Position numbers and translations under genes: made by a program | Assembly: GCF_009671205.1 (NCBI RefSeq) | Contig: NZ_CP045309.1 | Coordinates: 1,798,001 to 1,862,000, forward strand | DNA: 64,000 nucleotides | Direction of reading: 5' to 3' | DNA from: Micromonospora terminaliae | GTDB lineage: Bacteria > Actinomycetota > Actinomycetes > Mycobacteriales > Micromonosporaceae | Part shown: positions 1 to 64,000 of the stretch, in pieces | Layout: each line of letters starts with the position of its first letter | Numbering within the stretch: the first letter of the stretch is position 1 | The notes under the pieces: model-generated | The model's database searches: none | The model's input: the letters and a program-made list of their open reading frames with translations, nothing else | Told to the model about the DNA's origin: nothing

Positions 1-129
1 ACCGTCCGCGGCCTGGCGCAGTATCCGGTGACCGCCAACGGCAAGGTCGACCGCGAGGCACTGCACGAGATCGCCCGGCGGTCGCGGACCGCCGGTCGGG
101 TCCGATCGGGGCGCGGCCATGAGCGCTGA
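1..129 (+). CDS. NRPS 3' end (adenylation-domain C-terminus), partial
   Basis: The window opens inside a coding sequence in frame 1 that stops at 127-129. The visible 42 residues contain TANGKVDRE, the A10 core motif of NRPS adenylation domains, whose lysine contacts the acyl-adenylate. About 20 arginine-rich residues follow before the stop, and no carrier domain follows. The protein therefore ends directly after an A domain, as in stand-alone A enzymes or NRPSs that use a carrier in trans. The stop overlaps the next start by 11 nt, so it is the upstream member of the operon continuing to 9.1 kb. Everything upstream, including substrate-determining residues, lies outside the window. Confidence 0.85.
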   Translation, partial: TVRGLAQYPVTANGKVDREALHEIARRSRTAGRVRSGRGHER

Positions 130-925
130 ACCGGACGGCAACGCGGCCGCGATGCGTAGCGGCGCGAGGAGGAGCACCGGGCGGACGCGTCCCCGGAACC
201 CGTGGTTCCCGTTCGGGACCGGAGAGGGCGCCCCGGTCCGCCTGCTGTGCCTGCCACATGCCGGTGCGGGTGCGGCGGTCTACCGAGCCTGGGCCCGCGG
301 CTTGCCGGGCACGATCGCTGCCTGCCCCGTCGAACCACCGGGCCGGGGGACACGGAGCTCCGAACAACCGCTGACGTCGGCCGTGGAGATAGCCCGGCAG
401 CTCGCCCCGGAGGTGCTCGCGACGGTGCGACCGCCGTACGCCATCTTCGGCCACAGCACCGGGGCCCTGTGCGCCTTCGAGGTCGTGCGTGAGATCCGTC
501 GCCTGGGCGCACCGCTGCCGGTCCACCTCTACGTGGCGGGCCGGCGCCCGCCGAGCATGCCGATGATGAGGACCGAGCTTGCCGGGCTGCCGGCGGACGA
601 ACTGGCGGTCGTGCTGCGGCGGCTGGGCGGGACACCCGAGGAGCTCCTGGCGGACCCGTTCCTGTTGGAGCTGATCCAGCCGCTGCTCGTCGCCGACTTC
701 CACGTCAACGAGATGTACCGCTACCGGGCCGAGCCTCCCCTGCCGATCCCCATTACGGCCTTCGCCAGCACCGAGGACCATTTCGCGGAGCCCGGCCAGG
801 TCGCCGGCTGGCAGCGGGAGACAACCGACCGGTACGCGCAGCTCGTGTTCAACGGGGGCCACTTCGCCATCTTCGACAACTCGCCGACGGTGCTCGGGCG
901 GATAGCCGCCGACCTGGAGCCGTAG
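119..925 (+). CDS. Type II thioesterase (NRPS/PKS editing)
   Basis: This 268-residue alpha/beta hydrolase belongs to the GrsT/RifR type II thioesterase family. Such enzymes free assembly-line carriers from misprimed or stalled acyl groups in the cytosol. The typical start block LLCLPHAGAGAA is at residues 42-53. The nucleophile elbow GHSTG is at 111-115 (Ser113), an Asp is near 220 and the catalytic His sits in NGGHFA (His248). The ATG at 119 overlaps the end of the upstream NRPS gene, implying translational coupling. An in-frame ATG at 152 is an alternative start, because the first 25-30 residues precede the conserved fold and look disordered. Unlike the two Cys-type proteins elsewhere in the window, this one has a canonical Ser. 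Confidence 0.93.
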   Translation: MSAEPDGNAAAMRSGARRSTGRTRPRNPWFPFGTGEGAPVRLLCLPHAGAGAAVYRAWARGLPGTIAACPVEPPGRGTRSSEQPLTSAVEIARQLAPEVLATVRPPYAIFGHSTGALCAFEVVREIRRLGAPLPVHLYVAGRRPPSMPMMRTELAGLPADELAVVLRRLGGTPEELLADPFLLELIQPLLVADFHVNEMYRYRAEPPLPIPITAFASTEDHFAEPGQVAGWQRETTDRYAQLVFNGGHFAIFDNSPTVLGRIAADLEP

Positions 926-1066
926 TCCCGATTGCGGCCGTCGGTCAGTGGCGTCGACGGCCGCAATCGTGGAGGTGTGACGCCCGGATGGGCCTGGAAT
1001 CGTCAGCTTGGGCCGCCGATGCGGTTGCGGTCTTTGGCCCATTATCGCTTATCTGGAAGGTCTGTG

Positions 1067-2983
1067 ATGGGTGAGCATTATGCGCCGGAGCAATGGAGAA
1101 AATGCGTCACTGTTGCGATCGTGGGCCTCGGTGTCCGAGGGCTCGGTGTGCTGGAGCGTCTCATCAGTCACGCCTCCCTCGTCGATGAGAAGGTGACCTT
1201 CAACCTGCACCTGGTGGACCCCAACCCGGCCCAGCCGCATCAGTACGACATTCACCAGCCGGACTATCTCCTGCTCAACCACGCGTGCGCGTACGTCTCG
1301 ATGTTTCCTTCGGTGACGTCCGTCGCCCATGCGCCCGCGACGAGCGGCCCGAACCTTTTCGAGTGGGCGCGCGAACGCGGGATGCGAGTGGCGAGCGACG
1401 GGTTCACGGTCGGCGGCGACGGGCGTCAGGTCATGCCGAACGACAACCTGCCGCGGCGGGTCTTCGGAGAATATCTGCTGTGGTTCCACCAGTATCTGCG
1501 GGACAACGCCCCGGACAACGTGCGACTGGTCAGTCATGTGTCCCGGGCAGTGGACCTGCAGCCAAAAGGCGATACGTCGATCCTGTATCTCGACAACGGT
1601 GACCGCGTCGAGGCGGACTACGTCTTCGTGACGGTCGGCCAACTGCCCTCCCGCGCACGCGACGATCAGGACCTCTCCGCCGACGTGCGGATCGGAACGC
1701 CTTACCCGCTGCCCGGGCAACTCGCGTCCGTCCACCCGTCCGAGACCATCGCCATCGCCGGCCTCGGTCTGACGGCAACGGACGCGATCCTCGCGCTGAC
1801 CGTAGGCCGGGGCGGCAGATTCGACCGGTCGGTCGTCCCCGAGCGGTACGTGCCGAGTGGCCGGGAGCCGCGGATCGTCGTGTTCTCCCGCTCCGGCCTG
1901 CCGTACCGCGCGCGGCCTGCGCCGTCGTCGGTCGTCTCGTACGAGCCCGTCGCGTTCACCCGGTCGGCGATCGACCGACTGCGGGCCGGGACGCCGCAAC
2001 TGGACTTCGATCGCGACGTCCTTCCGCTGCTCCTGCTCGAAATGCGGGTGGCGTACCGCCGGGCGGCGCTGCTGCAGGAGGCAGGCGCCGGAGCGGCTGA
2101 GGTCTTCCTTCTGCGTGCGCGCGCCGCCGCCGCCGCGGGGCGCCTGCACACGCTCGCCGACCTGCCCGGGCCGGCCGAGTTCGACGCCGAGGCGGCCTAC
2201 CACGGGACGCTGACCCCGGGCGCCCAGGACTCCCCGGCGCCAATTGACGGCGAGGCGTATCAGCGGTCGGTGGAGTCGTGGATTGCCGCCGACCTGGCGA
2301 ACGCGGCCCGCGGATTCGAGGGGAGCCCGTTCAAGGCGGCGACCGAGATGTGTCGCGAGGTCCGCGACACCATCAGGTACGCCATCGAGTTCGGCGGGCT
2401 GACGGACGCCTCGCTCGACCGGTTCTACCGCTACCACGTGGAGACGATCAACCGGCTGGTGATCGGGCCGGAGAAAGAGCGATCCGCCAACATCCTGACC
2501 CTGCTCCGATCCGGGGTGGTGTCGATGTCCCTGGGTCCGAATCCCCTCGTAACCTGGGACAGCGGCGCTGCCGCATGGTCCCTGTCCTCCACGGCGTTTC
2601 CGGTCCGCAGCACGATCAGGGCAGACTGGCTCTACCAGGGATACACCGACCGCCTCAGGTCGTTGCAGGACGACACGAGCGTGGTCGGGGCGATGGCCAG
2701 ACGGGGCGTGCTGCGGCGATTCAAACCCGACAGCGCGGTCGTGTCGTCGATCGATGTGGACGGCCAGGGTCACCCGGTCGCGGAAGACGGAAGCACCGCT
2801 TCCCGGATCTGGATCTTCGGACTGCTCTGCGAGGGCGCGACGTTCTACAACGGCTACCTCACCTCACCCCAACGGTTCGAGCGTGCCCAGTTCGACGTCG
2901 ATCACGCGGTGCACGAACTCATCAAGAGCGTCCGGCGGGAAGGGCAAATCACCAGCGCGTTCGAGGGAGAGGCCTGCCGATGA
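1067..2983 (+). CDS. FAD/NAD(P)-binding oxidoreductase-like protein
   Basis: This is a 638-residue protein of the FAD-NAD(P)-binding (NAD_binding_9-like) family. Residues 14-30 form a first Rossmann motif, AIVGLGVRGLG. About residue 68 there is the family block LLLNHACAYVSMFP, and near residue 230 a second dinucleotide-binding segment, IAGLGLTATDA. I chose the ATG at 1067 because GGAAGG lies six bases upstream; the longer in-frame start at 932 would add 45 residues with no such site. The stop overlaps the downstream A-domain start as ATGA, so the two are coupled. Family members are poorly characterised. Inference: a redox tailoring step on the building block handled by the adjacent stand-alone A domain. 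The exact reaction cannot be read from sequence. Confidence 0.8.
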   Translation: MGEHYAPEQWRKCVTVAIVGLGVRGLGVLERLISHASLVDEKVTFNLHLVDPNPAQPHQYDIHQPDYLLLNHACAYVSMFPSVTSVAHAPATSGPNLFEWARERGMRVASDGFTVGGDGRQVMPNDNLPRRVFGEYLLWFHQYLRDNAPDNVRLVSHVSRAVDLQPKGDTSILYLDNGDRVEADYVFVTVGQLPSRARDDQDLSADVRIGTPYPLPGQLASVHPSETIAIAGLGLTATDAILALTVGRGGRFDRSVVPERYVPSGREPRIVVFSRSGLPYRARPAPSSVVSYEPVAFTRSAIDRLRAGTPQLDFDRDVLPLLLLEMRVAYRRAALLQEAGAGAAEVFLLRARAAAAAGRLHTLADLPGPAEFDAEAAYHGTLTPGAQDSPAPIDGEAYQRSVESWIAADLANAARGFEGSPFKAATEMCREVRDTIRYAIEFGGLTDASLDRFYRYHVETINRLVIGPEKERSANILTLLRSGVVSMSLGPNPLVTWDSGAAAWSLSSTAFPVRSTIRADWLYQGYTDRLRSLQDDTSVVGAMARRGVLRRFKPDSAVVSSIDVDGQGHPVAEDGSTASRIWIFGLLCEGATFYNGYLTSPQRFERAQFDVDHAVHELIKSVRREGQITSAFEGEACR

Positions 2984-4560
2984 TCATCGAAACCGGACTC
3001 TGGGGCGGGACCGTCGATCCGCCCTGCGTGCTCGCTTCGTTCGAGCGCTCGCTGAACCTGCGGCCGTGGGCGCTCGCCGTAGCCGACTCCGAACACCAGT
3101 TGACCTATCAGGACCTGTCGGTATGGATCGCCCGCATCACCGACCTGCTCCACGAGGCCGGGGTCAGGGCCGGCGACACGGTGGCCGTGACAGGGCGCCG
3201 GTCGGCGGCGATCGTCGCCGCCGCCTGGGCCGTCATCGGTGCGGGAGCCACCTACCTGCCGCTGGACACCAACTTCCCGCACAAACGTCTCGCCTACATG
3301 CTCGCCGAGACCGGCGCCAAACTCCTGCTGCACACCGGGCCCGACCCGGAACTGCCGGCACCGCGCCGGGCGCAGATCCCGGCGTGGAGCGACGTGGACC
3401 GGCAGACCGGGCCGGCCCTGGCCTTCGTGCCCTGCACGCCGGATGCGCCCGTCTACGTCATCTACACCTCCGGATCGACCGGAAACCCCAAGGGAGTGGC
3501 CCTCCCGCACAGCTGCATCGACAACATGGCGCACTGGCAGCGGCACCACTCGGTCCACCAGGACCTGCGGACGGCGCAGTTCGCGCCGTTGAACTTCGAC
3601 ATCTGGTTCCAGGAGACGCTCAGCACGCTCGGTGGCGGCGGGTCGTTGGTCGTCATGCCCGAGGAGTTGCGGCAGGACCCGATCGAGCTGCTGGACTGGC
3701 TCGCACGCGAGCGGATCGAACGGCTGTTCCTGCCCTGCGTCGCGCTGCACATGCTGGCGACGGCGGCAACGGCGTTCGACTCCCTGGCCGGCCTCGCCCT
3801 CCGCGAGATCAATACCGCCGGCGAGCAGCTCGTCTGCACGCCGGCGATCAAGGAGTTCTTCCAGCGTCTGCCCGAGTGCGGCCTCAACAACCACTACGGC
3901 CAGAGCGAATCGCACACCGTGTCGGCGCACACTCTGGCGGGGCCGAGCAACGCCTGGCCCGCGCTGGCGCCGATCGGCCTCCCGCTGCCGGGCTGCGAGA
4001 TCCTGCTGGACACCGACGAGGCCGGCGAGTCGCACGTCGGCGAGCTGCTCGTGGCCGGAGCACCGCTGGCACTGGGCTATTTGAACCAGCCGGAGTTGAA
4101 CGCGCAGCGGTACGTGACCATCCCGCCGACGGCGCACGGGCACACCAGGGCCTTCCGGACCGGCGACCTGGCGAGCGTGGACAACGGAGTGCTGCACTTT
4201 CTCGGCCGTACCGACGACGAGGTCAAGATCCGCGGGTACCGCGTCAACCCCCTCGAGGTCGAGGCCTGCCTGGGCAGACAGCCGGGAGTGGTGGAAGCCA
4301 TCTGTGTCCCGGTGAACCTGGGCGCCGGCTCGCGGCAGCTTCGAGGTGCCGTGACGGTCGCGGCCGGCACGGAATTCGACGCGGCCGCCGCGCTCGCCGC
4401 GCTCCGCGAGGAGCTGCCCTGGTACGCGATCCCACCGTCCATCTCGGTGCTGCCTTCGATGCCGCGCACGTCGAGCGGCAAGGCCGACCGAGCCGCCATC
4501 GCGCGGCTACTGGCTCCAGGCGACCGATCCGCGGTAGCCGCCGACGCAGGGGAGCGATGA
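2980..4560 (+). CDS. Stand-alone NRPS adenylation domain (Pro-like pocket)
   Basis: This 526-residue single A domain activates an amino acid as its adenylate and loads a carrier in trans. A3 is YTSGSTGNPKG (about 162-172), A4/A5 are NFDIWFQE and NNHYGQSES (302-310), A7 is RTGDL and A10 is SSGKADR with Lys501. Reading pocket positions by eye against GrsA gives roughly D-I-Q-F-N-A-H-T-V-K. This resembles the proline signature D-V-Q-F-I-A-H-V-V-K with two or three changes, so proline or a cyclic/modified relative is the best guess. There is no carrier domain in the protein. Candidate partners are the PCP in the next gene and the N-terminal PCP of the NRPS at 33996-37478. The start overlaps the upstream stop by 4 nt. 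Confidence 0.9.
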   Translation: MIIETGLWGGTVDPPCVLASFERSLNLRPWALAVADSEHQLTYQDLSVWIARITDLLHEAGVRAGDTVAVTGRRSAAIVAAAWAVIGAGATYLPLDTNFPHKRLAYMLAETGAKLLLHTGPDPELPAPRRAQIPAWSDVDRQTGPALAFVPCTPDAPVYVIYTSGSTGNPKGVALPHSCIDNMAHWQRHHSVHQDLRTAQFAPLNFDIWFQETLSTLGGGGSLVVMPEELRQDPIELLDWLARERIERLFLPCVALHMLATAATAFDSLAGLALREINTAGEQLVCTPAIKEFFQRLPECGLNNHYGQSESHTVSAHTLAGPSNAWPALAPIGLPLPGCEILLDTDEAGESHVGELLVAGAPLALGYLNQPELNAQRYVTIPPTAHGHTRAFRTGDLASVDNGVLHFLGRTDDEVKIRGYRVNPLEVEACLGRQPGVVEAICVPVNLGAGSRQLRGAVTVAAGTEFDAAAALAALREELPWYAIPPSISVLPSMPRTSSGKADRAAIARLLAPGDRSAVAADAGER

Positions 4561-4564
4561 GACC

Positions 4565-5620
4565 TTGTCCGCGAATCCGTTGCTTCTCGTCCTCGACTAC
4601 CCGGGCCGGCGGCCCGAGGCACACATCAGCGAGATGCACCTCGAGCGATCCGGGTTCGAGTGCCGGGATGTCCTGACCTCACCGATGCCGACCGCCCTCA
4701 CGACTCCGGCGTACGCCCGTGAGCTCTACGCGCGGCAGCGACCGGACCGGCCGGCCGCCCTGGTCGCGTACTGCGCGGCCGCACCGCTGGCCGTCGCGAT
4801 GGCCGCGCTGCTGGCTGGTCCGGCCGGTCCTGTGCCCATCGTGCTGCTCGACCCGCAACCGACACCGCCGTCGGAGATCCTGCACGAGTACCACGAAGTC
4901 GTGCGTCAGGTCGAGGGCCGGGCGCCGAACGTCGAACGGCCGCCGCTGCTCGACATCGAGGGCCTGCTCGCCACTCCCGAGACGTTCATGGCACGGATCG
5001 GGGAGGACCTGCGCCTGCGCGCGAAGCTGGCGCTGGCCGCCTTCGGTTTCGACGGGGCCGACGTCAGTGGCCCGGTGGAGGGCGTGGTCGGCGTCTATGT
5101 CGAATGGCTCAACTTCCTCGTGGCGGCTCACTACGACGAGCAGCCGGGGCCGAGCGGGCCGACGCTACAGGTGATCTCGAAAGGCCACCCGGCTGACGCC
5201 GGCTGGCTGGGCGCCACCGACCTCCGGACCGTACGCGTCCCGTGCGACCGGCCGGAGCTGGCTGCCAACGCCGAGGCGCGGGCGGCCGTCCTGGAGTTCC
5301 TCCACGACTGTGCGCTCTCCGCACCCGCCGACGGCCGGGGCCAGGGGCAGCCAGGGCAGGGCGACCTCGTCACCGACACCGAACTCGCCCTTGCCCGCAT
5401 GTGGGCGGACGTCCTGGGCGTGGACGCGGTCGGCCGACGCGACAACTTCTTCGACCTCGGCGGCGACTCGATGCTCGCCACCCGGCTGGTGCTGTCGGCC
5501 CGCCGCACCTGGAACGTCGAGTTCAGCGTCCGCGCGCTCGTCGACTCGCCGGTGCTCATGGACCTGGCCGCCCGGATCGACGGGCTGACCGACGCCTCCG
5601 CCTTCGGACGGCACCGGTGA
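4565..5620 (+). CDS. Thioesterase-like alpha/beta hydrolase fused to a C-terminal PCP
   Basis: This is a 351-residue protein starting at TTG, with a GGGGAG ribosome site about 9 nt upstream. The C-terminal 80 residues are a clear carrier protein: NFFDLGGDSML with phosphopantetheine Ser302. The first 250 residues match the product of 22143-22958 in layout: a [AG]-Y-C-A segment (here AYCAA, Cys70), a shared VLLDP stretch about 25 residues on, and a late His block (SKGHPAD, His208). This looks like an alpha/beta hydrolase with Cys instead of Ser as nucleophile. The order hydrolase-PCP is the reverse of a normal PCP-TE end. Inference: the hydrolase part acts on, or transfers from, the carried aminoacyl group. 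The PCP assignment is firm; the N-terminal function is tentative. Confidence 0.75.
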   Translation: MSANPLLLVLDYPGRRPEAHISEMHLERSGFECRDVLTSPMPTALTTPAYARELYARQRPDRPAALVAYCAAAPLAVAMAALLAGPAGPVPIVLLDPQPTPPSEILHEYHEVVRQVEGRAPNVERPPLLDIEGLLATPETFMARIGEDLRLRAKLALAAFGFDGADVSGPVEGVVGVYVEWLNFLVAAHYDEQPGPSGPTLQVISKGHPADAGWLGATDLRTVRVPCDRPELAANAEARAAVLEFLHDCALSAPADGRGQGQPGQGDLVTDTELALARMWADVLGVDAVGRRDNFFDLGGDSMLATRLVLSARRTWNVEFSVRALVDSPVLMDLAARIDGLTDASAFGRHR

Positions 5621-5731
5621 GCGCGTCGGCAACCGGCAAGGTGCCCGGCCGGCCCGTGGCACGCACGATCAATGCAGCCGGCTGGCCCGCCACCGTGGCG
5701 AGAGCGACCGACAACGAAAGGAGGAGTACCC

Positions 5732-5941
5732 GTGTCCAACCCGTTTGACGACGGTGACGCCCGCTATCACGTGCTGGTGAACGATGAGGGCCAGTACTCG
5801 CTGTGGCCCGCCACGGTCGCCTGCCCTGACGGCTGGGAGGTCGTCCGTGTTGACGACTCCCGAGCTGCCTGCCTCACCTACATCGAGGAGCACTGGACGG
5901 ACATGCGTCCGGCGAGCCTTGTCCGCTCACAGGATGGCTGA
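5732..5941 (+). CDS. MbtH-like protein
   Basis: This 69-residue MbtH-family protein is a chaperone/activator that binds NRPS adenylation domains. The family signature is clear: NPFDD at the N-terminus, then VLVNDEGQYSLWP, PDGW and the closing YIEEHWTDMRP. I chose the GTG at 5732 because a near-perfect AAAGGAGGAG site (5717-5726) lies just upstream and because family members begin right before NPFD. It sits between the PCP fusion gene and the Dap genes. It probably serves the A domains of both arms of the region, since no other MbtH gene is visible in the window. Confidence 0.97.
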   Translation: MSNPFDDGDARYHVLVNDEGQYSLWPATVACPDGWEVVRVDDSRAACLTYIEEHWTDMRPASLVRSQDG

Positions 5942-6009
5942 CCGACCACCGGAATCCGAGCCGGTTCGCCGGCTGATGCGACCGCGCACGACTGGCGTAG
6001 CGAGGCCCG

Positions 6010-6975
6010 ATGATTTTTGACGCTCCGTACGACATCGTCACCGACGACATCTTCCTCAACCTGGCCGGGTTCGTTCCCGGGGTCGACCTGAAACTGAAGT
6101 TGGAGGGCCTGAACCCCGCCGGCTCCATCAAGCTGAAGACCGCAGTCGGGCTGATCGAGGACCTGATCGACAGGTCCGGCATCGGCCCCGGCGACCGGCT
6201 GATCGAATCGTCGTCCGGCAACCTCGGAATCGCACTCGGCACCGTCTGCGTCAACCGGGGCATCAGCCTGACGATCGTCGCCGATCCCAACACCAACGCG
6301 GCCGCCATCCGCACGATGCGGGCTCAGGGCACCACGGTTGTGGTCGTCACGGAACGGGATGCCAACGGCGGTTTCCTGCAGACCCGGATCGACTACATCC
6401 GCTCCCAGCTGAAGCAGGACCGGAAGCTGTTCTGGCCCAACCAGTACGCCAACCGGGCCAACAGCGCCGCCCACTACCGGCACACGGCTCGGAGCATCCT
6501 CGAGGAACTACCCGATGTCGGCGCGGTGCTCATCGGGGTGAGCACCTCCGGCACCCTCATGGGCTGCCTGGAGTTCTTCCGCGAGCACCGCCCGGCCACC
6601 CGGATCATCGCCGTCGACTCCGAAGGATCGATCCTCTTCGCCGAACAGGGCGCCCCGCGCCTCATCCCGGGTCTGGGCGCGAGCCTCCGTCCCGGGTTGC
6701 TCGTCGACAAGGGCGACTACGAGCGGGTCGTGGTGCCCGAGGTCGACACGGTGTCCGCGTGCCACATGGTCGCCCGCCGGTACGGAGTGCTGGTCGGCGG
6801 CTCCACCGGGACGGTGCTCGCCGCGGTGCGCCGCCTCGGCCCGACGTTGCGCAACGGACAGCCGGTGGTGGCCATCTCGCCGGACACCGGAGAACGGTAT
6901 GTCGACACCATCTACTCGGAGAAGTGGGTGGCGGAGCACTTCCCCGGCATCGACTCGGTCCTGGCTCGCTGGTGA
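6010..6975 (+). CDS. sbnA: 2,3-diaminopropionate biosynthesis protein SbnA-like (PLP)
   Basis: This is a 321-residue fold-type II PLP enzyme of the cysteine synthase family. In staphyloferrin B biosynthesis SbnA joins O-phospho-L-serine and L-glutamate to make N-(1-amino-1-carboxy-2-ethyl)-glutamate. The PLP lysine lies in NPAGSIKLK (Lys41), ESSSGNLGIALG is the substrate-carboxylate loop and GGSTGTVL a phosphate-binding loop. The SbnA-type assignment rather than plain cysteine synthase rests on the sequence character around these motifs and above all on the SbnB homologue starting 10 nt downstream. The two together supply L-2,3-diaminopropionate (Dap) to an NRPS. A weak GAGG precedes the ATG. 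Confidence 0.9.
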   Translation: MIFDAPYDIVTDDIFLNLAGFVPGVDLKLKLEGLNPAGSIKLKTAVGLIEDLIDRSGIGPGDRLIESSSGNLGIALGTVCVNRGISLTIVADPNTNAAAIRTMRAQGTTVVVVTERDANGGFLQTRIDYIRSQLKQDRKLFWPNQYANRANSAAHYRHTARSILEELPDVGAVLIGVSTSGTLMGCLEFFREHRPATRIIAVDSEGSILFAEQGAPRLIPGLGASLRPGLLVDKGDYERVVVPEVDTVSACHMVARRYGVLVGGSTGTVLAAVRRLGPTLRNGQPVVAISPDTGERYVDTIYSEKWVAEHFPGIDSVLARW

Positions 6976-6984
6976 GGAGTCCGA

Positions 6985-7968
6985 ATGTTTCAGATCGTGC
7001 CGCACGCGGTCGCCGTCGAGGCGCTCGAAGGCTCGCGCGACGCCGTCCTGGCCGCGGTCCAGGCGGCGTACCTCGCTCACGACAGAGGCGACACCGTCAA
7101 CCCGTCCAGCCACTTCCTGCGTTTCCCGGACCGGCCGGCGGACCGCATCATCGCCCTGCCGGCCTACCTGGGCGGCGAGGCCGGGATGCCCGGGCTGAAG
7201 TGGATCAGCAGCTTCCCCGGCAACCACGAACTCGGTCTGCCCAGGGCGTCCGCCGTGCTGCTGCTCAACGACGACCGAACCGGCCGGCCGGTGGCGTGTC
7301 TCGAGGCGGCACACATCAGTGCCGCGCGTACCGCTGCGTCCGCCGCCCTGGCGGCGCGAGTTCTCCGGCCGTGGGGCGGGCCGGTCAGTCTCGGCTTCGT
7401 CGGTACGGGCGTGATCGCGCGAACGATCGCCGCGTACCTCCATCACACCGGGCTCCCGGTGACCCGGTTCGTGTGCCACGATCTCGTGTCCGGGCGAGCT
7501 GAGCAGTTCGTCAGTGACGTGGAGAAGCACTGGCCCGGGTCCGGCGGGGTGGCGGATCTGGATGCCGCGCTCGGCTGCGACGTCGTCGTCCTCGCCACCA
7601 CCGCGGGGAAGCCGTACCTGCCGGAGACCCTGCGCTTCGCGCCCGGGCAGACCGTTCTCAACGTCTCCCTGCGCGACATCCACCCGCAGACGTTGCTGGC
7701 CACCCGGAACGTCGTCGACGACGTGGACCACTGCCTGCGCGCGCTGACCTCGCCGCATCTGGCCGAGCAGCTCTCCGGCGGCCGCGAGTTCGTCACGGGG
7801 ACCCTCGCCGACGTCCTGCTCGGCAAGTGGAAACCGCAGCCGCACGAAGCGGTCGTGTTCTCTCCGTTCGGTCTCGGCGTCCTCGACATCGCGGTCGGCG
7901 CCATCGTCCTGGAGCGCGCGAAGAACGATGCGCGCACCGTGACGGTGGCGGACTTCTTCGAGGACTGA
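6985..7968 (+). CDS. sbnB: 2,3-diaminopropionate biosynthesis protein SbnB-like (NAD-dependent)
   Basis: This 327-residue member of the ornithine cyclodeaminase/mu-crystallin family matches SbnB. SbnB oxidatively hydrolyses the SbnA product with NAD to release L-Dap and 2-oxoglutarate. LKWISSFPGN (about 71-80) carries the conserved lysine, followed by the NAD-binding GFVGTGVIARTIA (about 137-149). A GAGGAG site sits 7 nt before the ATG. The gene follows sbnA with a 9-nt gap and is co-transcribed with it. Presence of both genes is strong evidence that Dap is a precursor here, either as an incorporated residue or as a donor of a modified residue. Confidence 0.92.
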   Translation: MFQIVPHAVAVEALEGSRDAVLAAVQAAYLAHDRGDTVNPSSHFLRFPDRPADRIIALPAYLGGEAGMPGLKWISSFPGNHELGLPRASAVLLLNDDRTGRPVACLEAAHISAARTAASAALAARVLRPWGGPVSLGFVGTGVIARTIAAYLHHTGLPVTRFVCHDLVSGRAEQFVSDVEKHWPGSGGVADLDAALGCDVVVLATTAGKPYLPETLRFAPGQTVLNVSLRDIHPQTLLATRNVVDDVDHCLRALTSPHLAEQLSGGREFVTGTLADVLLGKWKPQPHEAVVFSPFGLGVLDIAVGAIVLERAKNDARTVTVADFFED

Positions 7969-7986
7969 CCCCGCTAGGAGGCACCG

Positions 7987-9156
7987 GTGGGTGAGGCACG
8001 GCTGGAGTCCGGCGCGCACGGACACGAGACGTACACCTATGACTACGACAGATCGCTCCTGCCCGGGTCGGGCTCGCGGGCTGGCATGTGGCGGTACCAG
8101 GGGCTGCTGCCCCGGCCCGACGTGCCCACACGGTATCCGCTGCCGGTGGGTGGGACGCCGCTGCGACCCGTGCGAGAGCTGCGGCGGCGGCTCGGGCTGC
8201 CGGGGCTGTGGCTCAAGGACGAGACGGCGGGGCCGAGCGCCTCCAACAAGGACCGGGCAACGGCCCTCGTCATCGACCAGGGGCTGCGCACCGGCGTCGA
8301 TGTCGTCTCGACGGCGTCGACCGGCAATGCGGCTCTGTCGACCGCCATCGGCGGCGCGGCCGCCGGCATGTCGGTCGTCATCTTCGTACCCGCGGACTGC
8401 GCGCCGGCCAAGGTCGAGATGATGACGGCGATGGGGGCGTACGTCTTCCGGGTCCGCGAGGGCTACCGCGCGGCGTTCGAGCTGTCCCGGCGTGCCGCCG
8501 CCCACTTCCACTGGCTGGACCGGTGCACGGGACTGAATCCGCTGACCATCGAGGCGAAGAAGACGGCTTCCTTCGAGGTCTGGGAGCAGCTCGCAGGCCG
8601 CGCGCCGGACGCGGTGGTCCTGCCGGTCGGTGACGGGGTGACTCTGATCGGCGCGGCGAAGGGCTTCCGAGAACTGGTCGCCTGCGGGGTGCTGGCGAAG
8701 GTTCCCCGAGTCGTCGCGGTGCAGGCGCGGGACTGTGCGCCGCTGGCTGCGCAGTGGCACGGCGCCCGGGCGCCGGCACGGTGGCCCGGCACGGTGGCCG
8801 ACGGCATCGAGGTGCCGGAGCCGATGCTCGGCGACTGGGCCATCGACGAGGTTCGTCATGCCGGAGGTGACTTCGTCACGGTCAGCGACGCCGAGATCCT
8901 GGACGCGGTCGACCTGCTGTCCGACGCGGCGCGGATCGCGACCGAGCCTGCCGGGGCCGCCGCGGTCGCGGGCCTGCGCCGGGCGAGCGCCGCGGGGCTG
9001 GTCGGTTCGAACGAGACCGTCGTGGCCTGGGTGACCGGCGCGAATCTACCGGCCGCTCCGGTCGAGGCGGGCCGGCCCGGCGCGGTCTTCACCATCTCGG
9101 CCGGCCTCGACGCGGTGGCCGCCGCGCTGGCCGGAACCCGCGTTCCGGTGGCGTGA
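7987..9156 (+). CDS. Threonine-synthase-like PLP enzyme
   Basis: This is a 389-residue fold-type II PLP protein resembling threonine synthase and threonine dehydratase relatives. The PLP lysine is in SASNKDRAT (Lys88), the STASTGNAAL loop follows at about 112-121, and a PVGDGVTLIGAAKG segment is near residue 215. The GTG start has AGGAGG 5 nt upstream. It is 18 nt behind sbnB, so it shares the Dap operon. Household threonine synthase is not expected here. Likely roles are beta/gamma elimination or replacement on a phosphorylated hydroxy-amino acid to give a second unusual residue, or supply of the SbnA substrate. The last 37 codons are antisense-overlapped by the gene on the other strand. Confidence 0.75.
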   Translation: MGEARLESGAHGHETYTYDYDRSLLPGSGSRAGMWRYQGLLPRPDVPTRYPLPVGGTPLRPVRELRRRLGLPGLWLKDETAGPSASNKDRATALVIDQGLRTGVDVVSTASTGNAALSTAIGGAAAGMSVVIFVPADCAPAKVEMMTAMGAYVFRVREGYRAAFELSRRAAAHFHWLDRCTGLNPLTIEAKKTASFEVWEQLAGRAPDAVVLPVGDGVTLIGAAKGFRELVACGVLAKVPRVVAVQARDCAPLAAQWHGARAPARWPGTVADGIEVPEPMLGDWAIDEVRHAGGDFVTVSDAEILDAVDLLSDAARIATEPAGAAAVAGLRRASAAGLVGSNETVVAWVTGANLPAAPVEAGRPGAVFTISAGLDAVAAALAGTRVPVA

Positions 9157-10026
9157 GCGCTCGGCCAGCCACGCATGCGCGTCAGGCAGGCGCTTCAGCG
9201 CCAGCGTCCCGTGCCCGTCGTCGTCGAACCACCGGACCTCTGCACCCGGAACGTGCCTGGCCAGCCACTCGCCGTGGCCGGACGGGACGAACACGTCCCG
9301 CCGTCCGTACATGAGCAGGACCGGGACGGCGATGTCGGCGAGGTCGAATCCCCACGGCCGCACCTGCGTGCCGCTGTCGTCCCACCATCCCTCGATGCCC
9401 GGCGCCAGGCCGGCGGCCCGGCAGGAGGACAGGAACCGGTGGTACCTGCCGAGCGTGGCCGCTTCATCGTCGCGTGTGGGCGTCCACGCCTCACCGACCG
9501 CGTCGTCGGTCGCCGCGAGGAGGAACTCCTCCCGGTCCCGGTCCATCTTCTTCCGGGCCGCGACCGGGTCGGTGAGATACAGGTGGGTGTCGTCGACGTC
9601 GTCCCGGTACATGTCGGCGAACCAGTCGAGGCCCTCGGCCTCGAACGGTGCCATCCCGGCCAGCACGGCGGCAGCGGTCACCAGATCCGGCAGCAGGGCG
9701 GCGCACGCCAGCGCATGCGGACCGCCGCCCGAGAAGCCCCACGTCCCCAGGCGGTCGATGTCCAGCTCGGCGCAGATCGCGCGGACGTCGGCGGCGGTGT
9801 CGGCGACGGTGCGGCCCGGCCGGGGCGAGGAGTCCCCGTAACCCGGCCTGTCGTAACTGATCAGCCGCAGCCCGCGCTCGGCGGCGTCGCGCACCCACCG
9901 ACCGTGGAAGGTCGCTCTCCTGGAACTCGGAGTGCCGTGGTGGGCCAGGATCGGCCAGCCGGCGGGATCACCCCACTCCTCGACGGCCAACCGCCCACCA
10001 TCCGGAGTTCGTACGGTCCGGCGCAT
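9046..10026 (-). CDS. Alpha/beta hydrolase
   Basis: This is a 326-residue alpha/beta hydrolase. It shows the oxyanion block HHGTPSSR (about 29-36), SYDRPGYGDS, the nucleophile elbow GFSGGG (serine near 119), YGRRDVFVP with the acid, and DDDGHGTLA with the catalytic His near 276. It resembles the hydrolase/proline iminopeptidase-like group. The reading frame runs about 35 residues past the fold, RG/RD-rich, over the 3' end of the convergent threonine-synthase-like gene. That tail is probably a by-product of the frame rather than a domain. The gene is divergent from the binding-protein-like gene at 10218. In a biosynthetic cluster this could be self-resistance, product trimming or nothing specific. 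Confidence 0.85.
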   Translation of the reverse strand: MRRTVRTPDGGRLAVEEWGDPAGWPILAHHGTPSSRRATFHGRWVRDAAERGLRLISYDRPGYGDSSPRPGRTVADTAADVRAICAELDIDRLGTWGFSGGGPHALACAALLPDLVTAAAVLAGMAPFEAEGLDWFADMYRDDVDDTHLYLTDPVAARKKMDRDREEFLLAATDDAVGEAWTPTRDDEAATLGRYHRFLSSCRAAGLAPGIEGWWDDSGTQVRPWGFDLADIAVPVLLMYGRRDVFVPSGHGEWLARHVPGAEVRWFDDDGHGTLALKRLPDAHAWLAERSRHRNAGSGQRGGHRVEAGRDGEDRAGPARLDRSGR

Positions 10027-10155
10027 CCTGCCTCCTCAGCGGTGCGTTCGCGCAGCCGTAGCCATCAGAGCACGGTCGCGCGGAGCGGCGAACTCCACGA
10101 TTGCCCGATCTCCGCCGGGGTGAGCAAACCCGAAGGCGCGGCTGGCCGCGCCCCG

Positions 10156-10186
10156 TTGACACGATCGACTGGCGCCTGCCCATAAC
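10156..10186 (+). promoter_or_regulatory. Candidate sigma-70-type promoter for the 10218 gene
   Basis: A perfect TTGACA (10156-10161) is followed after 19 nt by CATAAC (10181-10186), two mismatches from TATAAT. The ATG lies about 32 nt further on behind a good AAGGAG site. The spacing is one or two bases long for the vegetative class. The position between two divergent genes is right. Confidence 0.45.
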
Positions 10187-10217
10187 CCCGCAATGCCGGC
10201 GTGGATAAGGAGCTGAC

Positions 10218-11558
10218 ATGACACAGCCGAGGACCAGGATCGATGTGTGGCTGACGGACCCGGCCAGCTGGGCGACCAACGAGGCGGACATCGCGGTCTC
10301 CGCCGCGGCGGAGTTCAACGGGGCGCACCCGGAGTACCAGGTCGAGATCAACAGGTACGACTTCCGTACGATGCCCGAGGAGGTGGCCCGAGCGGCGGAG
10401 CGCGGCGAGGCGCCCGACATCGCGGAGTACCACTTCACCTCCACCCGCGCCGCCATGGACACGCTCGGGCCGGACGGGAATCCCCTGTTCACGCCGGTCG
10501 AGCGAGCCGTCGCGGGGCGGAGCGAGATCCTCGGTGAGCCCGTCGTGCTCGACGACATGGTGCCCGCGGCACGTGACTACTTCCGCTACCAGGGCGAGCT
10601 GATGTCCATCCCGCGCACGGCGTCCGGGATCGTGCTCTACGCCAACACGGACCTCCTCGCCAAGGCCGGTGTGGCCGAGCCGCCGCGTACCTGGCGCGAG
10701 GTCACGGCGGCCTGCGAGGCGCTCGCCAAACTGCCCAACGGTCCCACGCACGGCATCGCGTGGCCCAACTTCTACTGGGTCTTCCTGCAGTCGGTCGCCC
10801 AGCAGGGCGGGCTGATCGCGGATCGCGACAACGGCCGGTCCGGCCGGGCCGAGAAGGTGGATCTCGCCTCGAGCGAGATGATGAACTACGTCCGGTGGTG
10901 GCAGGGTCTCCACCGCGACGGCCATTACCTGTACACGGGCAAGCTCATGGACTTCGCGGGCGGCTACGAGGCGTTCGAGGAGCAGCGGATCGCCCTCTTC
11001 CTCAGCTCCTCGGTCGATGCGTCGCACCTGCTGGATCGGGGCGAGCGGCACGGGTTCACCGTGGCGGTGAGCCCGATGCCGTACAACGACGAGGTTCCGC
11101 TGGCTGGCAACATGATGGGCGGATTCTCGCTGTGGCTCGCCGCGGGTCTCGACCAGGCCAAGCAGGACGGTGCGCTGGCGTTCATGCAGTATCTGAACCG
11201 GCCGGACAACGCCGCGGAGTGGGCCAGGCGTCACTACCGCATCCCGATCAGCAGGGCGGCGGTCGACGTCCTGCAACGGGAGGGCTGGTACCGCGACAAC
11301 CCGCGCCTTCGCGTGGCCGGCGAACAGCTCGAGGCCGCGGACGGCTCACCGGCGGCGCTCGGGCCCCTGCTCGGCGGTCAGGCCAGCATCATGGGCGAGA
11401 TCACCGGCGCGATGCACGACGTGCTGACCGCCGACGCCGAGCCTCACGCCCGGTTCGCCGAGGCGACCCGCCGGGCACAGGAGTTTCTCGACGCCTACAA
11501 CTCGTACTGCGACGGGCCGCCCCGCCGCACCCCTCGTGACCTCGCCGTCAGCCTGTAG
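10218..11558 (+). CDS. Solute-binding-protein-fold protein without export signal
   Basis: This 446-residue protein matches bacterial extracellular solute-binding proteins of the sugar (MalE/UgpB, family 1) type throughout. Examples are FNGAHPEYQVEI, the GIVLYANTDLL segment, PPRTWREVTAACEAL and NMMGGFSLWLAAG. The unusual point is the N-terminus. It starts MTQPRTRIDVWLTD, directly at the first strand of the fold, with no hydrophobic signal and no lipobox Cys. An in-frame TAA lies only three codons upstream, so no missed signal can exist. AAGGAG precedes the ATG. No permease or ATPase partner is nearby. The protein should stay in the cytosol, as a ligand-binding, carrier-sequestering or possibly repurposed catalytic protein. 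Function unknown. Confidence 0.8.
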   Translation: MTQPRTRIDVWLTDPASWATNEADIAVSAAAEFNGAHPEYQVEINRYDFRTMPEEVARAAERGEAPDIAEYHFTSTRAAMDTLGPDGNPLFTPVERAVAGRSEILGEPVVLDDMVPAARDYFRYQGELMSIPRTASGIVLYANTDLLAKAGVAEPPRTWREVTAACEALAKLPNGPTHGIAWPNFYWVFLQSVAQQGGLIADRDNGRSGRAEKVDLASSEMMNYVRWWQGLHRDGHYLYTGKLMDFAGGYEAFEEQRIALFLSSSVDASHLLDRGERHGFTVAVSPMPYNDEVPLAGNMMGGFSLWLAAGLDQAKQDGALAFMQYLNRPDNAAEWARRHYRIPISRAAVDVLQREGWYRDNPRLRVAGEQLEAADGSPAALGPLLGGQASIMGEITGAMHDVLTADAEPHARFAEATRRAQEFLDAYNSYCDGPPRRTPRDLAVSL

Positions 11559-11590
11559 TCCACGAACTGGTGTCACCACCTGGAGGTCGC

Positions 11591-12466
11591 GTGTCGCTCG
11601 ATCACAGTCTCGTCGGTGTACCCGGAGAACCGCGCGAGCGATCCTGGACCTCCACGGACGCGCTCCTGTACGCCCTGGGCGTCGGCGCGGGCCTCGGCGA
11701 TCCGTTGCGTGAACTGGAGTTCACCACCGAGAACAGCGAGGGCATCGAGCAGAAGGTGCTGCCCACGTACGGCGTGGTGATAGCGCAGATCCCGCCGGCG
11801 CGGAGCATCGGTGACTTCGACCGCGCCCAGCTGGTGCTCGCCGAGCAGTACGTTGAGCTGCATCAGCCACTGCCGGTCTGCGGCACCGTGTTCACCTCGT
11901 CCACCGTCACCGGGATGTACGACAAGGGCTCGGGTGCGCTGGTCGAGTTCGAGAGCGTGGCGGTGGACCCGGCCACCGGTGAGCCTCTGATCACCACCCG
12001 GTCAGGCATGTTCATCCGGGGCCAGGGCGGGTTCGGCGGCGACCGCGGCACCTCCACGCCGTGGGCGCCGCCGGACCGCGACCCGGACCACACGGTCGTG
12101 GAGTGCACCAGGCCGGAGCAGGCGCTGCTCTACCGGCTCTCCGGCGACCGGAACCCGCTGCACGCCGACCCCAGGTTCGCCGCACGTGGCGGCTTCAGCC
12201 GACCGATCCTGCATGGTCCGTGCACCTTCGGGTTCACCGGCCGGGTGCTGCTGCACGAGTTGTGCGGCTCCGATCCCGCGAGGTTCGTCGCGATGTCCGG
12301 CAGGTTCACCGCTCCCGTCGTTCCGGGTGAGTCGCTGGTCGTCTCGATCTGGCGGGGTGACGACGGCGCCGCCGTGTTCCGGACCGCCAAGCGGGACGGG
12401 ACCGTCGTCATCGACCGCGGCCGGATGAGCTATCGCGTGCCGTCCGAGTCGCCGGCGTCCTCGTAG
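11591..12466 (+). CDS. MaoC-like (R)-specific enoyl hydratase
   Basis: This 291-residue double hot-dog protein matches hydratase 2 / MaoC-type enzymes, which add water to trans-2-enoyl thioesters (or remove it). The signature YRLSGDRNPLHADP holds the Asp/His pair, and the following GGFSRPILHG is typical. The N-terminal half carries the non-catalytic hot dog. I chose the GTG at 11591 because GGAGG is just upstream (11582-11586); a GTG 21 nt earlier is also in frame. Lying among biosynthetic genes, it may act on a fatty-acyl or polyketide intermediate, for example when making or degrading the acyl starter used by the ligase-led megasynthase. It ends before a strong bidirectional terminator. Confidence 0.87.
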   Translation: MSLDHSLVGVPGEPRERSWTSTDALLYALGVGAGLGDPLRELEFTTENSEGIEQKVLPTYGVVIAQIPPARSIGDFDRAQLVLAEQYVELHQPLPVCGTVFTSSTVTGMYDKGSGALVEFESVAVDPATGEPLITTRSGMFIRGQGGFGGDRGTSTPWAPPDRDPDHTVVECTRPEQALLYRLSGDRNPLHADPRFAARGGFSRPILHGPCTFGFTGRVLLHELCGSDPARFVAMSGRFTAPVVPGESLVVSIWRGDDGAAVFRTAKRDGTVVIDRGRMSYRVPSESPASS

Positions 12467-12486
12467 GGGCGGCCGCAGGACCCGCC

Positions 12487-12522
12487 GACCGGCGGCAGCT
12501 CGCGAACGAGCTGCCGCCGGTC
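12487..12522. terminator. Bidirectional hairpin terminator
   Basis: A perfect 16-bp inverted repeat (12487-12502 with 12507-12522) encloses a CGAA tetraloop. It lies between the convergent MaoC-like gene and the DUF1702 gene. Its right arm overlaps the latter's stop codon by two bases. There is no U-tract, which is common in actinomycetes. Confidence 0.88.
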
Positions 12523-13486
12523 AGGCCCTGTCGAAATGGGCCCGGATGCGCTGTCGCCACAGCTCGTAGGCCGGCTCGGCGCCGGGGGAGTGCACCGCGG
12601 TGGAATCGGCGAGCGTGACCGCCTTGTCGACGGACAGGCCGGTGAGGGCCTGGCAGGCGGTGGTGGTGTAGTCCGGCACCAGACCGGCGTAGGAACGTGC
12701 CTTCACCGCGAACACCGCTCCCAGCGCCACCTGGGGCCACTGGTCACCGGCGGCGCGCCGCAACGCGTCCAGGCCGTCAGCGTCGCTTCCCCCGGCGAAG
12801 GTGGCTGCCAGCCCCACCCCGCTCCACAGGTCGGGCCGGCGGTGCTCGGCGAAGCGCCCCACCGCGGCGGCGACGTCGGGCGTCCGGCCACCACAGATGA
12901 ACCACAGCGCCCGCCCGACGCCCTGATCGGCCGCGCGGAGGAAATAGTCCGGTGACCCTTCCCAGGGATAAGGCTTCGGCACCTTCTGCGCATCCACCCA
13001 GCGCGATGTGTCAAAATAGGCGCGGTCGAATGCGTAACCGTCCACCGCCAGCCAGCTCATCGTCGGGTAATACGGGTTGCCGGCAAGGTCGGGAACGGCC
13101 TTGTGCCACAGCTTTCTGGGCAGTCTGGCCATTGCGAAACCCATGCCGATGTACGCCAGGAAGATGTGCGGGCGACCCGGGCCGAGGAGCAGATCACGGG
13201 TCCGGTGGCCGCGTCCCATGGCGTCGAGGACGGTGAAGGCCATCGTGGCGCCCTCGTAGGCGAATCCGCGCATCTCCTCGTTGACCAGATCCAGCCTGCG
13301 CTCGACCTCCCACTGGTCGCGGGCGTCGATTCCCCACTCGAATCCGCAGACTACGGCCTGGGGGACAGCCTCTAGATGTCGTGTGCCGGGGGACGGTTGG
13401 GCCGGGAAGCCTCGTTTGGCGAACGTCACGTCGGCGAGCTGAGGGGTCAGCGTGAGCCTGCGCAGCGATCCGAAGACAGTTGGCAT
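12521..13486 (-). CDS. DUF1702 family protein
   Basis: This 321-residue protein has the DUF1702 character: MPTVFGSLRR at the start, FAYEGATMAFTVLDAM, and the conserved GPGRPHIFLAYIGMGFAMAR at about 106-125. The ATG at 13486 is preceded by GGAAGG seven bases upstream, which I prefer to the in-frame start 42 nt further out. DUF1702 genes are known from enediyne and other polyketide clusters, and I know no firm function for this subgroup. It is convergent with the MaoC-like gene and divergent from the SARP regulator. Together with the CalE7-like thioesterase and the P450 it forms a set reminiscent of iterative-PKS clusters, although no enediyne PKS is visible. Confidence 0.82.
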   Translation of the reverse strand: MPTVFGSLRRLTLTPQLADVTFAKRGFPAQPSPGTRHLEAVPQAVVCGFEWGIDARDQWEVERRLDLVNEEMRGFAYEGATMAFTVLDAMGRGHRTRDLLLGPGRPHIFLAYIGMGFAMARLPRKLWHKAVPDLAGNPYYPTMSWLAVDGYAFDRAYFDTSRWVDAQKVPKPYPWEGSPDYFLRAADQGVGRALWFICGGRTPDVAAAVGRFAEHRRPDLWSGVGLAATFAGGSDADGLDALRRAAGDQWPQVALGAVFAVKARSYAGLVPDYTTTACQALTGLSVDKAVTLADSTAVHSPGAEPAYELWRQRIRAHFDRA

Positions 13487-13633
13487 CTGTTCACCTTCCG
13501 TGGTGACACCGACGGGCCACCTGTCCATTGTGGCGTGAGAAATGCGGGCCGGCTTACTCTCGCTTGCTGTCTGCCGCCGACTTCGTCACAGGCTCGGCCA
13601 TTGATGGGCGCACGTTGCGATGTCATGTTTGTG

Positions 13634-13650
13634 GGGTGAGTTTTTCACCC
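13634..13650. repeat. Short inverted repeat in the DUF1702/SARP intergenic region
   Basis: GGGTGA and TCACCC form a perfect 6-bp inverted repeat around a GTTTT loop, in the 255-bp divergent spacer about 95 nt before the SARP start. It could be an operator or a small hairpin. Short perfect repeats occur by chance in such DNA, so this is only a candidate. Confidence 0.35.
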
Positions 13651-13741
13651 TCCGGGTCGTGACGAGGTCTCTGGAAGCTCGGGTTTCGCTCGAGGCAAGA
13701 TCGAGCAACAGCAAGTCATCCGCCAGCCTTGGAGGTGCGAA

Positions 13742-14548
13742 ATGAACAACGAGAATGGGCGCGTTGTCTTCCAATTGCTGGGACCGGTGTCCGCGCACCT
13801 GAACCACCAGCCGGTGATGCCGAGTGCACCCAAGCAGCGTCAGATCCTCGTGCTGCTCGCGCTCAACGCCGGGCGGGTGGTCACCACACAGACGCTCGTG
13901 GAGGAGCTCTGGGGGGACCAGCCGCCACGCAGCTCCGCCACCACTCTGCAAACGTACATCCTTCAGCTGAGGGCCAAGCTGGCGGCGGCTGCCCGGGACC
14001 GGACGTCGGCGAGGCGCGTGCTCGAGACCAGGCACTCCGGCTACCAGCTCGATGCGCAACTGTGCGAGACCGACGTGGCGGAGTTCGACAACCTGGCACG
14101 TGCAGGCCGCCGAGCAGTGGACGCGGGAGATCCGCGGGCCAGCTCCGAACTGCTGGGTTGCGCGCTGGCACTGTGGCGCGGGCCGGCCCTCGTGGACGTC
14201 CCGGCCGGCCGGATCCTGCGCGCGGAGGTGGGACTGCTCGAGGAGAACAGGCTCGGTGTGCTGGAACGCCGGATCGAAGCCGACCTGGCCCTCGGCCGTC
14301 ATGCGGACCTGCTGGGAGAACTGACGATGCTGGTGGCCAGGCACCCGATGCACGAGAACTTCTGCGCCCTGCTGATGACCGCCTATTACCGCTCCGGGCG
14401 CGCCGGGCACGCGCTGGAGGCATTCCGCCAGATACGTGCCGTGCTCCGGAGCGAACTGGGGGTGGAGCCGGGTCCGCGGCTGCAACGGCTCCACCAGGCC
14501 ATCCTGGCCGGAGCCCTCGACTCCGAGCCGGTCTGGCTCGCCTCGTAG
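13742..14548 (+). CDS. SARP-family pathway-specific activator
   Basis: This is a 268-residue small SARP. It has an OmpR-like winged-helix DNA-binding domain (about 8-100, with KQRQILVLLALNAGRVVTT and LVEELWG) followed by a bacterial transcriptional activation domain (about 105-255, with LLGCALALWRGPALVDVPA and a closing EAFRQIRAVLRSELGVEPGP). There is no NTPase or TPR extension. A GGAGG site lies about 7 nt before the ATG. Such proteins activate secondary-metabolite operons by binding heptamer direct repeats about 11 bp apart. The repeat at 37772-37788, between the two core operons, is a candidate target. Divergent from the DUF1702 gene. Confidence 0.95.
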   Translation: MNNENGRVVFQLLGPVSAHLNHQPVMPSAPKQRQILVLLALNAGRVVTTQTLVEELWGDQPPRSSATTLQTYILQLRAKLAAAARDRTSARRVLETRHSGYQLDAQLCETDVAEFDNLARAGRRAVDAGDPRASSELLGCALALWRGPALVDVPAGRILRAEVGLLEENRLGVLERRIEADLALGRHADLLGELTMLVARHPMHENFCALLMTAYYRSGRAGHALEAFRQIRAVLRSELGVEPGPRLQRLHQAILAGALDSEPVWLAS

Positions 14549-14570
14549 GCCGACCCGCCCGACGACCCCG

Positions 14571-14594
14571 TCGCCGCGCCGGGCCCCGCGGCGA
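14571..14594. terminator. Candidate terminator between convergent SARP and P450 genes
   Basis: TCGCCGCG (14571-14578) pairs with CGCGGCGA (14587-14594) around an 8-nt loop, in the 73-bp convergent spacer. The stem is strong but short, and G+C-rich repeats are common, so confidence is moderate. Confidence 0.5.
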
Positions 14595-14621
14595 TCCGTC
14601 GGGACGGGAGCGCCTCAGCGC

Positions 14622-16019
14622 TCAGGCCGGCCGTACCCGTACCGGCAGGCCGTCACGGATCCGGAGCGACAGCATGGCCTCGGGTACCGGGTCGGCCGGA
14701 CCGGCGAACTCGAACCGGAAGCGTCGCGCGACCATGGCCGCGACGAGGGTCGCCTCGAGCATGCCGAGATGGCTTCCCACACAGACCCGCGGGCCCGCCC
14801 CGAAGGGTATGTAGGCGTACCGGTGCGCGACGGCCGGGGCGTCGGCCGCGAACCGTTCCGGCCGGAACCGGTCCGGCTCCGGCCAGAAGTCGCGGTGCCG
14901 GTGCAGCGTGTAGGGGCTGATCATCACGTCCGCGCCGGCAGGGATCGGATATCCGCCGATCTCGTCCGCGGCCAGGGCCACCCGCGGCAGCCCCCACACC
15001 GCGGGATAGAGCCGCATCGTCTCCTGGATGACCATCGTGGTGTACGGCAGGCCGGCCAGGTCGGCGTACCCGGGTGTGCGGTCGCCGAGCACCGCGACCG
15101 CCTCGGCATGCATCCGCTCGGCCGCTTCCGGATGGCGGCTGAGCAGATACCAGGCCCAGGACAACGTGCTGGCCGTGGTCTCGTGCCCGGCGAGGAGCAT
15201 CGTCACGATCTGGTCGCGCAGCCCGCGCCAGCGGGCGTCGGCGTCCTGCTCGCTGTCGGCGGCGCGCAGCAGCACCGACATGAGGTCTGACCCGTCCGTA
15301 CCCGGGCCAGGGCCGCGGGACCCGACGAGTGTCCGCACGGCGTCCTCGATCTGCCGCTTGGCGGCGCGGAAGCGGCGGTGGCGCCGCAGCGGCAACCACA
15401 GCGGCAGTGCGCCGAGCGTGACCATCTCGAACATCGCCTGTTCCTGCGCGGTCTCGAACGCGGTTCCCAGGAAGCTCAGGGGGCTCAGGTCGGCGTCGAG
15501 CAGGGTCCTGCCGAGCACATCCATCGTGAGTGCCGTCATCTCCTCGGCGAGATCGACGACGTTTCCGGTCTGCGCGTCCAGGCGCTCGGTCAACTGGGCG
15601 CCGGCGTCGGCCACCACACCGGCGAATCCCGCGATGCGCTCCCGACGGAAGGCGGGGGAGATGAGCCGGCGCTGACCGCGCCACGTTTCGCCCTCGCTGG
15701 TGAGCAGTCCGTCACCGAGAATCCGCCGTCGGGCTTCGGCCAGGCCGAGCCCCTTGTGATAGTTGGCGGCGTTGTCGGCGAGCACGTGTCTGGCGTGATC
15801 GGGGTGGTTGAAGAAGTAGAGGGTCTTGGGACCCATGGCGAACCGGACCACGTCGCCGTACTCGTTCGCCGCATCGGACAGCAGGGCCAGCCGGTCGCCC
15901 CACAGCTTGCGCAGCAAGCCAGGTGTCGCCCATGGCGGTGGCCCGGGGAAGGTACGCCGGCCGCTCGTTCGCCGATCCGGATCCCGCGGTGCCTGGTCCG
16001 CGCGGTTCCCAGTCCTCAT
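14622..16019 (-). CDS. Cytochrome P450
   Basis: This 465-residue P450 has all landmarks: I-helix AGHETTAS, the K-helix ETMRLYP (E-x-x-R) and heme loop FGAGPRVCVG with the ligand Cys near 413. The length and the tone of the sequence (a fatty-acid-hydroxylase-like, CYP102/CYP4-type group) differ from the roughly 400-residue macrolide P450s. No reductase domain is fused, so partner ferredoxins must be elsewhere. The ATG at 16019 has GGGAG five bases upstream; longer in-frame starts give a non-conserved prefix. It lies 91 nt downstream of the hot-dog thioesterase, probably co-transcribed. Possible job: oxidation of the acyl chain or a residue of the product. Confidence 0.95.
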   Translation of the reverse strand: MRTGNRADQAPRDPDRRTSGRRTFPGPPPWATPGLLRKLWGDRLALLSDAANEYGDVVRFAMGPKTLYFFNHPDHARHVLADNAANYHKGLGLAEARRRILGDGLLTSEGETWRGQRRLISPAFRRERIAGFAGVVADAGAQLTERLDAQTGNVVDLAEEMTALTMDVLGRTLLDADLSPLSFLGTAFETAQEQAMFEMVTLGALPLWLPLRRHRRFRAAKRQIEDAVRTLVGSRGPGPGTDGSDLMSVLLRAADSEQDADARWRGLRDQIVTMLLAGHETTASTLSWAWYLLSRHPEAAERMHAEAVAVLGDRTPGYADLAGLPYTTMVIQETMRLYPAVWGLPRVALAADEIGGYPIPAGADVMISPYTLHRHRDFWPEPDRFRPERFAADAPAVAHRYAYIPFGAGPRVCVGSHLGMLEATLVAAMVARRFRFEFAGPADPVPEAMLSLRIRDGLPVRVRPA

Positions 16020-16110
16020 GTCAGCTCCCGCGGGTGGTCGGAGAACCGGGGCGCGAGCGGCCGGGCCGTCCCGGGCAGCCGGGGTGCGAGTCCCGGCTGC
16101 CCGGCCGGCC

Positions 16111-16584
16111 TCACGCCCGGCCTCCGGTGCCGGTGCCCCTGCCGGAGGTGGCGGGGGCGACCGCGTAGGCACGCAGCGCCGAGGCGAGCTGTGGCGGTAC
16201 CGGTGCCGGAGTGGTGGCGCCGTCGACCACACGCATGCACGCCACTCGCTGACGGCATCGAGCCACCAGATCCTCCACTCCGTCACGTACCCGCACGATG
16301 TCGAAGGCGAGGCCGATCTGGGTCTGAGTCAGTTCCCTGAGCCGCATCCTGATCGACACCTCGTCGAAGGCGGAAACCTCGGCGAGGTATTCGCACTCGG
16401 ACTCGATCGGGCGAAGCTCCAGGTCGCCACTCAGCTCGTCGAGCACGCGCGGAGCGTGCTCGAGCAGGAACATCTCGCGACACCGGCCCTGCCAACGCGC
16501 GTAGTTGACGGTGTAGACATTGCCGACGAGGTTCGTCTCCTCGAAGCCGACAACGTGCCGGTATTCGTAGTAGTTCTTCCTCAC
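16111..16584 (-). CDS. CalE7/SgcE10-like hot-dog acyl thioesterase
   Basis: This 157-residue single hot-dog protein begins with a tyrosine-rich block and then GFEETNLVGNVY, VNYARWQGRCREMFL and ECEYLAEVSAFDEV. From memory this strongly resembles the thioesterases that release polyenes from enediyne iterative PKSs (CalE7, DynE7, SgcE10). The arginine of RWQGR and the preceding N/E residues are the family active site. The C-terminal 25 residues are G/T-rich and look disordered. No enediyne PKS lies in the window. The likely partner is therefore one of the PKS modules here, or an iterative synthase outside. It is co-directional with the P450 downstream. Confidence 0.85.
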   Translation of the reverse strand: MRKNYYEYRHVVGFEETNLVGNVYTVNYARWQGRCREMFLLEHAPRVLDELSGDLELRPIESECEYLAEVSAFDEVSIRMRLRELTQTQIGLAFDIVRVRDGVEDLVARCRQRVACMRVVDGATTPAPVPPQLASALRAYAVAPATSGRGTGTGGRA

Positions 16585-16737
16585 TGGCCGCCTCCGTCAG
16601 TCGCTTACGCAAATCAAAGGCGCGAACACCCCCGGGTCGCCGGCTGTGTCGCAGATTGTTCTGCCCGCTGATCTGGGACCACGATGCGCGCAGGCCGTGC
16701 GCCTCTTCATCTCGGACCTTGCTCACAGAAACAGCAA

Positions 16738-16747
16738 TCTCCGATTA
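16738..16747 (-). promoter_or_regulatory. Shared TAATCGGAGA element, copy 1
   Basis: Read on the minus strand, TAATCGGAGA lies about 155 nt before the hot-dog thioesterase start. It is preceded by CTCGGAG, so CGGAG occurs twice with a 4-nt spacer. The same 10-mer recurs upstream of the aminotransferase at 20033-20042. The kinase/regulator genes lie between the two copies. Candidate regulator site only. Confidence 0.3.
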
Positions 16748-16789
16748 CTCCGAGTCGCGACATCCGGCTAGCGTCAGCCGTCGGGCGCC

Positions 16790-17398
16790 CTATGGCAGCC
16801 AGCCCGAGTCGTACGCCATCTTGACCGCGTCGACCCGGTTGCGGGCGTGCAGCTTGGTCACGACCGTCGTGAGGTAGTTGCGGACGGTCCCGACCGACAG
16901 ATGCAGGGCAGAGGCGATCTCGGTGGGGTTGGCGCCCTTGGCCGTCAGCCGCAGCACCTCGTGCTCCCGCGTGGACAGCGGGTTCTGGCCGCAGTCCCAC
17001 GCGGACAGGGCCAGCTGCGGGTCGATCACCCGGCGACCCAGGGCGACGGCGCGGATGGCGTCAGCCAGGTCCTCCGGAGGGGCGTCCTTGAGCAGGAAGC
17101 CGGACACCCCGGCGGCGAGCGCGCGGCTGACCGTCCCGGACCGGCCCAGGCTCGTGAGGATGAGGGTACGACAGCAGGGCAGCTTGGCCCTGAGCTGGGC
17201 TGCCGCCGACAGGCCGTCCATGCCCGGAAGGTCGACGTCGAGGACCGCGACATCGGGCCGGCAGCGCAGCGCCGTGGAGAGGATGTCGGTGCCGTTCTCA
17301 AGGGCCGCCACCACCTTCAGGTCCCGCTCCAGTTCGATGAGGGCCACCAGCGCCCCGCGGACCATGGCGACGTCCTCGGCTAGCAAGATCCGCAGCAT
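16790..17398 (-). CDS. NarL/LuxR-type response regulator
   Basis: This is a 202-residue response regulator with a receiver domain (1-120: acidic LLAEDV, phospho-acceptor Asp54 in VLDVDLPGMDG, Thr/Ser at LILTSLG, Lys at FLLKDAPPE) and a C-terminal LuxR-type helix-turn-helix (about 138-200: LSTREHEVLRL, GTVRNYLTTV). I start it at the ATG 17398, which has GAGGGAG six bases upstream, rather than at an in-frame start 132 nt earlier inside the kinase gene. It follows the kinase by 16 nt and forms a two-component pair with it. Targets are unknown; the repeated TAATCGGAGA elements on either side are candidates. Confidence 0.95.
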   Translation of the reverse strand: MLRILLAEDVAMVRGALVALIELERDLKVVAALENGTDILSTALRCRPDVAVLDVDLPGMDGLSAAAQLRAKLPCCRTLILTSLGRSGTVSRALAAGVSGFLLKDAPPEDLADAIRAVALGRRVIDPQLALSAWDCGQNPLSTREHEVLRLTAKGANPTEIASALHLSVGTVRNYLTTVVTKLHARNRVDAVKMAYDSGWLP

Positions 17399-17414
17399 GC
17401 ACAACTCCCTCAAT

Positions 17415-18620
17415 TCACGCCGCCGGCCGACGCGGCGCCGACGAGGTCCATCGATTCCGGCGTGACCGTGCACCCACGCCCGCGTCAGCTTGGGTGGCGA
17501 TCTTCGCGAGCACGTGGAATCGTCCGTCACCGCGCACCGTTGCGCTCAATGTGCCGCCGACTGCCTGCAGTCGGAAGGCGAGATTCTCCAGCCCACCACC
17601 GTCGCGGTAGGTGCGTGCGGTCCGTGGCACCCCGTCGTTGACCACGGACAGAGTGATGTGTCCATTGGTCTGTTCGGCCGTGACCCAGCAGTTCCGCGCA
17701 CTGCTGTGCCGGAGGATGTTCGTCGTCAGCTCCCGCAGGAGCATGGCCAGGACGGAGTCGACCTTGTCGGGCAGAACTCCGCAGTTCAGGTCGACCCGCG
17801 CTGTGATGTCGGCGCTGGCGAACAGCGAGGCCACGGCCGCCGCCTCCTGGGCCAGTGAATTGTTGCGGTACCCCTGGGCGACCTGCCGCACCTCGGTGAC
17901 GGCCTGCCGGGCCATGGCGACCACGTCCCGCAGTTCACCGCGTGCCTTGGCTGGGTCGCTATTCATGAGCCGTCCGGCCAGCTCGGCCCGGAGCGTGATC
18001 GCGGCCAGGCTGTAACCGAGCAGATCGTGCAGGTCCCGGGCGAAGCGCATCCGTTCCCTGATCACGGCTAGCTGTACCACCTCGGTGTGCGTGCCCTGCG
18101 CCTGCTTGACGGTGCGGGTGAGGCGGCACATGGCGAAGATGGTCAGGCCGACGGCCAGGCTGGTGATGGCGAGGTAGCCGGCGTCTCGAACTCCCAGCCC
18201 TGACGTCAGGGCGGCCGCGAACAGGCTCACGATGACGGCGGTGAGCGGCGCCCAGGCGGCCCGACCGGGTATCACCAGCAGCACTGACGCTGCGAGGAAT
18301 CCCCCCGATCCGGGCCAGGCCGCACCGACGACCAGCAGCGGCAGGTAGGTGGCGAGGCCCTCGACGGCCAGGAGGCCCATTCGCTGCCACGGTGGACGCG
18401 ACGCGGTCTCTCTGAAGTGACGGGCCTGCAGGACGGTCAGGGTGGTGACCACGGCCAGACTGGCGGCCAGCCGCCGCGGCGGCACGGGCACGGCCAGGAT
18501 CGCACTGATCTGCACCGCGAACAGCACGCCGAGGATCACGGCCCGTAGGCGTGCCACCACCGGCGACTTGTCCTCGCGTTGCGACTCCTGTGCCGACGGC
18601 ATGTAACTGATCGGCTTCAT
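17415..18620 (-). CDS. Sensor histidine kinase (HisKA_3 / NarX-DesK type)
   Basis: This 401-residue membrane kinase has five or six hydrophobic segments in residues 25-170. The dimerisation/phospho-acceptor block is ERMRFARDLHDLLGYSLA with His198, and the HATPase has an N box LLRELTTNILRHSSA and G box DGGGLENLAFRL. There is no periplasmic sensor domain, so the membrane bundle probably senses the signal, as in DesK-like kinases. The last 20 residues are R-rich and outside the ATPase fold. The in-frame ATG at 18602 is an alternative start. It is paired with the adjacent response regulator. It may govern the cluster or respond to envelope stress caused by the product. Confidence 0.93.
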   Translation of the reverse strand: MKPISYMPSAQESQREDKSPVVARLRAVILGVLFAVQISAILAVPVPPRRLAASLAVVTTLTVLQARHFRETASRPPWQRMGLLAVEGLATYLPLLVVGAAWPGSGGFLAASVLLVIPGRAAWAPLTAVIVSLFAAALTSGLGVRDAGYLAITSLAVGLTIFAMCRLTRTVKQAQGTHTEVVQLAVIRERMRFARDLHDLLGYSLAAITLRAELAGRLMNSDPAKARGELRDVVAMARQAVTEVRQVAQGYRNNSLAQEAAAVASLFASADITARVDLNCGVLPDKVDSVLAMLLRELTTNILRHSSARNCWVTAEQTNGHITLSVVNDGVPRTARTYRDGGGLENLAFRLQAVGGTLSATVRGDGRFHVLAKIATQADAGVGARSRRNRWTSSAPRRPAA

Positions 18621-18770
18621 GGCATCTGTGATGTCATTCGGAAACCCCCGAAACCAGGTCTTCGTGGATGGTCCATCGACGCTTTCTGCAATTCCGTCGA
18701 AGGCGCTGTGGGCCTGCGACGAGGCGGCCGGACCGCTGGTGTGCTCGGGCCGGCGCTCAGGTGTCGACGG

Positions 18771-19907
18771 TCAGCACACGATGTGCGTCCACCCCAGGTC
18801 GTCGGGGATACGGCCGTATTGGATGCCGAGCAGTTCGTCACGGAGGCGCAGGGTCACCGGACCGGGGCGACCGTCGCCGATCGTCCACTCGTCGTTCGCC
18901 CCGCGTACGCGCCCGACCGGCGCGATGACCGCCGCCGTGCCGCAGGCGAAGACCTCGGTGATCAGGCCGGCCTCGCACTGCTTACGCCACTGCTGCACGT
19001 TGATGCGCCCCTCGTTGCGGCCGAGGCCGAGCCGCCCGGCCAACTGGAGCAGCGAATCCCGCGTCACCCCGGGCAGGAGCGTGCCGGTCAGCGCGGGGGT
19101 CATGAGCGATGAAGACTCGCCGTCCGCTGAATGTTGGACGAAGCAGAGATTCATCCCACCCATTTCCTCTATCCAGGTGTGCTCGACCGCATCCAGCCAG
19201 ACAACCTGGTCGCAGCCCTGCTCGACTGCCTCTCGCTGCGCGAGGAAGGCGGCCGCGTAGTTGCCGCCGGCCTTCGCGGCCCCGGTCCCGCCGGGCGCGG
19301 CGCGGGCGTACTCCTCCGACAGCCACACGGTCAGTGCCCGCGGGCCGGTCCGGGTGCTGAAGACGGCAGATGCCGGGCAGGCGATCACGCAGAACAGGTA
19401 GCTGCGCGCTGGGAGCGTGAACCCCAGTGTGGGCTCGGTCGCGATCATGAACGGGCGAAGGTACAGGCTGGTGCCGTCACCGTTGGGTACCCACTGTCGG
19501 TCCTGCCGGACGAGCAGTTCGACGGCTCTGACGAAGGTGTCGACCGGGAGCTCCGGCATCGCCAGTCGCCGGGCGGAGGCGTTGAACCGGGCGGCGTTGC
19601 GCTCCGGGCGGAACAGCGCGATCGAACCGTCCTGCTGGCGGTACGCCTTCATGCCTTCGAAGATCTCTTGCCCGTAGTGGAAGACGGAGGCCGACGGCGG
19701 CAGAGCGATGTTCTGAAACGCTTCAAGTCGCCCGTCGTGCCAACCCCGCTCGGCGTCCCAGCGCAGGGTGACCATGTGGTCGGTGAACACCTTGCCGAAG
19801 ACCGGTGCGTTCAGTATCTCCCGTCGGTCCAGCTCCGACATCGGATTGCGGATTGGACGCACGTCGAAATCTATTATGACTACTGCCCTCCCCATCAGAC
19901 CATGCAC
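18771..19907 (-). CDS. ilvE: Branched-chain amino acid aminotransferase
   Basis: This is a 378-residue fold-type IV PLP aminotransferase of the IlvE family, interconverting Val/Leu/Ile and their 2-oxo acids. Typical pieces are FGKVFTDHMVTLRWD, SVFHYGQEIFEGMKAYR, the PLP lysine in GAAKAGGNYAAAFL, and EEMGGMNLCFV. An ATG 12 nt inside the frame (19895) is an equally good start; neither has a strong ribosome site. A branched-chain aminotransferase in a lipopeptide-like cluster usually feeds branched starter acids or supplies a hydrophobic residue. That fits the acyl-ligase-primed megasynthase. It could also be a displaced household gene. Confidence 0.95.
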   Translation of the reverse strand: MHGLMGRAVVIIDFDVRPIRNPMSELDRREILNAPVFGKVFTDHMVTLRWDAERGWHDGRLEAFQNIALPPSASVFHYGQEIFEGMKAYRQQDGSIALFRPERNAARFNASARRLAMPELPVDTFVRAVELLVRQDRQWVPNGDGTSLYLRPFMIATEPTLGFTLPARSYLFCVIACPASAVFSTRTGPRALTVWLSEEYARAAPGGTGAAKAGGNYAAAFLAQREAVEQGCDQVVWLDAVEHTWIEEMGGMNLCFVQHSADGESSSLMTPALTGTLLPGVTRDSLLQLAGRLGLGRNEGRINVQQWRKQCEAGLITEVFACGTAAVIAPVGRVRGANDEWTIGDGRPGPVTLRLRDELLGIQYGRIPDDLGWTHIVC

Positions 19908-20032
19908 TGCGTGCAGTTGGTGACCATTCCCCCGAGTAATCAGTCACCGCAGTCTATTCGACGCAAATAATTCCTCTTCGTCCGTGGAACCGTGGGCCGT
20001 CCAGCTCACCGGCGTAAAACGCTGACAATTAT

Positions 20033-20042
20033 TCTCCGATTA
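20033..20042 (-). promoter_or_regulatory. Shared TAATCGGAGA element, copy 2
   Basis: This is the second copy of the 10-mer also found at 16738-16747, in the same orientation, about 126 nt before the aminotransferase start. It overlaps an A+T-rich block that begins with a minus-strand TTGACT (20042-20047), so it may lie in a promoter. Confidence 0.3.
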
Positions 20043-21765
20043 GTCAATTGCGCCGGGCGATGCTCCTGGTGGCCGGATAGTCCGATTTGCACCGATCACC
20101 TCCCTCTCCTGGGCTCACAGGTCGTATCGAACTACCTCTACATCCATCCTAGATCGAGTGGCGTTCTTGCGTCGAGTCCCGTTGATCGGATCGCGGCCGG
20201 CCGTCACCTCCTGGTTTTCCGAGAATGGCCAGGTCAGAGTTGGTGGGGAGATTCTCTCCGGCCCGATTTGCGGGTTGACCGGCAGCTGCTGGGTCGTGGA
20301 GCCGCTTCGGTGCCCCGGTCGGCCGGGGCTCCGCCTGGGCGGCCGATGCTTCTGTCGATTCGTCCGTTTGTCCCGATTTCGGCATCTCTTGCGGACCACA
20401 ATCGGAAATAGATGGTCATCGCTACCGCTTCCCGCATTTTCCTCCTCCGTGCTCCTCAGGAAGGAGTGTCAACAACTTTGCGCCTCTCCCGCAGGGCCGC
20501 GCGCGTCGCGCCGAGCTCTCGTAAATTGCCTGCGCGGGGGAAGCGGACGGCCGGAGCTGCGATTCGGGCACGGGAAACTACTGCCATTCAGCGCACTCAG
20601 GAGGTGGTCCGCCCATTGCTCCAACCGGTACGGCTCTCAACGAGCTCGGTCGGTATTTGATCATCACTGGGTCGTGTTCTCGTACGGGGCGGGCGTCATT
20701 GATATCGCGGCGCCCGTCGTCGCCGACGGCAGGCGCCGTAGACGTCATCATCGTGACCGGAAAGGCCACGGTGGGTGGCGGTGTGGTGACAGTTGAAGAT
20801 GGCCGGCTTTTGATCGGTGCGCCGGCAAGATCGACGGCCGGCGGTCGGGAGCAGCGTCGCAGTTGCGGCCCGCGATGCGGTCGTCGCTGAAAGCAATGGT
20901 CGGCGTGCGGCCGGGTGTTCCAGATCGGTGCACGGGGGCCTGGGATGTACAGCTGGACACATGAGTCGACAACCCGGGCGGGTCATTGTGTAAAGGGGGC
21001 ACGAGTCGGACTCGAGATCCAGGTGGCGTCCGCTGGGCCGAGCTGATCGGCGGCACCATCGTCGTCGCGTTCTGCGGTTCAGCCGGTGCGGAAACCGTTT
21101 CTCCCGCGCCGGCGCCGGGCCAGGACGAGACGGTGGGTCGTAGCCGGCCACGGCACACTGTGGATGGTTGGACGGGAAGCTTCCGCACCTCAGGCGGTCT
21201 CTGCCCGGGCGGAGCGGCGCGACGACCCGCCGACACTATGTCCGGGAATCCGCAGGACGACGTGGCATGGAGGTGCGCCGGCGAACCCCCGCGCCGCGGA
21301 ATGCGGGCCGCGCCTACGCCACCGACAACGCCGCCCGGATGCGGGCAGCAACTGCCGTTGGCGCGGAGCGATCCGACGACGTGGCATTTGTGGTCCACCG
21401 GTTTCGGCAACAAGGAGAAGCGTGGCCAGGCGCGACGCGGACACTCGCCGGGCGGCTGGGTGCCGACCGGATCACACCGCTGTAGGCATGAAAGATGCTG
21501 ACAGCCCGGTGTGATTTCCCGGCGAATGTCTTCAGCGCCGAGGACGACCGGATAAGCCGGCACGGCCGCAGCTTCGCCAGCCGCCTCTCGCCACGCTGTG
21601 ATCCATCGTTAACGTCGGTGTGCCACCAACCGTCGGATCGGCGTATCAGGCGGCATCTCGTCACTGTCTTGTGCTGCGAGCCGTACTCGATCTCGGGAGC
21701 CGACGGTCGCATCCGTCGGCATGCCGGAAACATGGCCCCCCCATGGCCAGGTGACCGAACCTGAC

Positions 21766-21781
21766 TAGCGCGAATGCGCTA
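21766..21781. repeat. Perfect short palindrome in the gene-free stretch
   Basis: TAGCGC and GCGCTA flank a GAAT loop. It lies about 360 bp beyond the end of the core operon. It could be a small terminator hairpin or an operator; chance occurrence is possible. Confidence 0.3.
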
Positions 21782-22142
21782 CGTAGTTGCCATCGTCGGC
21801 ATGGCGGCGAACTGTGGACCAGGACCGGTTCCTCGTTAAGAGCAAAGGTGTCCGAACAGGGGACCGGCGCACGTGAGATCACCGATCCCGGCATCAGAGT
21901 GGATCTTTTCCACGATGACAGCGCCACGGCGATGACGGTGGCGGGCTGGAGGAAACTCGCTATTCAAGATCTGCAACCGTGGTCGGGCCGGTCATCGTGG
22001 CCGCACCGCTCTCGGGGGGCGCGGAGTGGTATTCGTGGGTCACCGTACCCCCGGCGCAGGGCGTCCGGGGACAGACGTCCGGACGGCCTCCCTCATCCGT
22101 GCGTCTCCTTGTCCGCGTGCCTTCCGCGTGACGGCTCGCTGC

Positions 22143-22958
22143 TCACCGCAGCGCCTCTGCAACGATGCGCGCGACGGCGGGATCGGCGAGCAGCGCCGCG
22201 CGGGACACCGGGAGGCGGTGGTCCTCGACGCCGAACCCGGCGGGCAGGTCGTGGTGTTCGGACACGATGACCGTCTCCGTGCCGCCCCGCGCCGCGCCCG
22301 CGCGTCCGGCGGTGACCAGATAGCTGAGGAAGGCGCCGAACCGCTCCGAGAATCCCTGGCCCACCTCCTCGCCGGCGTCCAACATGTCGCACACGGTGTG
22401 GACGACGTCGTCGTACACGGCCTGCAGGCCGCGCATCGCCTCGCCGAGCGCCGCGGGAGGCTGGGTGCCGATGTCCGTACCGAGGGGACGGGTGAGGCCG
22501 TCCGCGGTAGCGAGGGCAGCCCGGATCTGGTCCTCCGACAGCAGTCCCGCGTAACCCTCCACCGACGTGGCGAAGAGGTCTTGGATCAGGGCGCCGTCGA
22601 CGTGGCTCGGGTCGAGCAGCACGACCGGGGGCTCGGGCAGGCCGCTCCTGCGCAGCAGGTCGGCCGCTTGTCGGGCCAACGCGCTGCCGGCGCAGTAGCC
22701 GAGCACCCCGCAGACCTCCAGCCCGGCGCTGGCGACGTCGTCGAGCCAGCGGCTGAGGCAGCGGTGGGGATCCGTGCCGGTGACCGGGTCGCCGGTCTGC
22801 GGAGCGAACACCGGCTCCCACACGACCGGCTCCGGTGCGAGGTTGGCGACCAGGTCGCTGAAGCCGGCCTCGCGGCGTCCGGGGCCGAAGTCCACGGCGA
22901 GCAGGACGCGATCGCTGGGGCCTGGGGCGAGAACCCGCCACGTGGTGTGCATCGTCAT
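22143..22958 (-). CDS. Stand-alone thioesterase-like alpha/beta hydrolase with Cys nucleophile
   Basis: This is a 271-residue alpha/beta hydrolase and the last gene of the core operon, where a product-releasing enzyme is expected. The nucleophile elbow reads GYCAG (87-91), placing Cys89 where thioesterases normally have Ser. VVLLDP follows about 25 residues on, and a late SEHHDLP block can supply the His. The TE-like half of 4565-5620 shares these three landmarks, so the two are paralogues. Known assembly-line TEs with Cys include those that form beta-lactones and monobactams (obafluorin, sulfazecin). Cys may therefore indicate unusual ring closure rather than hydrolysis; that step is inference. 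The start overlaps the upstream stop by 4 nt (ATGA). Confidence 0.75.
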   Translation of the reverse strand: MTMHTTWRVLAPGPSDRVLLAVDFGPGRREAGFSDLVANLAPEPVVWEPVFAPQTGDPVTGTDPHRCLSRWLDDVASAGLEVCGVLGYCAGSALARQAADLLRRSGLPEPPVVLLDPSHVDGALIQDLFATSVEGYAGLLSEDQIRAALATADGLTRPLGTDIGTQPPAALGEAMRGLQAVYDDVVHTVCDMLDAGEEVGQGFSERFGAFLSYLVTAGRAGAARGGTETVIVSEHHDLPAGFGVEDHRLPVSRAALLADPAVARIVAEALR

Positions 22959-25708
22959 CTCGATTCGTTCGTCCGGGCAGCCGGTGCGCCGAGCCCGGCG
23001 GGCACCACATAGGCCACCAGCTGGCGATTACCGGACCCGTCGTCGCGGGTCACGACCACGGCCTCCTTCACCCCGGGGTGCCGGCGCAGCAGGCTGGCGA
23101 TCTCGTCCACCTCGATCCGGTGACCCCGGATCTTGACCTGCGAGTCGGCCCGCCCGAGGAACTCGAAGTCACCGCCGGGGCGCAGCCGGACCAGGTCGCC
23201 GGTCCGGTAGAGGCGCTCCGCGCCGGTCTCCGGCGGCCCGGTGACGAAGCGCTGGTCCGTCAGGCCCGGCCGGCCCCGGTAGCCCAGTGCCAGTCCGCTC
23301 CCGCCCAGGTACAGCTCGCCCACCACACCGGCCGGCAGGACATCCCCGTCGGGGTTGAGCACCCAGGCCGAGGTGTTCTGGATCGGGCGGCCGATCGGCA
23401 CGGGCTCGTCGTCAGGTCCGGGGCGTAGCGGGGCGATCAGCGACCAAACGGTCGTCTCCGTGGGGCCGTACATGTTCCACACCTCGGAGGCGGCCTCGCT
23501 TAGCCGGTTGGCCAGCGGACGGGTGAGCGCCTCGCCGCCGCAGAGCGCCAGACGCAGGCGCAGGTGCGCCGGGGCCAGGGTCAGGATGCCGTCCCAGGTC
23601 ACCGGCGTCGCCTGCAGCACGGTGACCCGCTCCTCGGTGATCAGGTCGAGCAGGCGCTGGGGGTCGCGCGCGTCCTCCGTCGAGGCGAGCGCGATCCGTG
23701 CGCCCACGGTCAGGGGGAGGAACAGCTCCAGCACGGAGATGTCGAAGGACGGGCTGGTCAGGGCGAGCATCACGTCGTCCCGGGTCAGCCCAGGCCGCAG
23801 CGCCATCGAGGTCAGGAAGTTCACCACCGCGCGATGCGGAACGTTCACCCCCTTCGGCTGGCCGGTGGACCCGGAGGTGTAGATGACGTACGCGGAGTCC
23901 TCGCCGCTGCCGCCCGCGGTGGCGGTGAGCGGCGCGCCGTCCGCGGCGTCGCCGTCGGCCTCGTCCAGGACGACGACCGGCGTGCCGAGGGCGGTGAAGG
24001 TGTCCGGCGCGGTGGCCGGGCCGGTGACGATCACCTGCGCCCTCGCGTCGCGCAGGATGAACTCGACCCGGCGGCGGGGGTACGTCGGATCCACGGGCAG
24101 GTACGCCGCGCCCAGCTGCCAGCTCGCCAGCATGGCGAGCAGGGCCTCGACGGACCGGTCGAGGTGGACGGCGACCACGTCACCGCGGGTCACCCCTTGC
24201 CGCGCCAGCCGATCGGCGAGCCTGCCGGCGTGCCTCCCCAGCTCCGCGTAGGTGAACCGGCGCCCCCCGCTGTGTACCGCGGGCGCGTCGGGATGCCGGT
24301 CGATCGAGGCGAGCACCAGGTCCAGGGCGCTGCGTACGTCGGGCAGGGGCGTGCGAGGCGGCGCGCAGAGGCGGAGGAGTTCCCGACGCTGCTCCTCGGT
24401 CACCAGGCTGAGCCGGTCCACCGGGGTGTCCGGCGCGGCCATCCCGTTGCGCAGCAGGTTGACCGTGTGCTCCAGCAGAAGGGTGGTGGTGGCCTCTTCG
24501 TAGAGGTCCGCGCTGGCTTCCAGGTTCAGCTGCATCCGCTGGTCGGGCCCGGCGACCACGATCATTTCGAGGTCGGTCTGGATGGCCGCGGAGGCCAGTG
24601 GCAGCCGCCGGCAGTCCAGTTCGGGTACGTCGGCGAACGCCTGGGCCGATCGGGAGGCGTTGTTGAACAGGACCTGGTAGACCGGGTTGTACGCCAGGCT
24701 CCGCTCGCGGCCGAGTTCGGCCACCACGGCGGTGAAGGGTGGGCGCCGGTGCATCATGGCCGTCAGGCTCTCGTCGCGTACCCGGGTGACCAGCTCGGCG
24801 AAGCTCGTTCCGGCGGGCAACTGCACCCGTAGCGTCACCACGTCCATGAAGAGGCCGATCAGGCCGCGCAGTTCCGCGCGGTCCCGTCCGGACACCGAGG
24901 TGCCCACCAGGATGTCCCGTTCCCCGCTGTGCCGGCTCAGGGTGGCCACCCATGCGGCCGACAGGACCATCGCCGGCGACACCCGGTGCAGGCGGGCGAA
25001 CTCCTGCAGCGCGGTGACATCGTGCTCGGTGAGTGACGCCTGCGCTCCGTACGACGACAGCGTCGGTCGGCTCGGGCGCGGGGCGGCCCCCGGCATGGTG
25101 AAGACGGCAGGGGCGTCGTGCAGGCGCGCCCGCCAGTAGGCGAGATCCTCGGCCCAGGAGCCGTCCGTCGCGGCGGTCCGTTGCTGCTCGACGTGCCGCT
25201 GATAGGTGGTTGGCAGGTCCGCCGCCGGCCACCGGCCGCCGTCGCGCAGGGTGGCATAGGCGTCGGAGAGTTCGTCGAGGAGCACGCCCAGGCTGGCTCC
25301 GTCCGCGACGATGTGGTGCAGGACGACCATGAGGACGTGGTGGTCGTCGGCGATCGGGAAGAGGGTCATCCGGAACAGCGGTAGCTCGGAGAGATCGAAC
25401 TTCGCCGCGATCTCCACCTCCGCCCGGCTCCTCCAGTCATCGAGCGACGCCACCGGCACCACGCGCAGCGCGGGCGGTGCGGTGTCGTGCACCGTCACGA
25501 AGGGACGGCCGTCGCGTTCGTGGAAGGTGGTCCGCAGTGACGCGTGCCGTTCCACCACGGCCTCGGCGGCGCGGCCGAGCACCGCCGGATCGAGCGGCCC
25601 CCGGATCTCGTAGGCCATGGTGAGGTGGTGCATCAGCGTGTCCGGCAGCAGCTGCTCCAGAAGCCAGATCCGCTCCTGCCCGAACGACGGCTCGATGGTC
25701 GACGTCAC
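22955..25708 (-). CDS. NRPS condensation-adenylation protein with truncated A domain (Gly-like pocket)
   Basis: This is a 917-residue C-A protein. The C domain spans about 5-430 with HHIVADG at 131-137. The A domain spans about 460-917, with A3 YTSGSTGQPKG (610-620), A5 NMYGPTETT and A8 SQVKIRGHRIE (856-866). My reading of the pocket is D-I-L-Q-L-G-M-V-W-K, very close to the glycine signature D-I-L-Q-L-G-L-I-W-K. The protein stops about 50 residues after A8, inside the C-terminal subdomain, and lacks the A10 lysine motif. The missing piece, with a PCP, is the product of the gene just upstream (25705-26130). GTG start; GTGA overlap with that gene. It therefore presumably works as a two-chain A domain. 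Confidence 0.92.
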   Translation of the reverse strand: MTSTIEPSFGQERIWLLEQLLPDTLMHHLTMAYEIRGPLDPAVLGRAAEAVVERHASLRTTFHERDGRPFVTVHDTAPPALRVVPVASLDDWRSRAEVEIAAKFDLSELPLFRMTLFPIADDHHVLMVVLHHIVADGASLGVLLDELSDAYATLRDGGRWPAADLPTTYQRHVEQQRTAATDGSWAEDLAYWRARLHDAPAVFTMPGAAPRPSRPTLSSYGAQASLTEHDVTALQEFARLHRVSPAMVLSAAWVATLSRHSGERDILVGTSVSGRDRAELRGLIGLFMDVVTLRVQLPAGTSFAELVTRVRDESLTAMMHRRPPFTAVVAELGRERSLAYNPVYQVLFNNASRSAQAFADVPELDCRRLPLASAAIQTDLEMIVVAGPDQRMQLNLEASADLYEEATTTLLLEHTVNLLRNGMAAPDTPVDRLSLVTEEQRRELLRLCAPPRTPLPDVRSALDLVLASIDRHPDAPAVHSGGRRFTYAELGRHAGRLADRLARQGVTRGDVVAVHLDRSVEALLAMLASWQLGAAYLPVDPTYPRRRVEFILRDARAQVIVTGPATAPDTFTALGTPVVVLDEADGDAADGAPLTATAGGSGEDSAYVIYTSGSTGQPKGVNVPHRAVVNFLTSMALRPGLTRDDVMLALTSPSFDISVLELFLPLTVGARIALASTEDARDPQRLLDLITEERVTVLQATPVTWDGILTLAPAHLRLRLALCGGEALTRPLANRLSEAASEVWNMYGPTETTVWSLIAPLRPGPDDEPVPIGRPIQNTSAWVLNPDGDVLPAGVVGELYLGGSGLALGYRGRPGLTDQRFVTGPPETGAERLYRTGDLVRLRPGGDFEFLGRADSQVKIRGHRIEVDEIASLLRRHPGVKEAVVVTRDDGSGNRQLVAYVVPAGLGAPAARTNESR

Positions 25709-26130
25709 GAGTCCCGCCTTCCCGCGCCGGCCGGTCCCACAGCCGCCGCCTCCCGCACCCGCGCGGCGAGCGCCGCCACGGTGGGCTGCTCGAACAGGTA
25801 ACTGGCCGGTACACCGACCCCGTACGTCTTGCGTACGTGCGCGATCACCCGCATCACCTGCAGTGAGTTGCCGCCGATCCGGAAGAAGTCGTTGTGGACG
25901 CCCACCTGGTCCCGGTTGAGCAACTGCCCCCAGAGCCCGACCAGATCCCGCTCCAGGTCGTCGCGGGGCGAGCCGTCGGCCCGCGACTCGACCGTGACCG
26001 CCGGCAGGGCGTTGAGATCCACCTTGTGGTTGGGCGTCTGCGGCAGGGCGTCCAGCGTGACGATCGCCGACGGCACCATGTAATCGGGCAACAGCTGACG
26101 GAGGTAGTTGATCAGCTCCTCTTCCAGCAC
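25705..26130 (-). CDS. A-domain C-terminal tail (A10) fused to a PCP
   Basis: This is a 141-residue protein. Residues 5-42 are the end of an adenylation domain: LPDYMVPSAIV, then TPNHKVDLNAL with the A10 lysine Lys36. Residues about 55-125 are a carrier with FFRIGGNSLQ and phosphopantetheine Ser89. The start of this chain corresponds to the point where the C-A protein encoded next in the operon stops. The two genes thus look like one C-A-PCP module cut within the A C-subdomain and re-ordered, with the tail translated first. The GTG start directly abuts the LanB-like gene's stop. The PCP may also be the platform on which the LanB-like enzyme works, but this is inference. Confidence 0.9.
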   Translation of the reverse strand: MLEEELINYLRQLLPDYMVPSAIVTLDALPQTPNHKVDLNALPAVTVESRADGSPRDDLERDLVGLWGQLLNRDQVGVHNDFFRIGGNSLQVMRVIAHVRKTYGVGVPASYLFEQPTVAALAARVREAAAVGPAGAGRRDS

Positions 26131-28539
26131 CTATTCATTCCTTCCGGTGCGAGGATCGGTGGATTCCGGGCCGGCCGCGCCGGGTCTGGCGCGGGTGCCG
26201 TCGATGAGCGGGTCCACCGCGGTGGCACCGGCGGCCGGGTCGACCGCCACCACCCGCACCTCCGCCGTGTAGCCGGCGCCGTCGCCATCGGTCAACCAGG
26301 TCTGGCTGATGTCCGGCAGCATCTCGGAGATGGTGAAGGTGGTCTGCCGCGCCTCGGCCGTGCGCCGTACCGCCTTGGCGAACAGGTTCACCAGCACCAG
26401 GCTGGTGAAGTCGACGAAGACCGGCTTGTCCTCGACCGGCACCTTGTAGAACCCTCGCTCCGGCAGGCCGAGTTCGGCGCGCCAGGCGCGGGCCGCCAGG
26501 AACCGGTCCGGCTCCTTCTTGATGGACGCCCAGCGCAGGTCGGTGGCGTCCAGCGTCCAGGACTCGCGGGCGAGCACGAGCCGGTCGATCGTGACCCTGG
26601 GCCGGTGCGCGGCCGGTGGCAGCGGTTTGAACCCGTTCACCGTGGCGGCCGAGAGCAGCTCGCCCACCACCTCGAGCAGGTCGAAGCGCCGGGCACCGTC
26701 ACGGGTCCGGACCTCGAGCCGGCCGTCGCTGCGTTCCACCACGAGGCGCGCCGCCGGCAGCGGCTCTCCCGGGGTGCCGCCGGCGTCCGGATGCAGCGAC
26801 CAGTACGTGTACCGGGGCGACAGCAACGCCGACGGTGGGTAGGTGCGGGAGTTCACCGCCTCCCAGTGCTTCGGTGAGGAGAGGTACACCCGCCGGTCGC
26901 GGTGGTCCGCCTCGTCCGCCCGGAACAGCCAGGACGGGTCCTCGTGTTGCTCGACGAAGAGGCGGCTCTCGACGGTGTTCGACGCCAGGTGCAGTTCGCC
27001 GAGGACGAGCAGGAATTCGCCGCGGGCCACCGCCTCGGGCCCGTCGGCGGCGATCATCAGGTCCGGAGCGTGGTGGACGGCGGCCGCCCAGGCCGGCTCC
27101 GGCGCGGCGAAGAGCTCGGCGACCCGCTCCGTGATGTCCTCGGCACGCACCTGGTGGCAGGGCGTGTCGGGGGACGGCCGCAGGATCTCCTGCCACCGCC
27201 GCTGGAGCTCCTCGGCGACCGTCGCCACCGGTCGTGGCAGCTCACGGAGGGAGAAGAACAGCTGGGGGGTGGCGGCCGCGACGACCGCCGCCAGCGACGG
27301 TGGGGCGTCGCCCGACCGCGCGCGCACCAGCTCGTACGCCTCGTCGAACACCTTGCGGTACTCGCGCGTCACCTCGGCGACGAACCAGCGTGCGCTCTGC
27401 AGCAACAGCGCCAGCGGCGGAGCCAGGGCTTCCAGGACCGCCGCACCGAAGTGGACGTCCACGTCGCGGACGGTGTCCTCGTAGAGGATGGTGCGTCCGG
27501 CGTAGGTCTGGCCCGGCCGCCGGGCCGCCTGCACTCCGGCGATCTCCTCGAACACCCTGGCGGCCTGGTCCAGCGCGGCCACGAGCTTCGCCTCGTCACC
27601 GGCCGCTGCGGCGACCGCGTCCCGGGCGTGCAGGAGACGGCCCACCCGGGTCAGGACCTGCTCGCGGACCACCGGGTCGCCGACCCTTTCGAGCCGCTCA
27701 ATCAGCTCCCGCTCGGGGTGGGCGGAGACCGCCACCTCCAGGCCGAGGTGCAGGAGTCCCCGGTCGCGCAGTGCCACGAGCTGGTCGAGGACGTCCTGCT
27801 CGGTGCAGAGCTCGGGGTGGCCCGACCAGAGGATCTCCTCGGCGATCTCCCGCGCGGTCCTGGTGCCGTCGCAGAGGCCGACGAGTTCGGCCTCCGCCTC
27901 GGTCAGCAGTACCGGCGGCCGGCTGCTGCGATGTAGCGTCCGGCCGACGAGGTCGAACGAGTTGATCCGGCGGGGCGGTAGCCACGGGATCAGCTTCGGG
28001 TCCTGCTCCAACGCCCGGGCCACCGCGTCCACCGCCCAGACCTCGAGGTAGGTGGTGCGCCGCGCGAGGAGGTCGGGGCCGGGCGTGACCCGTGTCGCCG
28101 CGTCGTCGCTGGACCAGTTCGCCCAGCCCACCGGACCGAAGAAGCCGATGGTGTCGTTCTTGACGCAGTAGCGCTGCCAGTAGCTGGCGATCGCCGACTC
28201 GTGGTTGCGGCCCCGGACGTTGCGCGGCTCCCCGGCGGCGGCTTTGTCGACACAGTCGGCGATGAGTGCCCGGTTCTGCCAGGCCACCGCCTCGCGGAAC
28301 GTCGGGTCGCGGGCGATCCGCCGGATCTGCTCCGACAGCTGGGTCGTCGCGCGTTCGTAGGCGGCCTGGTAGTCGTTGCGACTGCCCTCGCCCGTCGCGC
28401 ACCGGTCGGCCGCCGCCGCCAGCTCGACGTTGCTGAGGCGGCCGACGTCGGCCGCGGGGAAGCCGGCGCTTCGGAGCACCGACTGCTTCCAGATCGACCA
28501 GTCGCTGCCGCCGAGGCGGAGCAGGTGCTCGGCCGTCAT
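26131..28539 (-). CDS. LanB-like (lantibiotic dehydratase family) enzyme
   Basis: This 802-residue protein matches the lantibiotic dehydratase N-terminal (glutamylation) domain. It has YCVKNDTIGFFGPVGWANW near residue 130, then TYLEVWAVDAVARAL, PRRINSF and LVALRDRGLLHLGLEV. The size is that of split LanBs and PEARLs, without the C-terminal elimination (SpaB_C-like) domain of roughly 300 residues in full-length LanB. LanB enzymes use glutamyl-tRNA to activate Ser/Thr for dehydration, and PEARLs add amino acids from tRNA. No precursor peptide gene is evident. It sits inside an NRPS/PKS operon between the PKS and a PCP gene. I prefer the ATG at 28539 (GGGGG about 8 nt upstream) to an in-frame GTG at 28548. 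Probable role: tRNA-dependent modification of a carrier-bound residue. Confidence 0.88.
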   Translation of the reverse strand: MTAEHLLRLGGSDWSIWKQSVLRSAGFPAADVGRLSNVELAAAADRCATGEGSRNDYQAAYERATTQLSEQIRRIARDPTFREAVAWQNRALIADCVDKAAAGEPRNVRGRNHESAIASYWQRYCVKNDTIGFFGPVGWANWSSDDAATRVTPGPDLLARRTTYLEVWAVDAVARALEQDPKLIPWLPPRRINSFDLVGRTLHRSSRPPVLLTEAEAELVGLCDGTRTAREIAEEILWSGHPELCTEQDVLDQLVALRDRGLLHLGLEVAVSAHPERELIERLERVGDPVVREQVLTRVGRLLHARDAVAAAAGDEAKLVAALDQAARVFEEIAGVQAARRPGQTYAGRTILYEDTVRDVDVHFGAAVLEALAPPLALLLQSARWFVAEVTREYRKVFDEAYELVRARSGDAPPSLAAVVAAATPQLFFSLRELPRPVATVAEELQRRWQEILRPSPDTPCHQVRAEDITERVAELFAAPEPAWAAAVHHAPDLMIAADGPEAVARGEFLLVLGELHLASNTVESRLFVEQHEDPSWLFRADEADHRDRRVYLSSPKHWEAVNSRTYPPSALLSPRYTYWSLHPDAGGTPGEPLPAARLVVERSDGRLEVRTRDGARRFDLLEVVGELLSAATVNGFKPLPPAAHRPRVTIDRLVLARESWTLDATDLRWASIKKEPDRFLAARAWRAELGLPERGFYKVPVEDKPVFVDFTSLVLVNLFAKAVRRTAEARQTTFTISEMLPDISQTWLTDGDGAGYTAEVRVVAVDPAAGATAVDPLIDGTRARPGAAGPESTDPRTGRNE

Positions 28540-28567
28540 CGTCGGCACCCCCGATCCTGCCGTCCGG

Positions 28568-31500
28568 TCATCGTCCCGCTCCCAACCGGCGCAGCTCCTC
28601 GGTGAAGCTGCCGAGCGTGGGGTAGTCGAAGATGGCGCCGACGCTCAGGTCCACGCCGAAGCGGTCCCGGACCTGTGACATCAGCTCCACAGCGATCAGC
28701 GAGTCGCCGCCCAGCGCGAAGAAGTCCTGGTCGTCGCTGAGGTCGGCGACGCCGGTCGCCGCCGTCCACAGTTCGCGGACCTGGTCGGCGAACTCGCTCG
28801 GCGACGGTGCCGGCTCCACGACGGCCGGTGCCGGTGTCGGCTCGGCGGCGGGCGTTCGTTCCGGCATCGGCGCTGGAACGGCAGGTGCCGGCGTCGACGG
28901 CCCGCGCCGGCCGGTCGCCGGTACAGCGGTCCTGGGAGCCGGTACCGGCCGGGTGGCCCGTGCCTCCTCCCGGGCCGCCGTCGTCAGCGGGTCCGCAGGA
29001 GACGGCTCGGGACGACCGCCGCGGAACCGGCGGACCGCCACCTGTCGGGGCGTGCGCCCCGTCAACAGGTCCATCAGTAGATCCACACCGACCTCGGGCG
29101 GTATGCCCACGCTCTCGGCGGCCTCGTCGACCCGCCGCGGTGACACCAGGGCGGCCGGGTCGGTGGCCCGGCGCATGGTGAAGCCCCGCACCTCGACCAG
29201 CACGGTGCCGTCCTCGTCGAGGACGTCGAGGTCCGCCATGATGCTGTTGGTCGGGGCATCTGGCCGGCGGCGGATGTGACTGAGGATGCGACCGGGCAGC
29301 CGGCCGTGCACCACCACCGAGCGGTACATGAAGGGGACATGGATGTCGTCCTTGTCCAGGTCACGAACCGATGTGGTGGCGGCGTCCATGAGCGTCGGGT
29401 GCACCGCGTGCCGGCGTGCCTCGTGCTGGTAGTCCTCGGGCAGCGCCAGGACGAGCAGTTGGCTGTCGCCGGCCGGGTCGGCCTGGGCCTGGTGGTAGGT
29501 GCGCCAGCGCGGGCCCAGCGTGAACGCCTGCCGGTCGCTGCCGAACGGTGGGAGGGGCCGGTGCTCGCTCAACCTGGCGCGAAGTTCTGCCAGGTCGACG
29601 CGGCGCCGTGCCGTGGTGTCCGGCTCGGGTCGCCACGCGGCGACCCGCCCCCGTACGTGGGTCTGCACGTCGGTGGGGGAGGAGGTGGTCAGTGGCGCCG
29701 AGGAGACCGCGAAGGCCCAGCTCTCGCCCTCGGGGTTGAACGCCACCTCGACCCGGCGCGGCGAGGTCAGCTCCAGCATCCGCTGGAACACCACGTCGTT
29801 CAGCGCGACCGGCTCCTCCGCCCCGTCGAGGATCTCGGCCCGGAAGGCCTCGACGACCAGGTCCAGGTGTCGGGTGCCCGGCACCACCGGAACGCTGCCC
29901 AGCCGATGCTCATCGGTCACCGGGTCGTTCTCCGCGCTCAGCATCGTCTGCCACCGGCGGGCCGGAGCCCGGCCCGCGGAGAGGAGCATCCCGCCCGCGG
30001 CCATCCCCACGCCCTGCCATGCCGGCCAGCTGATGCTCAACAGGCGGTCCGCGACGAGGGGCGTGTCGCGCACGAAGGTGTCCAGATAGGCGTTGGCGGC
30101 GGCGTAGTCGGCGCCCCCCACCTGGCCTTCCAGGGCGGCGCGGCTGGAGAAGCAGACGAAGAAGTCTAGCCGCGGGCGGCCTGCGAACACCCTCTCGAGG
30201 CTCAGCGCACCGGCCATCTTGGGGGCGAAAGTCGCCTCACTGTCCGCCGCGCCGGTGAACTGGACCGTGCCGGAGCCGATCCGGCCGGCCAGGTGCAGGA
30301 CGCCGTTGACCGGACCCCGCCGGTCGGTCACCTCGTCGACCAGGCGACCCAGTGCCGTGGCGTCCGTGACGTCACAAGCATGGACCTCCACCGTCGCGCC
30401 GAGCGCGCCGAGTTCGTCGAGCACGTCGTCCGGCACCGACCCGCTCCGTCCCACCAGTGCGAGAACCGGCTGCTGGCCGGTCCTCGCGAGCCCGCGGGCC
30501 ACCTCGATGCCGAGTCCTCCACCGCCGCCGGTGATCAGGTAGACGCCGTTGCGGCGGACCGCCGGCGACGCCCCGGGAACCACATCGAGTCCTCGCTCGG
30601 CGGGCACCCACCTGAGGTCGCCGCGTAGTGCGACGACCGGGGAGCCGTCCTGGTCGGCCAGCTCCGCGGCGAGGTCGTCGTCGGTCACCCGCGCGCCGAG
30701 GTCGATCAGCCGTACGGTGAGCCGCTGGTCCTCCTCGGCGATCGTCCGGGCCAACGGTGGCAGCAGGGCGTGCTCCGGGCGTACGACCTCAGCGCCGCTG
30801 ATGTCGACGGCTTGGCGGGTCAGCACGACGATCCGAGCCCCGTCGGCCAGCCCGGACACCCGGGACACCAGCCGGGCCACCTCGTGCAGCTCCCGGAAGG
30901 GGCGTTGGAGTGCGGCCAGGTCGGCGCGGTCGGCGGCCGCACCCGAGAGACCCCACGCGTGCACCAGCATGAGCGGCTGCCGACCGGCCGCCGCGACGTC
31001 GCGCAGCAGGTCCGCCAGCTCACCTCGGCGCCGTACGGGCAGGTGGAAGGACCGCTCGGCGGAGCCTGAGCCCGGATCGGCCGGGACCGGCACCATCCTG
31101 ATCCCGGCCCGTTGCAGCGCGACGGTGAGGTCGCGTGCGCGGTCCTCTTCGGCCAGCAACAGCGCGTGCGGCGCCGTGTCGTGGCTGGCGTCGGCTCGCC
31201 GGGGCACATGCACCCAGCAGGGCACCGAGAATGGGGACTCGTCCACGGGGGTGTCGGCGGTCAACTGCTCCTCCGTCGGGTCGGCTGTCGTGGGTGCTGC
31301 TTCGCTGTGCGCCCTCGTGGATTCCGGTGGCGCCTCGGCCGCGGGGGACGTCGGCCCCGCCGCGGCGGGCGCGGCGGGCGGGTCCGCCCAGAACCGCTCC
31401 CGCTGGTAGGGGTAGACCGGCAGCGGCGTACGGACGACCGGTTGCCCGTGCCCGACCGCGTGCCAGTCCACGTCGTGTCCGTCGGTCCAGACGGTGGCGA

Positions 31501-34006
31501 GGGAGTGCAGCAGCGCGATCTGGTCCTCCCCGGGCCTAGGGCGGGACGGCAGCGACGCCACGGCCGCGTGGCCCCCGGCGGCCAGGGCGTGGTGCGACCG
31601 GCTCAGCGACGTGAGGGTCTGGCCCGGCCCGACCTCGACGAGCACCTGCGGTCCCTGGGCGAGCAGATGTTCCAGCGCGGGACCGAAGAGCACCGGTTCG
31701 ACGAGCTGGTCGGCCCAGAATGTCGGGTCCGTCGCCTGGTGTGCGGTCATCGTCGTGCCGGTGGCGGCGGAGACGATGGGGATCCGTGGCGCGCGCAGCG
31801 CGACGGCGCCGAAGGCGGAGCGGAACTCGTCGGCCGCCTTCCGCATGGCCTCGGTGTGGAAGGCGTGCGAGGTGCGGATCGGGCGACTGCGCAGGCCCCG
31901 TTCCCGCAGCGTGTCGGCGAGGCCGGCCAGCGCGTCGTGCGGACCGGCCAGCACACTCTGTCGGGGTCCGTTCACCGCCGCCAACTCGACTTCCGCCGAC
32001 AGTAGGTCGGTCAGCTCGTCGGCGCCGGCGGCGACCGCGAGCATGCCGCCGGCCGGCATCCGGTTCATCGCCCGGGCGCGGACCGCGACCAGCGTGACGG
32101 CGTCGGAGAGGCTGACGACCTCGGCGACGGCGGCCGCGGTGAGCTCGCCGATGCTGTGGCCCAGGAGGCGGTGCGGTACGACGCCCCAGGAGCGCCACAG
32201 CTGCGCCAGGGCGTACTCCACCGCGAACAGCAGCGGCTGCGCGACCGTGGTGCTCGCCAACTGCGCGTCGTCGCCCGTACGCCAGGCCTCGGCGACGTCC
32301 GTTCCGGCCGCCGAGAACAGGTGCAGCGTCTCGTCGAGCGCCTCGGCGAAGCGGGGCTCCTGCTGATACAGGTCCTGCGCCATGCCCGCGTACTGAGCGC
32401 CCTGGCCGGGGAAGAGGAAGGCCAGCTCACGCCGTTTTCCGGCGCCGCGGACCACGGCGTTCCCGTCGGCGGCGGTGAGGCCGGTGACCGCCTCCGCAGC
32501 GCTTTCGGCCACCAGGGCGGCTCGATGCGGGTAGGCGCGGCGGCCGTGTTGCAGGGTCGACACGGTCGCCGTGAACGTCCGCTCACCGTGGTCGGCCAGG
32601 TGGGCCCGGATCCGCTCCTGGTAGGTCTCCCGGGCCGCGGCCGTCGCCGCCGACCAGACCAGCAGGCGAGGCCGGGTGGCGGCCGGCTCGGCCACCCGTA
32701 CGGGCGCTTCCTGCAGTACGGCGTGGGCGTTGGTGCCGCCGATGCCGAGGGAGCTGACGGCGGCCAGCCGGGGCTGATCAGCGCGGCGGGGCCAGGGGAC
32801 GGCCTCGCTCGGCAGGTAGAAGGGCGAGCCGTCCAGGTCGAGCTTCGGGTTGACGGCGCTCACGTTGATGGTGGGCGCGATCCGCTCCCGTTCCAGACTG
32901 AGCACGGCACGGATGAACGATGTGACGCCCGCTGCGTGGCCCAGGTGACCGACGTTGGCCTTGACGGAGCTGAGGGCCACGGTGTCGTCAGCGGGGTGCC
33001 CCAGCCGGCGGTACGCGGCCAGCAGGGCGGCCACCTCGATCGGGTCGCCCAGCATGGTGCCGGTGGCGTGCGCCTCGACCAGCCCCACGTGGTTCACGTC
33101 CGCCCCGGCCATCATCATGGCCTCCAGCACCACGTTGGTCTGGCCGGTCACGCCGGGGGCGGTGAAGCCGACCTTGCGGGCGCCGTCGTTGTTGACGGCG
33201 GTGGCTCGTACGACGGCCCGGACCGCGTCACCGTCCGCGAGCGCCTGCGCGAGCTTCTTCAGCACCACGACGCCCACGCCGCTGCCGAAGATCGTGCCGC
33301 TGGCCGCCGCGTCGAACGGGCGGCAGTGCCCGTCCCGGCTGAACGGTCCGTCCATCGCCCAGCGGTGTCCGTGGGTCAGGGGCAGTTCGACCTCGACACC
33401 TCCGGCAAGAGCGAGTTCACACTCCCCGTTGCGGATGGCGGCCACCGCCTGGTGGATGGCGACCAGTGAGCTGGAGCAGGCCGTCTGCACACTCATGGCG
33501 GGCCCGGTGAAGTCCAGCTTGTACGACACCATGGTGGCCAGCGAGCCGAGATTGTTCCAGGTGCCGACCGCGAGGCCGGTGATGCCCGTGGCCGCCCCCG
33601 GCTCCGGGCGCAGGTACAGGTCGACGTACCGGTTGGTGCCGGCGGCGCCGAAGACCCCCACGTCGGTGAGCGAGCCCGGGTCGTAGCCGGCGTTCTCCAC
33701 CGCGGCGTGCGCCGTCTCCAGGAACAGTCGCAACTGCGGGTCGCTGGTGCGTGCCTCCCGAGCGGTCATTCCGAACAGCGCCGCGTCGAACATGTCGAGC
33801 TGCGCCGCTTCGGCGACCGCCCGTACGTACGCGGGGTCGTCGAGGCTGGAGCGGGGAACTCCGGCGGCCAGCAGTTCGTCCTCCGACAGGAAGCGGATGG
33901 ACTCTCGGCCCGCGCTGAGGTTCTGCCAGAGTTGCTCCACGTCGTCGGCGCCCGGGAACCGCCCGGCCATGCCGATCACCGCGATGGGCTCGAGTTCATC
34001 GGCCAT
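28568..34006 (-). CDS. Modular PKS: KS-AT-KR-DH-ACP
   Basis: This is a 1,812-residue single-module PKS. KS spans 5-430 (Cys177 in TACSSSL, His in EAHATGT and NVGHLGHAAG). AT spans about 528-830 (Ser618 in GHSIGE; SHAFH at 713-717, the malonyl signature). KR spans about 1150-1330 (NADPH loop ITGGGGGLG, Ser1288, Tyr1301). DH spans about 1360-1620 (His1367, Asp1541 in HPTLMDA). ACP is at about 1735-1808 (Ser1769 in LGGDSL). It adds a malonate unit and should leave a trans-2-enoyl group. The KR-before-DH order is uncommon; typical modules have DH before KR, while enediyne synthases run KR-DH. No enoylreductase is present. Its start overlaps the upstream NRPS by 11 nt. Downstream the LanB-like gene begins about 28 nt later. 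Confidence 0.95.
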   Translation of the reverse strand: MADELEPIAVIGMAGRFPGADDVEQLWQNLSAGRESIRFLSEDELLAAGVPRSSLDDPAYVRAVAEAAQLDMFDAALFGMTAREARTSDPQLRLFLETAHAAVENAGYDPGSLTDVGVFGAAGTNRYVDLYLRPEPGAATGITGLAVGTWNNLGSLATMVSYKLDFTGPAMSVQTACSSSLVAIHQAVAAIRNGECELALAGGVEVELPLTHGHRWAMDGPFSRDGHCRPFDAAASGTIFGSGVGVVVLKKLAQALADGDAVRAVVRATAVNNDGARKVGFTAPGVTGQTNVVLEAMMMAGADVNHVGLVEAHATGTMLGDPIEVAALLAAYRRLGHPADDTVALSSVKANVGHLGHAAGVTSFIRAVLSLERERIAPTINVSAVNPKLDLDGSPFYLPSEAVPWPRRADQPRLAAVSSLGIGGTNAHAVLQEAPVRVAEPAATRPRLLVWSAATAAARETYQERIRAHLADHGERTFTATVSTLQHGRRAYPHRAALVAESAAEAVTGLTAADGNAVVRGAGKRRELAFLFPGQGAQYAGMAQDLYQQEPRFAEALDETLHLFSAAGTDVAEAWRTGDDAQLASTTVAQPLLFAVEYALAQLWRSWGVVPHRLLGHSIGELTAAAVAEVVSLSDAVTLVAVRARAMNRMPAGGMLAVAAGADELTDLLSAEVELAAVNGPRQSVLAGPHDALAGLADTLRERGLRSRPIRTSHAFHTEAMRKAADEFRSAFGAVALRAPRIPIVSAATGTTMTAHQATDPTFWADQLVEPVLFGPALEHLLAQGPQVLVEVGPGQTLTSLSRSHHALAAGGHAAVASLPSRPRPGEDQIALLHSLATVWTDGHDVDWHAVGHGQPVVRTPLPVYPYQRERFWADPPAAPAAAGPTSPAAEAPPESTRAHSEAAPTTADPTEEQLTADTPVDESPFSVPCWVHVPRRADASHDTAPHALLLAEEDRARDLTVALQRAGIRMVPVPADPGSGSAERSFHLPVRRRGELADLLRDVAAAGRQPLMLVHAWGLSGAAADRADLAALQRPFRELHEVARLVSRVSGLADGARIVVLTRQAVDISGAEVVRPEHALLPPLARTIAEEDQRLTVRLIDLGARVTDDDLAAELADQDGSPVVALRGDLRWVPAERGLDVVPGASPAVRRNGVYLITGGGGGLGIEVARGLARTGQQPVLALVGRSGSVPDDVLDELGALGATVEVHACDVTDATALGRLVDEVTDRRGPVNGVLHLAGRIGSGTVQFTGAADSEATFAPKMAGALSLERVFAGRPRLDFFVCFSSRAALEGQVGGADYAAANAYLDTFVRDTPLVADRLLSISWPAWQGVGMAAGGMLLSAGRAPARRWQTMLSAENDPVTDEHRLGSVPVVPGTRHLDLVVEAFRAEILDGAEEPVALNDVVFQRMLELTSPRRVEVAFNPEGESWAFAVSSAPLTTSSPTDVQTHVRGRVAAWRPEPDTTARRRVDLAELRARLSEHRPLPPFGSDRQAFTLGPRWRTYHQAQADPAGDSQLLVLALPEDYQHEARRHAVHPTLMDAATTSVRDLDKDDIHVPFMYRSVVVHGRLPGRILSHIRRRPDAPTNSIMADLDVLDEDGTVLVEVRGFTMRRATDPAALVSPRRVDEAAESVGIPPEVGVDLLMDLLTGRTPRQVAVRRFRGGRPEPSPADPLTTAAREEARATRPVPAPRTAVPATGRRGPSTPAPAVPAPMPERTPAAEPTPAPAVVEPAPSPSEFADQVRELWTAATGVADLSDDQDFFALGGDSLIAVELMSQVRDRFGVDLSVGAIFDYPTLGSFTEELRRLGAGR

Positions 34007-37000
34007 GGCCCGACTGTCCCTTCCGCTCCTGGTTCAACTGGGTTCGGACGGCCCGGCGTCGGTCGCTGGCGCCGCCGGGCCCGGCCGCGGGCCGCAGGGG
34101 CGCCACGGGCTCGGCAGTCGCGTCCGCTCCGGCGAGCAGCGCGCTGATCTGGCGAACGGTCGGATGTGCGAAGAACGCCGTCGCCGGAGGCGGATCGGGC
34201 ATGGCCTCGGCCAGCAGCGCGTGCACCTGCAGCAGCCTCATCGAGGTGAGACCGGCTTCGAAGAAGTGCTCATCGAGACCGATCCGCCGGCCGATGACCC
34301 CGGCGATGAGGTCGACCAGCCAGCGCTGGGTGTCGGTGGCCGGGGCGTGCCGCAGGCTCTCCCGCGCTGCTTGATCGCCGGTTTCCGCGGGCTGGAGTTC
34401 GGTGGGGTGGAACACCACCTTGTGATTGGCGCTGGTGGCGAGGCGGTCCCGGACGTCGATGCGGGGCGGCACGGCGTGGCCCGGCAGCAGCGACAGCAGG
34501 TGCGAACGCAGTGCCTGCGGGTCGATCGTGGCATCCGGCCGGGGAACGACCTGCAGGGCCAGGACGGGACCGGCCGCGGTGGCGACGGTCCCGGCGACGG
34601 CCTGTGCCACCGGACCCGCGCGCAGCGCGGCGGCCTCCACCTCGGCGAGGTCCAGGCGATGACCGTCGACGTCGATCTGGCGGTCCCGCCGGCCGACGAA
34701 CTGGACCCCGCCGTCCAGGTCGATGCGGCCGACGTCGCCGGTCCGGAAGGCCGGCCGACCGCCCGGGCCGGCGACGAAGCGGTCCGCCGGTCCGCTGTCG
34801 TCCAGGTATCCCTCGGCGAGCAGGGGACCCGCCACCACGATCTCGCCCGGCTCGCCTGTTCCGGCGTCCCGGTCGCCGTCCGCCAGGACCAGCAGCTCGT
34901 TGCCCGCCACGCCCCGGCCGTGCGGCAGCACCTCGTCGTCGGCCCACTGAGACAGCGCGTCCTCGGCGGACTCGCCGTGACCGAGCACCTGGTGACAGGC
35001 TGCCAGCTGCGGGGTCTCGGTGGTGCCGTAGCCGTTGACCACGGCGGCGGGGGTCAGCTGCCGCAGTCGCCGAACCAGCCCGGCCGTGAGTGGGGCACCC
35101 CCGCTGAGCACCAGCCGCACCGTGTCCAGCCGGACCCGCGCCGAGTGGTGTGCCGCGACGAGCAGCTCCAGCAGTCCCGGGGTGGCGTGCAGCACGGTGA
35201 TCCGGTGGTCGGCGAGGAAGCGCAGCAGTGCGACCGGGTCGGCGAGCACCGCCTCCGGAGGTACCGCGACGCTCGCCCCCACGTGCAGCGCGACGAGCAG
35301 GTCGCGCAGCACCGGGTCGTGACCGATCCCGCCGACGAGCGCGAACCGGTCGGCGGCGGTCGGCTGGAAGGCCGTCGCGTACCAGGCGAATGCCGCGCTC
35401 AGTGGCTGCGGACCCACCACAACACCGGCCGGGCGCCCGCCGCTGCCCGAGGTGAACAGGACATGACTCGCGCCGGGCAGCGTCCGCGGCTGTGGAACGC
35501 CGCTGTGCAGCGTCGGCGCCGCGACCGCTTCCGGCGGCACGTCGATCACGGCGGCCGGCCGGAGCTGTCGCTGCTGTTCGGCCAGGCGGGCCTCGGGCAG
35601 GGCCGCGTCGACCAGGGCGATCACCGCCCCCGAGCGCCAGCCGGCGAGCAGAGCCATCGCCAGGCCGGCACTTCGGCGGCCCCGGATCTCCACGACCTGC
35701 CCGGGCGTGACGCCGGCGGCGCTCAGCCGGGCACGGAGGTCCTCGACGGCGGCGTCGAGCGCGCGGTAGCTCAGTGGGCCCTCGGCCGTGTGCAGGGCGG
35801 TGTCGTCACTTCCGCCGTTCAGGGCCCGCGCCGGGGACCAGGCGTCGGCTCCCGCGGCGGCCGGTGCCGGGTCGGCCAACGGCGAGCGCGCCCGCCGCGC
35901 CGCGGTGACCAGGGAGATCTCCCGCGGCGACACGGAGGCGTCGGTCAGTACCTGGTCGAGGACGAGCAGGCATTGTTCGAGCAGTTCCCGGGCCATACCT
36001 GGCCGGACCCGGTCCGCGGCGCGGACCAGCTCGAGGCGGAACCCGTCGGTGTCGCGGTGCAGGTAGAGGTTGAGGTCGAACAGCGCACCCGTCCCCGGCG
36101 CCGGCTGCGCCCGCACCTCGACATCCGGGAGGCGGGGCAGCGCAGCGCTCTGCGTGAGGTCGTTGAACCAGACCTGGAACAACGGGTTGCCGAGCGGCCG
36201 TGCGGGCAGGTCCAGTTCGGCGAGCAGGGCGTCGAAGGTCGGGGTGGCATGGGTGATGGCGCCGACGTGGCGGTCGCGGACATGTCGCAGGACGTCGAGC
36301 AGGTCGCCGCGGCGGCCGGTCTCCAGCACCAGCGGGACGGTCTCGATCAGGAAGCCGACCAGCTGGTGTTCGGCGGCCGTGCGGCGGCGGCTGGCCGGCA
36401 TGCCGACCACCACCTGCTCGGTCCCGCTCCAGCGCGTCAGGACGACGGCCAGGCAACCGAGCAGGAGGACTGCCGGGGTGAGACCGTGGGCACGCAGGAA
36501 CCGATCCACCTGGCTCGTCCGCTCGGCCCCCAGCGCCACCTCCTGGTGGGCGCCGCGCAACGACGGGGCCAGCGAGTGAGCCACCGGCAGCTTCGGGCTC
36601 TCCCGGACCTCGGCGAGCAGGTCCTTCCAGTAGCGCAGGTCGGCCTGCCAGGTGGTGCCGCCCACGAGCTGGGTTTCGGCCACGGCGTACTCGGCGAAGC
36701 TGGGGGCGGGAGCGAAGTCGGGCGCCGCGCCGGTCGACCGGGCGGCGTACGCGGTGGCGAGGTCGGCCACGACGATGTCCGCTGCGGCCTGGTCGGAGAT
36801 GATGTGATGCATCGACAGCGCCAGGCAGGCGTCGGTGCCGTCGGCCGCGCGCAGCAATCCCGCGCGCAGCATGGGCGCCTGATCCATCGGGATCGTGACG
36901 GCCCCCACCCGGCGTACGAACTCCTCGGCCGCCGAGTCCCTCAGCGCGCCGTCGGCGTCCTCGACCGTCAGCTCGGGCCGGGCGTCGTCGTCGTACCGCA

Positions 37001-37478
37001 GCTCCGGGGTGTCGGTGACCCACGCGCGCAGCGCGTCGTGGCGCAGTGCCACGTCGCGGAGAGCGGCGCGCAGCGCGGCGACCTGCACGCGGCCGCGCAG
37101 CCGCAGCGCCGTCACCACGTTGTAGGCGGCCGACTCGGGGTGCAGCCGGCTCACCACCCACAGTCGGCGCTGGCTGGGGGCCAGCGGCGAACGGTCGCGG
37201 GCGCGGTGCTGCTGCGCGGGGGCCGGCGCCGGCGCGGACACCGCCCGTGCGCGAACGTCGGCGAGGGAGGCGTTGTCGCGCATCAACAGGGCCAGCGGAA
37301 CCTCCAGGCCCAGTCGTTCCCGCGCCGCCGCCACGAACCGCAGGGCGGCGAGGGACTGCCCGCCCAGCGTGAGGAAACCCTCGGCCTCGTCCTCCTCGCT
37401 CTCCGGTGGCCCGGCCGCCTCCCACCAGAGGTCGTCGAGTGACACGCCGTCAGGGGATCCATGCGGGCGGTCCGCCAT
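33996..37478 (-). CDS. NRPS: PCP-C-A-PCP with Lys2-like A domain
   Basis: This is a 1,160-residue NRPS. The N-terminal PCP has LGGQSL (Ser42). The C domain spans about 98-530 and has HHIISDQ (224-230), with the usual final Gly replaced by Gln. The A domain spans about 545-1020. The C-terminal carrier has FFEAGLTSM (Ser1079). The A domain has the GHDPVLRDLL block typical of alpha-aminoadipate reductase-like A domains. My pocket reading is D-P-R-H-L-G-G-Q-L-K, which I cannot assign. Its A3 loop is SGSGGRPAG, lacking the usual Lys, though RTGD (A7) and NHK (A10) are kept. The first PCP has no A domain of its own and needs loading in trans. The ATG 37478 has GGAG 8 nt upstream. First gene of the core operon. 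Confidence 0.92.
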   Translation of the reverse strand: MADRPHGSPDGVSLDDLWWEAAGPPESEEDEAEGFLTLGGQSLAALRFVAAARERLGLEVPLALLMRDNASLADVRARAVSAPAPAPAQQHRARDRSPLAPSQRRLWVVSRLHPESAAYNVVTALRLRGRVQVAALRAALRDVALRHDALRAWVTDTPELRYDDDARPELTVEDADGALRDSAAEEFVRRVGAVTIPMDQAPMLRAGLLRAADGTDACLALSMHHIISDQAAADIVVADLATAYAARSTGAAPDFAPAPSFAEYAVAETQLVGGTTWQADLRYWKDLLAEVRESPKLPVAHSLAPSLRGAHQEVALGAERTSQVDRFLRAHGLTPAVLLLGCLAVVLTRWSGTEQVVVGMPASRRRTAAEHQLVGFLIETVPLVLETGRRGDLLDVLRHVRDRHVGAITHATPTFDALLAELDLPARPLGNPLFQVWFNDLTQSAALPRLPDVEVRAQPAPGTGALFDLNLYLHRDTDGFRLELVRAADRVRPGMARELLEQCLLVLDQVLTDASVSPREISLVTAARRARSPLADPAPAAAGADAWSPARALNGGSDDTALHTAEGPLSYRALDAAVEDLRARLSAAGVTPGQVVEIRGRRSAGLAMALLAGWRSGAVIALVDAALPEARLAEQQRQLRPAAVIDVPPEAVAAPTLHSGVPQPRTLPGASHVLFTSGSGGRPAGVVVGPQPLSAAFAWYATAFQPTAADRFALVGGIGHDPVLRDLLVALHVGASVAVPPEAVLADPVALLRFLADHRITVLHATPGLLELLVAAHHSARVRLDTVRLVLSGGAPLTAGLVRRLRQLTPAAVVNGYGTTETPQLAACHQVLGHGESAEDALSQWADDEVLPHGRGVAGNELLVLADGDRDAGTGEPGEIVVAGPLLAEGYLDDSGPADRFVAGPGGRPAFRTGDVGRIDLDGGVQFVGRRDRQIDVDGHRLDLAEVEAAALRAGPVAQAVAGTVATAAGPVLALQVVPRPDATIDPQALRSHLLSLLPGHAVPPRIDVRDRLATSANHKVVFHPTELQPAETGDQAARESLRHAPATDTQRWLVDLIAGVIGRRIGLDEHFFEAGLTSMRLLQVHALLAEAMPDPPPATAFFAHPTVRQISALLAGADATAEPVAPLRPAAGPGGASDRRRAVRTQLNQERKGQSGHGR

Positions 37479-37883
37479 CGGTAGTACTCCGTCCGTCGAA
37501 GCGAGTGCGAGTACGCGCGGTGTCGTCGCTGGTGTGAGGTTCGGGCCAGCGGCGCCTGCCCCCTCGCAGCGTCCGGTCCGTCGTACCTGACGGCCGCCTT
37601 TGAAATGGTGCTGACTGCGGGAAAGCGCCGCTTCTCGCCCATTGCCTCGGGGCCGGCGCCACCGCATCACCCTCCTGAGCTGCACGGAAACGTCTTCCGA
37701 TCTGCGGACAGCAACCGTGAGCAAGCGCGCCCGAATTCGTCGCGCCACGATGGACTGGTGAAACCGCGAGGGAATGGGTGCCGAATGGTTCCGGCGTGAG
37801 CTTCCACCCCTGAAGGCAAATGAAAGAGCCGATCGGCGAGCACGCATGCAGATGACTGCTACGGGCTAGGAGTTACCACGAGC
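37479..37883. other. Divergent promoter region between the two core operons
   Basis: This 405-bp spacer separates the NRPS start (minus) from the luciferase-like monooxygenase start (plus). I see no credible gene in it. It contains the 11-bp-spaced GAATGG repeat described separately. It must hold the promoters for the largest operons of the region, but no clear -35/-10 pair stands out, as expected for activator-dependent promoters. Confidence 0.6.
37772..37788 (+). promoter_or_regulatory. Candidate SARP-type direct repeat (GAATGG, 11-bp period)
   Basis: GAATGG occurs at 37772-37777 and again at 37783-37788, one helical turn apart. This is the spacing of known SARP boxes. It is about 96 nt before the monooxygenase start and inside the divergent core promoter region, with a SARP gene in the cluster. 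The repeat is seen; the link to the SARP is inference. Confidence 0.4.
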
Positions 37884-38915
37884 ATGAAGTTCAGCATCTT
37901 CTACTTCGCCGATGGGGCCTCCGCACGGGACGGGGGTCTCTACCGTCTCCTCATCGACGGCGCGCGGTTCGCCGACGCGCATGGGTTCGAAGCGGTCTGG
38001 ACGCCGGAGCGGCATTTCCATTCTTTCGGCGGGCCTTACGCGAACCCGTCACTGACCAGCGCCGCCGTCGCCGCCGTCACGACGCGTGTGAAGGTCCGCG
38101 CCGGTAGCGTCGTGGCGCCACTGCACCATCCGCTCCGGATCGCCGAGGAGTGGTCGATGGTCGACAACCTGTCGGGTGGGCGGGCCGGCGTCGCCTTCGC
38201 TCCCGGATGGAACCCGGTCGACTTCGCCTTCAGCCCGCAGTCGTACGCCGACCGCGCGCGGGTGGTGGCCGAGACCGTCGACCAGGTCCGCTCGTTCTGG
38301 GCCGGCGAGCCCGCCGAGGTGGTCGACGGCAAGGGGCAGGCCCGACAGGTGCAGCTGTACCCGCGGCCGGTGCAGAAGGAACTACCGATCTGGATCACGA
38401 GCGGTGGTAGCCCTCAGACCTTCGAGACCGCCGGGCGACTCGGCGCGGGTGTCCTGACCCACCTGTTCGATCAGGACATCGACGATCTGGCGCAGAAGAT
38501 CGCGGTCTACCGACGGGCGGCGGAGGCGTCGTCGGCCCGTCCGAACGTGGTCGTCATGCTGCACACCCTGCTCGGGACCTCCCGTGAGGAGGTGCGCTCG
38601 TTGGTGCAGGCTCCGATGAAGGAATACCTACGGAGCTCGTTGGACCTCATGTCGCGCATGTCGGCGGAAGACGAGGACCTCGATCCCGCCCTGGTCGAGG
38701 AGCTGATGAACGAGTTGCTCGACCAGGCTTTCGAGCGTTACTTCGCCCACGGCGCTCTGTTCGGCACCGTGGAGGACGGACAGAAGCGGATCGAGGAGTT
38801 ACGCGCGGTCGGCGTCGACGAGGTCGCGTGCCTCATCGACTTCGGTCTGCCGGACTCGACGGTCATGGAAGGGCTGCGCCATCTCCGGGACCTGAAACAG
38901 TCATGCGACGACTGA
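37884..38915 (+). CDS. Luciferase-like FMN monooxygenase (natural-product type)
   Basis: This 343-residue TIM-barrel protein belongs to the luciferase-like monooxygenase group often found in PKS/NRPS systems (MupA/Atu-type). It shows FADAHGFEAVWTPERHFHSF near residue 35, then GSVVAPLHHPLRIAEEWSMV and LSGGRAGVAFAPGWNPVDF. It uses reduced FMN and oxygen to oxidise a carrier-bound or free intermediate, and a separate flavin reductase is needed. It is clearly paralogous to the monooxygenase domain inside the megasynthase at 40257 (about residues 1833-2178 there). AGGAG lies 11 nt before the ATG. It leads the rightward operon with the MFS and megasynthase genes. Confidence 0.92.
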   Translation: MKFSIFYFADGASARDGGLYRLLIDGARFADAHGFEAVWTPERHFHSFGGPYANPSLTSAAVAAVTTRVKVRAGSVVAPLHHPLRIAEEWSMVDNLSGGRAGVAFAPGWNPVDFAFSPQSYADRARVVAETVDQVRSFWAGEPAEVVDGKGQARQVQLYPRPVQKELPIWITSGGSPQTFETAGRLGAGVLTHLFDQDIDDLAQKIAVYRRAAEASSARPNVVVMLHTLLGTSREEVRSLVQAPMKEYLRSSLDLMSRMSAEDEDLDPALVEELMNELLDQAFERYFAHGALFGTVEDGQKRIEELRAVGVDEVACLIDFGLPDSTVMEGLRHLRDLKQSCDD

Positions 38916-39003
38916 CCCGTGACTCAGATCCGAACGCCTCGCATGGTGGGTCCATTCAGTCGCCACGGGAATAGTGGGCGCTCACGGGTAAGGGCGGGAT
39001 AGA

Positions 39004-40256
39004 TTGCGCCGGCCAACGACGGCAGTCCGCGCGGCACACCCCCTTCGCCTCGTTGTCGCGGCACAGGCATCGTCCACCTACGGCAGTTTCCTCAACATGG
39101 TGGCTCTGGGGCTGTTCACCCTCGATGTCACGGGTTCCACGGTGCAGACCGGGTTGTTCATGGCCGTCCGCCTGGCTGCCGGGGTTCTCATGGCGCCGAT
39201 TGCCGGAGTCCTCGTGGGCCGGTACGCCCGAACCGGCCTGATGGTCACCGCCGACCTGCTCTCGGCCGCCGTTCTCGTGCTGTTGGTCGTGGTTCCGGTG
39301 GAAGCGAAGCCGGCGGTGCTCTACGCGCTCGCCGTCGTGCTCGGCGCCGGCCAGGCCCAATGGGGGGTCGCGCTGCGCAGCGGGCTCCCCGAGCTGGTCG
39401 AGCCCGAGCGGCTCACCCGCGCGAACGCGCAGCTCGTCGCCGTCCGTTCTACGGCCATGCTGCTCGGTTTCGGCACCTCGGGCGTGCTGGTCACCCTCCT
39501 CGGCTACCACGCCGCGTTCCTGGTCGACGCCGCTTCCTATGTCCTCTCCGCGCTGCTGCTGACCAGGGTGGGCAGCTGGCGCCCGCCGATCGCGCCGGTA
39601 CCGGGGCGGCCGGCGGGCCGCCGCCCGCGCCTCGCGCAGGCGCTTTCCGGGATCGCTCCGGTGGTGCTGGCAATGATCGCCGTACGGACCGCCGACGCCT
39701 TCGGTTCCGCGTCGCACAACGTCGGGCTGCCGGTGTACGCGAGCCTGACCCGACCCGACGCGCCCGCCTCGTTCGCCGCCCTGTTCACCACGGCATGGGC
39801 GGTCGGCAGCCTGGTCGTCGGTCGCTGGTTCGCCCGGTCCGGGCAACGGAACGCCGGTCCGGCCTCCCCGGCGGCCTTCGGGGCCGCCACGTGCGCGATG
39901 TCGGCGCTGTTCGTCCTCGCCTTCACCGGGCTTCCGCTGTGGCTCCTGGTCGTCGTCGTGGTCGCGGCCGGGATGGCGGACGGCTACGCCGAGATCAGCT
40001 ACACCACCCGCCTGCAGCACGTCGAGCCGTCCCGCCGAGCCCAGCTGTTCGGCCTGGCCGGTGCGTCGCAGAACGCCGGGTTCGGCCTCGGCATGATCGT
40101 CGGCGCGTTCGCCCTCGACCAGTTCTCGCCGTTCGTGGTGGTCGCCGCTGCGCACGGGCTGGCGCTCGTCTCCGCCGTCGTGTTCGTCATCACCCAGGCC
40201 CGATCCCGGCAGCGCCGGCGGCACCGGCACGCTGCACAGAAAGTCGAGGTTGCCCC

Positions 40257-40260
<4 letters not shown>
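39004..40260 (+). CDS. MFS exporter
   Basis: This is a 418-residue major facilitator with about 12 hydrophobic segments, of the EntS-like MFS_3 group. Features include an A-like motif GVLVGRYARTG after segment 2, GFGTSGVLVTLLGYHAAFLVD mid-protein, and an R-rich cytosolic tail. The start appears to be TTG at 39004, behind a GGGCGGGA stretch; the next in-frame ATG would remove the first membrane segment. The stop overlaps the megasynthase start (GTGA), so exporter and synthase are translationally coupled. This is strong evidence that it exports the product and gives self-resistance. Confidence 0.93.
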
Positions 40261-51137
<10,877 letters not shown>

Positions 51138-51213
51138 CGGCCGGGCGCCGGCTGACCGCCGCGGACGGCCGCCAAGCGCAGCGGCGCGGGCAGGAGACCG
51201 GCCGGACTCCTGG

Positions 51214-51693
51214 TCAAGCGAGCGACTTACGCATCTGTTGTGTCACGACGCGATAGCCGGACGTCTCGTACAGCCGGATCGCCCGGGCATTGTCGCGGAA
51301 GACGTTGAGCTCCAGGCGACCCACGCCACGAGATCGCACCGCGTCCTCGACAGCAGCCAGGAGCGCGCGTCCGTAGCCGGCTCCGCGGTGCGCCTCATCG
51401 ATCTCGATGTCGTAGATGAACGCGCAGTCGGGCGCGCCGCGCGGATGCGTCAGGCCCAGCCACGACACACCGACATGGGCGCCGTCGGGGAGCACCGCCC
51501 GCAGGAACAGCATTCCTGCGGTCGCAAAACCGTCCGGCAACAGGACGTCGTGTGCCCTGGTGGCCAACTCGAGGGCTTCGTCCGCGGACCAGTTCCCGGC
51601 TGCTACCTGTTCATCGGCGTAGGAGCGGATGGTGCGGTCACGCCACACCTCGAACTCGTTCCGCGTCATGTCCCGCACGATCAACTCAGGCAC
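51214..51693 (-). CDS. GNAT N-acetyltransferase
   Basis: This is a 159-residue GCN5-type acetyltransferase: IYDIEIDEAHRGAGYGRALL contains the acetyl-CoA loop (R-x-x-G-x-G), followed by LELNVFRDNARAIRLYETSGY. I start at the GTG 51693, which follows GGGAG by about 9 nt and gives VPELIVRDMT as the N-terminus. A longer in-frame start (51858) overlaps the sulfotransferase stop and adds 55 unconserved residues. It lies just past the 3' end of the megasynthase in convergent orientation. It could acetylate the product or a precursor (resistance-like) but may be an unrelated flank gene. Confidence 0.9.
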   Translation of the reverse strand: MPELIVRDMTRNEFEVWRDRTIRSYADEQVAAGNWSADEALELATRAHDVLLPDGFATAGMLFLRAVLPDGAHVGVSWLGLTHPRGAPDCAFIYDIEIDEAHRGAGYGRALLAAVEDAVRSRGVGRLELNVFRDNARAIRLYETSGYRVVTQQMRKSLA

Positions 51694-51854
51694 CGCGTGA
51701 TGCTCCCACACCGATCGGTGGACGGCTGTCCGGTTATCCGCCGAGCATAAGGGAGCGCCGGTGCTCGGGTCTGTGATGAGGTTCGGCTGAAGCAGCGTCT
51801 GACGGGCGTTCGGGGGCCACGATGCCGCGTCGTCACGGTGGAGAGTCGGAGTCG

Positions 51855-52811
51855 TCACTCGTATCCCATAGCCGGGATGATCTTACTGAGTGCCTCCTTG
51901 ACGAATTCGCGGGTGTCGTCGTCGAACTGGTTGTTGCGGTTCGCCAGCTTGTGCGACTGGAACTCGGACGGGGTGGCGAAGTCGTCGACGCCGAGCCGTT
52001 CGAACAGGCCCTTGCGCTGCCCGCGCCAGTCGGCTGCGAGTTCTTCCGCTTTCACCTCGATGTATCGCCGGCCCGTCAGGTCGACCGTGTCCTTCCAGGT
52101 GAGCCATCGCTCGTAGATGGGCTTGAGGTACGCGAGCGCGCCGTCGACCGTGGACGGTGCCCACGGCTGGGCCAGGTGGGAGGCGAGCACCGAGACCGGG
52201 TGACGCTTGATGTGCACGATGGTCGCTTCGGGGACCAGTTCCCAGAGGAAGTCCATGCACAGCAGGTTGAACGGTGTCTTCTCGCACCAGGTCGGCTTGC
52301 CCGCGTCGGCGGCCGCTCCGGCGAACAGGGTGTTCACTAGGTTCCGCAGGATGCCGACCAGTTCGCTCCGGTCACTGAAATACCTGGGGACGACCCGTGG
52401 GCGGCTCGGCGGCGCGAACGGCCCGGCCGGCCTGTCGGCGTTCCCGAACCCTTCCGCGGGCGCGGGCTCTTCGAACGTGTGCGTGATCAACTGCGGCCAG
52501 AGCCGCTGCACCGCGTCCCGGTAGCGCTGCTCGCCGACCAGTTCGGGAACGGTTTTCCCGCGATCGTCGCGCCGGCCGGGCACCCGTACGGTGAGGAAGT
52601 CGCTGAGCCGGTGCAGGGCGTCCTCACCGACGGTGGGGTCGTATCGATCGGTGAGCGCGTCGGCCAGGTCCCGCAGGCCACCCGGGTCGATGAGGAACCT
52701 GGTCTCCATGGGAATCCGGTGGATCAGCGGATGTTGGCCGATGATGTCGGCGATCCGTGAGGTTCCCGAACGACCCGTACCCGCGACGAAGACCGGTGAG
52801 GGGGAGGACAT
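51855..52811 (-). CDS. Sulfotransferase family protein
   Basis: This 318-residue PAPS-dependent sulfotransferase-like protein has the 5'-phosphosulfate loop VAGTGRSGTS at residues 9-18, then IIGQHPLIHRIP. The 3'-phosphate-binding region is IVHIKRHPVSVLASHLAQPW. The C-terminal basic segment is SHKLANRNNQF. The ATG at 52811 begins MSSPSPVF just before the P-loop; an in-frame TTG 36 nt upstream is less likely. No strong ribosome site is seen. It is upstream of, and co-directional with, the GNAT gene. Whether it belongs to the cluster is open. If so, it would O- or N-sulfate the product, which matters because N-sulfonated Dap is the monobactam nucleus precursor. Confidence 0.88.
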   Translation of the reverse strand: MSSPSPVFVAGTGRSGTSRIADIIGQHPLIHRIPMETRFLIDPGGLRDLADALTDRYDPTVGEDALHRLSDFLTVRVPGRRDDRGKTVPELVGEQRYRDAVQRLWPQLITHTFEEPAPAEGFGNADRPAGPFAPPSRPRVVPRYFSDRSELVGILRNLVNTLFAGAAADAGKPTWCEKTPFNLLCMDFLWELVPEATIVHIKRHPVSVLASHLAQPWAPSTVDGALAYLKPIYERWLTWKDTVDLTGRRYIEVKAEELAADWRGQRKGLFERLGVDDFATPSEFQSHKLANRNNQFDDDTREFVKEALSKIIPAMGYE

Positions 52812-52914
52812 GGTGAGCAGCCAACGCTCAGCCCGGCGGCGCCGCAAGCCATTTAACCCCTAAGTCGCAGCTACGGGCCGGACCGCACGCCATGTCCCGC
52901 CGTACCATCCTGCG

Positions 52915-54084
52915 GTGATCCCCTCCCGCCGACGGCTGGTCGTCGCGTGCCTCCTCCTGGTGCTGGAGGCGGTCGCGTTCGCGCTCTTCGTCACCGAGTC
53001 GCTGACGGGTGCGCTCGCCGCCGTCGGTCTCACCTGCGTGTCGTTGTGGGTGCACGTCGTCCTGCACGAGTGCGGGCACCTCGTCGCGGCGAAGCTGCTG
53101 CGTCTGCCGGTCCTCGCGGTCCGCATCGCACCCTTCACCGGCAGGCGGAGCGAAGTGTGGGTCCGGCCGGCGCCGACGGCGACCGCGTTGCCGCTGCGGA
53201 TGGTGATGTTCTACCTCGGCGGCCCGATGGCGAACCTGTGCGCCGCCGCGGTGCTCGGTGCCGCGACGGCGTTCACGAGCACGGCGGTGACGCGCCTCGC
53301 GCTGCTCGGCGCGGCGCTCGTCGGAGCGCTGCTCGGACTGGCCAATCTCATTCCCGGCACGTCGCCCCGCAGTGACGGCCGCAAGCTGCTCCGCTGGCTC
53401 TCGGCGCCCACGGCCACCCGCGCCGCGCTGCGGGCGGGCCACTACCAGGACGAGGTGAGCCGAACGCTGCGAGCGATGGACCATCGTCTCGGAGATCCGG
53501 TTCGCGACGGCGACGACCCGCTACTGGCGCTCGCCGCCTTCCAACGGCGCTGGAGGATGGGGCACGCCGGGTCGGCGGCGGATTTCATCGCCGAGGCCGA
53601 GCGGCTCGCGGCGCTGGCCCGAGCCGACAGCACCGATCCCATGGCCGCCGCGGCCATCGGGCAGGCGCTGACCGTCCAGTTCGGGCTGTGGTACCTGTAC
53701 GACGCGGTGGTCAACGGCGCGCCGGTCGAACACCGGGAGGTCGTGGAGATCGCGAAGCTGGCCCAGCTCGCCCATCACGTGCAGCCGCACCGGTTGTCCG
53801 CTCGTGTCGCCATGAGCCTCGCTCACCTGCTCAACCATAGGCCGGAGCAGGCGCGGTCGCTGCTTCTCGACATCCGGGCGGATGTCGACCCGCCGGACCT
53901 GTGCCACGTCGCGTTTCTCCTGTCGGCCATCGCCGAGTGTCACCTCGGCAACCACGCTGCCGCGGACGCCCTCATCCGGGCGGCCGGCGGCGGCCACCCG
54001 CAGCTGACTCAGGTCGCTGTCGCGATCCGCGCAGCGGACCCGGTGCCACGCCTGTTCGCCCTGGCACCGATGGTTGACGCCTGA
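52915..54084 (+). CDS. M50-like membrane metalloprotease with helical repeat tail
   Basis: This is a 389-residue protein. The N-terminal 160 residues hold four or more membrane segments with a zinc motif HECGH (51-55) at the end of segment 2, YLGGPMANLCAAA in segment 3 and a distal Asp in SPRSDGRKLL near 156. Together these match site-2-protease (M50) architecture, although the distal motif is divergent. Residues 190-380 are soluble, Ala/Leu-rich and helical, like TPR repeats. GTG start at 52915. It is divergent from the sulfotransferase gene with about a 100-bp gap. The substrate is unknown; a signalling or peptide-maturation role would be typical of the family. Confidence 0.8.
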   Translation: MIPSRRRLVVACLLLVLEAVAFALFVTESLTGALAAVGLTCVSLWVHVVLHECGHLVAAKLLRLPVLAVRIAPFTGRRSEVWVRPAPTATALPLRMVMFYLGGPMANLCAAAVLGAATAFTSTAVTRLALLGAALVGALLGLANLIPGTSPRSDGRKLLRWLSAPTATRAALRAGHYQDEVSRTLRAMDHRLGDPVRDGDDPLLALAAFQRRWRMGHAGSAADFIAEAERLAALARADSTDPMAAAAIGQALTVQFGLWYLYDAVVNGAPVEHREVVEIAKLAQLAHHVQPHRLSARVAMSLAHLLNHRPEQARSLLLDIRADVDPPDLCHVAFLLSAIAECHLGNHAAADALIRAAGGGHPQLTQVAVAIRAADPVPRLFALAPMVDA

Positions 54085-54092
54085 CCGGCGTG

Positions 54093-54126
54093 CCCCCGGA
54101 GCGGACGCGGGCCCACGGTCCGGGGG
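54093..54126. terminator. Candidate terminator between convergent genes
   Basis: CCCCCGGA (54093-54100) pairs with TCCGGGGG (54119-54126) across an 18-nt loop, in the 59-bp spacer between the convergent protease and GNAT genes. Confidence 0.5.
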
Positions 54127-54143
54127 ATGGCCCGTCCGCCGGC

Positions 54144-54659
54144 TCAGCAGGGGCTCCCCTGATGCCGGGCGATCGTGTCCGTGCCTCCCGGCGAGAGCAG
54201 CGGGAGATAACCGTCCGGAGGCCAGCCGGCGATCACCTTGGTGAAGAGCCTCGCGCCGAGCCGGCGGTAGAACCGTTGTGCCCCCACGTTCCCGGGCTTG
54301 ACCTCCCACCGGATGGTGAGCCGGTCGACGGCGGCGCAGCGAGCGAGCGTCGTCATCAGCTCTCGCCCCACCCCGCCGTCCCGGGCCTGCGCGCGAACGT
54401 ACAGGTCGTCCAGGGCGAGGATGTCCCCGCCGGTCCACAGGTGCAGGCGGCGCTGCGCGGACACGTAGCCCAGAGGTTCGCCGGCCCGCTCGGCCAGCAG
54501 GACGGTGACGTCTGCGCGCCCGAGTAGGTCGCGCCACCCCGAGGCGGTGACGCTGACGTGGACGCTGTCGCCCTCGTGGGCGGCGATCTCCCGGACCAGG
54601 GTGTCCACGGTGGGAGCGTCGTCAGGGTGGGCCCGGCGGATGGTGATGGTGTCGTTCAT
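54144..54659 (-). CDS. GNAT N-acetyltransferase
   Basis: This is a 171-residue GNAT protein beginning MNDTITIRRAHPDDAP, with LALDDLYVRAQARDGGVGRE providing the acetyl-CoA loop and VGAQRFYRRLGARLFT near the C-terminus. The ATG at 54659 has GAGGAG six bases upstream; a longer in-frame start (54728) would run into the exporter gene. It follows the ABC permease by 65 nt in the same direction, so it may be the last gene of that operon. Substrate unknown. Confidence 0.92.
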   Translation of the reverse strand: MNDTITIRRAHPDDAPTVDTLVREIAAHEGDSVHVSVTASGWRDLLGRADVTVLLAERAGEPLGYVSAQRRLHLWTGGDILALDDLYVRAQARDGGVGRELMTTLARCAAVDRLTIRWEVKPGNVGAQRFYRRLGARLFTKVIAGWPPDGYLPLLSPGGTDTIARHQGSPC

Positions 54660-54724
54660 GGTGCTCTCCTCGAAGAAGGTGTGGCCGGGCGGCACCGGAC
54701 CCGGCCGGTGCCGCCCGGGAGGGG

Positions 54725-57253
54725 TCACGGAGTGCCGATGGCGGCGAGAACGTCCAGCCGGGCGGCCCGGCGGGCGGGCAGCAGCCCGGCGAGGAGGCCG
54801 GCGGCGAGGGCGACGGCCAGTACCAGGAGCAGTCGGCCGGCCGGCACCGCGAGCACGGTCGGGGCGTCCCGGCCCAGCGCCCGGACCGTGGCGGCGGCGA
54901 AACCGACGCCCAGCAGGATTCCCAGCACGCTGGCCAGCGCGGCGACCAGCACCGCCTCGCCGCGGATCATCCAGCGCAGCTGCCGGCGGGTCATTCCCAC
55001 CGCGCGCAGCAGCCCGATCTCCGCGGTGCGCTCGGTGATCGAGAGGGCGAGGGTGTTGGTGATGCCGAGCAGTGCGATCAGCACGGCCAGCATCAGCAGC
55101 ACCGTCACCAGACCGAGCACCTGGTCGATCATCTGGGTCCGGCCGGCCACCGCGGCGGCCTGGTCGCGTAGCTGGGCGGTCGGGGTCTCGGCCAGGGCCG
55201 CCTTGATCGCCCGCTCGGCGGCCGCGCGTCCGGTCCCGTCGGCGGTACGGATCAGCACGCTCGCGTCCATCTCCTCGCTGTAGAGCCGGGCGAAGGTGTC
55301 CAGCGAGATGAGGTAGTCGGTGGAGAGCGCCCGGGCGTCCCCGTCCCTCAGCAGGCCGACCACCGGCAGGCTGCGGGTGCCGGTGCGGGAGAACGTCATG
55401 GGCAGCTCGTCCCCGACGGCGAGGCCCCGGTCCCGGGCCACGTGCTCGGCCAGCACGATGCCCCCGCCGTCCAGCGCCGCCAGGTTGCCGGCGGTGAAAT
55501 GCAGGGACGTCACCCGGGGCAGCGTCGTCGGGTCGACGGCGGTGAGGGCCTGGGTGGCGTCCCCGTCGCGCCAGTGGCCGTAGCGCAGCCGGGACGCGAC
55601 CGCCACCTCGGGCAGCCGGCTCACCCGGTCGTACACCGCGGGGGAGAGGCCGCCGAGCATCTCGTTGCGGGCGCTCTCCACGACGTGGTCGGCGGTGATC
55701 ACCTCGGCGTACGACTGGCGGACCGAGCTCTTGACCGAGGTGCCGAGGACAGCCATGAAGCTGATCAGCGCGAGCCCGAGGGCCAGCGCCAGGGCCGTCG
55801 CCGCGGTACGTCGCGGAGTCCGGGCCGCCGACTCGTTCGCCAGCCGTCCGGTCACCCCGGCGGCGGCCAGGGGCCGACCGATGAGGCGTACCAGGATCGG
55901 GGTGATGGCGGGGCCGAGCAGCGCGAGCCCGCCAACGGCCCCCAGCGCGGCGACGCCGAGCAGCGGGACGGGCGCGCCGGCGGCGAGCACCGCGGTGGTC
56001 GCGGCCAGAGCGGCCACGGCGGCCAGTGCACCCGCGACCACCCGGAGCCGTCCGGTGCGGGCGGCGGTCGCGTCCCGCAGCGCGGCGACCGGCGCCACCG
56101 CAGCGGCCCGCCGGGCCGGACCGACCGCCGAGCCGACCGTGACGACCACGCCCACGGCGAAGGCCACCAGGACGGTACGGGCGGTCAGCACCAGCCCGCC
56201 CTCCGGCAGCGGTACGCCGAACGCCCCGGCCAGATTCCGGATGCCGGTGGCGGCGGCGACGCCGAGGCCGAGGCCGGCGGTCGAGGCGGCGAGCCCGACC
56301 AGCAGCGCCTCGCCGAGGACCGAGCGCAGCACCTGCCCGCCGGTCGCCCCTGCGGCCCGCAGCAGGGCGAGTTCCCGGGTGCGCTGGGTGATGACGATGG
56401 AGAACGTGTTGGCGATCAGGAACGCGCCGACCAGCAGGGCCGCCGCCGCCAGTGCGAGCAGGACGAGTTGCAGCCAGCCGAGCTGGTCCCGGGCGGCTGC
56501 CGCCCCGGCGGCCGCGATGTCCCGGCTCGGGGTGACCTCGTAGCCGGCGCCCAGCTCGACGCTGATGCGGTCCCGCAGTTCCTCCGGTGCGACACCGGGT
56601 GCGGCGACCACCGCCACCTCGGAGACGGTGGAGCCGAGCCGCAGGAGGCGCTGCGCCGACGGGAGGGTGACCAGGGCGATCGTGCTGTTCGGCAGGCCGC
56701 CGCGGGCGCCGAACCCGGCCAGGCCGACCACCCGCAGCCGGCCGGTGTCGGTCGCCCGGACCGTGACGGTGTCGCCGAGGCCGATGCGGTGCGCCCGGGC
56801 CGTGTCCTCGTCGATGACCACCTCGTCGTCGGCGGCCGGCGGCCGGCCGCTACGGATAGTGAACGCGCCGAGCGGCGGCGGCACCCAGGAGGCCAGCACC
56901 GACGGGCCACTCGGCACGACGGCCGTGCCGTCCACCTCGAGCAGGCCCTGGCCCCGGACCTGCGGCCGGACGGAGGCCACGCCGGGCACCGCGGCGATCC
57001 GCTCCGGGAGCTTCGCCGGCAGCGGATCCCGGGTGACCTCCACGCCCATGGCGGAGTCGAAGGCGACCGCGTCGCGCACGGTCAGGTCGACGCCGGCGGT
57101 CGCGGTGCGGAACTGGTCGTCCAGCAGCCGCCCGGAGGTGTCGGTGAGGATCAGGCTCCCGGTGGCGAAGGTGACGCCGAGGACGACCGCGAGCAGGGTC
57201 AGCGCGAGCCGGGCCCGGCGGGCCAGGGTGGTACGCAGGGTCACGCGCCACAT
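54725..57253 (-). CDS. ABC transporter permease (FtsX/MacB type, double)
   Basis: This 842-residue permease has an N-terminal signal-anchor segment (ALTLLAVVLGVTFATGSLIL) and an extracytoplasmic MacB-like periplasmic core domain. A first FtsX block follows at about 255-390, with a run of hydrophobic segments, then a second extracytoplasmic domain and a second FtsX block at about 710-840 (SITERTAEIGLLRAVGMTRR). It is one of the large actinobacterial permeases that pair with a LolD/MacB-like ATPase, here the gene ending 1 nt upstream. Probable role: export of, or defence against, lipophilic or peptide compounds. This could be cluster-linked resistance but is common elsewhere in such genomes. 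Confidence 0.95.
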   Translation of the reverse strand: MWRVTLRTTLARRARLALTLLAVVLGVTFATGSLILTDTSGRLLDDQFRTATAGVDLTVRDAVAFDSAMGVEVTRDPLPAKLPERIAAVPGVASVRPQVRGQGLLEVDGTAVVPSGPSVLASWVPPPLGAFTIRSGRPPAADDEVVIDEDTARAHRIGLGDTVTVRATDTGRLRVVGLAGFGARGGLPNSTIALVTLPSAQRLLRLGSTVSEVAVVAAPGVAPEELRDRISVELGAGYEVTPSRDIAAAGAAAARDQLGWLQLVLLALAAAALLVGAFLIANTFSIVITQRTRELALLRAAGATGGQVLRSVLGEALLVGLAASTAGLGLGVAAATGIRNLAGAFGVPLPEGGLVLTARTVLVAFAVGVVVTVGSAVGPARRAAAVAPVAALRDATAARTGRLRVVAGALAAVAALAATTAVLAAGAPVPLLGVAALGAVGGLALLGPAITPILVRLIGRPLAAAGVTGRLANESAARTPRRTAATALALALGLALISFMAVLGTSVKSSVRQSYAEVITADHVVESARNEMLGGLSPAVYDRVSRLPEVAVASRLRYGHWRDGDATQALTAVDPTTLPRVTSLHFTAGNLAALDGGGIVLAEHVARDRGLAVGDELPMTFSRTGTRSLPVVGLLRDGDARALSTDYLISLDTFARLYSEEMDASVLIRTADGTGRAAAERAIKAALAETPTAQLRDQAAAVAGRTQMIDQVLGLVTVLLMLAVLIALLGITNTLALSITERTAEIGLLRAVGMTRRQLRWMIRGEAVLVAALASVLGILLGVGFAAATVRALGRDAPTVLAVPAGRLLLVLAVALAAGLLAGLLPARRAARLDVLAAIGTP

Positions 57254-57254
57254 G

Positions 57255-58031
57255 TCAGTTCCCTCCGGTGGCGGCGGGCGCGGCCAGGCGCGCCAGGTGG
57301 GACAGGATGGCCGGAACGCTCGGCGCGTCGAGCTCGCCGTCGATCCGGCCGTCGGCGAGGAACACCGCCCGGTCGGCGTACGCGGCGGCGTGCGGGTCGT
57401 GGGTGACCATCACGATGGTCTGCCCGAGCTCGTCGACGGCCTGCCGCAGGAAGCCGAGCAGCGACTCGGCGGCCTGCGAGTCGAGGTTTCCGGTCGGCTC
57501 GTCGGCGAAGACGATCTCCGGGCGGGTGACCAGAGCGCGGGCCACCGCGACGCGCTGCTGCTGGCCGCCGGAGAGTTCCCCGGGCCGGTGCCGTGACCGG
57601 TCGGTCAGGCCGAGGGTGGCGAGCAGGTGGGCCAGGTGCTCGGGGTCGGGCCGGCGGCCGGCCAGGGTGAGCGGCAGGACGATGTTCTCCTGCGCGGTCA
57701 GGGTCGGCACCAGGTTGAAGGCCTGGAACACGAAGCCGATCCGGTCGCGGCGCAGCAGGGTGCGCTGCCGCTCGGTCAGCCGGCCGAGGTCGGTCCCGCC
57801 GAGCAGGATCTGCCCGGCGTCGACGGTGTCGAGGCCGGCCAGCGCGTGCATGAGCGTCGACTTGCCGGAGCCGGACGGGCCCATGATCGCGGTGAACCGG
57901 CCGGCCGGGATGGAGACGGTCACGCCGTCCAGGGCGCGGACGGCGGCGTCGCCGCGGCCGTAGGTGCGGACGACGTCGCGGGCCTGCGCGGCGACGGTGG
58001 TGGTGGGTGCGGGGGCGGTGCTCGTGGTCAT
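57255..58031 (-). CDS. ABC transporter ATP-binding protein (LolD/MacB type)
   Basis: This is a 258-residue ATPase with Walker A GPSGSGKST, Q-loop FVFQAFNLVPTLT, signature LSGGQQQRVAVARAL, Walker B EIVFADEPTGNLDS and switch His in VMVTHDPHAA. It is the partner of the adjacent double-FtsX permease, with which it shares an operon. Confidence 0.97.
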   Translation of the reverse strand: MTTSTAPAPTTTVAAQARDVVRTYGRGDAAVRALDGVTVSIPAGRFTAIMGPSGSGKSTLMHALAGLDTVDAGQILLGGTDLGRLTERQRTLLRRDRIGFVFQAFNLVPTLTAQENIVLPLTLAGRRPDPEHLAHLLATLGLTDRSRHRPGELSGGQQQRVAVARALVTRPEIVFADEPTGNLDSQAAESLLGFLRQAVDELGQTIVMVTHDPHAAAYADRAVFLADGRIDGELDAPSVPAILSHLARLAAPAATGGN

Positions 58032-58062
58032 TGGAGATCTCCTGGCGGGTGCGTCCGGGGGC

Positions 58063-58194
58063 TCAGCGGGCGGTCCGGCGGTGCATCGGGGTGCGGCTCG
58101 CGCGAACGGTCGCGGCGTGCCGGTCCCGGTGCAGCTGGCGGACCAGTTCGGCGCGCTCCAGCTGGAACAGCTCGGCGGTGAGCAGGTGGTTCAT
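58063..58194 (-). CDS. Small conserved-looking protein (43 aa)
   Basis: This is a 43-residue basic frame beginning MNHLLTAELFQLERAEL and ending in an R/T-rich tail. A textbook GAGGAG lies five bases before the ATG, and it begins the leftward operon 31 nt upstream of the ABC ATPase. I do not recognise a family. The N-terminal half is a plausible amphipathic helix. It may be a genuine small protein or a leader frame controlling the exporter. Confidence 0.55.
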   Translation of the reverse strand: MNHLLTAELFQLERAELVRQLHRDRHAATVRASRTPMHRRTAR

Positions 58195-58282
58195 GGCAGC
58201 TCCTCGGTCAGGTGCGGATCGGTGACGTGAGGAGAGTCGCCGGTCGCGCTGTCCGGACGCTGGCTGTCGACCGCGTGGGGGC

Positions 58283-58299
58283 GGACAGCGGATGGACAG
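58283..58299 (+). promoter_or_regulatory. GGACAG direct repeat, 11-bp period, upstream of the HMA gene
   Basis: GGACAG at 58283-58288 and 58294-58299, about 35 nt before the HMA-domain gene. The same arrangement recurs at 63083-63099 before the copper ATPase. An AfsR-type SARP gene lies between the two sites. The spacing fits a tandem-binding winged-helix regulator. Confidence 0.45.
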
Positions 58300-58332
58300 G
58301 CGGCCGCCAGCGGCCGCGGCCAGGCTGGCGGC

Positions 58333-58572
58333 ATGGCGGAACGGAACGAGCCCGGGGGGGCGACGCGGGTGACAACGGTGCGGCTGCTGCCCGGCATGTG
58401 CCGGCGGTGCGTCCGCGCGGTCAGCGCGCGGGTGAGCGACCTGCCCGGGGTGGTGTCGCTGGAGTTCGACGTGGACGCCGGCGCGCTGCGGGTGGGCGGG
58501 GCGGTGGACCCGGCCGCTCTGCGCCGGGCCGGTCTGGTGGTGTGCCCGGACGGCCCGGACTGCTCCGGTTAG
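58333..58572 (+). CDS. Heavy-metal-associated (HMA) domain protein
   Basis: This 79-residue protein has the ferredoxin-like HMA fold pattern: LLPGMCRRCVRAVSARVSDL gives the GMxCxxC-like metal site (here M-C-R-R-C), followed by VVSLEFDVDAGALRV. Such proteins bind Cu(I) or a similar metal and hand it to a P-type ATPase. The ribosome site is weak. It is convergent with the AfsR-like gene, stop codons overlapping by 4 nt. A second HMA protein and a copper ATPase lie 4-5 kb away under similar upstream repeats. Confidence 0.8.
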   Translation: MAERNEPGGATRVTTVRLLPGMCRRCVRAVSARVSDLPGVVSLEFDVDAGALRVGGAVDPAALRRAGLVVCPDGPDCSG

Positions 58573-61550
58573 CGGCCCGCCGCCAGGTCCGCGGCGGCTC
58601 GCCGGGCCGCGTCGGCCTCCTGCGGTCGCCCCGCGGCCGTCGCCGCGTCGGCCGTGAGGGACCAGAGCCGGCGCCGCGCCCACGGGAACTCCCGCTCCTG
58701 GAGCAGGTCCAGAGCGCGGCGGCACTCGTCCGCCGCGCCGGCCGTGTCGCCGTCCGCGTACCGGATCCGGGCCCGGCCCCAGGCGGCCCAGGCCTGGCAG
58801 CGTGGGTTGCCGCTGCGGCGGGCGGTGTCGTCGGCCTCGGCGAGCATCGCCGTCACGCCGTCGATCTCGCCCCGGTCCAGCCGGGTGTGCGCGAGCTGCA
58901 CGAGGGTGAACGCGCTCGCGTGGGGGGAGGGGTTGCGCTGCGCCTCGGCCGCCGCTTCCTCCAGCGTGGCGATCGCCTCGTCGAGCCGGCCGGCCTCGCG
59001 CAGCGCGATGCCGAGGTGCGCCAGGATCCCGGCGGGCAGCAGCAGGTCGCCCGCCTTCCGCGTCCACTCGAGGCTGCGGGCCCACTGCTCGGCGGACCGC
59101 TCGAAGGCGCCGGTCCGCAGATCCAGCAGCGCGTCGACGTAGTGGACCGTCCCGTGCCACCAGGGGTCGTCGGTCTCGCCCCGCTCGCGGACCGCCTGGG
59201 CGACCATCGCCCGGTACCGGTGCGGGTCGCCGTCGTACTGGCCCTCCCATGCGACGACCAGCCGGGAGGTGGCGGTGTTGGCCGGGTCGCCCAGGCGCTC
59301 GAACGCGAGCACGCTGTCGCGGGCAGCGGCCCGGGTCTGCGGGGTGGGGTAGTAGACGCCGAGCAGGCCGATCCGTTGCAGGGCGGCGGCCCGTGCGGCG
59401 GGCGTGGGGACGCCGGCGGCGAGCAGCGCGGTCAGGGCGCGCACCCCCTCGTACCGGGGGCCGTAGTTCCAGAACAGGAAGAGGGCGTCCGCCAGCCGCA
59501 GGCCGGCGTCGACCCCGTCGCGCCGGTCCAGGCAACGGTCGATCGCGGCGCGGAAGTTGTCGTGCTCCTCGGTCAGCCGCGCCCAGGCGTCGGCGTCGGA
59601 GCGCGCGTGCGGTCCGTACCGCTCGGCGAGTTCGGTGAAGTGGGTGAGGTGCCGGTCGCGGGCCGTCTCCGTCTCGCCGGCCTCGGCGAGCCGGGCAGCG
59701 GCGTACTCCCGGATGGTGACCAGCAGGCGGAACCGCCCGGTCGTCGGGTCCGGCACCACGAGGGACCGGTCGACCAGGCGGAAGAGCAGGTCGAGGACGT
59801 CGTCGGCGGGCAGGCCGTCGAACGCGCAGACCTGCTCGGCGGCGGGCAGGTCCCAGCCGCCGCGGAACACCGCCAGCCGGCGCAGCAGCCGCCGCTCGGC
59901 CTCGGAGAGCAGGTCGTGGCTCCAGTCGAGGGTGGCCCGCAACGTGCGGTGCCGTGCCTCGCTGGTTCGCGCGCCCGCCGTGAGCAGCTTGAACCGGTCG
60001 TGCAGGCGTGCCGCGATCTCGGCGGGCGGCAGCGCCTTGACCCGCGCGGCGGCCAGCTCGATGGCCAGCGGCATGCCGTCGAGCTGCCGGCAGATGTCGG
60101 CGACCACCGGCGCCGTCGTCTCGTCGAGGACGAACCCGGGGCGCACCGCCCGCGAGCGATCGACGAACAGGGCCACCGCCGGGCTGCCGTCCAGTCGCGT
60201 GGGATCGGCCGGCCCGTCGGGTACGCCGAGCGGCGCCACCGCGAGTTGGGTCTCGCCGGGTACGGCCAGCGCCTCCCGGCTGGTGGTCAGCACGGTCACC
60301 GCCGGACAGGCCGCGACGAGCTGCTCGACCAGTTCCGCGGCCTCATCGATGACGTGCTCGCAGTTGTCGACCACGAGCAGGGTGCGGTCGGCGCCGAGCC
60401 AGGCCACCAGCGCGGCGGTCGCGGCCGGTCCCGGCCCGCCGGCCGGTACGCCGAGCTGACCGGCGACCGCCTCGGGCAGGTCCGCCCCGCTCGGCAGGGC
60501 GGCCAGCCGGACCAGGTGCACCCGGTCGGCGAGGGCGTCGTCGACGTGGCGCGCCGCCTCCAGGGCGAGGGTGGTCTTGCCGACTCCGCCCGGCCCGGTC
60601 AGCGTCACCACCCGCGCCTCGCGCAGCCGGTCCAGGACGCGGTGCACGTCGTCCTGACGGCCGACGATCGAGGCGAGCCGGCGGGGCAGGTCGTCGCGTT
60701 GCGGGGCCCGGGAGGTGGGGACCGGCGGCGGCGCCGTCCGGGCCGGCTCGGCCACGGGCGGCGCGGCCGGCGCCGGGGCGGGCACCTGTTGGCGCAGGAT
60801 CGCCTCGGCGAGCGCCTGGAGTTCGGGTGCCGGGTCGATGCCCAGCTCGTCGGCGAGGCGGTGCCGCAGCGCGTGGTACGCGGTGAGGGCCTCCGCCTGC
60901 CGCCCGCCCCGGTAGAGCGCCAGCATCAGCAGCCGGTGCAGCCGCTCCCGCAGCGGGTGGGTGGCGACCAGCCGTTCCAGGTCGGCGACCGCCTCGGCCT
61001 GCCGGCCGGCGGCCAGCAGCAGCTCCAGGCGGTCCTCCACCGCCCCCAACCGCAGCTCCTCCAGGCGGGCAGCCTCCGCGAGGGCCCACTCGGCGTCACC
61101 GACGTCGGCCAGGGCGGGCCCCCGCCACAGCCGCAGCGCCTCGTCGAACCGGGACAGCGCCGCGGCCGGCCCGTCGCCGGTGGTGGCGCCGCGCGCCGAT
61201 TCCAGCAGCCGTTCGAAGCGGTACGCGTCCACCGTGTCCGCGGCGACCGCGAGCTGGTAGCCGGGGGCGCGGGTGACGAGCAGGTCGCCGCCGGCCCCGG
61301 CGGCCACGAGGGCGCGGCGCAGCTTGGACACCCGCAGCTGCAGCGCGTTCGTGGCGTCGGCCGGGGGCTGCTCGCCCCACAGCGCGTCGGTCAGCGCGTC
61401 CGCCGAGACCACCCGGCCCGCGGCCAGGACCAGCCGGGCCAGCAGCGCGCGGACCGCCGGGGCGAGCGGTGTGGCGGGGCGGCCGGCCACCTGGAGCTCG
61501 ACGGTGCCGAGCACCCCGAAGCTCACCGTGGGCTCGCTGTCCCGGCTCAT
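58569..61550 (-). CDS. AfsR-type SARP regulator (DBD-BTAD-NB-ARC-TPR)
   Basis: This is a 993-residue regulator. It has an OmpR-like DNA-binding domain (about 8-100, DALTDALWGEQPP), a BTAD (about 105-250, LWRGPALADVGDAEWA), an NTPase module (Walker A TLTGPGGVGKTT near 320, LLVVDNCEHV as Walker B) and a helical TPR-like C-terminus (about 640-990). I start at ATG 61550; longer frames extend into arginine-rich sequence. A weak GGGGATG precedes it. Unlike the small SARP at 13742, this is a large global-type member. Its neighbours are metal-binding and copper-transport genes rather than the core cluster, and the 11-bp-spaced GGACAG repeats around it are candidate targets. Confidence 0.93.
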   Translation of the reverse strand: MSRDSEPTVSFGVLGTVELQVAGRPATPLAPAVRALLARLVLAAGRVVSADALTDALWGEQPPADATNALQLRVSKLRRALVAAGAGGDLLVTRAPGYQLAVAADTVDAYRFERLLESARGATTGDGPAAALSRFDEALRLWRGPALADVGDAEWALAEAARLEELRLGAVEDRLELLLAAGRQAEAVADLERLVATHPLRERLHRLLMLALYRGGRQAEALTAYHALRHRLADELGIDPAPELQALAEAILRQQVPAPAPAAPPVAEPARTAPPPVPTSRAPQRDDLPRRLASIVGRQDDVHRVLDRLREARVVTLTGPGGVGKTTLALEAARHVDDALADRVHLVRLAALPSGADLPEAVAGQLGVPAGGPGPAATAALVAWLGADRTLLVVDNCEHVIDEAAELVEQLVAACPAVTVLTTSREALAVPGETQLAVAPLGVPDGPADPTRLDGSPAVALFVDRSRAVRPGFVLDETTAPVVADICRQLDGMPLAIELAAARVKALPPAEIAARLHDRFKLLTAGARTSEARHRTLRATLDWSHDLLSEAERRLLRRLAVFRGGWDLPAAEQVCAFDGLPADDVLDLLFRLVDRSLVVPDPTTGRFRLLVTIREYAAARLAEAGETETARDRHLTHFTELAERYGPHARSDADAWARLTEEHDNFRAAIDRCLDRRDGVDAGLRLADALFLFWNYGPRYEGVRALTALLAAGVPTPAARAAALQRIGLLGVYYPTPQTRAAARDSVLAFERLGDPANTATSRLVVAWEGQYDGDPHRYRAMVAQAVRERGETDDPWWHGTVHYVDALLDLRTGAFERSAEQWARSLEWTRKAGDLLLPAGILAHLGIALREAGRLDEAIATLEEAAAEAQRNPSPHASAFTLVQLAHTRLDRGEIDGVTAMLAEADDTARRSGNPRCQAWAAWGRARIRYADGDTAGAADECRRALDLLQEREFPWARRRLWSLTADAATAAGRPQEADAARRAAADLAAGR

Positions 61551-61678
61551 CGCATCCCCGTCCGCGGCGGCGGACACCCGGGGCCCGCTCCGGTCGCCCG
61601 GCGATCGCCCGGGCGGGCCCCATGGTACGTCCCGGCCGTCGCCGGAACGATCATCCGAGTGGCGGTGACCTGCACCGA

Positions 61679-62749
61679 TCAGGCCGGGACCGCCGGTCGG
61701 GCCGGCGCCGGCCGCCGGTCCTCGGCCAGCCGGGCTGCCAACACCTCGGCGTCCCGGCCGACCCAGCCGAGCACCGCCGAGCCCCGGGCGCGTTGCCAGG
61801 GCAGGCCCAGGAAATACAGCCCCGGCCAGTCCGTCACGCCTTCCCGCTGGACGGGCGCGCCGGACGGGTCCAGCACCGGCACCTGGAGCCAGGGATAGTG
61901 CGCGCGGAAGCCGGTCGCCCAGACCACCGCGTCCACCCGCCGCCGCCCGCCGCCGGCGAACCGGACGTGGTCCCCCTCGGCGTCCACCACCCGACCGACC
62001 CGGTCCACCCGGCGCAGCAACCCGGCCACGTCGGTGCCGATGATCGGGTTCTGGGCGGCGATCCGGCGACCCAGCCGGCTCTGCGGGCTCAGCCGCATGG
62101 TGCCCGACCGGGAGAACCACCAGAAGATGTCCCGGCCCAGCCAGCACTGCGGCAGCACCGGGCCGAGGGTCGGCGCGGCGAGCGCCACCCGGCGGCCGTC
62201 GTCGGCGAGTTCGGCGGCGATCTGCACCCCGGTGTTGCCCCCGCCGACCACCAGGACATCGTGTCCCGGCAGCTGGCCGGGCCGGCGGTACCGGGCGCTG
62301 TGCACCTGCGCGACCCGCGGCGCGAGCTTCCGGGCCACGTCGGGGATCCGGGGCGTGTGGAACGCCCCGGCCGCGACCACCACGCGCCGGGCCTGCAGGG
62401 TCCCGGTCGAGGTGTCGACCGTGAAGCCGCCGGCCGGGCCGGGACGGACCGACGTGACCCGGCAGCCGAGCCGGACCGGCAGGGCGAAGTGCGCGGCGTA
62501 CCGGGCCAGGTAGTCGGCGACCTCGTCCTTGCCGGGATGCCCGTCCGGGTCGCCGGGGAAGGGCAGGCCCGGCAGGGCGGAGAACCGGCGCGGGGTGAAC
62601 AGGGTCAGTGAGTCCCACCGCTGCCGCCAGGCGTCTCCGACGTGGTCGTGCGCGTCCAGGATCGCGAAGGGCACGCCGGCGCGGTGCAGGTGGTGGCCGA
62701 GCGCCAGCCCCGCCTGACCGCCCCCGACGATCACGGTGTCCAGGTCCAT
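61679..62749 (-). CDS. Flavin-containing monooxygenase / NAD(P)-binding oxidoreductase
   Basis: This is a 356-residue flavoprotein of the FMO/CzcO-like group: FAD loop VIVGGGQAGLALGHHL at residues 5-20, WDSLTLFTPRRFSALPG, and the NADPH loop VLVVGGGNTGVQIAAEL near residue 167. There is an ATGFR motif near residue 290. The ATG 62749 follows GGGGGGA by about 8 nt. It lies 23 nt downstream of the HMA chaperone gene, in the same direction, so co-transcription is likely. CzcO-like proteins often sit near metal-transport genes. The substrate is unknown. Confidence 0.92.
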   Translation of the reverse strand: MDLDTVIVGGGQAGLALGHHLHRAGVPFAILDAHDHVGDAWRQRWDSLTLFTPRRFSALPGLPFPGDPDGHPGKDEVADYLARYAAHFALPVRLGCRVTSVRPGPAGGFTVDTSTGTLQARRVVVAAGAFHTPRIPDVARKLAPRVAQVHSARYRRPGQLPGHDVLVVGGGNTGVQIAAELADDGRRVALAAPTLGPVLPQCWLGRDIFWWFSRSGTMRLSPQSRLGRRIAAQNPIIGTDVAGLLRRVDRVGRVVDAEGDHVRFAGGGRRRVDAVVWATGFRAHYPWLQVPVLDPSGAPVQREGVTDWPGLYFLGLPWQRARGSAVLGWVGRDAEVLAARLAEDRRPAPARPAVPA

Positions 62750-62772
62750 CGGTCCGTCCCCCCTCGTACCGG

Positions 62773-62970
62773 TCAGGCGACCTGGTGGCCGGCTTCGCCG
62801 ATGGCGGCCACCACCGCGGCCCGGTCGGCGTCGCCGTCGACCCGGACGGTTCGGGTCGCGAGGTCCACCGCCACGGCGCGGACGCCGGCGACGAGACCCA
62901 CCTCCTCCCGGATGGCGTCGACGCAGCGGCCGCAGCTGATCTTCGGCACGGAGAGCACGAGCTGGTTCAC
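62773..62970 (-). CDS. Copper-chaperone-like HMA protein
   Basis: This 65-residue HMA-domain protein has the metal site ISCGRCVDAI (CxxC), then VAVDLATRTVRVDGD and a C-terminal AIGEAGHQVA, the full CopZ-type layout. It is divergent from the copper ATPase gene, separated by a 219-bp region with repeated GGACAG/CTGTCC motifs. It probably delivers Cu(I) to that ATPase. Confidence 0.93.
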   Translation of the reverse strand: MNQLVLSVPKISCGRCVDAIREEVGLVAGVRAVAVDLATRTVRVDGDADRAAVVAAIGEAGHQVA

Positions 62971-63037
62971 GGTTCACTCCTTCGTCCGGCGGGCCGCCCT
63001 CCTGGTGGCCCTGCGGTTCGAACCGTGCCGGGAGGCG

Positions 63038-63099
63038 CTGTCCGCGCCCTGTCGCGTACCCCCGGCGGCGCCGACGGGTCGCGGACAGCGGGCGGACAG
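63038..63099. promoter_or_regulatory. Divergent operator candidate: two 11-bp-spaced repeat pairs
   Basis: CTGTCC/CTGTCG at 63038 and 63049 (facing the HMA chaperone gene) and GGACAG at 63083 and 63094 (facing the ATPase gene) each have an 11-bp period. The two pairs form a large inverted arrangement centred on the intergenic region. The pattern matches the site before the other HMA gene (58283-58299). An OmpR-fold or SARP protein is the expected binder. Confidence 0.5.
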
Positions 63100-63189
63100 C
63101 GGCGGCGGCGAGCGTGGCGTCACCGGCCGGCGAGAGCCGCCGGACCAGCGAGGGCGCCTGCGACGCCCCAGTACGAGAGGAGCAGTGCG

Positions 63190-64000
63190 ATGACGACACC
63201 GACGGTTGTCTCCGGCACGCTGGACATCGGCGGGATGACCTGTGCGTCCTGCGTCCGGCGGGTGGAGCGGGCGCTGAGCCGGGTCGAGGGCGTCGAGGCG
63301 GCCCAGGTCAACCTGGCGACCGAGACGGCGAGGGTGGTCTACGACCCCGCCCGGGTGGCCCCGCCGGCACTGACCGCAGCGGTGGAGCGAGCCGGCTACA
63401 CGGCCACCGTGCCGGCCGACGAGCCGCGTGAGCCGGGCGGGACGCCCGCGCCGGCGGCCGACGAGGACGCCGACCGGGCCCGCGCCGAGGAGCGGGAGGT
63501 CACCCGGCTCAAGCGGACCTGGCAGCTCACCCTGGCCACCGGGCTGTCCATGATGGTGCTGATGTACCTGCCGTTGTCCATCGACGCGATGGACTGGCTC
63601 ATGCCGGCGCTGCTGGTCGTCGCGACCGTCGTGCAGTTCGGCGCGGGCCGGCCCTTCTACCGGGCGGCCTGGGCGGCGGCGCGGCACGGCGGCGTCAACA
63701 TGCACACCCTGGTGGCCCTGGGCACCACCGTCGCCTACGGGTACAGCGCCTTCGTCACGCTCTGGCCGGCGGCCGCCGAACGGCTCGGCCTGCCGCTGCA
63801 CGTCTACTTCGAGATCTCCGTGGTGGTCATCGCGCTGGTGCTGACCGGGCGCTGGATGGAGGCCCGGGCGCGGCGGCAGACCGGCGCCGCGATCGGGGCG
63901 CTGCTCGGCCTGCGCCCGCGGACCGCGTGGGTGCTGCGCGACGGCGCCGAGGCCGAGGTGCCGGTGGACCAGGTCGTCGTGGGTGATCTGGTGCGGGTGC
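63190..64000 (+). CDS. copA: Copper-translocating P-type ATPase, 5' part
   Basis: The first 270 residues of a CopA-type P1B ATPase; the frame runs off the window. An N-terminal HMA domain has GGMTCASC (about 14-21), then an acidic linker, paired membrane helices from about residue 113 (LATGLSMMVLMYLPL and following), HGGVNMHTLVALGTT, and the start of the actuator domain (VVVGDLVRV). It exports Cu(I) using ATP. The catalytic DKTGT and CPC motifs lie beyond the end. AGAGGAG lies about 8 nt before the ATG. It is divergent from the chaperone gene. Confidence 0.95.
   Translation, partial: MTTPTVVSGTLDIGGMTCASCVRRVERALSRVEGVEAAQVNLATETARVVYDPARVAPPALTAAVERAGYTATVPADEPREPGGTPAPAADEDADRARAEEREVTRLKRTWQLTLATGLSMMVLMYLPLSIDAMDWLMPALLVVATVVQFGAGRPFYRAAWAAARHGGVNMHTLVALGTTVAYGYSAFVTLWPAAAERLGLPLHVYFEISVVVIALVLTGRWMEARARRQTGAAIGALLGLRPRTAWVLRDGAEAEVPVDQVVVGDLVRV

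Follow-up and report, generated by a model that had tools for sequence, protein, structure and literature searches.

Class I and split LanB dehydratases such as NisB, MibB, MadB and TbtB share a glutamylation-domain fold with the protein described here. The PEARLs TglB, BhaB and AmmB share with it a predicted ATP-grasp-like site with an Asp, a Glu-x-Arg and a tRNA-binding Arg, as far as the available text of PMC11117183 and PMC11962472 describes them; no solved PEARL structure is known according to the available part of PMC12945691. Another described enzyme is SnaE of the threopeptin NRPS-PKS cluster of Stackebrandtia nassauensis, which in heterologous expression was required for the Thr-bearing products (Yu & van der Donk, ACS Cent Sci 2024; PMC11212132, available text). 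In that work the use of ATP and tRNA by SnaE was inferred, and the carboxylate that the enzyme extends comes from a ureido-forming C domain with the motif EHHxxHDG. The same text counts about 2000 NRPS/PKS clusters with an annotated lantibiotic dehydratase, in which lanthipeptide precursors were not identified. In a literature search that covered subscription journals little, we recognised no report of an NRPS-linked enzyme of such kind other than this paper and its preprint. One related pathway thus already provides a published case of a tRNA-linked assembly-line ligase, and the idea of a tRNA-fed assembly-line enzyme is known in outline. The preliminary description of this locus had proposed such a joining of the tRNA pool to an assembly line; the published precedent had been missed. 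It had named albopeptide as a case of a LanB-like enzyme acting on an NRPS product, which is mistaken, since the dehydrations there are done by the C domains AlbB-C2 and AlbB-C3 (PMC10880069, available text).

The window analysed here is a stretch of 64,000 nucleotides from Micromonospora terminaliae. The LanB-like gene is an open reading frame of 802 codons plus a stop that runs on the minus strand from 28539 to 26131, and reading the plus strand gave stops. Because its third-position GC was 0.92 (against 0.74 and 0.52) and proteins of 81-91% identity were found in other genomes, a chance reading frame was ruled out. Pfam PF04738 (Lant_dehydr_N) matched the protein with an E value of 8.4e-30 (104 bits against a 28-bit cut-off), and no second Pfam family was found in it at E 0.001, hence no PF14028/SpaB_C. 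The protein is thus of the lantibiotic dehydratase family with the glutamylation part only, as had been described. In the structure comparison the closest solved fold among Foldseek matches was the glutamylation domain of TbtB; the structure alignment covered only Foldseek's own matches, so that a PEARL missing there carries no meaning. The PDB search found a LanB once LanBs had been added to the alignment, and the alignment without LanBs gave none.

The gene starts 28 nt past the stop of the PKS gene and its end directly abuts the gene for an A10 piece and a PCP, in agreement with its first placement inside a tight NRPS/PKS operon between a PKS gene and a PCP-bearing gene. The operon order on the minus strand is NRPS, PKS, LanB-like gene, A10+PCP gene, C-A gene and a putative thioesterase-like gene (Table 1). 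The first T domain of the NRPS lacks a dedicated A domain. For the putative hydrolase at the end of the operon, the Pfam Thioesterase match had an E value of 0.22 and the AF2 model a pLDDT of 58. The KR of the PKS, read by eye, presumably retains the Ser and Tyr/Asn of the motif. A P450 and luciferase-like monooxygenases were found near the operon.

Table 1. Features of the operon and its neighbours in the window
Feature	Position	Strand	Remarks
Putative alpha/beta-hydrolase, thioesterase-like, GYCAG elbow	22143..22952	-	269 aa; weak assignment
NRPS C-A without A10	22955..25708	-	start overlaps stop of preceding gene
C-terminal adenylation-domain piece (A10 N-H-K-V-D with catalytic Lys) + PCP	25705..26130	-	141 aa
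Predicted LanB-like, SnaE/PEARL-type aminoacyl-tRNA-dependent amide ligase	26131..28539	-	802 aa
PKS module KS-AT-KR-DH(after KR)-ACP	28568..34006	-	1812 aa
NRPS T-C-A-T	33996..37478	-	1160 aa from ATG at 37478
Divergent intergenic region, presumed promoters of both arms	37479..37883	.	
Luciferase-like monooxygenase	37884..38915	+	
MFS transporter	39097..40260	+	Pfam run on 39004-40260
Hybrid assembly line CAL-T-KS-AT-T-LLM-C-A-T-C	40308..51137	+	3609 aa; C domain at end

The operon adjoins a large supercluster that occupies 1-19841 of the window and 1738001-1798000 of the same contig. Its genes include an enediyne-type PKS of 1916 aa, a pair of small thioesterases that are 62% alike, DUF1702 genes and one for an epoxide hydrolase. 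We take this supercluster to be enediyne-like and its thioesterases to have the look of enediyne E10, judging by gene content; no family model gave an enediyne assignment. At 6010-7968 on the plus strand, SbnA and SbnB homologues above the NCBIfam cut-offs, stand for 2,3-diaminopropionate supply. An AMP-binding gene (2980-4560) and a PCP-bearing gene (4565-5620) lie nearby.

One adenylation domain of the operon is cut between A8 and A10 over two genes of the minus strand (25705-26130 and 22955-25708), and the A10+PCP gene stands upstream of the C-A gene, which is a permuted order. The A10+PCP gene was kept in all five copies (the window, M. inaquosa, M. orduensis and M. eburnea twice), and a C-A gene without A10 could be read in four of the five, all except M. 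eburnea copy 2. The specificity code of the C-A gene, read by eye, is presumably Gly-like, and a Gly-type A domain split after A8 is what the window has in common with Crz1/Crz2 of corallorazine. There, according to the available part of PMC11342130, the Gly A domain is split after A8 with the remainder on another ORF in the ordinary order, and its activity was shown in vitro; the predicted split domain of the window has the A10+PCP gene upstream and no methyltransferase in its cut.

The residues of the predicted ATP and tRNA site were assigned from sequence as R23, Y120, R123, R349, D493, E515, E760 and R762. R658 and F697 were assigned less surely because they should match residues kept in TbtB too, yet in the LanB rows R658 was absent and F697 was found in 1 of 13. 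Residues of TglB and BhaB were mapped indirectly, through spacing, motif and SnaE; by this mapping D493 and R762 are present at the positions of TglB D542 and R803, and all 13 LanBs with elimination domains have neither. Asp and Arg at these two positions are reported as PEARL-only in the available text of PMC11117183 and PMC11962472. Read from the sequence strings, all 13 LanBs had V, T or I two positions past the Glu, and the R that the alignment column at R762 shows in the same 13 is an artefact of a long gap. E760 and R123 are common to the 802-aa protein and the LanBs, and D493, E515, E760 and R762 were invariant in all 47 family and distant rows.

SnaE and the window protein were 40% identical over residues 1-453 and 46% over residues 460-776, with the site residues in common. 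The phylogeny against LanBs, suggested in the preliminary description, grouped the window protein with SnaE: in a quick tree of 79 rows, the 66 family rows including both proteins stood apart from the 13 LanBs with an SH-aLRT of 100, which is the only kind of support given, with a long-branch warning and with TglB, BhaB and AmmB left out. The window protein fell in an eight-row clade with no ureido-linked row, as far as the gene contexts of five of its rows show, and nine ureido-linked rows were scattered over several other clades. The sna genes, which were found by content, were A-T-C-A-T with EHHLVHDG, KS-AT-T, MbtH, a thioesterase, an acyl-CoA dehydrogenase, the LanB-like gene and two ABC-type genes. 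Like the window, the SnaE cluster combines NRPS, PKS and ligase; it has no precursor, and in the window none was recognised at 22.3-37.4 kb. The two differ in the ureido-forming C domain, whose motif the C domains of the window lack, and the window has KR and DH in its PKS and the A10-PCP and C-A genes downstream.

The elimination domain PF14028 was absent from the M. terminaliae genome (two contigs, completeness 100), and the same search matched 93 of 152 genomes. A home-made HMM also found no elimination domain in the window or in any of 77 related loci, over the locus DNA available, 45 of these loci spanning at least 20 kb. Of the 38 segments that went into the model, 13 came from 13 of 14 control loci; it matched all 14 controls, L177 being the only independent one. 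The lack of an elimination domain alongside the LanB-like protein, as first described, was thereby confirmed genome-wide for PF14028 and with the HMM in the 77 loci. The precursor screen took in 55 small ORFs outside called genes between 17 and 53 kb. In 22.3-37.4 kb none of these had a match in relatives, so that the earlier statement of no evident ribosomal precursor peptide held among such ORFs in this region; in the gap 19842-22142 the DNA was conserved and contained ORFs with partial matches to relatives, so that a precursor gene may lie there. TglB, BhaB and AmmB act on a ribosomal carrier peptide (available text of PMC11117183 and PMC11962472), and none was recognised at the window operon. 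Unlike NisB, MibB, MadB and TbtB, the window protein has neither an elimination domain nor a recognised precursor and differs from them at the PEARL-only positions.

The dehydratase reading was rejected on the missing PF14028 in the genome, an elimination HMM that stayed blank over the available DNA of 77 loci, and the PEARL-only residues. The dehydration of a carrier-bound Ser/Thr that had been proposed is likewise unsupported, as PF14028 is absent and the active site has the PEARL-only Asp and Arg. From its sequence, the LanB-like protein is very probably a PEARL-like ligase and not a dehydratase. The family, the PEARL-type residues, the kinship with SnaE and the lack of an elimination domain and of the ureido motif are what was seen in the sequence. 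By analogy, the protein is probably a SnaE-type, PEARL-like amide ligase serving the NRPS-PKS line of its own operon; this estimate covers the ligase class and the general mechanism, and it overlaps with those for a different acceptor and for a thioester acceptor, which belong to the same class. As in PEARLs, ATP would be bound in the ATP-grasp-like site, the ligase would phosphorylate a carboxylate that is free on the assembly-line product, an aminoacyl-tRNA would attack the acyl phosphate through its amino group, and the tRNA would be hydrolysed off to give a product one amino acid longer. Here we infer the use of ATP and aminoacyl-tRNA, the order of the steps, the acceptor and the amino acid added. 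The alternative first put forward, extension of a carrier-bound chain from a tRNA, is retained for the predicted amino acid from tRNA, while "carrier-bound" is doubtful because the kept ATP site implies a free carboxylate.

The ureido motif EHHxxHDG was found in none of the four C domains of the window. Their motifs were [24 protein letters not shown] and VHHLHGDG; the C motif of the T-C-A-T NRPS was MHHIISDQ, which differs from the ureido motif, and those of the hybrid line, named by eye, were FHHLVADG and [11 protein letters not shown]. The C domain near 37208 (-) has a motif that ends in DQ and not DG (HHxxxDQ), as do its relatives in M. inaquosa, M. orduensis, M. eburnea copy 1 and Salinispora and no other readable C motif, in a survey in which 35 C-domain hits gave no readable motif. 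A DNA pattern search of the whole genome gave one exact match to EHHxxHDG, 1.4 Mb away, and no C domain was found there. A threopeptin-type chain-reversal model was therefore rejected, and a SnaE-type chain-reversed carboxylate should not exist here because the motif is absent. Among the 77 related loci, EHHxxHDG occurred in 8 (over the locus DNA available), and NRPS or PKS domains in 63, including 41 of the 45 that span at least 20 kb.

Since no ureido-forming C domain reverses the chain in the window, the likeliest acceptor would be an ordinary C-terminal carboxylate freed by hydrolysis, giving a forward, tRNA-fed last residue. A C-terminal acid would be the only main-chain acid because the CAL-started line presumably puts an acyl group on the N terminus, and it would be stable because the PKS keeps KR (Ser, Tyr) and DH by eye; from these two points we infer forward extension. 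We put forward the C-terminal acid of the released chain tentatively, at somewhat under even probability, and the acceptor may include side-chain acids.

M. inaquosa and M. orduensis show the full operon order. M. eburnea carries two copies, of which the first has the full order as well and the second retains PKS, ligase, A10+PCP and C-A. The core of Salinispora cortesiana (L121:7906-19500) consists of one NRPS (A-T-C-A-T, C motif LHHLVADQ), one PKS (KS-AT-KR-ACP) and the ligase, which shows that these three can stand as a core. We take the first A domain of this NRPS to be Ser-like from its specificity code. The KR of the Salinispora PKS (L121:12911-17155) gave a weak Pfam match (E 4.6e-10) and by eye lacks the Ser, Tyr and Asn, whereas the window KR, likewise by eye, keeps its catalytic residues. 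As this KR looks inactive, a chain-end acid is doubtful in Salinispora and a stable one does not explain the acceptor there; a beta-keto acid, once released, might lose its carboxylate as CO2, and the chain would then end without an acid. It also speaks against the chain-end reading that the thioesterase-like gene of the window is weakly identified and that the genes compared around the Salinispora cluster included no recognised thioesterase. In a second NRPS-PKS cluster of the M. terminaliae genome (L123:10671-16090 = 1340671-1346090), a thioesterase-ligase fusion (L123:10671-13790) is followed by a second LanB-like gene; relatives were found in 94 of 151 same-genus genomes, many as adjacent pairs. 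Such a fusion, a type mentioned too in the available text of PMC11212132, fits hydrolysis and then ligation. An apparent PKS-LanB fusion in locus L222 was discarded, as the ACP is broken, the ligase has its own start and a frame error in the MAG is probable, and no link was found for a rakicidin/APD idea.

A ligase of the same class might extend a side-chain acid, or one that tailoring enzymes (P450, luciferase-like monooxygenases) introduce, in place of the chain end. The kept PEARL site without the ureido motif, the nearby P450 and luciferase-like monooxygenases and the inactive-looking Salinispora KR, with which a chain-end acid may not last, all agree with this, but in Salinispora the only likely tailoring gene recognised beside the three core genes encodes an oxygenase, a PhyH protein, and we consider this acceptor unlikely, if the most serious competitor. 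ATP-free off-loading of an ACP- or PCP-bound thioester by aminoacyl-tRNA is improbable and clearly weaker: D493, E515, E760 and R762 of the predicted ATP site are invariant in 47 of 47 rows and a thioester acceptor would need none of them. It would nevertheless suit the lack of a thioesterase among the Salinispora genes compared, would catch the Salinispora beta-keto acyl chain ahead of decarboxylation, and agrees with the PKS-to-ligase order kept in the window, M. inaquosa, M. orduensis, both M. eburnea copies and Salinispora.

That the LanB-like protein belongs to the neighbouring enediyne-like pathway and not to the NRPS-PKS operon is very unlikely, and its support comes from Phytohabitans suffuscus. 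In this genome an open, 88% identical ligase gene with intact site residues stands without its adjoining partners, about 5 kb upstream of enediyne-PKS-like genes, which also counts against the preferred reading of a ligase serving its own operon. At L130:11564-14185, the upstream region of the operon, including the operon-side part of 37479..37883, and about 40 NRPS codons are joined directly to the LanB-like gene, so the NRPS and PKS genes between were deleted; the scar leaves a 49-codon stub ORF overlapping the ligase start. The downstream operon genes are not beside the ligase gene, and a search of the whole P. suffuscus genome with the NRPS protein gave a best match of 31% identity. On the P. 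suffuscus LanB branch there were 19 nonsynonymous and 10 synonymous private changes, whereas three relatives pooled had 22 and 61; the corresponding omega values were about 0.7-0.9 and 0.14-0.16. Relaxation after partner loss, as in a natural knock-out, was set aside because this rise was not specific to the gene: SbnA and w7987, two of the four further genes of the cluster used as a control, rose too and SbnB and DUF1702 did not significantly, so that no firm conclusion is drawn on the changes in this ligase. Against membership in the enediyne-like pathway, M. eburnea (two copies) and Salinispora have ligase, PKS and NRPS, and no enediyne-like thioesterase or DUF1702 match was found in the stretches read; the raised ratio in P. 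suffuscus, unspecific as it is, points the same way.

Glutamylation by the LanB-like protein of a carrier-bound Ser/Thr or a PKS-KR beta-hydroxyl from Glu-tRNA, with another enzyme eliminating the glutamate, is the least probable of all, as the TbtB glutamylation fold, the shared E760 and R123 and the presumably Ser-like first A domain of Salinispora are set against the missing PF14028 in the genome, the home-made HMM that stayed blank over the available DNA of 77 loci, the PEARL-only residues, a 40-46% relative, SnaE, that is tied to amide formation, and a PKS that already has its own DH domain.

For the family, the preferred reading would mean a tRNA-fed forward terminal module that adds the last residue onto a C-terminal acid (or off-loads a thioester) without chain reversal, in many clusters without a ureido-forming C domain; we regard this as possible, a shade less so than the C-terminal acceptor itself. 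SnaE is the one characterised case that we found for about 2000 clusters, and ureido formation has to come first for its substrate to exist (PMC11212132, available text). If other clusters use a different acid or the chain end, tRNA-fed residues would be missing from many product predictions, and the Salinispora cluster with its three core genes offers a small, testable model.
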